From: a virus
DNA: 30,090 nucleotides
Reading direction: 5' to 3' (one strand)
Virus record (IMG/VR): IMGVR_UViG_3300028146_000030
Location: 1-30,090 of that record
Part shown: positions 1 to 30,090 of the stretch, in pieces
Position numbering within the stretch: position 1 is the first letter of the stretch
How the letters are laid out: each line of letters starts with the position of its first letter
Made by a program: the position numbers and the translations under genes
Notes under the pieces: model-generated
The model's input: the letters and a program-made list of their open reading frames with translations, nothing else
The model's database searches: none
What the model was told of the DNA's origin: nothing

Positions 1-263
1 GAAGAGACGGAAGTGGTGCCGCCACTACCCATTGTCGTCCAGTTGCAGGTCTGCGTTCCCGCGGGAGGATTTGGTCCCGCCGCTACGCTTACCGACGAGC
101 AAATATAGGTGACGGGAGGATTTACGCTGTTATCGACATAGTGCGTACCGGCAATGGAGGAGACGCCGCCTCCCGGAGGGCCGGAGCCAAAGAGAACCGT
201 GACTGGCTGTTGAGTGTAAGCAGTCGAGGCGAGCATGAGAAACATAACTAGTAGTCTTTTCAT
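1..263 (-). CDS. Secreted protein of unknown function, 5' part only (runs off the left edge)
   Basis: An open frame starts at an ATG (261-263) and continues without a stop to the window edge, so only the first 87 residues are visible. The N-terminus MKRLLVMFLMLASTAYTQQP is a good Sec signal peptide: basic start, hydrophobic core, and small residues before a likely cleavage site near A-Y-T/Q. The visible mature part is rich in Gly, Pro, Ser and Thr and has at least two cysteines (in YICSS and QTCNW), which fits an extracellular beta-rich protein. The frame is preceded by GGGG seven bases from the ATG. It follows the tail-fibre-like gene on the same strand, with an oppositely oriented peptidase gene in between. 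I do not recognise the family. It could be a fibre-associated or other exported phage protein. Confidence 0.6.
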   Translation of the reverse strand, partial: MKRLLVMFLMLASTAYTQQPVTVLFGSGPPGGGVSSIAGTHYVDNSVNPPVTYICSSVSVAAGPNPPAGTQTCNWTTMGSGGTTSVS

Positions 264-322
264 TGGCATACCCCATAAGTTGTGTCTTGCATTCCGATTA
301 CGGCCCTCTGAAAATAAAGAGC

Positions 323-712
323 ATGAGAATCCTGATAATTCTGCTGTTCGCTTCTATTTTGGTTCCGCTGGCCGAAGCTAGCCCACATGTTTATTCCAGC
401 CAGAAGGATTTTGCGAATCTTCGAGATTCCGTCTCTGCGGCCCTGCTGCAAACTTCGGTAAGTGATTCGGAGTGGACGATTTTTATTGTTCCAGAAAAGG
501 AATGGAAGTCTTCCCTTCGAAAGGGCCAGCATGGGCATACAGCCTATACGCTTCCTGGAAAACTTACCTACTTGAACGCTGAATGGTTGCGCGGTAGTAG
601 TTCTGAAAAAATCGCGCAGGTTCTCGCGCATGAATACGGGCACATTCTTTGCAATTGTTCGGATGAAGCTATCGCGGAAAATTACGTTGGCACGCTGTTT
701 CATAGACGCTAG
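323..712 (+). CDS. Small secreted HExxH metallopeptidase-like protein
   Basis: This 129-residue protein starts at the ATG at 323. An in-frame ATG at 263 would put 20 polar residues before the signal peptide, so I prefer the later start. Residues 1-19 (MRILIILLFASILVPLAEA) form a Sec signal peptide. Near the C-terminus is a zincin motif HEYGH at about residues 103-107, followed by acidic residues E115 and E119, either of which could be the third zinc ligand. Two cysteines lie in LCNCS just after the motif. It is the only gene of the left 28 kb on the plus strand. It is convergent with the tail-fibre-like gene (2 bases apart) and divergent from the partial secreted gene, so it looks like an independently transcribed added gene. 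It could digest host envelope or surface protein; the substrate is unknown. The minus-strand frame covering the same bases has no recognisable features. Confidence 0.65.
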   Translation: MRILIILLFASILVPLAEASPHVYSSQKDFANLRDSVSAALLQTSVSDSEWTIFIVPEKEWKSSLRKGQHGHTAYTLPGKLTYLNAEWLRGSSSEKIAQVLAHEYGHILCNCSDEAIAENYVGTLFHRR

Positions 713-714
713 GC

Positions 715-2256
715 TCATTTGTAAACAGCTGTCCATGTGAAATCTTTTCCCGTCGCTGCAGTGCATCCAATACCGGCCGTCGTAATACGAAAACTAAATG
801 TGTGGCCTGCGGGCATAGATACGGAAATAGCGCCGGAATCGGTGATAACGCCTCCTCCGTTAGCTATTGTTAGGCTGGATAGAGCAGAAGCCGCAGTCTC
901 GTCATAGAAAGCTACAACTGGTTGCGTCGAACATCCGGCAAGAAAAGTTCCTTCTTCTGAAGAGAAAAACCGGATTAGGGTGTGGGCGGAAGGGAAAATT
1001 GTCTGCGCGTATGCTCCAGCCACCGCCGAATCTAAAGAGCCAGTTCCTCCTCCTCCAAGTTGAATGTATGGAGGCATGTGACTTGACCATGTGGCCTCAG
1101 TAACTCCACTAGTAGGCGGTGACCCCCAAGTTCCATCGCCCCGCCAGAAGGTGGAAGAAGATGCGCCTGTTCCGCCGTTTAGTCTGTTCACGGAAAGATT
1201 GCCGGAAGAGATGTTTGAGGCGTTCGTGGTGTCTGTCGTGGCGCTCGCCGCGAATAAATTTCCATTTGTTTTCGTGCAGGTAATTACGAGCGTGCCAGAA
1301 GTCAGGCAGTCGCCTGATAAGTCTCCGTTTGTAAGCGAGGTTGCGCCGGAGAATTTGGCCAGATTGCCAGAGGCAGGAGAGCCTGTAGCGGTAAGAGTTC
1401 CGCTCGATGTTCCGCAAGGCCCGCTGGAAGTTGTAAGCTGTCCGCCCGTCGTAACCTGAACGCAATTTCCCACGGTCAAGCCGGTCACAAATAGGCTAGA
1501 GGTTTTGAATAATCCGACATTTCCCGTAACTGGAGCATTGGCCGCATCGAGGCGCAAGTAAGTCGAGTCCCCGTTCGGGGCAGTTGCAGGCGGAGTCTGG
1601 TTGATAGGAATTGCCGCTGTTACATCCAGCGTGATGCCATTTTTGGCATGGAGTGGCATTTCGGAACTTCCCTTGCCACCAACGAAAATTTGCATTCCAT
1701 ACCAAACAGATAGCTTCGAGCCTCCGCATTCAATGTCGCCGCCCAGTATTCCGGTCGAATCGCGCGTGGAGTATAGAGTGCCTGAGATAACTCCAGAACC
1801 GTTGGCTGCTATATCAAAGAAGTAAACTCCGCCCTGTGAAGGGGCGATTAAGGCCGTTCCATTAATGCGCGGAACGTTCCCTCCGCATCCCCTCAGCCAG
1901 AACCGTACAAAAGCTCCCTGCCCAACTGTTCCTAACCCTAAATTCTGAAGTGTTCCGGTTACGGTAGTCGTTGCAAAAGACGAAGCCGCAAGCAGAAGTA
2001 GAATGGCCATACCAAATAGGCCCTTGCCGAACATCTTGGCCATGCCGCCACCTCCGAACGGGTTAGTGCCCGTTCCACCCGTAAGAGAACTCTGCGCGTT
2101 CTGTTGCTGCATCCTGCCGGGGTCGGTGAAATTTGGAGGGAGTAGGGGGACTTGCGGGTTTTGGGCAGTTGGCTGGACAGGATTCAAAACGTTCGCAGCG
2201 GGAGAAGCGCCATAAGGAGAACTGGGGAGAAATGACTTCGGGGGAGTTTGGCCCAC
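715..2256 (-). CDS. Tail-fibre-like protein with an internal signal-peptide-like segment
   Basis: The protein is about 513 residues. I place the start at the GTG at 2254-2256, which overlaps the upstream stop as TAGTG and has GGAAG six bases before it. A GTG at 2277 is in frame but has no ribosome-binding site. Residues 1-71 are rich in P, Q, N and G. From residue 72 ([18 protein letters not shown]...) follows a signal-peptide-like or membrane segment ending AASSFA. The rest is Ser/Thr/Gly-rich and beta-like with scattered cysteines. [11 protein letters not shown] is a motif common in phage tail fibres and collars. Its place at the end of the virion operon fits a receptor-binding or fibre protein. 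An internal ATG at 2043 has GGAGGT seven bases upstream and could make a shorter secreted form, although GGA GGT are also simply glycine codons. Confidence 0.65.
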
Positions 2257-3578
2257 TATTGGCTTCCCTTCATCCACGGCAACTGGCTTCGGATTGTAGC
2301 TTGTTCCGCAAGTTTCGGACGCGCATAATCTGCGATTGCTTCGTCAGGAACGCTCTGCGGAATGGAAACTCTATTCGTTCCGTCGTGCGCCCAGCGGATG
2401 CCCATGCTGTCTTTTTGCACCTGAATCGGTTGCTGGAAAGGAGTCGGATTACCTTGCGGCATGTTGCTTTCACGCAAGGCGTTGAATTCTGGGTTAGGCT
2501 CTCCCATTGAAGGTCTAGGTTGTACAAGGAATGGTTCCTTGCGGACGTTCTTCAAAACATCAAGAGCGCCGGGTTGACCTCGCGTTGCTCGCGTTTCGAG
2601 TTGCTCACGCGGCACAGACCAAAGAGAGCCGGGACGGTCTGCGCTAACTGCCGGATTCGGCTCAGGGAATGTCTCTATCGGCTGGTCGGCTTGCGGCTTC
2701 GCCTGTGCGGTTGGTTCTCCGCTAAATGGGTCAACGTTTCGCGCAGCAACCGGAGCGCGAGATGGAACTCTCGACCACGGATACTGATTGCCTTTGCCGT
2801 AAGCGGCATCGGCAAATTCAGGCGTACCCGGCTTGATAACATCGTGGGACGGAGCCTGCCACGGAAGAGGCTCAGGAGCTTGCGCTCTCTTTATAGCCGC
2901 GGCGTTCTCTTGTCCAAAAAGCGTTTCTTGCTTCCCTTGAGCAGCAAGTTCATTGATTCTGTTCGGCATGGACTCTTCCGTGGCCTGCAACATATTGCGA
3001 ACTTTCGGAAGATTCGGGTCAAGAAGGTCCCCTAGCGCCGTTGCTCGTTCATTATTCATCCACGGAATCAACTTAATGCCCGGTCGAGGCTCAAGAGTTC
3101 TTGGATTTATTACTGTCTTACCCAGAGAGGCCCTGTTCCACGGAACCGCCCCAGCAAAACCGCCCAGAGTTCCACCGGCCAATTCCCCGTATTCCGGTGG
3201 GATACCTGCCGCGTCTGCCGCTTTTCTTCCTGCGTATCCCCCTACCTTTGCTCCCGCGATTGACTTGGCAGCGGCCATCGGAGCATACGCCGCCACGGCA
3301 TTTGTAACTGCCGCTGGATTATTCATCTGCCATTTTACGGCACGGTTTTTCCTTTGCTGCAATTCTGCTTGTTGCTGTTCGTACGGCGCGGTGGCGCGGC
3401 CCTGAAGGTACTGACCTGCCTGCTGCTGCGACTGCGCTTCCATGCCTTCGCCAGTCTTTAGATTGGGGCCTTGACTTGGCGGTTGGATTCCTAGCGCTTC
3501 CGCAATCATTTCTGGCGTGGCTTCATCGGGAAAGCGGTGCTTCTGCCCTTTTTCGTCGGTCACTACATGGTCAGGCAT
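2256..3578 (-). CDS. Putative internal virion (ejection) protein, 440 aa
   Basis: Starts at an ATG (3576-3578) that overlaps the upstream stop as TAATG. The first 30 residues, including [12 protein letters not shown] and [14 protein letters not shown], resemble the short N-terminal module (peptide-like D-x-G...F-P-x-x-A/T-P-E) found at the start of many podovirus internal or structural proteins. Residues about 85-145 are Ala/Gly-rich and weakly hydrophobic ([18 protein letters not shown] and nearby). The remainder is low-complexity and rich in P, Q, E and N. No catalytic motif was found. Together with its neighbours it lies where T7-like phages keep genes for the proteins ejected with the DNA. 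The role as an ejection or internal core protein is inferred from position and composition, not from a recognised domain. Confidence 0.6.
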
Positions 3579-4957
3579 TAGTTAGGCTTCGGGCCTTTCA
3601 CGAGCTTCCCATTCTCGATATGCCACTCGATTACGTCCTTGTTACCGCCGCCCGGTTGAGACTTATTCACCGCCGCGTTCTTCTGTTGGTCGAGCATGTT
3701 CATTTTGCTTTGTGCGAGAGCTTTGTAGGCGTCCAACACAGCCAAAGATTGCTCAGGACTCTGCCTGTTGACGTTCAGCGTCTTCCCAGTCTTGCTCATT
3801 TCGGCATCGGTGATATGGCCTTTAGCGATTACGTTCGTCACTTCTCCGCCGTAGGCATCGGCAATCGCCTGCGCTGTGAGCGGTCCACTCACGCCAAATT
3901 CTGCTTTGAATCTGTTTTTCAGGCTGTTGAGCGTTTGCTGGTCACCGTTGTTAAGCGCTTGGATAGCAGAACGCAGCAAGTCCGCGTGCTGCACCATCGT
4001 CGTGAAGGCAACTTTCTGGTCGCCAATCTTTGTGGGGACTTCCGCCGCAGCTGCTCTCTTTGGAACCTGCACACTGGCGGAGCTTGGTCCGGGTTTGCCC
4101 ATTGCTCCAGTTCCGCTGGTAATGATGGTCTGGCCGGGATTGTCCACGTCGGCCACTTCACGAGGAGAGGCAAGCGCCGGAGGGCTATACTGCTGGCCAT
4201 TTGGCCCAGTAACAGGAGTTGCCTGAGCTGTCTTGCGGTTGACGATAATCGGGCCTTGCGCCGTCATCTGCGGAACGTTAGCAAAGACATCCGAACGCTG
4301 GATAGCAGCCAGCTGAGTCAACCCCATTGGCTTGCCAATGAACTCATCCGGCAGGTTATGGTCTTTCGCAATTTCTGGCGTGATAGTAATGCCTTGTGCT
4401 GTTTGCGGAACAACCGAGCGGGTTTGCGTGTCGTACAAGCCAACATTCGGAACCGGAACATAGCGATGAATCTTTTCCTGCGAAGCCCTGTTTCCTTCTG
4501 CGATGCTCTCTGCCGTGTCGCCTTTCATCCCTTGAACGGTCTGAGCTGAGCTTGCCTTGATTCCAGCTGGGCCTAGAGCCTTGGCCAGCCATCCCGGTAT
4601 CTGTCCCATACCCGGAACGTTGACGTTTTGTGCTTCGGACCTGAGTACATTTGTCTGGGCCTGTTGTTGGGCAAGTTGATTCTGCTGTGCTGCTCTCTGC
4701 CACGGCAGCGTATAACCCGCTTCAAAGCCCATACCGGCCCCGCCAGAGCGCCTTCCGCCTGTCGCGGCTACTGTCTCCTCGGATTTTGCTCTGCCCGCCA
4801 GAGCGCCTTGTAGGCCCGATTGCAGGATATTTACGAGCTTCGCAGCCTTTGTTGAACCTACATCCATGCTACTTGAAGCAGGATTCTGTTCCTGCCCGAA
4901 TGTTCCCGGAGGAATTCCTGCCGCCTGTGTCTGGGGTTGGCGGAAAGAGTCACCCAT
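3578..4957 (-). CDS. Putative internal virion protein, 459 aa
   Basis: Starts at ATG 4955-4957, overlapping the end of the preceding gene by 8 bases (ATGGGTGA). The N-terminus MGDSFRQPQTQAAG shares the MG plus Q/N/P/S-rich pattern of its neighbours, followed by a hydrophobic patch (KLVNILQSGLQGALAG, about residues 39-54). Residues about 90-110 are Gln/Ala-rich with coiled-coil potential. The C-terminal third has helix-rich, moderately charged sequence (for example MVQHADLLRSAIQALNNGDQ). It has no cysteines and no enzyme motif that I can see. The position between tail-nozzle and fibre genes suggests a DNA-ejection or core protein. I do not recognise a named family. Confidence 0.6.
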   Translation of the reverse strand: MGDSFRQPQTQAAGIPPGTFGQEQNPASSSMDVGSTKAAKLVNILQSGLQGALAGRAKSEETVAATGGRRSGGAGMGFEAGYTLPWQRAAQQNQLAQQQAQTNVLRSEAQNVNVPGMGQIPGWLAKALGPAGIKASSAQTVQGMKGDTAESIAEGNRASQEKIHRYVPVPNVGLYDTQTRSVVPQTAQGITITPEIAKDHNLPDEFIGKPMGLTQLAAIQRSDVFANVPQMTAQGPIIVNRKTAQATPVTGPNGQQYSPPALASPREVADVDNPGQTIITSGTGAMGKPGPSSASVQVPKRAAAAEVPTKIGDQKVAFTTMVQHADLLRSAIQALNNGDQQTLNSLKNRFKAEFGVSGPLTAQAIADAYGGEVTNVIAKGHITDAEMSKTGKTLNVNRQSPEQSLAVLDAYKALAQSKMNMLDQQKNAAVNKSQPGGGNKDVIEWHIENGKLVKGPKPN

Positions 4958-5201
4958 TGGCGCTCCCGTAGAAAGCTAGGTTGTTCGGCTTCTGTTGGCG
5001 TTGCGGTAGAAAGTAGTCGGCGGAAACCTGCTGCGCTTGAGGCATTGGCCCCATCTGCGCTCCGCCTTGCTGAGGCATTTGCTGCTGATTCTGGAGTCCT
5101 TGCCCTAGTCCTCCAAGTCCGCCTTTCAAGAGCTTGAGCATGGGATTCGGTCCGGCATCCACGCTCGTTGAATCCATTTGCGACGGTGCGTTTTGTCCCA
5201 T
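4950..5201 (-). CDS. Small Gln-rich virion-type protein, 83 aa
   Basis: Start ATG at 5199-5201 has a clear AGGAGA ribosome-binding site seven bases away. The protein begins MGQNAPSQMDST, contains a short Gly/Leu amphipathic stretch (MLKLLKGGLGGLGQGL), then a Gln/Pro/Met-rich region. It ends with NNLAFYGSANG. The LAFYG tail is shared with the 154-residue protein at 22.7-23.1 kb and, as SFYGE, with the 166-residue protein beside it. It has no catalytic features. It sits within the run of internal-virion-type genes and is probably a small virion component. The function is unknown. Confidence 0.6.
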   Translation of the reverse strand: MGQNAPSQMDSTSVDAGPNPMLKLLKGGLGGLGQGLQNQQQMPQQGGAQMGPMPQAQQVSADYFLPQRQQKPNNLAFYGSANG

Positions 5202-5210
5202 AAAGTTCTC

Positions 5211-5756
5211 CTAGAAGGGAATGGCCGAAGCCAATCCGCCAGCCAAACCGCCAAGCAAACCGCCCAAACCGGGTTTAGCAAGCGGCGCATTCATCACCGA
5301 ACTGTTTCCCTGTAATGCCTGACCTGAGTACGCTGTTGGATTTGCGATTTGGGCTTGTCCCAAAAGTCCAGCCGCGCCTTGCTGTTTCGCCTGAAGATTA
5401 GCGCCTTGCGCTCCCTGTAGTTGGTCGTCAAAAGCCCTTGCCTGATTGGAAGCTAAGTCGGTTCTTGCTCCGGTAGCGAAACCCGAAGGAAGAGAGTTTG
5501 CATTTTGTCCAAGAGATTGTTCGAGCTGTTGCCTCGCTGGGGCAAAAGCCCGCGCTACGTTTCCGCCCGCTGCGTCCGTAAGGTTCGCCATGTACGGCAA
5601 ACCCTTCTGCATCAGGTCCGTATAGAATGGATTTACTTTGTTTTGTTGCGCTTCGGAGAATTGCTCTTGCCGTCCAAAAGCCTGCCCAAGCTGGGTATCC
5701 AGTTTTCCTTGCGCTGATGCCGCGTCTTTTTGTTCTTGGCTAGGTCCGCCGCCCAT
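5211..5756 (-). CDS. Putative internal virion protein, 181 aa (T7 gp14-like by position and composition)
   Basis: The start is the ATG at 5754-5756, which overlaps the upstream TAA as TAATG and has GGAGGT seven bases upstream. A GTG seven codons earlier lacks such a site. The protein is Ala/Gln/Gly-rich and mostly helical, with coiled-coil-like stretches (SEAQQNKVNPFYTDLMQKG; ARQQLEQSLGQNANS). It ends in a very Gly/Leu-rich hydrophobic tail (GLGGLLGGLAGGLASAIPF) that could associate with membrane. By order (nozzle, GNAT-like protein, this gene, larger internal proteins) it matches the slot of the small internal virion protein of T7-like phages. That is an inference from synteny; no sequence motif proves it. 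Confidence 0.6.
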   Translation of the reverse strand: MGGGPSQEQKDAASAQGKLDTQLGQAFGRQEQFSEAQQNKVNPFYTDLMQKGLPYMANLTDAAGGNVARAFAPARQQLEQSLGQNANSLPSGFATGARTDLASNQARAFDDQLQGAQGANLQAKQQGAAGLLGQAQIANPTAYSGQALQGNSSVMNAPLAKPGLGGLLGGLAGGLASAIPF

Positions 5757-6130
5757 TACCGCACCTCCACCGACCACCGCTGCGCCGATTTAGCGCCAAA
5801 CTCTTTGAGTACCTGTTTCCAGTCGGGGCAACGCTGTTCGGGCTTCTCGTCGCCAATATACACGAAAGCCTCCTGCCCGCGGCATCCATTATCGGAAAAG
5901 AAATCGTTCATGCGATGCGTCAGAGCGCGTAGCACATCCGCATCCGTAGCCCGCAGCAAAGGAATATCGGGACGCAACACATAGCCCGAAATCCCCATCA
6001 CTTCCTCATTCTTTAGCCCAACCCAGACCTTTGCGAACTTGCTCAAATTCAGGTCCTTGCCTTTAGCCAATTCTCTCAGAGCATAATCGACTGCCGCGTC
6101 GTGAAGTTTCGCGTCTTTCGGCTCCAACAA
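5756..6130 (-). CDS. GNAT-like (acetyltransferase-fold) phage protein
   Basis: Residues about 27-55 (KFAKVWVGLKNEEVMGISG followed by YVLRPD) read like beta2-beta3 of the GNAT fold. After them come a helix, a strand (EAFVYIGDE), a helix (DWKQVLKEFG) and a final strand (AQRWSVEV). The acetyl-CoA loop (Q/R-x-x-G-x-G/A) is not evident, so activity is doubtful. A small GNAT-like protein in the same slot after the tail nozzle occurs in T7-like phages (gp13), which supports a virion-assembly role; this is inference. The coordinates use the first conventional codon, TTG at 6130. The frame stays open upstream through a protein-like sequence (LRVIPLDFIGQGAL) to an ATT at 6170-6172 that has GGAGG nine bases before it. 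The true protein may therefore be 138 residues with an AUU start. Confidence 0.55.
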   Translation of the reverse strand: MLEPKDAKLHDAAVDYALRELAKGKDLNLSKFAKVWVGLKNEEVMGISGYVLRPDIPLLRATDADVLRALTHRMNDFFSDNGCRGQEAFVYIGDEKPEQRCPDWKQVLKEFGAKSAQRWSVEVR

Positions 6131-6165
6131 AGCGCCTTGCCCTATGAAATCTAGCGGTATGACTC

Positions 6166-6663
6166 TTAGAATGTGTTTATGCCTCCGCGCGTGAAGTTCG
6201 TTCTGGTATTTCCTCCGCCTGCGCCGCCATCTGTGTATCCCGGAGGAACTGCTGGCATTGTCGGTGCTCCCGCTTCTACACTGGCTATCCCTTGCACTTG
6301 CACCTTTTGCGATTCGATTCCCAAACTATTTAGAGAAGAAACGAAATAGTTCGTCACCGGAGGCGTGGAGCCGGAACTCGTTTCAATGAAATGCTGCCTG
6401 GTTCCCCTATCGTTGATGTCGGCAAATAAAGTGTTTTCATCGTCCTTGTACACTCGCCAACGCTGAATGTCGGTATTGAACCCAGCCGGAAGATTCCATG
6501 TAAGTAAGACTCCTCTCGGTCCCGATTGAGCAATAATGTCTCTAGGAGGCTGCGGCTTCTGCGCCGTTCCTCTGGTAAGAGTCGTGTCCCTTGCTTGCGC
6601 TCTGGCAATCTGCCGTTCTTCTGTCGTCATTCGGATGCCATATCCACGCAAAATAACTTTCAT
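6166..6663 (-). CDS. Fibronectin type III-like virion protein
   Basis: Starts at ATG 6661-6663 in an ATGA overlap with the nozzle gene. After a charged N-terminus (to about residue 35), residues about 38-125 look like one fibronectin type III domain. The markers are PQPPRDIIAQ, the strand GVLLTWNLP, RWRVYKDDENTLFADI, the TNYFVSSLNSLGIES strand pair typical of the Y-x-V-x-A/S-x-N F-G strands, and QKVQVQ. The C-terminal 35 residues are Gly/Asn/Thr-rich. Such domains are common on tail and capsid surfaces, where they are thought to bind carbohydrate or cell surface weakly. It directly follows the nozzle gene, so a tail-tip decoration is likely. The fold assignment is by pattern only. Confidence 0.6.
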   Translation of the reverse strand: MKVILRGYGIRMTTEERQIARAQARDTTLTRGTAQKPQPPRDIIAQSGPRGVLLTWNLPAGFNTDIQRWRVYKDDENTLFADINDRGTRQHFIETSSGSTPPVTNYFVSSLNSLGIESQKVQVQGIASVEAGAPTMPAVPPGYTDGGAGGGNTRTNFTRGGINTF

Positions 6664-9227
6664 CGTCCACGCTCCCCGTCGATTGCCGGAATTAGCGCAT
6701 AAATCCTTCCGTAGTTTTCTAGCGGAACATGGACCGGAGAATTTAGATTCAAATTACCATCCGCCGAATGGGAGGTAAGTTGGAAGCGAAGATAAAGCCT
6801 TTGCACTTCGGAAGGGGTTAGAGCTACACGAAAAAGGAAGTCCTGTTCCGCTCCCTGAACAGCTTGAGAAACATTGGCGTCAGCATTTGGCGGGTCAAAT
6901 CCCCACGGAGCGCCGGGAGCAATAGAACTACTGAGATTTCTTCCAAGGGTTACTTTTATGTTCTGGTCGCCATAATAGTCAAGGAAAGGAACACTCGGCC
7001 TGTCAGTCCCGCCACTCGCCAGCAGAATCAAATCTGCCGTGTATTGGTTTCCAACATCATCCGCTCCGCTGTAAAGCTGGTAGATTTGACCTGTACTTGC
7101 CCCTGAATATATTTGCAACCGTCCATTTCCGTCACGAACGAGAGCGGAAGTAAAAACAGTTCCCAGAGGACCGGTGAAGGTAGAACTGTACCCCTGCCCG
7201 TACAGGGAGCCGGGAGCAGAATAGACTTCTTTTAGCTTGAAGTCGTGGATGATGGTGTAGGGAGTTCCGTCCGCTTTCTGCGCTTCAATTCTAAGCTCTT
7301 CCTTATTCTTCGAGCCGTCTCGGAAATAAACACATTCCACAGTGGAAAGAAACGCGTCGCCAATCTGGGATAGCTCAGCCAGTTCGTACTCATCTGAAGC
7401 AATTACAGGAACTCCCTGCGAGAAAGTAGCGAGTTGTTTATCTCCCGTTACCCAGTAAAATCCTTGTGCTCCGCATTTCGTTCCCGCCCGTCTTCCGGCA
7501 ATGCCTACCGGCCACGGCCCAACCCATTGCTGGATTCCAGCTAAATTCACAGATAGGGCTGAGTCATGGAGCGTGCCCATGAAAACTTCCTGGTCGATTT
7601 CAAATAGCCCGGTACAAGCCTCTGCAGTGGGAAAAGTATCTATGTCGTTCGGTGCCCACGATTGCTCCGGCCTTCCTACGAATAAACCGGCCCGGTCATC
7701 CGCAAAAGAGCCGGAGCGCCGCAACGTGGGTGAACCTGTGTCCGCCGCATAGGCGTAATCTCCCGCAAGGCAGAACATATTACACTGCGAAGGAATAATA
7801 CCGTTTCTAGTGGGAAGTTCGTGCGCTCCGTCAATATTCGCATCAGAGACAACGGAAGTACCAATTAGATTCGGCACCGTCAGCCAATTCCCTGCATTGT
7901 CCGTACATGGATACGGAACTTGCGCTCCGTCTCCAGTTCTCCCGATTAAGAGAACCTGTTCAGGGTCAGCGGATGTTGGTAGAGTCCCAAGATGCCAGTT
8001 CGAACGGTAGCCCGTTTGTAAAGCTCTCCCGCCGATAGGAACTCTGTTCCCTACATGCCCTCCGCCGTTCGGGTTATAGAAGGAGGCATAAAACTGATAC
8101 CCAGCGTTCACTCCGCCTATAGTCGAGGCGGGCAGTCCTAGATTCTGATTTGCCAGATAACTTGTGTCTTGTGTCGGGGCAAGTACATCTACCGTAGTCG
8201 TGGCGTTCGCAGCCTTCACGATTCTCTTAACCGTGCCGATTGCTCCAGTATTCGGATTTGTGTTGGTAATCGGAAGCTGTACGGTGAAGGAGTTGGCGTT
8301 CAGAACTGTAACCACGTATACGCCATCAAAACTGGCCGTCCCTGAGATGATGGCCACATCTCCAGTAGCCATGCCGTGCGCCGTGGCCACAACTGTTAGC
8401 AATTGCCCGACAGAAGTACAGGAGGTCAGATTCGTGGAAGTATTCGTGAAAAAGAAGGCGAAGTTCGCTCCGTCCGCCGTGCCTGCTATCAGTTTTACCC
8501 AGTTGGCGTTTACGCCGGAAAGATTCGGCATGTTGGCGACGGTAATTTTGTTGTTTAGCGCAACTACAATTCTTCCAGTTCCAACCGAAATGGTTGCTGG
8601 CCCGATTTCATTTGGATAGCTTCCGGTATTGGACGTGTCGAACAGCACGACGTAAATCAGATGGCCTGTTAGGGTATCTGCAGGGAAAGAGCCTCCAGCC
8701 GCCGCGGTGAGTGTAACCGTGGATGCTTGTGCTGCGGTAAGTTCTCTAACGCCTTCGGTGACGGTGATATTCTGCGCCAGAAGAGTCGTAAGCGTGATAG
8801 CGGGAATCCCTGAATCCCGCCAGTTCGTTCCATCGAACCATTTCTGGTCCGTTCCGTTACCGTAATGAAAGCGGTTATTCGCAAAAAATCCAGCACCCTT
8901 TGCAGAAGAAGCTACCGCTGTCCCCTTCACCGTGGGAGTCGTGACCGTGCCCGTAGAAGTATCAAGCGTCTTGAGTGTGGTTCCTTGCATGAAGAGGACA
9001 AACTTCCCCCCTGCGTTCGTCCGATAAGGAAACATGCTGTGAATGGCGGAAACGGATACCGTGCTCATCGTCACGCTGGAATATCCCCAGCGCAGTTCCC
9101 AGAAACCAGCCTGTTTGGGGCACCAGTTCTGGCAACGCAAAGCCCTGTTTCTCGGGAAATTGAGTGGATTCGACCGGCTATCCACTCCGCCTGCATCCAT
9201 TTGCTCTAGCGCCTTGAGTTCAGGCAT
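6660..9227 (-). CDS. Tail nozzle / tail tubular protein B-like protein
   Basis: The protein is 855 residues, near the size of T7 tail tubular protein B (gp12), and follows the adaptor gene directly (TAATG overlap at 9227). The N-terminus has an ordered stretch with N-P-L-N-F-P-R-N-R and CQNWCPKQ, as in nozzle proteins that begin with a 'genome-wide' beta-propeller module. Repeated beta-strand, Gly/Asp/Asn-rich blocks (FHYGNGTDQKWFDGTNW; SGAIG-type turns) suggest a propeller or platform. No protease or hydrolase motif was seen. Together with the adaptor it would form the short tail tube below the portal. The assignment rests on size, order and composition, so homology to the T7 family is probable but not proven here. 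Confidence 0.65.
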   Translation of the reverse strand: MPELKALEQMDAGGVDSRSNPLNFPRNRALRCQNWCPKQAGFWELRWGYSSVTMSTVSVSAIHSMFPYRTNAGGKFVLFMQGTTLKTLDTSTGTVTTPTVKGTAVASSAKGAGFFANNRFHYGNGTDQKWFDGTNWRDSGIPAITLTTLLAQNITVTEGVRELTAAQASTVTLTAAAGGSFPADTLTGHLIYVVLFDTSNTGSYPNEIGPATISVGTGRIVVALNNKITVANMPNLSGVNANWVKLIAGTADGANFAFFFTNTSTNLTSCTSVGQLLTVVATAHGMATGDVAIISGTASFDGVYVVTVLNANSFTVQLPITNTNPNTGAIGTVKRIVKAANATTTVDVLAPTQDTSYLANQNLGLPASTIGGVNAGYQFYASFYNPNGGGHVGNRVPIGGRALQTGYRSNWHLGTLPTSADPEQVLLIGRTGDGAQVPYPCTDNAGNWLTVPNLIGTSVVSDANIDGAHELPTRNGIIPSQCNMFCLAGDYAYAADTGSPTLRRSGSFADDRAGLFVGRPEQSWAPNDIDTFPTAEACTGLFEIDQEVFMGTLHDSALSVNLAGIQQWVGPWPVGIAGRRAGTKCGAQGFYWVTGDKQLATFSQGVPVIASDEYELAELSQIGDAFLSTVECVYFRDGSKNKEELRIEAQKADGTPYTIIHDFKLKEVYSAPGSLYGQGYSSTFTGPLGTVFTSALVRDGNGRLQIYSGASTGQIYQLYSGADDVGNQYTADLILLASGGTDRPSVPFLDYYGDQNIKVTLGRNLSSSIAPGAPWGFDPPNADANVSQAVQGAEQDFLFRVALTPSEVQRLYLRFQLTSHSADGNLNLNSPVHVPLENYGRIYALIPAIDGERGR

Positions 9228-9952
9228 TAGGTGGAACGAACCGCCCCTTCCTGTAAGGACAACTGAAGTTTGTAGTTCGGGTCAAACTGCTTTCTTTGCG
9301 CGAGGTCTTGAATCGCCTGCTCATACCGTCTTGATGCGCTGATTGTCTTGGCGTTGTCTTCGCCATACACCCAGTCAAAAATCATCCATTTCATGCCTTC
9401 AAGGATTGTGTTGTGCCCCCATGCCGGTATGAGTGGAACCGTGTCATTCACTGAATCACTGGCGGGATTCGGCATACCCCAGCCCACGATATACGCGGTG
9501 TAGTTGATGTCCAGCGGGTCAATCCGCACCACGTTGATTCCGCTTGGGTCCATCGTGTAACGGCCCCCGGAACCAGGGAATTGAACACTCGGATTATTTG
9601 GAGACGCAGGCTGAATGTTGTTAATCATCTCGATGAGCGTTTCCGGGTCAAAGACAGGAACAAATTCCGCCACCTGAAAAGGATTGGGACTTAGGATTAG
9701 AGTGAACTTGGTGATTTCATCCAGAAGGATTTCCTGCATTGCATTGGCCGGAACCGTGGTTATGGCTGTCAGATCGAAAGTCTGCGTATTGGCCGTGGCG
9801 TTGAAATTAAACTGTACTCTCCGCCACCAGAAACGTTCACGCTTGCAGATGTCCTGAAGCACAAGGGTGTAAATGGAATTTAGGTTTAGAACTTTCTCGC
9901 CCTTGCGCTCGACAAACTGCATGGCGAGTTCGATGATTTCAGGGCGCTTCAT
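9227..9952 (-). CDS. Tail adaptor / tail tubular protein A-like protein
   Basis: The 241-residue product begins at ATG 9950-9952 in an ATGA overlap with the upstream dehydrogenase. The helical N-terminus (RPEIIELAMQFVERKG... through the VLQDICKRERFWW segment) and the C-terminal helical pair (ILEGMKWMIFDWVYGEDNAK, then RRYEQAIQDLAQRKQFDPN) match the pattern of podovirus gp11/gp4-type adaptors. In those proteins a helical bundle docks to the portal, and the middle part forms a beta-domain for the nozzle; here the middle is strand-rich (FNFNATANTQTFDL). It immediately precedes the nozzle gene, the usual order. It would form the dodecameric ring between portal and nozzle. Confidence 0.65.
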   Translation of the reverse strand: MKRPEIIELAMQFVERKGEKVLNLNSIYTLVLQDICKRERFWWRRVQFNFNATANTQTFDLTAITTVPANAMQEILLDEITKFTLILSPNPFQVAEFVPVFDPETLIEMINNIQPASPNNPSVQFPGSGGRYTMDPSGINVVRIDPLDINYTAYIVGWGMPNPASDSVNDTVPLIPAWGHNTILEGMKWMIFDWVYGEDNAKTISASRRYEQAIQDLAQRKQFDPNYKLQLSLQEGAVRST

Positions 9953-11187
9953 TGCAGGACCGCAATCCTTGCCTTGACTTCCGGCTTCCCTATGTGGATT
10001 ACCGTCACGCCTTCCTGCTTGGGGATGTAGCGGAAAGGGTCAATCACTACTGAACCTTCTCTGAACTTTGCGAAGCGATAGTGTTCGTGCTGGCATCCAA
10101 TGAAGAAGAGTCCGGCTCGGTCTGGCACGTCGTCCACTGCGTCATGCGCCACGCCACGCCGTCGAAGAACAGCTGAGAGGAGTAGCGCTGGACTTCCTGT
10201 TTCGATGTTGGTTTCGGGCTTGAAAGCTCGACCGAGAATCGTAATTGGCATTTCATAGGTAGCCTGTTCTTCAATGATGTCGGCCAGAAATTCGCAGTGC
10301 TTTTCTCTCGCGGTCATCAGCGATTCGAAGAAGTCATAGGACAGGCCAATTCGCTTGGCCAGCCAGGAAAGAGCGATGTTGTCTCTTGGGTGGCAGCCTC
10401 CTCCATCTCCCATCCCGGCCCTCAGGTATTTTGAAGAAAGAAGTCTGTGAGTAGAGAGTGAAATCGCTTTGAAAATGTCATCCACGTTCATCTGGCAGCG
10501 GTGCGCCATCTCTCCGTAGAGATTAGCCAGAACCGTCTTTGCGGTGATGAAAGTATTGTAGAAAACCTTTATGCCTTCGGCTGTTCGGATGTCCGTAACG
10601 ACTTCGGGAATCTTTGCGATAGTCCGGTAGAAATGTCGAACGACCTCTACGGAAAACTCATCCGCATTCGTTCCGATAAGCCAAAACTCAGGGTGCAAAA
10701 AGTCTTCATAGACCGTGCCCATGGCAATGAACTGCGGAGAATAAACAAGTTGGAAATTCTTGTCGATTATGGGAAGGATTTCTCTTTCAATCGTTCCCGG
10801 GAGAACGGTGGAAATGACGATACATGGTGTAGGCCGAACGAGCGACGAATTTACGTCATCCACGCAGGCGATAAGGTACCTATAGTCAAAGTCTGCTCTC
10901 GTCTCCGGTAGTGGCGTTGTCCCTTCGTACATCGGATTGTGCGGAGTCTGCGGAGCGATGAATAGGATGTCTGCCCAATCGCAGAGTTCGGGTAGCGAAA
11001 CCATTTCCATCTTGCTCGTAGCCAGAAGCTCTTCAGCATGCTCTTCCTGAAAAGGAATAGAGCCTTGCGCTAGATAACGCTGCGGGGCATCAGATACATC
11101 GAATCCTTTTACGGAATGGCCTTTCGATTCAACCGTGAGCGCGACCATCAAGCCCAGCTTCCCGCATCCTACGAATCCGACTTTCAA
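9949..11187 (-). CDS. UDP-glucose/GDP-mannose dehydrogenase family enzyme
   Basis: The 412-residue protein has the three parts of a nucleotide-sugar 6-dehydrogenase. An NAD Rossmann fold starts MKVGFVGCGKLG (GxGxxG at residues 7-12). The central domain carries AEGIKVFYNTF with the conserved Lys at 207 and GGGCHPRDN with the catalytic Cys at 265 and Asp at 269. The C-terminal UDP-binding domain contains ILGRAFKPETNIETGSPA (about 317-334). Family members oxidise the C6 hydroxyl of a nucleotide sugar to a uronic acid in two NAD-dependent steps. The key residues are kept, so the enzyme should be active; the exact sugar is unknown. The start is TTG at 11185-11187, overlapping the upstream stop as TTGA. 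It is the last gene of the glycan cassette. Confidence 0.85.
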   Translation of the reverse strand: MKVGFVGCGKLGLMVALTVESKGHSVKGFDVSDAPQRYLAQGSIPFQEEHAEELLATSKMEMVSLPELCDWADILFIAPQTPHNPMYEGTTPLPETRADFDYRYLIACVDDVNSSLVRPTPCIVISTVLPGTIEREILPIIDKNFQLVYSPQFIAMGTVYEDFLHPEFWLIGTNADEFSVEVVRHFYRTIAKIPEVVTDIRTAEGIKVFYNTFITAKTVLANLYGEMAHRCQMNVDDIFKAISLSTHRLLSSKYLRAGMGDGGGCHPRDNIALSWLAKRIGLSYDFFESLMTAREKHCEFLADIIEEQATYEMPITILGRAFKPETNIETGSPALLLSAVLRRRGVAHDAVDDVPDRAGLFFIGCQHEHYRFAKFREGSVVIDPFRYIPKQEGVTVIHIGKPEVKARIAVLQ

Positions 11188-12542
11188 CTCATCACCATCC
11201 CTCTGTCGCGGTGCTGAATCTTCGTGTCAATCACCGCAGCAATCTCCCGGAACCGTCTCACCAAATCACGCTTGCTAATGCTAGGCAAGTCGAGATACAC
11301 CGACTCTTCCGTAACTTCGTCTCCCGTCTGCCAGAACTTGTCGAAAGCGTTATCGGGTAGCTTGATGTCATAGCGGTCGGGGTGAATCCACACATCGGAA
11401 CCGGGGTAGGGCTGAAACAAATTCCAGCTAACCGCATCCGGCCTGGTCGATAGCATCCACTGCTCCATCTCGTCAAGACTTTCTAGGGTTTCTCCGGGGA
11501 ATCCTGCGAGTAGGTAGGCTTTCGCAACCATGCCTGCATCTTGGCACATCTTGATACCCGCTGTGTTCTTATCCGGCGTCGTTCCCTTGTCCATCGCTTT
11601 CAGCATCCGAGCGGAACCATGCTCCACGCCAAAGCCAAGCTCTACACAACCTTTTTTGGCCAGATATTGAAAGAGAGACGGGTCGGTTAGATTTACTCTT
11701 GTATTACCTCTGAACCATAGGCCGTGGTCGTGCATGATGTCCGCTATTCTCTTGCATCTGTCTGCCTTGATAGTTAACACATCGTCATAGATGCGGACGC
11801 AGGTTACTCCCAAAGAGGCGAGTTGTTTCGCTTGGCATTCAATCTGCTCGTAGCTCTCCTCGCGGATTTTTGTTCTGGCGTCCGCGCAGAAACGGCATCC
11901 ATAAGGACACCCCCTTGCCGAAAACATCTGGGCAGTCATTCCCACGCTGCCTTCGTAATCCGCTGTCGTGAATCTTCCCCGGTAGAACGGTGTTGGCCAC
12001 AAGTCGAAAGCCGGGGGAGCGAGCTTTTGTACGTCGGGAAGTTCACCCGGTGGATTCATTTGAAGAAACCCCAGTTCATTGAACCAGCCGAGATTCGGAA
12101 CCTTCGAGACATCGCTTTTGTCCCATCCGTTGCAGAACTCCACAAAGGAATGCTCGCTCTCGTTCACCATCAGAAAGTCGAAACCATCGAAATATTTTGG
12201 ATGCTTGAACTGCTGATGCGGCCCGGTAGCGATGTAGGTCGCGTGAGCGCCTCCCAGAACTTTCGCATCCGCCTTCCATGCCTTAGCCAGTTGTTTTCCC
12301 CAATGGACATTCGCCGTGGTGGCGGAAATGCCCAGAACGTCGCACGGTTCCAGTTTGTCGTAATCAATGATTAACTGCTTGTGGATTTTGTCCCACGACG
12401 TAATCGCGTGACAATCAAGAACGCGCACCTCGTGCCCTGCTTCGCGGAGAGACCCGGCCAGGTAAAGAATCCCTAGATGTAAGAAACTTAAGGGGTTAAA
12501 TAGCATCCACGAGGGACTATCGAGCAAACAAACTTTAGCCAT
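11184..12542 (-). CDS. Cobalamin-binding-domain radical SAM enzyme
   Basis: The start is ATG 12540-12542 (MAKVCLLDSPSW...), in a TAATG overlap with the glycosyltransferase. A longer frame exists but enters the other gene. The protein is 452 residues. Residues about 5-135 look like the N-terminal B12-binding Rossmann domain of this class (LGILYLAGSLREAGHEV, DVLGISATTAN, KVLGGAHAT), without an obvious DxHxxG cobalt-ligand motif. The radical SAM cluster motif is CPYGCRFC with cysteines at 212, 216 and 219, followed by RIYDD, GFGVEHGSARML and AYLLAGFPGET, all typical of the BchE/P-methylase-type family. Such enzymes methylate or rearrange unactivated carbons. In this cassette it may modify a sugar or lipid-like substrate, but the substrate cannot be read from sequence. 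Confidence 0.85.
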   Translation of the reverse strand: MAKVCLLDSPSWMLFNPLSFLHLGILYLAGSLREAGHEVRVLDCHAITSWDKIHKQLIIDYDKLEPCDVLGISATTANVHWGKQLAKAWKADAKVLGGAHATYIATGPHQQFKHPKYFDGFDFLMVNESEHSFVEFCNGWDKSDVSKVPNLGWFNELGFLQMNPPGELPDVQKLAPPAFDLWPTPFYRGRFTTADYEGSVGMTAQMFSARGCPYGCRFCADARTKIREESYEQIECQAKQLASLGVTCVRIYDDVLTIKADRCKRIADIMHDHGLWFRGNTRVNLTDPSLFQYLAKKGCVELGFGVEHGSARMLKAMDKGTTPDKNTAGIKMCQDAGMVAKAYLLAGFPGETLESLDEMEQWMLSTRPDAVSWNLFQPYPGSDVWIHPDRYDIKLPDNAFDKFWQTGDEVTEESVYLDLPSISKRDLVRRFREIAAVIDTKIQHRDRGMVMS

Positions 12543-13108
12543 TAGTCCGTATGCCCCTGCCTGAAATAGTAGTGGTACATAATCTTGTCCACGTAATGCT
12601 CCGTCTTTACGATTCCCAGTCCACGCATGGCTTCGGCCCACATCACGTCTTCGTTGCCGTTTCCTTTGGCCATTTGTTCCGCACCCTGAATCGCTAATTC
12701 TCTTTTAATTGGGTTGAGGTGCGAAAGGTCGCGGTAGTGCCCTTCGTTCGTGCTTGACCATTGCGGGTATCTGAGGGAGTGGAACGTTGGAAGTTCTTTT
12801 GGCCCTCCGGGGCCTCCGTAGTAAAGCTGAACCTGAAACCCGATGTAGTCTACGCCGTCGAGCAAGGGGAAGATGCTCGAAACGAAATCCTCCGGCACAA
12901 GGTCGTCGTCATCGAGGAAGTTGATGTATTCGGCGTCCGATTGCTTAATCATTTCCACGCGGTTAGCGCCTCGCGTCATCTTTGGGTCCGAAGTCCTCAC
13001 AACTACCTTCACCCCCGGCCTGAGCTGTGGGTCAAGAACGTTCATCAGCCTCATCAGAAACGCCGCCCTACTGGGCATTGTCAGAATCAGAATGTCCCAC
13101 TTGCTCAC
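12542..13108 (-). CDS. GT-A type glycosyltransferase, 188 aa
   Basis: I start this gene at GTG 13106-13108, which overlaps the methyltransferase stop as GTGA and has GAGG five bases before it. The longer frame upstream has out-of-frame-like Arg-rich sequence. The product is short for family 2 but has the core: a first strand (WDILILTMPSR), a nucleotide-binding strand (VKVVVRTSD) and the metal/nucleotide motif INFLDDDDLVPEDF with Asp at 66-69. Downstream are NEDVMWAEAM (the E-D acid/base region) and a C-terminal Tyr/His-rich end (MYHYYFRQGH). It probably transfers a sugar from a nucleotide donor. The acceptor is unknown. It lies inside the cassette and is translationally coupled to both neighbours. 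Confidence 0.8.
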   Translation of the reverse strand: MSKWDILILTMPSRAAFLMRLMNVLDPQLRPGVKVVVRTSDPKMTRGANRVEMIKQSDAEYINFLDDDDLVPEDFVSSIFPLLDGVDYIGFQVQLYYGGPGGPKELPTFHSLRYPQWSSTNEGHYRDLSHLNPIKRELAIQGAEQMAKGNGNEDVMWAEAMRGLGIVKTEHYVDKIMYHYYFRQGHTD

Positions 13109-13815
13109 CGTGGCCTCAGATGCGTCGTTGCGTACATTCCGTTTGGAGTGATGTAGGTAAAGTCCTCGACTTCCAGAAAGTCTCCGACGCGCATCTCCAG
13201 CTTCTCTCGCGTGTACCAGTCGGCGTATTCCCCTACCGCATCCATCGCTTTGACATAGACAGGGAAGGCGGGGTGTTTCGTTACGTCCTCTTCGATGGGC
13301 GGAACTGGAGTCCCTGTTTTGCCTGTCCATGCCTTGTCGGTGTAGAGAAGCAGCCGAATCTCCCCGCCGTCGTTCAGGTTCCCTACCGCCCCTTTGAGGA
13401 TTTCACGGATTTGCGGCGAATGATGCAAAACCCCATTCGAGTAGAAAATATCTACCTTGCCGGGAACGGCAGGCGAGAATCCCGATAGTTTCAGAACTCT
13501 GGTTGCCGCGGCGATATTCGATGGATGAATGTCCGAAATAACCACTTCATTGCCTGACTTGCAAAACTGAAGAGCTTCAATACCGTATCCACACCCAAAA
13601 TCCATGATTCTCTTTCCGTGTGTGGTATCGAGGCCCAGCGTGCTGCGCCAGAGATTTCCGTAGTTTCTCCAACCGCCATAACGAGTCGCCTCAAACTCCC
13701 GAATGAAAGACCTTACCCTGACATCGCTCCAAGCAAGAAACTCTTCGCTGTCGATGTAGCCGATTCCATCCACCGGAATTGCTTTCCACGCGGCAGTATC
13801 TACTTCACACAGCAA
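13105..13815 (-). CDS. SAM-dependent methyltransferase (class I)
   Basis: The 236-residue enzyme has the class I Rossmann motifs. Motif I is MDFGCGYGIEAL (Gly-rich loop at about 72-78), motif II ends a strand with VVISDIHP (the acidic residue binds the ribose), and motif IV is DIFYSNGVLHH. The start is TTG 13813-13815, which has a strong GGAGA six to seven bases upstream and overlaps the previous gene by 11 bases; no ATG or GTG fits. The SNGVLHH motif is the methyltransferase-11 type often found in O-antigen and capsule clusters, where sugars are O- or N-methylated. Placed between two glycosyltransferase genes, it most likely methylates the glycan or its carrier. The substrate is an inference. 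Confidence 0.82.
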   Translation of the reverse strand: MLCEVDTAAWKAIPVDGIGYIDSEEFLAWSDVRVRSFIREFEATRYGGWRNYGNLWRSTLGLDTTHGKRIMDFGCGYGIEALQFCKSGNEVVISDIHPSNIAAATRVLKLSGFSPAVPGKVDIFYSNGVLHHSPQIREILKGAVGNLNDGGEIRLLLYTDKAWTGKTGTPVPPIEEDVTKHPAFPVYVKAMDAVGEYADWYTREKLEMRVGDFLEVEDFTYITPNGMYATTHLRPR

Positions 13816-15427
13816 TGGCGTTCTCCGACGATGGCTTCCATTCCATGCCTATGCGTCTCTGAAGTTTTTGAATCTCTTCCAGCCTCTTGGGAGCCAGCTT
13901 GTCGTAAATCTCTTTCACGTTGTCGCGCCCGCCGCGCTCCATTCGTTCCTTGTGCGTCTTGTCCACTTCGGCTTTGCCGTTAATGAAGTGCATGTGCTCG
14001 GTGACGAACGGAAGGAAGATTCTCCGGTTGATTCTGTTTGCCACTTCGTTCAGCCAGACATCGGCCATGTCCGAAGAGAAGTAAGGAGGGACAACATGCC
14101 CCACAGCATCCTCCCATGCCCTGTGGATGAATCCGTGCGTGCCGAAGGTGTGGCCGTAAACTCCATCGTCTCCGTGAACGAAAGCCAGACGGTCAGGGAA
14201 AGAAGCAAACGCCCTTCGTACCTGGTCGTCCCAACCCTTTGTCCTGAAAACGATGTCGTCCCCCGCCTGCATCAGGATTTCTCCGGTAGCCACTTCAGCG
14301 CACTTGTCCCACATAGCGGATAGAGTTATACGCGGACCTCTGACTACTCGCACATCGGTTATGTCCGTTGCGGCAGGGAAAGTTTCATCATCATCGTCTA
14401 CGTAAAAAACAAACTCAGGGCAGACCGTAGCCGTTGCGGCGGCGGAATCAATCAGGCGTTTGACGTTTGCCGGCCTGCCTCGCGTCGGGCAAAGAATCGA
14501 AATCTTCATTGGCGGAACTTCCATAGGGTATTCCCCTTTAATCTTCGCTCGCAACACACACTCATCCCGGTAAGGCTCAAAGTCCTTGATGGAGTAGGGG
14601 TAGGTTCCCAAATGACCCGGCTGAATCGCGGTATCCACGTAGATGGGAATTTCGCAATACTTCTTGGCGAGCTGGCAGAAGGTTACGTCCTCGCCCATTT
14701 CGATGTCCCCTGCCGGTGTAGGCAGAAAGCGAAACCAGTAACAGGTTTTATCGGCATCGAACTTCTTGAGCCTTGCTTCCTTGAGTTGCTCCAGCCTTTC
14801 TCCAGATAGTCCGTAGAAATCTTTCTCCCACAGACAGTCAAAATAGACCTGAGCAACCTGTTCCAGTGCGCTTCTGGAAATCAGCATCAAGCCCGTACCT
14901 ACGGCATCGGCTTCGATTAGTTTCCCTTCCGGCCATTCCCAGACCTGTTTTGATTCTCCGGTCTTTCTGTCGAAGAATCTCATGTTCGGGATGGGCGGGT
15001 CGTTGCGGCGGGTACAAAGTCCCGCTACGATGTCCTTCTTGTGGGAAAGAAGACGTTCGAGAGTGTCTGCCTCAATCACGATGTCATCGTCAATGAATAG
15101 GCAGTGCGTCCACGGCTTTCCTGTCTTCAACTGCTCTGTGATGAGCCAGTTACGCGACCAATGAACGACGGAGCCTGAAATCGGAGGCCCTTCATAGACA
15201 ATCGCGTTGTCCTTTTTTCTCGTATATTCGACCATGCGAAGAAGGGCAGCACCCATCTTCGGTTCAGGCGCTCTGTAGGTCGGGCAAAGAACCACAACGA
15301 TGGGTTTCTCTTTTTCCGGGCCTTTCTCTCCAGCCAATTCAATGGTTGTCCCAAGAATCTTGGATAGCTCTTCCCTGCCCTTTGGATTTAGAAGTAGTTG
15401 TCTTGCCCGCTTTTCCCAACCTGTCAA
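13805..15427 (-). CDS. Two-domain glycosyltransferase (tandem GT-A modules), 540 aa
   Basis: The start is TTG 15425-15427 with GGAGG nine bases upstream and a TTGA overlap with the zinc-ribbon gene. Earlier codons in this frame lie inside that gene and look non-native. Domain 1 (about 40-300) has PIVVVLCPTYR, the metal motif HCLFIDDDIVIEADTLERLL (DDD 113-115), GLMLISRSALE and MGEDVTFC (catalytic-base region). Domain 2 begins MKISILCPTRGRPANVKRL (about 307), with FYVDDDDETF (344-347), LSAMWDKC and MQAGDDIVF. Each has the start strand and Asp-rich motif of family 2/GT-A enzymes. The fusion could add two sugars in turn, or one module may act as a lectin-like or regulatory partner. It leads the glycan cassette. 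Confidence 0.8.
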   Translation of the reverse strand: MTGWEKRARQLLLNPKGREELSKILGTTIELAGEKGPEKEKPIVVVLCPTYRAPEPKMGAALLRMVEYTRKKDNAIVYEGPPISGSVVHWSRNWLITEQLKTGKPWTHCLFIDDDIVIEADTLERLLSHKKDIVAGLCTRRNDPPIPNMRFFDRKTGESKQVWEWPEGKLIEADAVGTGLMLISRSALEQVAQVYFDCLWEKDFYGLSGERLEQLKEARLKKFDADKTCYWFRFLPTPAGDIEMGEDVTFCQLAKKYCEIPIYVDTAIQPGHLGTYPYSIKDFEPYRDECVLRAKIKGEYPMEVPPMKISILCPTRGRPANVKRLIDSAAATATVCPEFVFYVDDDDETFPAATDITDVRVVRGPRITLSAMWDKCAEVATGEILMQAGDDIVFRTKGWDDQVRRAFASFPDRLAFVHGDDGVYGHTFGTHGFIHRAWEDAVGHVVPPYFSSDMADVWLNEVANRINRRIFLPFVTEHMHFINGKAEVDKTHKERMERGGRDNVKEIYDKLAPKRLEEIQKLQRRIGMEWKPSSENAIAV

Positions 15428-15837
15428 TTTACACTCCCTCCTGAAGCGATAAGCCAACTGGCAATTTCTTCTGCCTTCCGCAAAGCAGCGGCCTTCTCTA
15501 TCTCGTCCATTGGTTCCGTTCGTCTTTCCTTGCGTTTTTTGGCGATGGCTCGTTCTTGAGCAAGCCGTTCCTCTTCCGTAGCTTCTCTTAGCCTTTGTTC
15601 CTGTTCGGCTCGGTACTCCGGCTTCCGTTCGTAGATAAGACCATTCTTGTCGTACTTCTTTTCGTACTCTTCGGGATGGGCTTCCCATCCCGCCCAGATT
15701 TTTTTATCAGAAGGTGCGGTGAATTTCTCGAAACTCTCTGGCGAGCAAGACACACACTCTTCCCGTTGGTTGCCATCCTTGTCCCAGATATTGCGGGAAC
15801 GAACCGTTTCCGCTCCGCAGTTCGAGCATTTAGACAC
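15424..15837 (-). CDS. Zinc-ribbon protein with charged helical tail, 137 aa
   Basis: Starts at GTG 15835-15837, overlapping the previous gene by 8 bases. The N-terminus has two CxxC knuckles: SKCSNCGAE (Cys 4 and 7) and EECVSCSPE (Cys 28 and 31), about 20 residues apart, a classic four-Cys zinc ribbon. Residues about 60-120 are very charged (Glu/Lys/Arg) and strongly helical or coiled-coil, ending IASWLIASGGSVN. It follows the neighbouring zinc-motif protein and precedes the glycosyltransferase. The ribbon may bind nucleic acid or protein. I do not recognise the family; its placement between the capsid and glycan genes does not settle a role. Confidence 0.65.
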   Translation of the reverse strand: MSKCSNCGAETVRSRNIWDKDGNQREECVSCSPESFEKFTAPSDKKIWAGWEAHPEEYEKKYDKNGLIYERKPEYRAEQEQRLREATEEERLAQERAIAKKRKERRTEPMDEIEKAAALRKAEEIASWLIASGGSVN

Positions 15838-16321
15838 GCGCGGGCTGTTCTTTCTTCTGCTTCTGAACTTGCGTCAGCAATTCGTTGCGCTCGTTTTCGA
15901 GTCGCTGTTCTCTTGCCTTCAGGCTCATTTCCTTGATTTCGAGTTGCTGGCTGTGACTGAGCCACGCTTGTTCCCACTGACCTTGCGAACAGAATCCACC
16001 CTTTTTGTCGAGCCAGTATTGCTGTTGTGGGTCGGTTGTAGCGAAACGCCCACGAATGAATTCCACGTAGCCTTCACCAATCCACGTCACTTCATCTCCA
16101 CGCATCACTTTCTGCGGAGGAGGGATATTGCAGATTCTTGTCCGCCCGTCGCGTTTTGAATCCATGCCGCCGCGTTCGGGGTGGCCGGGGTCGGTTGGAG
16201 CATCCGCCAGCAGATATTCTTTGGAGGCCACGACGTGATTCGACAAGCCATCTTCGCAAGTCCAATCACCTGCCTTGAACTCCTTGTCGCATATTACGCA
16301 CTTAAAAGATTGTACGGCCAT
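15830..16321 (-). CDS. Cys-motif protein with C-terminal coiled coil, 163 aa
   Basis: Start ATG 16319-16321, with AGGA just upstream. The N-terminus FKCVICDKEF (Cys 8 and 11) plus Cys 22 (DWTCEDG) and possible His ligands suggests a small zinc knuckle, less complete than the next gene's ribbon. The middle contains strand-like sequence (EVTWIGEGYVEFIRGRF). The last 50 residues (for example SHSQQLEIKEMSLKAREQRL) form a clear coiled coil. It is the first gene after the capsid terminator, so it is either read through or has its own promoter. The function is unknown. Confidence 0.6.
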   Translation of the reverse strand: MAVQSFKCVICDKEFKAGDWTCEDGLSNHVVASKEYLLADAPTDPGHPERGGMDSKRDGRTRICNIPPPQKVMRGDEVTWIGEGYVEFIRGRFATTDPQQQYWLDKKGGFCSQGQWEQAWLSHSQQLEIKEMSLKAREQRLENERNELLTQVQKQKKEQPARV

Positions 16322-16330
16322 GGTGTCCTT

Positions 16331-16358
16331 TCAAAAATGGGGCGGTTTCCGCCGCCCC
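16331..16358 (-). terminator. Rho-independent terminator behind the major capsid gene
   Basis: Read on the minus strand, a seven-base-pair GC-only stem (GGGGCGG / CCGCCCC) with a six-base loop is followed by ATTTTTG. It lies 19 bases past the capsid stop and before the next ATG. It would trim or attenuate transcription after the capsid gene, which is usually the most expressed late gene; the genes downstream would then get less transcript. Confidence 0.7.
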
Positions 16359-16376
16359 TCGGAAGAAGGTTAAAAA

Positions 16377-17585
16377 TCAGGCGTAAGCGCTCAAATCAAA
16401 GAGCCACGCGTGTTTCCGTTCATGCCGGATTTCCCAGCCAAGCTGCGAGCGATACTCATCTGTACGAGTGGTCGAGCCGTCAGGCAGGATGTTCTCGTAG
16501 AGCTTGGTATCGCCAATCAGGTTGTCTCCGCCGCCTTGCAGATAGCGTATTGCTACGCTCGGCAAGTCGATGGAGTAGGCATGGCTAGCAAAGTTGTTGC
16601 CGGTGGAGTAGCCGACATCGCCCGTCCCCAGCCGGTAGTCGTTCGCCAGCATGAACTCCCCAAGAGCCATTTCAAACCGCGCAATCTTCACCCCGAAAAC
16701 CGTGTCGCCCACGCGCGTAAGCAACTTGTTCTGGGAATAAAAGTTAAGCGCCGAAATGACCTTTGGAGCGCAGAGCAGCAACTTCTGCTTTTCTCCGTAA
16801 CGGAACGCCGTCTCTGAGAACGTGTTCCACGTTGTAATGGTCGCTGTAGTGGAAGCGTCCGTCTTGTTGGTGGCGATGCGCGACAGGAAGCCCATCGTCG
16901 TCCAGCGAGAACTAGGCAACGCAAGGGATTCTGAAGCGCGTGACCACAGGCCCGCACCTTCGATTTCCGAGCGGTGCCGGATAAGCGCTTTGACGAGCTG
17001 ATATTTCCGCTCGCCTTGCGGCGCTCCGTACTGCTTGGTCGAAGCTGCTGTGTGTGTGACCTTCACCGGCGTCTTGAAGATTTGAGCGTAGCTAATCTGC
17101 ACGGTTTTTGCCGTGTAGCGCTGTTGCCCAACGTTGTCATCTTCCTTGAACGCCGAAGCGAGTACGCGGAGAGACCCGGTAGCAGGCAAAGTGTCTGCGC
17201 CGGAACCTCCTACGCCTCGCGTGATGGTCAGGGTATTGGTTGAAATGGCCGTGATGAGAAACACTTCCGGGGCCGCGGACGAGGACTGTGCTTTGGGCAC
17301 AGCCACGATGTCTCCGACTCCGAAGATGGTTCCATCCGCCACGAGGATGTTGGTTGCAACCGAAGTGTAGTCTGTGGTCTGCGATGCGTAGCCCCACAGG
17401 GAAACTTCCGTGTCCTCAACCCACTCAAAGCGTGGGCCGATAGTCGGCTGTTTCCGCTTGGCTACGTTGGTGAGCACAAACAACGGAGCCGCATCCGGTT
17501 CAAGCAATACCATTTGCTCGGAAACGTCGCGGACGTTGGTTGTGTCAACTACGAACTGGTCGAAACTGCGTGAAACTAGTAACAC
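16377..17585 (-). CDS. Major capsid protein, SU10/DUF5309-like
   Basis: The 402-residue protein begins at GTG 17583-17585 with GGAG seven bases upstream. It follows the scaffold-like gene by 17 bases, the expected order. The sequence has the marks of the DUF5309/SU10-type HK97-fold capsid family: an N-terminal segment without long coiled coil, the central SGADTLPATG-type beta-rich insertion around residues 80-145, the helical spine (RKYQLVKALIRHRSEIEGAG), and the C-terminal EYRSQLGWEIRHERKHAWLF segment typical of this family. It would form the icosahedral shell. Recognition is by pattern and context; no structure-level check was possible. A terminator follows directly. Confidence 0.75.
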   Translation of the reverse strand: MLLVSRSFDQFVVDTTNVRDVSEQMVLLEPDAAPLFVLTNVAKRKQPTIGPRFEWVEDTEVSLWGYASQTTDYTSVATNILVADGTIFGVGDIVAVPKAQSSSAAPEVFLITAISTNTLTITRGVGGSGADTLPATGSLRVLASAFKEDDNVGQQRYTAKTVQISYAQIFKTPVKVTHTAASTKQYGAPQGERKYQLVKALIRHRSEIEGAGLWSRASESLALPSSRWTTMGFLSRIATNKTDASTTATITTWNTFSETAFRYGEKQKLLLCAPKVISALNFYSQNKLLTRVGDTVFGVKIARFEMALGEFMLANDYRLGTGDVGYSTGNNFASHAYSIDLPSVAIRYLQGGGDNLIGDTKLYENILPDGSTTRTDEYRSQLGWEIRHERKHAWLFDLSAYA

Positions 17586-17602
17586 TCACTAGCTCCTTCT
17601 CT

Positions 17603-18691
17603 CTAGAGGCGGCCATGATTGCTGTCGTACAGTTCCATCGTGTCCTCATCGAAGAGGTCACTGTTGGTCTGGAAACGACCTGCTTTCTGCTGACCACCGC
17701 CAGCGGCTTTAGATTGCCCGGAGCCGAGATTCCCCGCGCTTCTGCGGACATCGGCGCGTCGTGCGTTTCTTGCACCCGCTGCGGCTGCTTGCTGGAGCAA
17801 CTGTGGATTGACGTTCTGGCCGGAGGCTATCTTTGCCAGCATCGCGTACTTTCGTTCGGCGTTCTGCTGTGCGGGCAAGGGCCGTCCCTGCCCATCGGTG
17901 AACTGCATGTCATCAAAACCCGGTATGCGAGAGGCCGCTTCACGGAGCTTAGAAGAAAATTCCTTCGTTCCGTAAGCAGGCAGGCTGGCAAACGCCGGTT
18001 CTGAATTGCGCACGCGGTCCCACGCCATCGCATGAGAGCTGCGGTCGTACATATCACCGAAACCAGGGAAGGCTGTATTCAGGACTCCTGACAGCTGAGC
18101 CTGAAGCATATCCGGCAAAAACGTGTTCACCATGTTGAGCATGTATTTCGAGGTGACTTGCGCGAGCGCTTGCGGCTGCTGTTCAAGGGGAAGATTCCAA
18201 ACCCCCATGAACTCGCCGTGGAACGCTTTGGCTACTTCTGGGTCTGTGCGTTCCGCGACCACGCGAGTCAGATTCTGGAAATGCTGCTCACGGCTGAGCT
18301 GCGGCTGCTGCTGGGTTGGTTCCGGCTGCGCTTCCGGCTCAGGCTCGAATTGCTCCTGCTGCTGCAACTGCTGCAAGTAAATATCGGAATTGATTTTGTC
18401 AATGACGAGCTGCTTCAGCTGTGGGTTAGCTTGCCATGCCTCGTCAAGGCCATACCGCGTCGCATAGCGCTGCAAAATCTCATCAGGAAAAATCTTGTCC
18501 TGCTCGCTAGGGAGCCAGTTCTCGACTTCTTCCTGTGATTCTTGCTGCTCTTGCTCTAACGGCTGCCCTTCGGCTTCAACATCCTGCGTTTGCTCGGTTT
18601 CGGGTTGCTCAACCGCAGTTTGTTGTTCTTCCGGGCCAAGAAGCGATTCCGCAATCGCATCCTGTGTTGGTGCTTCTGTTACGTCTGCCAT
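17603..18691 (-). CDS. Putative scaffolding protein
   Basis: The 362-residue product starts at ATG 18689-18691 with GGAG six bases upstream. The first 60 residues are acidic and Glu/Gln-rich, and about 95-135 is a Gln/Pro/Glu-rich low-complexity stretch (YLQQLQQQEQFEPEPEAQPE). A helical middle follows, then a C-terminal Arg/Lys/Ala/Gln-rich part (ARNARRADVRRSAGNLGSG). An acidic front, helical body and basic C-terminus just upstream of the capsid gene is the usual profile of internal scaffolds, whose C-terminus binds the coat protein. No protease motif is present. The assignment rests on composition and position. Confidence 0.65.
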   Translation of the reverse strand: MADVTEAPTQDAIAESLLGPEEQQTAVEQPETEQTQDVEAEGQPLEQEQQESQEEVENWLPSEQDKIFPDEILQRYATRYGLDEAWQANPQLKQLVIDKINSDIYLQQLQQQEQFEPEPEAQPEPTQQQPQLSREQHFQNLTRVVAERTDPEVAKAFHGEFMGVWNLPLEQQPQALAQVTSKYMLNMVNTFLPDMLQAQLSGVLNTAFPGFGDMYDRSSHAMAWDRVRNSEPAFASLPAYGTKEFSSKLREAASRIPGFDDMQFTDGQGRPLPAQQNAERKYAMLAKIASGQNVNPQLLQQAAAAGARNARRADVRRSAGNLGSGQSKAAGGGQQKAGRFQTNSDLFDEDTMELYDSNHGRL

Positions 18692-18720
18692 AAACTACTC
18701 CTTCGCCGGGTTGGTTCCGG

Positions 18721-19056
18721 CTACTCGCTTTGGGTTGGTCCCAAAGAAACTGGTTTTCCTTGACCGGCAAGTCGCCGCTGCAGGTCTTGAATTAGGCTCA
18801 GCGCGGCATTGAACTCGTCACGGCTTACGCCCTTCGCCAAATCAAATGGAGCCACGCTCGGCGCGACAGACGGAATCGTGGCGTGAGGCGCATCCGTGCC
18901 TGCCACTTCGACCGGATACAGCGCTTTCGTCACCTGCACCCCGGACTGGCTCGCCACACCGAAATGCGTGGCCGCTTCCACGTCCGTAAAAGCCGCTACA
19001 AATCCCGACTTGGGTTGACCGTTTTCCTGATAATTGACTCTGAATACGCCTCTCAT
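18721..19056 (-). CDS. Small protein between portal and scaffold, 111 aa
   Basis: Start ATG 19054-19056, ATGA overlap with the preceding gene. The N-terminal 45 residues look like a small beta-rich domain (VFRVNYQENGQPKSGFVAAF, VEAATHF). Then comes a Pro/Ala/Val-rich linker (PSVAPSVAPFDLA) and a C-terminal helix (DEFNAALSLIQDLQRRLAG). The first domain weakly resembles the 58-residue protein at 22482-22658 in layout (F/Y-K/R-V-x-Y ... V-x-A). No known family is recognised. It may be a minor head or scaffold-associated protein. Confidence 0.55.
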   Translation of the reverse strand: MRGVFRVNYQENGQPKSGFVAAFTDVEAATHFGVASQSGVQVTKALYPVEVAGTDAPHATIPSVAPSVAPFDLAKGVSRDEFNAALSLIQDLQRRLAGQGKPVSLGPTQSE

Positions 19057-19268
19057 ATTTCTCCTTTTGCGCCTTGCATTTGCTCTTGAGCGAACTGAAT
19101 CATATCCCTCAAGGAATCCTCGTAGGCTTCTACCTTACCCGCCAGTCTAGCCTCTTTCATCGTGTCACGAATCGGTTGTCTTACCGCTCGCAAGAGCATC
19201 TCCATGCTTTCCCGCTTCCGCTCCTCAAAGAACGCTTCAAGTGCAGGTCTGAATAGTGGGTCTTGCAA
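19053..19268 (-). CDS. Small helical protein after the portal gene, start uncertain
   Basis: The coordinates use the only conventional start, TTG 19266-19268 (71 residues), which has no ribosome-binding site. The frame stays open upstream for 16 more protein-like codons (including LLRLNESQTLHDA) to an ATT at 19314-19316. AAGGGAG lies six bases before that ATT, an almost ideal Shine-Dalgarno site. I think the true product is about 87 residues with an AUU start, overlapping the portal end by 26 bases. The protein is Glu/Arg/Met-rich and alpha-helical (EAFFEERKRESMEMLLRAV), with no catalytic motif. By position it may be a portal- or scaffold-associated protein; the function is unknown. Confidence 0.5.
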   Translation of the reverse strand: MQDPLFRPALEAFFEERKRESMEMLLRAVRQPIRDTMKEARLAGKVEAYEDSLRDMIQFAQEQMQGAKGEI

Positions 19269-19290
19269 GGCATCATGTAAAGTCTGCGAC

Positions 19291-21546
19291 TCATTTAGAC
19301 GAAGAAGGGTTGGAATTGCCTACTCCCTTCGCCATCGGAGTTGTCGGCTCGTCGTCCGCACTCTTCGTGCTCATCAGATTGTCGGCATGGTCAGAAGCCG
19401 TAGACAGTTTCTCGATTCCCTTAAGCGTATGGTCTATGTTCACTTCTTCCTGCGTCTGCTGCGAAACAGGCTGGCCGGTAATCGACTGGAAGAGCTGCGT
19501 CTGAACTTCTGGCGGAAGCTCCGGCACCTTCGCAGCCACGGTCACTGTCACCTTTGGCGGTGGAGGAACGGGGGGTTTCGGCGGAGGCACTGCCTTGTCC
19601 GCATCCACCCCCTTGATGGTCGAAGCGAAGTTCTTGGCTGCATAATACGGGTCAACCACATTCGGCATTTGACCCGCCATCTCGACCAGCTGCAAAGCTC
19701 CTGTTCTGCGAATATCGTCATCCACGGAAAGCATGGACATTGCGGCAGGTTCTACCTGAATCTCCTGCTGAATCTCCATGAAGTCCAGATTGACCGAAGA
19801 TGCTTTTCCGTAACGCTGACTTAATCCTTCGACTTGGCTAGAGTACTTCCCGGCAATCTGATAGGGTTTGTATCCACTGGGGCTTTGTTCGTCCTGCTCC
19901 GGCTCGGTCTGCTGTAGCATCGCCAGTTTTTTCTCACCAGACTCTTTGAGGTACCAGTTGAGCGAATCCATTTCGAATTGTGTTAGCGCGTCAGCGCTCT
20001 TGGCTGCCAGCACTGCTGTGGTCGCTGTTTTACCTGCTTGCGGATTCGATTCCGTTCCTGTCTCCACGTTCGTCAGATTCGGTTCAGCTAGCGCCATCAT
20101 CCGCATGTTCTGCGCTTCTTCTTCAGTTGCGCCCGATAAGGCTGTAGCGTAGTGCCCCATGTTTTCTATAAGCGGGGCTAATGCTTCCGGGTCGCGCATG
20201 AAGATTATCCGGAATAAAGCCCTGTCTACCTGTTCATCGGGAATGTCCGCTCCCGTCTTGGCTTTCATCAAAGGCCGAAGAATATTCGCAACCAAATCGC
20301 GGCGCGAGCCGACAATTGCGTTGTGCAAAAGCCAAAGATGCCGGAGAAGAAGCGGTGTAGAGTCGCCATAAGCCGTCAGAAGGTCGAACATGGGAACGAG
20401 TTCCGTGTAGCAGGACTTTCCATACAAGTCCCACGGATAAGGCATCTTCCCTAGATGAACTTTTTCGTTTCCCACCCATTCAATCCAGAATTGCCCGTCC
20501 TTGTCTTTCGTGTGGCATTCCAGAATGTCGTATCGCTTACCCTTGATGAGCTTTGTCGGGAAGAGAGGTAGGGTTTGACCAAGAGCATTTGTCCGTAAAC
20601 GGCTTCTCAGGTCGAAAGGCTGTTGCTGGTAAATCGGTTGCCACGTCGGCATGTCCGAAAGTTCTTTGATGGCTTCGTGGTTGAAGATAGGGAGTTCGGT
20701 CTGCCCGTCCTGCGGGTCGATGTACGTCTTTTCGCCCATCTTCTTGAGCCAGACATCTGACTCGAAATAGTTCTCAATCGTCCAGCCAGAAACGACTCCA
20801 CTCGCTGCACCTGGTTCTATGAAGTAGTCGCCAATGAATACGTTCTTACTGACTGGCCCTTCGAACTGGCTGACCTTCTTCGGAAGCTGCGTTGTGTTTC
20901 CGTACCTAGCGATTGCCGCAGACTTTTCGTCGTCGCTAAGTTCTTCCTCTCCGCCTTGCGTGTTGTCCGTAGCGTCAAGATTACGAAGGTCGCTGCGGCT
21001 TAGCGAATCCGTTCTGCGGAAGAACTTTCTTGTCACCTCGACTGTGTCCCAGAAGAGCTTTGATACTCCCAGTCCGAACGTCTGGGCGCTCATCACTGTT
21101 TTGCGATGCTCCAGAGCTTCTCCGCTTCTATCGAATTGCTGGTAAGCCCAAGCGGTCAACCTATCGCCAAGTTGCGTGTTTCCACCTTCCGCTACCGTAT
21201 AATTTATTTGCGGCGGATTGGCCGTAAGTCTCGCCGTTTTTCTGCGGATAATAAGGCTAAGTTCCGGCATGGCAACGTTGGTGCGCGTCTTGTCCTCAAC
21301 CATGTTCCCGGTTTTATCCTGAACCATGATGGGCTTCGTTCTACACTTCGATGCGCGGTATACGTCTTCCCATTGGTCCCAATAGTTGATTTGCATGTAG
21401 CGGCGGGATTCGTTGCGACGGTCTAAAATGTCCGCTACGGTCGGAGGAGTCTTGCGGGAACGGCGCTTGCCGGAACCTTGCGGCGGAGCGGCTGCATCGG
21501 GAGTTTGTTTGGAAGTTCCGGGGATTCCGCCAGCATCCATCGGCAT
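19291..21546 (-). CDS. Portal protein
   Basis: The 751-residue protein starts at ATG 21544-21546 directly after the terminase stop (TAAATG). Its size and order (after the terminase nuclease, before scaffold and capsid) match podovirus/P22-type portals. Portal-like features include the N-terminal helical part (NESRRYMQINYWDQWEDVYR), NVAMPELSLIIRRKTARLTA, and the wing-to-stem stretch with YGDSTPLLLRHLWLLHNAIV and RRDLVANILRP. The C-terminal crown is Gln/Pro-rich, with a Pro/Lys-rich segment (PPPKPPVPPPPKVTVT). The portal is the dodecameric DNA channel at one capsid vertex, to which terminase and then the adaptor dock. Confidence 0.75.
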   Translation of the reverse strand: MPMDAGGIPGTSKQTPDAAAPPQGSGKRRSRKTPPTVADILDRRNESRRYMQINYWDQWEDVYRASKCRTKPIMVQDKTGNMVEDKTRTNVAMPELSLIIRRKTARLTANPPQINYTVAEGGNTQLGDRLTAWAYQQFDRSGEALEHRKTVMSAQTFGLGVSKLFWDTVEVTRKFFRRTDSLSRSDLRNLDATDNTQGGEEELSDDEKSAAIARYGNTTQLPKKVSQFEGPVSKNVFIGDYFIEPGAASGVVSGWTIENYFESDVWLKKMGEKTYIDPQDGQTELPIFNHEAIKELSDMPTWQPIYQQQPFDLRSRLRTNALGQTLPLFPTKLIKGKRYDILECHTKDKDGQFWIEWVGNEKVHLGKMPYPWDLYGKSCYTELVPMFDLLTAYGDSTPLLLRHLWLLHNAIVGSRRDLVANILRPLMKAKTGADIPDEQVDRALFRIIFMRDPEALAPLIENMGHYATALSGATEEEAQNMRMMALAEPNLTNVETGTESNPQAGKTATTAVLAAKSADALTQFEMDSLNWYLKESGEKKLAMLQQTEPEQDEQSPSGYKPYQIAGKYSSQVEGLSQRYGKASSVNLDFMEIQQEIQVEPAAMSMLSVDDDIRRTGALQLVEMAGQMPNVVDPYYAAKNFASTIKGVDADKAVPPPKPPVPPPPKVTVTVAAKVPELPPEVQTQLFQSITGQPVSQQTQEEVNIDHTLKGIEKLSTASDHADNLMSTKSADDEPTTPMAKGVGNSNPSSSK

Positions 21547-22485
21547 TTAGTAATTTATCCCCACGGCGATTGGTTTCCAGCTACTCGTCATCTTGCGTTC
21601 TTTGATGTACTCCGGCTCAGACATTGCGAGATATTTTAGACAATCGGTCACATGGTTCCGCTTAGATTGCGCCTTGCCGGTCGGGTCGGAACGTTCCGCC
21701 ATGATAGGTGTCAGCTGCTGGAAGCGATTGGTCTTGAGTTCGTGAATCAGTTCCGGGCAGCGGTCTTGGAAAATGTGCAGCTTGGACTTTGGCTTGAACG
21801 TTCCATCCGCCTGCTCCACATCTCTTGGCTTTAGCCATTGATTCACGCGTTCCGGTCCAGCCAGATTGTCTTTGATGCAGTCCTTGAACTTCCAGCCGCC
21901 AAGCTCCTCGAACCGTTTCTGGAAGTTGTACTCCGGCTTTTCATCGAAGAAGCCTTGCCCCATTGCTCTTGCAGCATAGTCAATCACCCGCGTGTAGATG
22001 TCTTCCGCTTTCCCTTCGTTTTCCGGGTTGTCTTCGCCTTCTAACCATTGGACGGTTTCGACAAATTGCTTGATGCTATAACGATTGTCGTCCTCGGGAA
22101 CATTGCCTCGTTGTCCATAAATCTTGCTAGGCCAAAGCTCACGATAAGCCCAAGGCTCGCCCCACTTATCCATCGCAATCCATAATGCAGCGTGAGGAAC
22201 AACAGGGTGAGGGTCGAGGGCAAAAAAGCGAGTCCAATCTGAAGGAATAGGGAAGCTGTTTTCAAGCGTGGCTTCCTCATGTAGCTGATAGACAAGCGTT
22301 CCGAGCTTGGCACTGAAGTTGATTTCATATTCCTGCTCGTAATCCGCAACATTCGTCATTGCCTCCTTTTGCTTTGCCGCCCACTCTGGCGTCTTGTCGG
22401 AGTCAGCTGAATAATGCAGCCGGAAGATGCTGATGTCGTGCGGATTTTTCCAAGTGCTGATTCCGGGATGGGGAAATTCAATCAT
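21547..22485 (-). CDS. terL: Large terminase, nuclease half (C-terminal part, separate gene)
   Basis: The 312-residue protein starts at ATG 22483-22485 in an ATGA overlap. The segment FRLHYSADSDKTPEWAAKQ is the typical sequence just past the ATPase domain of large terminases. The RNase H-like nuclease domain follows: first metal aspartate in RFFALDPHP (D91), a second acidic site near YTRVIDYAARA (D169), and a third in NHVTDCLKYLA (D281). It lacks any Walker motif. The ATPase half is a different gene 2.9 kb upstream (25403-26083); the two sum to about 538 residues, the size of one normal TerL. The nuclease would cut the concatemer at packaging, so it must pair with the ATPase half in trans. 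The interruption is genetic, not a simple frameshift. Confidence 0.75.
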   Translation of the reverse strand: MIEFPHPGISTWKNPHDISIFRLHYSADSDKTPEWAAKQKEAMTNVADYEQEYEINFSAKLGTLVYQLHEEATLENSFPIPSDWTRFFALDPHPVVPHAALWIAMDKWGEPWAYRELWPSKIYGQRGNVPEDDNRYSIKQFVETVQWLEGEDNPENEGKAEDIYTRVIDYAARAMGQGFFDEKPEYNFQKRFEELGGWKFKDCIKDNLAGPERVNQWLKPRDVEQADGTFKPKSKLHIFQDRCPELIHELKTNRFQQLTPIMAERSDPTGKAQSKRNHVTDCLKYLAMSEPEYIKERKMTSSWKPIAVGINY

Positions 22486-22658
22486 GAGCCGACGATGATG
22501 TTGTGCTGAATGACCGAAGCCGTGACATGCTGGTTGAAATCAGCATCCGCCGTCTTTGCCGCGTCTACGGCGTTCTTTTCCGTCGTGGCGCTCACCACGA
22601 CCGTCTTAGATGCCGTTCCGCGCTTGCTTACATACGTCACTTTGTAGAGGTCGGCCAT
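22482..22658 (-). CDS. Small protein between inserted block and terminase nuclease, 58 aa
   Basis: A short frame starting at ATG 22656-22658 with AGGAG five bases upstream. It runs 58 codons to a TGA that overlaps the terminase-nuclease ATG (ATGA). The sequence (YKVTYVSKRGTASKTVVVSA, ATTEKNAVDAAKTAD) has a strand-strand-helix look with many Val, Thr and Ala. Its good ribosome-binding site and tight coupling support a real gene. It has a general likeness to the start of the 111-residue protein at 18721-19056. The function is unknown. Confidence 0.6.
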   Translation of the reverse strand: MADLYKVTYVSKRGTASKTVVVSATTEKNAVDAAKTADADFNQHVTASVIQHNIIVGS

Positions 22659-22667
22659 GTTCTCTCC

Positions 22668-23132
22668 TCATTCACCATAAAAAGCTAATGCTGCCCGCGT
22701 CTTGGGCTTCTTGGTTGCAATTGGGTTGCTGTGTGCAGGCGTCCGTGTCTGTGGGCTAATCCGGCTGGAAGCGCCACGAGGGAGAACCTCGGCTTGGCCT
22801 GTGGATTGCCCGGTCAGGTTCGCCATAGCGTTGTTCTGTACGGGGGTAAAGCTGCCAGCATTGGCTGCTCCCGATGTTCCCCGCGCCGAGGACGGCCTAT
22901 CCTGTACCCTCGCCATGCTTGCTATCGTTGGGCCGGTATGCTTGCTCGCTCCTAGAAGCGGCTGGCGGAAGTTCTGTGGGCGTGGAGCTAATTGGCCCGC
23001 CCCCCTGTGAGACTGCTCGGTGGTCGCATTCCGGCCACCTTTATTCTGCCATTGAATGCTCTGGCCTCTTCCATCCCCGGCTGCATCGCCTGTCTGCGTT
23101 GCTGGCACAAACGATTGACTACGCTTCGCCAT
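22668..23132 (-). CDS. Disordered basic protein ending in FYGE, 154 aa
   Basis: Start ATG 23130-23132 has AGGAG five bases upstream and overlaps the previous gene by 14 bases. The product is rich in Ser, Gly, Gln, Ala, Pro, Arg and Thr with no hydrophobic core (for example HRGAGQLAPRPQNFRQPL), so it is probably disordered. It ends RAALAFYGE, a tail shared with the 83-residue virion-type protein (NNLAFYGSANG) and the 166-residue neighbour (SFYGEA). The codons differ (TTT TAT GGT here, TTC TAC GGG in the 83-residue gene). The function is unknown; a virion or scaffold-associated role is possible. Confidence 0.6.
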   Translation of the reverse strand: MAKRSQSFVPATQTGDAAGDGRGQSIQWQNKGGRNATTEQSHRGAGQLAPRPQNFRQPLLGASKHTGPTIASMARVQDRPSSARGTSGAANAGSFTPVQNNAMANLTGQSTGQAEVLPRGASSRISPQTRTPAHSNPIATKKPKTRAALAFYGE

Positions 23133-23619
23133 AAAAGCTCCTGTTCCGCTTCACGCTCGATAGATTCTGCGCTCCCGCTTTACGCGCCGGTGGAGGGAAG
23201 CCCATTCTCCCGCCAATCTGGAATTTCTGATTCGGCAATTTGGAGTAGCCAACAGGCGAGCCAGGAGGCAAAGCCTTTGCCGTTACGGTACTGCCAGACT
23301 TACCCGCATAGACGCCTTTGGGATTCGCTACGCTCTCGCCACCAGGCTTCGCGCCTTTGGGACTGGTAGGCGTCGGCATCGCCCCAGTCTGCATCTTGTT
23401 CTTAAAGGGACTCGGGGCCTCGGAAATGAAGCGCTGCTCATCGCGGCTCGTTTCCTTTGCGTCAGGAACGATAGGCCGCTTCCTGAAGTCGTATTCTGGC
23501 CGCGCTTTCGTCTTGAACTTGTTGCTGGCTGGCTCCGCTTGGCCTGAACGCATCTTGCCGGTATTTACGCGCTGCACGCCAACACTGTGCCGCCCCTTCA
23601 TTGGGTCTCTGCCATTCAT
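23119..23619 (-). CDS. Disordered basic protein ending in SFYGEA, 166 aa
   Basis: Start ATG 23617-23619, ATGA overlap with the phosphatase-like gene, with GAGGTGA just upstream. It is rich in Lys, Arg, Pro, Ser and Gly with few hydrophobic residues (KPGGESVANPKGVYAGKSG, FPPPARKAGAQNLS), so it is probably disordered and basic. It ends KRNRSFYGEA. In this gene part of the FYGEA coding also serves as the start region of the next gene (AGGAGCTTTTATGGCG), so its FYG could be coincidental. No catalytic motif was seen. The function is unknown. Confidence 0.6.
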   Translation of the reverse strand: MNGRDPMKGRHSVGVQRVNTGKMRSGQAEPASNKFKTKARPEYDFRKRPIVPDAKETSRDEQRFISEAPSPFKNKMQTGAMPTPTSPKGAKPGGESVANPKGVYAGKSGSTVTAKALPPGSPVGYSKLPNQKFQIGGRMGFPPPARKAGAQNLSSVKRNRSFYGEA

Positions 23620-24146
23620 AGTTTCACCTCTTGAACTTGCCCTGCTTTGCCGATGCTCCTGAACATGGGAACCTTTGCCGCGTCGCCGCCCTTTTGGCTA
23701 TAGTCCCAGGAAAGCGAGTGCTGCGAATGCCCTACAACTACTTCGCCCTCTTTGAGCTTCTTGACGAATGCCGTGAACCGTCGCAGCACGTCGTTCTTTG
23801 ATTCTCCGCCCGGTATCTTGCGGTCAGGCCGTGAACTGAAGAAGTTTAGGAGCGGTTCGATGCTCTTGGTCCTCGCTCCGCTCATGCTGCCCAAATCCCA
23901 AGGAATCAGCGCTTCTTCCACTACAACCGGTGCTCCGGTCTCTTTGCCGATAAGCTGTGCTGTCTCAAGCGCTCTTTGTCTAGGTGAACTGTGAATCTTC
24001 TTGACTTCCTTGCCTTTGAAACTCCTGGCGATCTGTTTTGCCCGGTAACGCCCGCTCTCAGCAAGAGGAGGGTCGAGATGCCCATGAATGCGCTCCTCTT
24101 TGTCCATCTTCGTCTCAGGATGCGTCACTAGCCATGCTCTGGGCAT
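23616..24146 (-). CDS. Degenerate histidine-phosphatase (phosphoglycerate-mutase-like) protein
   Basis: The 176-residue protein starts at ATG 24144-24146 with AGGA seven bases upstream. The fold's landmarks are present: first strand AWLVTHPETKMD where the family normally has L-V-R-H-G-E-T, then HLDPPLAESGRYRAKQIA, SSPRQRALETAQLIG (usual S-x-x-x-R-A-x-Q-T-A), PWDLGSMSGA, and VVVGHSQHSL (second catalytic His). The catalytic His is kept, but R-H-G is replaced by T-H-P, so the phosphate-binding Arg is missing. It may have altered specificity or be a non-enzymatic binding protein. It sits within the block separating the two terminase halves. No substrate can be named. Confidence 0.72.
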   Translation of the reverse strand: MPRAWLVTHPETKMDKEERIHGHLDPPLAESGRYRAKQIARSFKGKEVKKIHSSPRQRALETAQLIGKETGAPVVVEEALIPWDLGSMSGARTKSIEPLLNFFSSRPDRKIPGGESKNDVLRRFTAFVKKLKEGEVVVGHSQHSLSWDYSQKGGDAAKVPMFRSIGKAGQVQEVKL

Positions 24147-24301
24147 TCGGCCGTCCTGACGTTGTAGAGATGCAGCATCGCCTTCAATTCTTCGGCTGGA
24201 ATAAATCCTTCAACATCAAGGGCTTCTGTGTCTGGATTCCAGAACATTACGCCTATGAGCACGCGCTTCTCATCCGGTGGTAGATCGACGGAAATCTTCA
24301 A
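24128..24301 (-). CDS. Small protein, 57 aa
   Basis: A short frame starting at TTG 24299-24301 with AAGG five bases upstream; the TTG overlaps the previous stop as TTGA. It ends with TAG at 24128-24130, overlapping the next ATG by 19 bases. It reads LPPDEKRVLIGVMFW, then DVEGFIPAEELKAMLHLYNV, which looks like a compact alpha/beta mini-domain. It fills a gap that would otherwise be empty in a tightly packed operon. The function is unknown. Confidence 0.55.
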   Translation of the reverse strand: MKISVDLPPDEKRVLIGVMFWNPDTEALDVEGFIPAEELKAMLHLYNVRTAECPEHG

Positions 24302-24501
24302 AACTGCCTTGCGCCCTTTTCTCTGGCATACTCACAGGTTCCACAGGAGAATAGCCTTGCGCCCTTGTCAGGCTCAAACAGATTGCAGCATCCGAGCTTC
24401 TTGCTGATACCGCCAGCGACCTTGACCCGCACACAGTCTCCGTCTTTTACTGCCCCTGATAGCTCCATATACCCAGCTATTTTTGAATCAGTTCGGTCCA
24501 T
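24298..24501 (-). CDS. Cys-rich small protein, about 67 aa
   Basis: I use ATG 24499-24501; a GTG two codons earlier (24507) is equally possible and neither has a clear ribosome-binding site. The product has five cysteines: one in DGDCVRV, two adjacent in KLGCCNLF and a CxxC in FSCGTCEYA. The CC...CxxC arrangement, 14 residues apart, suggests a zinc or iron-sulfur site. It follows the homing endonuclease gene with a 14-base overlap. The family is unknown. Confidence 0.5.
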   Translation of the reverse strand: MDRTDSKIAGYMELSGAVKDGDCVRVKVAGGISKKLGCCNLFEPDKGARLFSCGTCEYAREKGARQF

Positions 24502-24901
24502 GTGCACCGAACTGAAGCGGCTTCCAAGAATAGTTCCCTCTCTGCTTAGCCGCCTGAGAAATCGTAACCCGGTTAGCGTGAGCCTTTAGTGCTTCTTCAA
24601 TCTTCGCGGCGCGGCGAGCGCCCATATATGGGAGGATTTGGCCCATTATAGCGGCAGCCCTGTCACCGCAAATGTCCGTGAAGAATACATCTTTCTTGGG
24701 CAGTCCATCTTGGCGAATACCGCCGCTTCTCATTCGCGCCCGACTGCTCATTATCTCAGCAGCGCGTTGCACTATATCCCCGTCAGTCATTTGCAGTTTG
24801 ATGCTGATGGCGCACGCATTCTTCCCGCGCTTTCGGATGCTAAAGCAGCCTTCGCCTTCGAGCAGTCCAGCCAACCAAATAATCTGCTCTTTGTCAGTCA
24901 T
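24488..24901 (-). CDS. LAGLIDADG homing endonuclease (single motif)
   Basis: The start is ATG 24899-24901, which has GGAGA six bases upstream and overlaps the methyltransferase stop (ATGACTGA). A start four codons earlier lacks such a site. The protein is 137 residues with one LAGLIDADG motif near its N-terminus, IIWLAGLLEGEGCFSI (catalytic acidic residue in E-G-E-G). A beta-strand set follows (ACAISIKLQMTDGDIV), then FFTDICGDRAAAIM. Single-motif members act as homodimers, cut long DNA sites and spread their own gene. It is encoded as a free-standing ORF, not inside an intein, in the block that separates the two halves of the large terminase, so it is a likely agent of that interruption. Confidence 0.8.
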   Translation of the reverse strand: MTDKEQIIWLAGLLEGEGCFSIRKRGKNACAISIKLQMTDGDIVQRAAEIMSSRARMRSGGIRQDGLPKKDVFFTDICGDRAAAIMGQILPYMGARRAAKIEEALKAHANRVTISQAAKQRGNYSWKPLQFGAHGPN

Positions 24902-25415
24902 ACTGTTCTCCATGTGGCTGGTACTTCGGCGGTTTCGGGATTGGCTTCTCGCGCATCATCTGGAATCTGACGTAGGCCGCTACTCGAACGGGATGCAACT
25001 CACTTCCTTGCTTTCTGAACAGGACGAGTCGCTGGCTTTCTGCGGTTCCAATGGGAGCAACCATTCTTCCGGTATCCCCAAGCTGCTCAATCCATTCTCT
25101 TGGAACTTCTTCGAGTCCGCAGGTGGCAATGATGGCCGTGAATGGAGCGAAGGCAGGTAAACCATATTTCCCATCTCCTGTATGCAGAAATACGCAATCC
25201 CCGGTAATTTTTGTGCTGTCTACCCACGGCTCCAGCTCAATCGAGTGTACCTCCGCGCCAGTATCCGCAAACTCCTGCGTCATTGTGCCTGAGCCGGTGC
25301 CTATCTCAAGCACCTTGTCCGCTGGCGTGAGCTGTAAAAGCTCCAGAATTAGCTTACGCACTTCAGGGCTTGGAATCGTTCGTCTCCCGTCGAATGTGGG
25401 CGCTAAAGCGAGCAT
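24894..25415 (-). CDS. Protein-L-isoaspartate methyltransferase-like protein
   Basis: The start is ATG 25413-25415, inside the last codons of the terminase ATPase gene (13-base overlap, GGGGA nearby). The longer frame upstream reads terminase DNA out of frame. The 173-residue product has PCMT-family features: FDGRRTIPSPEV before motif I, VLEIGTGSGTMTQEFA (motif I, residues about 36-51), SIELEPW (motif II acid), and CGLEEVPREWIEQLGDTGRM (post-II; PCMTs have P-x-x-L-x-x-Q-L-x-x-G-G-R). The usual enzyme repairs isoaspartate in damaged protein. A phage copy in this position is unusual; its target might be phage or host protein, or another small molecule. It opens the block that splits terL. Confidence 0.7.
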   Translation of the reverse strand: MLALAPTFDGRRTIPSPEVRKLILELLQLTPADKVLEIGTGSGTMTQEFADTGAEVHSIELEPWVDSTKITGDCVFLHTGDGKYGLPAFAPFTAIIATCGLEEVPREWIEQLGDTGRMVAPIGTAESQRLVLFRKQGSELHPVRVAAYVRFQMMREKPIPKPPKYQPHGEQYD

Positions 25416-26083
25416 TGGTCCCCGAACCATCCTGGTCCAGCAGAACTGATTGCAATGATTTGCTTTGCCACCGGAGAAGCCGCGTTGTAGCACTGCTCTG
25501 CTTCAGGCAGAAACGCCGCCTCGTCCATCACATAAATCGTCGGGTGAAACATTCTAATCTTGTGCTCGCCCTTTGGGATACCGAACACTCGGCCACCATC
25601 TGCCCATTCCAAGCTGAGTTGACTCGCTTCGCCCAATAAAGGATGTCTGCTCTTGAGCCACGGCTCCTGGTTGCGGTACAGGCACTCCGCGTAGCCCACG
25701 AGCTGTTTGGCCTTCTCTTCCGAGTCCGTCTGCACAATCACTTCCGCCTTGAACCACTGCGCCCGGTGCGTTGCCCACACCATCGTCGCCCATGAAGTCA
25801 GCATCTCCCGCGTCTTGGGAATGAAAATACGCGGCTCCGCGGCCAAAGCCTGAAACAAAGGCACAAAATAGCTCTTACGCGGAAAGGGAGCGCGATATTC
25901 CAGCCCTTGCTGAAGATAATGAGGATTCTCTGTCTTAGTCCAGTTCTGCGCCCAATAGAGCGGGTCTCTTTTACAACGCTCATTCTTTACGTCCCAGCGC
26001 TTCGAGAGCAGATTCGAGAGCAGATTCGATAAGTCTATCTGCTTCTTCGAGTTGTCCATCGCTGACGTTTGTGAGGTCAACAT
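25403..26083 (-). CDS. terL: Large terminase, ATPase half (N-terminal part, separate gene)
   Basis: The 226-residue protein carries the terminase ATPase motifs: an adenine-side motif (DPLYWAQNWTKTENPH), a degenerate Walker A (FIPKTREMLTSWATM, about 87-101), Walker B with catalytic Glu (TIYVMDEAAF, D187, E188) and the coupling motif (IISSAG region, 209-216). It stops at GWFGDQCSL, exactly where a whole TerL would run into the linker and nuclease. That nuclease is a separate gene at 21547-22485. The stop is real and overlaps a methyltransferase start. The start is uncertain: ATG 26083 or ATG 26059, both weakly supported, giving an 80-104 base overlap with the TerS-like gene. It would power DNA packaging together with the other half. 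Confidence 0.72.
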   Translation of the reverse strand: MLTSQTSAMDNSKKQIDLSNLLSNLLSKRWDVKNERCKRDPLYWAQNWTKTENPHYLQQGLEYRAPFPRKSYFVPLFQALAAEPRIFIPKTREMLTSWATMVWATHRAQWFKAEVIVQTDSEEKAKQLVGYAECLYRNQEPWLKSRHPLLGEASQLSLEWADGGRVFGIPKGEHKIRMFHPTIYVMDEAAFLPEAEQCYNAASPVAKQIIAISSAGPGWFGDQCSL

Positions 26084-26321
26084 GCTCGTGTATCACCGTT
26101 CCTGAGTGCTTTACTTCAACGGATTTGCCGTAGCGCCATTCTACCCACTTACCGGCCATTGCTCCCGCTACTTGCGGCTGTTTCTTGTTGTTGAGCAAGC
26201 GACAAATGAGTCTTTCCATTGCCTCTGGTCCGCCAGCCTTCACAATGTGCTTTTCGACCCTTTGGGCGAAGCACCTCAAGTTGTCCAAGTCGTCTGCGTT
26301 GAGTCTGCCTCTTGTGTCCAT
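25980..26321 (-). CDS. Putative small terminase subunit, 113 aa
   Basis: Start ATG 26319-26321. The protein is helical with a middle segment (AMAGKWVEWRYGKSVEVKHS, then TVIHEHVDLTNVSDG) that resembles the linker-to-beta part seen in many phage TerS-like proteins (alpha-helical DNA-binding front, then W-R-Y-G-K and a beta strand, then an acidic tail). It precedes the ATPase half of the terminase, the usual order. It would recognise the packaging site. The tail contains ESALESALEAL, encoded by a tandem 12-base duplication. The family assignment is by context and pattern only. Confidence 0.5.
   Translation of the reverse strand: MDTRGRLNADDLDNLRCFAQRVEKHIVKAGGPEAMERLICRLLNNKKQPQVAGAMAGKWVEWRYGKSVEVKHSGTVIHEHVDLTNVSDGQLEEADRLIESALESALEALGRKE
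26001..26024. repeat. Tandem 12-base duplication in the TerS/TerL overlap
   Basis: Two direct copies of ttcgagagcaga lie head to tail, followed by a partial third (ttcga). Because 12 is a multiple of three, both overlapping frames stay open (ESAL repeated in the TerS-like protein, SNLL repeated in the terminase frame). Confidence 0.8.
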
Positions 26322-26339
26322 AATCCTAGTAATGGTACC

Positions 26340-26567
26340 TCATACCGTGGCCTGCATGACGAGCGGCCCAGCATATCCCGATTGCTTCACATGCCAAGCC
26401 GTCTTTACATTGCGGTCGGGATGCAAAATGATTCTGTTTCTGCCATGCCAAATACCGTCTTGATTCTTCACAATGCGCTTGGCTTCCTCGACGGTGACTT
26501 TGTAGGGTTGCTGCTCTTTGGGGATTACTTCGATGAGTTTGGAGATGCGGATTCCTTCACACAGCAC
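26340..26567 (-). CDS. Small protein before the TerS-like gene, start uncertain
   Basis: The coordinates use GTG 26565-26567 (75 residues), which has no usable ribosome-binding site. Seven codons later an in-frame ATC (26544-26546) has AAGGA six bases upstream, and the sequence from there (SKLIEVIPKEQQPYKVTVEE) reads like a natural N-terminus, so an AUC start (68 residues) is possible. The product is basic, with WHGRNRIILHPDRNVKTAWH in the middle and a short hydrophobic end. It has no cysteine-metal or catalytic motif. About 73 bases upstream contain no gene that I can support. The function is unknown. Confidence 0.5.
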   Translation of the reverse strand: MLCEGIRISKLIEVIPKEQQPYKVTVEEAKRIVKNQDGIWHGRNRIILHPDRNVKTAWHVKQSGYAGPLVMQATV

Positions 26568-26640
26568 GCCTGAAACGCCAAAACATGCCCCGGCGTCGGA
26601 CGAAAGTCATATTACCACGCCTGTCAAGCCCTATTTTCCT

Positions 26641-27102
26641 TCACCGCTTCTTCCTCCGCCGCTGTTTGCCGCCAAGCGCTTTATTTTGTTCAACTACCAT
26701 GCGATGCGTGAGCTTTTGTGCTGGTAGTTTGGCTTCTATTGCCGCTAGTCTTATAAAGAGCTTGTCCCTTCCGGCCAGCTCGTTTTCTAGCCATTCACGC
26801 CTTGCGATTTCCTGTTTCTCTAAAGCGTCGAGACGTACCACAAATGCTTCCAAGATGTGTTTCAGGTCTGGGATGAGAAAATCATATTTCTCACATTTCT
26901 CAAATCCCAACCGTATCTGTTCGCTGAGAGCCTCTAAAAGCCCGTTCCTTGCCACTACAGCAGCTCGCAGAGCGTCTATTTGCGCTTGTAGGCCGTCTGC
27001 TGGCGGGTCCAATTTGGGCCAGTTCACTCTGTTTTTCTGCTGAAACTCATTTGGATTGATTTGCATCGCTTCCAATTCCTCGCGTGTCATTTCGCCGCCC
27101 AT
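26641..27102 (-). CDS. Coiled-coil protein with basic tail, 153 aa
   Basis: Start ATG 27100-27102 in a TAATG overlap, with GAGGTGA upstream. A second in-frame ATG is four codons later. Residues about 38-125 are helical and heptad-like (LQAQIDALRAAVVARNGLLE, KHILEAFVVRLDALEKQEIA). The C-terminus ends KQRRRKKR, a strongly basic tail that could bind nucleic acid. There is no membrane segment. It lies between a small membrane protein and the packaging genes. The function is unknown. Confidence 0.6.
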   Translation of the reverse strand: MGGEMTREELEAMQINPNEFQQKNRVNWPKLDPPADGLQAQIDALRAAVVARNGLLEALSEQIRLGFEKCEKYDFLIPDLKHILEAFVVRLDALEKQEIARREWLENELAGRDKLFIRLAAIEAKLPAQKLTHRMVVEQNKALGGKQRRRKKR

Positions 27103-27281
27103 TATTCGTCACCTCGCGCCACTTTACGCCATAATTCGGCAACGCTCTCCCATTCATCCGCAATTCGCTTCCACGGCTTCGCTACAAGGAAATAATCCGC
27201 CGCAACGCCTAAAGCAAATCCAATACAGCCAGCAGTCCAGACCGCTCGCCATGCCATCTCGGTTGTTATTGGCTCGCTCAT
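27102..27281 (-). CDS. Small single-pass membrane protein, 59 aa
   Basis: A 59-codon frame from ATG 27279-27281 to TAA 27102-27104. It overlaps both neighbours (ATGA before, TAATG after), which strongly supports translation. After a short N-terminus (MSEPITTEMAWR) is one membrane segment, about residues 12-34 (AVWTAGCIGFALGVAADYF), then a charged amphipathic tail (KPWKRIADEWESVAELWRK). It could be a small holin-like or membrane-targeting protein; single-segment holins exist, but nothing here proves lysis. No endolysin was found nearby. Confidence 0.6.
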   Translation of the reverse strand: MSEPITTEMAWRAVWTAGCIGFALGVAADYFLVAKPWKRIADEWESVAELWRKVARGDE

Positions 27282-27481
27282 TGGTAAGGCTCCAAATCCA
27301 CGCTGAGATATTTCGTTTTGCCGCTGCTTGGCTTTTGTGAAAAATATTTCTCCAATAGGTTCTTAAGCTCATCTACGGGGCAGCCGGGAACATGTGGATG
27401 CGTGTTGAGCGATTCTGGTCGCGCTCCGCAAGGGCAATGATTCTCAATCTCACTAATCAGCTCCAAAATCCGCTCGCTCAT
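27278..27481 (-). CDS. Small Cys-motif protein, 67 aa
   Basis: Start ATG 27479-27481 with ATGA overlaps on both sides. It contains HCPCGARPE and HPHVPGCPVDE, together three Cys and several His within 20 residues, a plausible small zinc site. A helix (ELKNLLEKYF) follows. It is probably a small regulatory or nucleic-acid-associated protein; the family is not recognised. Confidence 0.6.
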   Translation of the reverse strand: MSERILELISEIENHCPCGARPESLNTHPHVPGCPVDELKNLLEKYFSQKPSSGKTKYLSVDLEPYQ

Positions 27482-27855
27482 CCTTCGCGCCCTTTCTGCC
27501 CCAATAAATGCTCTGCTATGAATGACTTAGCCGTACCGTCCTTGACCTGGTTAGTGCTGAATCTCAAGAATCGCCAGCCGTTCACCGTCGCCAAATTCAT
27601 CTTCTCGTTATCGCTGCCCCATCCTGCTCCGTGTCTGCCGTTGTGATACCCATCTATCTCCACTGCCCAGCCTTCTCTCTTCATATCCCAAGCTTTACCG
27701 TGAGGAACGAAAACGAAATCCCACTTGAACTTGCGCCCTCGTACCACATCCCATTCCTGCCAGAAGGTGCATTTTAGCTCATTGAGGTGCGTGGCGAAAA
27801 GAATGTGTGCTACGTTTGGCCCGCCCTTCCTGCCTCCTGCCGCTCGTTTGCTCAT
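27478..27855 (-). CDS. DUF559/Vsr-like PD-(D/E)XK endonuclease
   Basis: The 125-residue protein has the layout of small phage DUF559/Vsr-type nucleases: a helical start (AHILFATHLNELKCTFWQEW), KWDFVFVP (first acidic residue), WAVEIDGYHNGRHGAGWG (E-x-D of the core and the G-R-H loop), then NEKMNLATVNGWRFLRFSTN and the C-terminal helix. These proteins cut DNA or Holliday-type structures, though the precise role of the phage copies is unsettled. It overlaps the repressor-like gene by 4 bases. It is the second gene of the leftward unit. Confidence 0.72.
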   Translation of the reverse strand: MSKRAAGGRKGGPNVAHILFATHLNELKCTFWQEWDVVRGRKFKWDFVFVPHGKAWDMKREGWAVEIDGYHNGRHGAGWGSDNEKMNLATVNGWRFLRFSTNQVKDGTAKSFIAEHLLGQKGREG

Positions 27856-28013
27856 GCTCTCACCAAGTTCAATGCTTTCAACAACTTATAGCTTGGATTG
27901 CCCACGCCATTGATAGCGTTGTACAGGGTCTGCCGCGATACGCCAAGCTCACGCGATAGCTGGGCCAAACTCTTAGTACCCTGTTTCTTTTTGATTTGCT
28001 CTTTTAGCTCCAT
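27852..28013 (-). CDS. Small HTH transcription regulator, 53 aa
   Basis: A 53-codon frame from ATG 28011-28013. Residues about 14-45 form a helix-turn-helix (SLAQLSRELGVSRQTLYNAI followed by NGVGNPSYKLLKAL). The L-Y-x-A-I/L-x-x-x-G-N-P-S pattern is that of Cro/CI-like and HI1419-type addiction-module antidote regulators. It is the first gene of the leftward unit, reading from a promoter whose -10 lies only six bases before the ATG, so the message should be leaderless. It presumably binds the divergent control region and regulates one or both promoters. Because it is a single-domain protein it would act as a dimer. Confidence 0.72.
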   Translation of the reverse strand: MELKEQIKKKQGTKSLAQLSRELGVSRQTLYNAINGVGNPSYKLLKALNLVRA

Positions 28014-28019
28014 GTCTGT

Positions 28020-28047
28020 ATTATGCACAATCTATTTTACATGTCAA
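28020..28047 (-). promoter_or_regulatory. Leftward promoter for the HTH gene and the leftward unit
   Basis: On the minus strand, TTGACA (-35) and CATAAT (-10) are separated by 16 bases and the ATG of the HTH gene is six bases after the -10. The predicted transcription start is at or within a base or two of the ATG, implying a leaderless message. Confidence 0.6.
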
Positions 28048-28067
28048 GCGAAATAGTCGTAAAAAAG

Positions 28068-28078
28068 TCTTGACAAGA
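28068..28078. promoter_or_regulatory. Candidate operator palindrome over the rightward -35
   Basis: TCTTGACAAGA is a perfect 11-base odd palindrome (TCTTG-A-CAAGA) covering the rightward -35 element. The leftward -35 carries the same half-site, CTTGACA, in the opposite orientation. This is a natural binding site candidate for the adjacent HTH protein, but -35 resemblance alone could explain it. Confidence 0.4.
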
Positions 28079-28098
28079 TTCCCGGCTTTTGCTCTAAT
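28070..28098 (+). promoter_or_regulatory. Rightward early-type promoter
   Basis: TTGACA (28070-28075), a 17-base spacer and TCTAAT (28093-28098) give a near-consensus housekeeping promoter. The first gene starts 25 bases downstream with an AGGGAG site. It drives the small-gene string and the ERF-like gene. Confidence 0.7.
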
Positions 28099-28122
28099 GG
28101 GCTTGCAAGGGAGACAACGCCA

Positions 28123-28266
28123 ATGACATATGGAATATTCTGGAACGGCAAGAGGGTCAACACGGCGGAAAGCAAAGAAGCTGCTAAACAGATTGTGCGT
28201 GGAACTGACCGCGATTATGGCCCACTGCCAAAGGGGACGCTGACGTATCAGAAGGTAAGGGCCTGA
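28123..28266 (+). CDS. First small early gene, 47 aa
   Basis: ATG at 28123 with AGGGAGA nine bases upstream, running 47 codons to TGA at 28264-28266, immediately before the next ATG. It reads TYGIFWNGKRVNTAESKEA, then KQIVRGTDRD and a C-terminal KGTLTYQKVRA. Small, charged and soluble, it is the first product of the rightward promoter, so it is made early. The function is unknown. Confidence 0.6.
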   Translation: MTYGIFWNGKRVNTAESKEAAKQIVRGTDRDYGPLPKGTLTYQKVRA

Positions 28267-28476
28267 ATGAGGTCGTCTAACCATGTGATGAATCTCGACG
28301 GAACGCACGCGTTAAGCATTTGCTGGTGCCGGAATGAAACACCAGAAGTAAAGCTGACGCACAAAGAAGCCTGCTTGCTTAGCCAGAAGTTTAACGATGG
28401 TAATCCGCAAATCTCGGATGGCGAAGCCGTAAGAATCAATGAATTTCTTAAGCAGCTGATAGGAGAATGCCAGTGA
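28267..28476 (+). CDS. Small early protein, 69 aa
   Basis: ATG at 28267 follows directly after the previous stop; AAGG lies six bases upstream. It has two Cys in ICWCRNETPE, then a helix and strand (KEACLLSQKFNDG, EAVRINEFLKQLIGEC). No known family is recognised. As part of the early string it may act on the host. Confidence 0.6.
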   Translation: MRSSNHVMNLDGTHALSICWCRNETPEVKLTHKEACLLSQKFNDGNPQISDGEAVRINEFLKQLIGECQ

Positions 28477-28673
28477 CAGAACGCATCTATGCTGCGGGCC
28501 GCTTACAGCGCGAGCGTGAACAGTTGGAAGAGACGCAGCGCATGTTACAAGGTGGCATTGACCTAATCGAATCTACGCTGGCTCACGTCTCGCACGGTGG
28601 GCCAACGCGGGCAGAAGCGGAGAAGTGGCTAGAAGAAGCAAAGAACGTTTTGACACCAAAAGCAAGCAGCTAG
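28473..28673 (+). CDS. Small coiled-coil early protein, 66 aa
   Basis: The start is GTG 28473 with AGGAG seven bases upstream and a GTGA overlap. An ATG at 28467 is only two bases from the ribosome-binding site and is less likely. The protein is a helical, Glu/Arg-rich coil (RLQREREQLEETQRMLQGG) with a helix at the C-terminus (AEAEKWLEEAKNVLTPK). The function is unknown. Confidence 0.6.
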   Translation: MTERIYAAGRLQREREQLEETQRMLQGGIDLIESTLAHVSHGGPTRAEAEKWLEEAKNVLTPKASS

Positions 28674-28699
28674 TCAGGGCCAGCAGGCGAGGAGAGCCA

Positions 28700-28861
28700 A
28701 TGCAAATCAAAACCAAATACGACCCGCCGCCGATTCCTTGCCGCGATTGTGATTGGAGCGCCGTAAACGATGAGACCTACGAGCCGGGTTCTGCTATTGG
28801 CTGGGGCCGCACGGAATCTGAGGCAATTCAAGATTTACTCAATCAAGTGGAGGCTTTGTGA
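28700..28861 (+). CDS. Small CxxC early protein, 53 aa
   Basis: ATG 28700 has GGAG five bases upstream. A longer frame begins upstream but lacks a site. It carries IPCRDCDWSAV, a CxxC pair, then GWGRTESEAIQDLLNQVEAL. It looks like a small zinc-less or half-zinc-site protein. It overlaps the next gene as GTGA. Confidence 0.6.
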   Translation: MQIKTKYDPPPIPCRDCDWSAVNDETYEPGSAIGWGRTESEAIQDLLNQVEAL

Positions 28862-29055
28862 ATCTCGAAAAACTAGCAGCCGCTGAAAATGCAGCTTGGC
28901 TTCGCTACCAGGAAGCCCAGAAAGTAGCCGATAGGCTCAATGCCGAGTGGTCTTTGGCGTTTGCAGCCTATCGGGATGAGTTTAACGCCACGCCCATTAC
29001 GGCCTGCGATTGGTTGAGGCGTGAAGGCATAGCCATGTTTGGAGAGGTGAACTAA
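28858..29055 (+). CDS. Small helical early protein, 65 aa
   Basis: GTG at 28858 overlaps the previous stop (GTGA), with GGAGG four bases upstream. It is almost wholly helical and Ala/Glu/Trp-rich (LEKLAAAENAAWLRYQEAQK, LNAEWSLAFAAYRDEF). The function is unknown. Confidence 0.6.
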   Translation: MNLEKLAAAENAAWLRYQEAQKVADRLNAEWSLAFAAYRDEFNATPITACDWLRREGIAMFGEVN

Positions 29056-29186
29056 TGGAAGACATGCACAGCTTTTGGGGGCTGGACCGCGATGTGCCGC
29101 TGCTCGAAGAGCCGGAAGATGATGAGGCGTGGTGGGAAGATATTGAAAGCGAAGTAGCGGCTATTGACCGCGAGGAGAGCAGATGA
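29055..29186 (+). CDS. Very acidic small protein, 43 aa
   Basis: ATG 29055 overlaps the previous stop as TAATG and has GAGGTGA upstream. It ends in an ATGA overlap with the ERF-like gene. The sequence (MEDMHSFWGLDRDVPLLEE, then EDDEAWWEDIESEVAA) is very rich in Asp, Glu and Trp. Such acidic phage mini-proteins sometimes mimic DNA or block DNA-binding host enzymes; that is an idea only. Confidence 0.6.
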   Translation: MEDMHSFWGLDRDVPLLEEPEDDEAWWEDIESEVAAIDREESR

Positions 29187-30046
29187 CCGACCAGCCAGCA
29201 GCAACGCCAGAGCAGCCCACGCATCGCTTTTCAAACCGCGAGGAAGTGCGGAAGGAAGTGTTGGAGCTTGCCAAGAAGTCTGTCTCGCTTACACTTGCCC
29301 AGAAAATCCTCAAAATCGGGAAAGCTGCCGGGGTAGTGAAGAAAAAGGGCAAGTTCGGCTCCGAAATGGGTGGGTCTAGCTATCTGCGAATCGAAGATGC
29401 TGTGGTTGCCGTCGGAAAGCTAATGGCCGACGAAGGGCTTATCCTCACGCCCACACTCGCAAAAAAGCCTGATGGAACTTACTATTTTGAGCATCAGCCG
29501 CATCAACCGAAGGGCTACATTTCCAGCGTCGTGATGGATTGGACGCTCGAAGACGTGGAGACCAAAGAAAGCCGCACCTATTCAATTCCCGGCGCTGGAT
29601 ACGATGGCACTGATAAAGGGGTCTACAAAGCCGAAACTGGCTCGCGCAAGTACGCCATAATTAACATCTTCAACCTGCCTGTAGGGAATGATGTGGAAGC
29701 GAATAGCGCCTCTGTGGAGCGCGAACTCGCAAAGGCAGCCCAGCAGGACATAGTGGGCAAGAAAATCGCTCAGGCAGCCGCCAAAGGCCAGCAATCGGCC
29801 ATTGACGTACTGTCTCAAGAGGTTCCATCTAACCAAATTAGGATTGGGCGCCCCGAAGAGTACAATGGCCACTTCATCAAGGTTTCAGGGTTTCTCGCTC
29901 CCCAACTTCAGCAGTACTTTAGCGACACAGCGGCTAAGCACTTCCCGGCAAAGGGCGGCATGCAATCGTACTGGCGATTGGCCGAGGAGTATGAAACTGG
30001 CCTTGTTAAGATTTGCGAGAAACTGGGCATAGAAGTCGAGGGCTAA
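29183..30046 (+). CDS. ERF-like single-strand DNA annealing protein
   Basis: The 287-residue protein starts at ATG 29183 in an ATGA overlap. The core (SSYLRIEDAVVAVGKLMADE, ILTPTLA, GYISSVVMDWTLEDVETKE, PGAGYDGTDKGVYKAETGSR and KYAIINIFNLPVGNDVEA) follows the ERF-family pattern: a strand-helix start, strands, and a D-K-x-x-Y-K-A-x-T-x-x-x-K-Y-A segment followed by the acidic end of the core. ERF proteins anneal complementary single strands in phage recombination and replication. The C-terminal third is a helical extension (ALAAQA-type, Ala/Gln-rich) often seen with these proteins. It opens the replication/recombination part of the right-hand unit. Confidence 0.68.
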   Translation: MTDQPAATPEQPTHRFSNREEVRKEVLELAKKSVSLTLAQKILKIGKAAGVVKKKGKFGSEMGGSSYLRIEDAVVAVGKLMADEGLILTPTLAKKPDGTYYFEHQPHQPKGYISSVVMDWTLEDVETKESRTYSIPGAGYDGTDKGVYKAETGSRKYAIINIFNLPVGNDVEANSASVERELAKAAQQDIVGKKIAQAAAKGQQSAIDVLSQEVPSNQIRIGRPEEYNGHFIKVSGFLAPQLQQYFSDTAAKHFPAKGGMQSYWRLAEEYETGLVKICEKLGIEVEG

Positions 30047-30090
30047 ATGGAGAAGGTCAAGGACGTTTTCGAGCACTGCAAGTGGCTCAT
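30047..30090 (+). CDS. Start of a gene cut by the right edge
   Basis: An ATG at 30047 follows the ERF-like stop directly (TAAATG). Fourteen codons are visible (MEKVKDVFEHCKWL...) before the edge. It continues the rightward unit; nothing more can be said. Confidence 0.5.
   Translation, partial: MEKVKDVFEHCKWL

Follow-up and report, generated by a model that had tools for sequence, protein, structure and literature searches.

The large terminase (TerL) is usually regarded as a universal marker encoded by a single gene, and as a motor in which ATPase and nuclease must be covalently joined through a hinge. In the window, i.e. the whole stretch of 30,090 nucleotides analyzed here (IMG/VR record IMGVR_UViG_3300028146_000030, positions 1 to 30,090), the two parts are encoded by separate genes, which raises the question whether terL is broken or specifies a motor in two pieces. 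Rather than a broken gene, the locus appears to specify a functional motor put together from two proteins, in an entire lineage of uncultured phages. TerL is most probably a lineage-wide two-piece enzyme here, with one ancient fission, later gene insertion and reassembly of the motor in trans.

Organization of the terL locus

Two terL genes with their own start and stop codons were found (Table 1), as the first-pass annotation had proposed, and the distance between the N-half stop and the C-half start is 2.9 kb. The halves together comprise 538 aa, compared to 532-610 aa in the eight fused T4-type TerLs examined, which agrees with the earlier statement that they add up to one normal TerL. Since the ATPase and nuclease ORFs were separate in all contigs tested, this TerL is filed as a two-piece variant.

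Table 1. Features of the terL region and neighboring genes in the window.
Feature	Position	Strand	Basis
Major capsid protein, SU10 type	16377..17585	-	Pfam PF17236 4.2e-29; phrog_1328 3.4e-16
Putative portal, 751 aa, directly downstream of C-half	19291..21546	-	position
TerL C-half, 312 aa; residues 1-60 predicted to be last ATPase part and hinge	21547..22485	-	
TerL C-half residues 61-292, RNase H-like nuclease	within 21547..22485	-	model matches and invariant Asp
58-aa protein, stop overlapping C-half ATG	22482..22658	-	
Basic small protein, C-terminal tail ...AALAFYGE	22668..23132	-	
Basic small protein, C-terminal tail ...RNRSFYGEA	23119..23619	-	
Histidine phosphatase superfamily protein	23616..24146	-	Pfam PF00300 (His_Phos_1) 1.9e-28; conserved in most window-like relatives
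Small ORF, 57 aa	24128..24301	-	no family
Small Cys-containing protein, 69 aa	24298..24507	-	conserved in several relatives including L043, from another clade
LAGLIDADG-type endonuclease-like protein	24488..24913	-	Pfam LAGLIDADG_1 1.3e-3, under curated cut-off; PHROG 'HNH endonuclease' 1.1e-14
PCMT-like methyltransferase; likely start ATG near 25415	24894..25493	-	Pfam PF01135 8.5e-27
TerL N-half, ATPase piece, 226 aa; C-terminus ...SSAGPGWFGDQCSL before the stop	25403..26083	-	ORF; T4 gp17 profile match; model
113-aa gene overlapping N-half start; possible small terminase	25980..26321	-	position only

The ATPase half and the nuclease half

The N-half was found to contain the ASCE ATPase core expected of a TerL, including Walker B and coupling motif III. 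It matched the T4 gp17 profile at 1.1e-7, was aligned with gp17 108-274 by hhalign, and its model (pLDDT 87) corresponds to gp17 101-310 with a VIA Z of 20.2. Of the ATPase motifs named in the earlier reading, Walker B (D187-E188) and motif III (S213-S214) were confirmed as invariant in the alignment. The Walker A region is deviant: the canonical GxxxxGK[ST] is missing, and K-x-R-x-M-x-x-S-W was found in its place, with K90, R92, S97 and W98 invariant in 24/24. Some TerL tolerate a deviant Walker A, so this does not exclude TerL.

An RNase H-fold nuclease carrying the acidic triad typical of TerL was identified in the C-half, in which three Asp (D91, D169 and D281) are invariant. Residues 61-292 of the model match D6E TerL 233-416 (VIA Z 18.2) and gp17 361-562 (Z 12.6), and the C-half model was also matched to the P22 nuclease (VIA Z 15.7). 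By hhalign, the C-half corresponds to gp17 299-422. Residues 1-60, modelled alone, reached low to moderate confidence (block pLDDT 40-75).

Both halves are divergent at the sequence level. No match was obtained for either half singly against the PDB with phmmer, for the C-half profile against PDB sequences, or in the PF03237 search of the window record, and profiles were required for the phmmer-negative halves.

Position of the cut and proposed assembly of the motor

According to the models, the N-half extends to gp17 ~310 and the C-half nuclease starts at gp17 ~361, which places the cut inside the ATPase domain and not at the ATPase/nuclease linker as originally suggested. Models and profiles locate it just past coupling motif III, approximately 50 residues ahead of the nuclease domain, and the C-half would thus include the end of the ATPase domain together with the hinge. 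The junction is common to the relatives: the N-half stop lies within a few codons of SSxxxGxF and the C-half starts a few codons upstream of a conserved (N)(I/V)EFPHxG-type beginning. Positions 262-402 of phrog_2 were matched by N-halves and positions 430-510 by one C-half.

A single ancient fission just after motif III would have left the nucleotide-binding core, Walker B and motif III on the N-polypeptide, and the last ATPase core strand, hinge and RNase H nuclease on the C-polypeptide. The two genes would initially have been overlapping and translationally coupled, a state that may persist in the relatives L045 and L047, before other genes gathered at the junction in the branch including the window. 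The halves would be translated separately and most likely co-fold, with the ATPase sheet completed without a covalent bond. With one C-piece per N-piece, they would build a packaging ring of the usual kind at the portal; we infer expression, co-assembly, stoichiometry and packaging activity of the halves. As the cut lies ahead of the hinge, the chain from the end of the ATPase through the hinge to the nuclease would remain covalent, preserving the link that is essential in T4 gp17 translocation. In T4, ATPase and nuclease domains expressed separately keep their activity and do not translocate DNA (PMC9958956), but that cut was made elsewhere than the natural one described here.

Distribution and phylogeny of the split

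The N-half was found in 43 viral contigs, none of which (0/43) contains a fused gene. In 42 of them the C-half is a separate gene downstream of the N-half (41 within the stretch examined and L008 in a longer locus), and the remaining contig ends 257 nt past the N-half. The same split recurs in more than 40 contigs, far beyond chance, and a misassembly is rejected because the same split occurs in independent metagenomes. In L045 and L047, the most distant relatives, the halves overlap (ATGA / TAATG) with nothing between them, and the reading frames are offset by -1. Viral contigs and phage records yielded no close uninterrupted relative, and a search starting from the fused TerL of L087 recovered only the same fused type.

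In the tree with fused T4-type TerLs, the split N-halves form one clade (100/98), compared to 60/52 in the C-half tree. The proposal of a single fission is based on the N-half tree, and sampling may have missed fused relatives that are closer. The trees of the two halves conflict, which points to an exchange of partners between phages; this could also mean that the halves are coupled more loosely than assumed.

Genes between the two halves

The intervening genes, a PCMT-like gene, a weak LAGLIDADG match, a His_Phos_1 protein and small proteins, are closely packed, as previously described. The designation as a homing-endonuclease block was not supported, as a LAGLIDADG gene was seen in the gap of only two contigs, the window and L006. 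The recurrent gap content consists of the methyltransferase, the histidine phosphatase and small proteins with a common tail. The PCMT-like gene overlaps the 3′ end of the N-half and is conserved in the gap across the window-like clade.

Most genomes carry one to four small basic proteins in the gap with a C-terminal F(Y/F)GE tail, which belong to at least 13 unrelated families. The tail was considered as a mere by-product of a Shine-Dalgarno sequence. Half of its Gly codons are GGC or GGT, and synonymous variation occurs at the F-(Y/F) positions, which makes a peptide signal more likely. F(Y/F)G(E/D), common to the at least 13 families, would be a previously undescribed C-terminal tag. It is conceivable, though a tentative proposal, that the halves of a motor with its ATPase completed in trans reassort, and that the tag of a changeable cassette docks proteins on motor, portal or procapsid, where they would travel with the DNA.

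Outside the gap, the 113-aa gene overlapping the N-half start gave no family match. For the putative portal, a relative in L044 (~38% identical) showed a weak, sub-threshold SU10_portal match.

Origin of the split

The motor in trans remains the best reading of the locus, whereas its proposed origin by a mobile insertion was not upheld. A homing endonuclease or mobile element landing in terL, with the halves kept working as in Aeh1 nrdA, would fit the LAGLIDADG-like gene of the window, the endonuclease VII in the gap of L002, the HNH_3 in that of L041 and the precedents in T4-like phages (PMC2988022). It is nevertheless unlikely: these endonucleases differ in family and are absent from most relatives, the conserved gap content is made up of PCMT, histidine phosphatase and tailed small proteins, and L045 and L047 are split without any insert. 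The latter suggests that fission preceded the insertion of genes at the junction.

Integrity of the two halves and alternative explanations

The dN/dS values of both halves range between 0.09 and 0.15 in unsaturated pairs, indicating purifying selection. Together with the invariant catalytic residues, this is in line with the earlier view that terL is not a pseudogene.

A second intact terL was searched for in 15 records. Terminal repeats of 120-127 bp suggest that three of these are complete. The fused T4-type TerL profile matched 14 of the 15, eight in two distinct regions (~28-207 and ~232-291 of the profile) and six at the N-half only, and revealed no third or fused copy. No other TerL candidate was found in these records with this profile and phrog_2; one stray phrog_2 match was recognized by inspection as a RecA-like P-loop ATPase. 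The split genes could be remnants in phages packaged by another, unrecognised terminase, considering that this TerL is very divergent and that the other proteins of the records mostly lack annotation. This is very improbable, as both halves are strongly conserved and under purifying selection and no other candidate was found, including in the three apparently complete records.

Rejoining of the halves as exons, by splicing of a group I/II intron that contains the genes of the gap or through an intein, has precedents in the spliced terL genes of several phage groups (PMC11878797, PMC12363816, PMC10448857) and is extremely improbable here, given that no Rfam intron match was obtained in the window region (E<=1) or nine relatives (gathering thresholds), no intein family was matched, a start codon usable by the C-half is present at the junction and in many cases overlaps the stop in front of it, gap-flanking sequences vary among relatives, and L045 and L047 have no gap and frames offset by -1. 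Only a few residues separate the motif III helix from the end of the N-half, and the C-half opens directly with TerL sequence. A split intein was considered because a Cys is conserved close to the end of the N-half, and was rejected: this Cys is not universal (L026 ends in DQVAR, L037 in NESKR) and no intein sequence follows. A programmed -1 frameshift is possible in L045 and L047 (within 49 or 16 nt) and impossible in the window, where the halves are 2.9 kb apart.

Comparison with known systems

No report of a permanently split terminase was found in the literature searched. A natural, lineage-wide two-piece TerL cut ahead of the hinge would be a ready test of the covalent links that the motor needs. 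Phages of this kind can be overlooked or misplaced by length filters on TerL and by TerL trees, the latter because the trees of the two halves conflict. In addition, the tagged small gap proteins unexpectedly hint at a signal that might target the capsid or the motor.

The split halves have the same folds in the same order as T4 gp17 and other fused TerLs (D6E, P22, HK97, G20c), and share with the T4-type Walker B, motif III and the RNase H nuclease with acidic residues. T4-type TerL is one polypeptide, whereas here there are two, cut at gp17 ~298-310, with a Walker A lacking GK[ST]. The nuclease parts of the fused TerLs of the uncultured phages MW202524 and MW202497 and of L087 (a genome of the phylum of an Acidobacteriota MAG) resemble the C-half. 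The hhalign value for MW202524/MW202497 was 8.5e-18, and MW202524 and L087 share the DPH-type first Asp motif with the C-half. However, MW202524 and MW202497 are fused and their ATPase part has no match to the N-half profile.

The terL genes of Bastillevirinae (PMC11878797) and Jug phages (PMC12363816), with spliced group I introns, and the spliced terL of ICP1 (PMC10448857) are likewise encoded in at least two pieces. These are rejoined at the RNA level, in contrast to the halves described here, which have no intron signal, independent starts and, in relatives with adjacent halves, different frames. Genes in pieces were described in T4-like phages for Aeh1 nrdA with mobE, T4 topoisomerase with mobA and gene 43A/B of phage 25 (PMC2988022). 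As proposed for the split TerL, one enzyme is encoded by two genes and reassembles. Those enzymes are not terminases, and they are interrupted by an endonuclease or an untranslated insertion in one phage or a small group, whereas the split of TerL is lineage-wide, occurs with or without an insert and has no consistent endonuclease.

Identity of the two TerL pieces and position of the break

Single-sequence searches with either the N-half or the C-half, the separately encoded N-terminal and C-terminal pieces of the large terminase (TerL), gave weak matches. The N-half profile (24 N-halves) matched the fused TerL gp17 of T4 at 1.1e-7, and hhalign aligned the N-halves to gp17 108-274 (99.4%) and the C-halves to gp17 from 299 onward (92%). 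In the AlphaFold models, the N-half fits gp17 101-310 over its residues 25-226 (Z 20.2). The C-half superposes over its residues 61-292 on the TerL nucleases of D6E (Z 18.2) and P22 (Z 15.7) and on gp17 361-562 (Z 12.6). No variation was seen at the Walker B residues, those of motif III (the ATPase coupling motif) or the three nuclease Asp; the N-half has a deviant Walker A region. By profile and predicted structure both pieces are TerL, which agrees with the first-pass annotation of TerL in two separate genes.

In the model, the motif III strand and a single short helix close the N-half, at a point corresponding to gp17 ~310 and to ~195 of about 250 in P74-26. The nuclease domain starts at residue ~61 of the C-half, so the first ~60 residues of this piece would represent the remaining ATPase domain and the hinge. 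According to the models, the break interrupts the ATPase domain and does not fall at the domain linker, where it had been placed.

Gene order and content of the gap

In the window, the C-half ATG overlaps the stop codon of the 58-aa gene before it.

Genes in the 30,090-base virus record (window) and selected genes of relatives, listed as L-numbered contigs or their longer G-numbered records
Record	Feature	Location	Coordinates	Strand
Window	113-aa gene	upstream of N-half		minus
Window	TerL N-half, 226 aa		25403-26083	minus
Window	PCMT-like methyltransferase, LAGLIDADG-like protein, two small proteins, histidine phosphatase	in order after N-half		minus
Window	two basic small proteins, then 58-aa protein	after histidine phosphatase, before C-half		minus
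Window	the same two basic small proteins, both tailed		23119-23619; 22668-23132	minus
Window	~60-75 aa family	the 58-aa protein, directly 5' of C-half	22482-22658	minus
Window	TerL C-half, 312 aa		21547-22485	minus
Window	751-aa putative portal	next downstream of C-half		minus
Window	SU10-type major capsid protein	farther downstream than portal		minus
Window	UDP-glucose dehydrogenase-like (7e-77)	amid virion genes	9949-11187	minus
Window	glycosyltransferase-like (2.6e-33)	amid virion genes	13805-15688	minus
L008	~60-75 aa family		7462-8787	
L047	possibly related small protein	directly 3' of C-half; no insert	6070-6312	
L003	large inserted protein		9365-11308	
L005	large inserted protein		5828-7609	
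L002 (G001)	large inserted protein		17463-19319	
L079 (G005)	tyrosine-recombinase-like integrase, by inspection		18332-19546	

The supposed homing-endonuclease block was not recovered as such: only the window and L006 carry a LAGLIDADG gene in the gap, and its place is taken by endonuclease VII in L002 and an HNH_3 protein in L041. The ~60-75 aa family is at times multicopy. In some relatives the gap, or the space separating C-half and portal, holds an inserted large protein whose N-terminus is signal-like; two such proteins were scanned against Pfam and gave no match.

The C-terminal tail F(Y/F)G(E/D) was found in 60 of 712 ORFs of the gap between the half genes compared to 2 of 2,533 outside. 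This contrast is plain, and its Fisher p of 5e-38 overstates the case because neither the ORFs of one frame set nor related genomes are independent samples. The tailed proteins, present in the gaps of most relatives, comprise at least 13 families unrelated by blastp, nearly all strongly basic, and their tail codons differ synonymously. Three near-whole genomes have only a few look-alikes away from the gap. The tail is absent from some divergent lineages (L024, L025, L120-L123) and from L045 and L047, which have no insert. Our guess from these sequences is a putative targeting or docking signal.

Distribution of the split

Contigs from many metagenomes were gathered by searches with each half and with the half profiles. 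Among 43 contigs with an N-half, a count including some near-duplicates, 41 have the C-half as an ORF of its own downstream within the fetched stretch, and a 42nd has it in its longer locus; the remaining contig stops 257 nt past the N-half. None of the 43 carried a fused TerL. The gap ranges between ~1.2 and 5.4 kb. Both halves were also present, on different contigs, in an Acidobacteriota metagenome-assembled genome, which hints at this phylum as host. The integrase-like gene of L079 points to a temperate lifestyle in at least one phage of this lineage.

L045 and L047 are ~27% identical to the window and have the break at the same place, with overlapping half genes (ATGA and TAATG). The split N-halves form one clade versus fused T4-type TerLs (support 100/98); the nuclease tree gives no decision on a single clade of split C-halves. 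In the simplest order, fission would have come earlier and gene insertion afterwards.

Regarding a second intact terL, a fused-TerL profile found no further TerL in the 15 records searched, matching 14 of them at the halves only (both halves in 8, the N-half alone in 6), and phrog_2 added no credible other TerL. Terminal repeats of 120-127 bp in three of the 44-46 kb records are consistent with complete genomes. RNA splicing of the halves found no support, as no Rfam intron family was detected in the window region or in nine relatives. Pseudogenes, already doubted in the first-pass annotation, are contradicted by the invariant residues and a dN/dS of 0.09-0.15 for both halves in unsaturated pairs. 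We conclude that this TerL is naturally two-piece, cut within the modeled ATPase domain and stable across the phage lineage, and is best explained as a motor put together in trans.

Apparent exchange of the halves

Clades of the C-half tree were rejected by the N-half data (p 3.9e-5 and 0.002) and two N-half clades by the C-half data (p 0.013 and 0.007), values that are somewhat optimistic since the clades were named after the trees were seen. The trees conflict for L006-L008, L012, L016, L023 and L024 against the window; L006 shares 88% identity with it in the C-half and 60% in the N-half. Judged from these sequences, phages appear to have exchanged the N-half and the C-half of their motor independently of each other (reassortment).

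Comparison with known systems

T4 cannot do without the hinge, and its domains fail to translocate once separated (PMC9958956). The split TerL keeps its predicted hinge on one polypeptide with the nuclease and the last part of the ATPase domain. The two-piece TerL is a variant of the genes-in-pieces kind.
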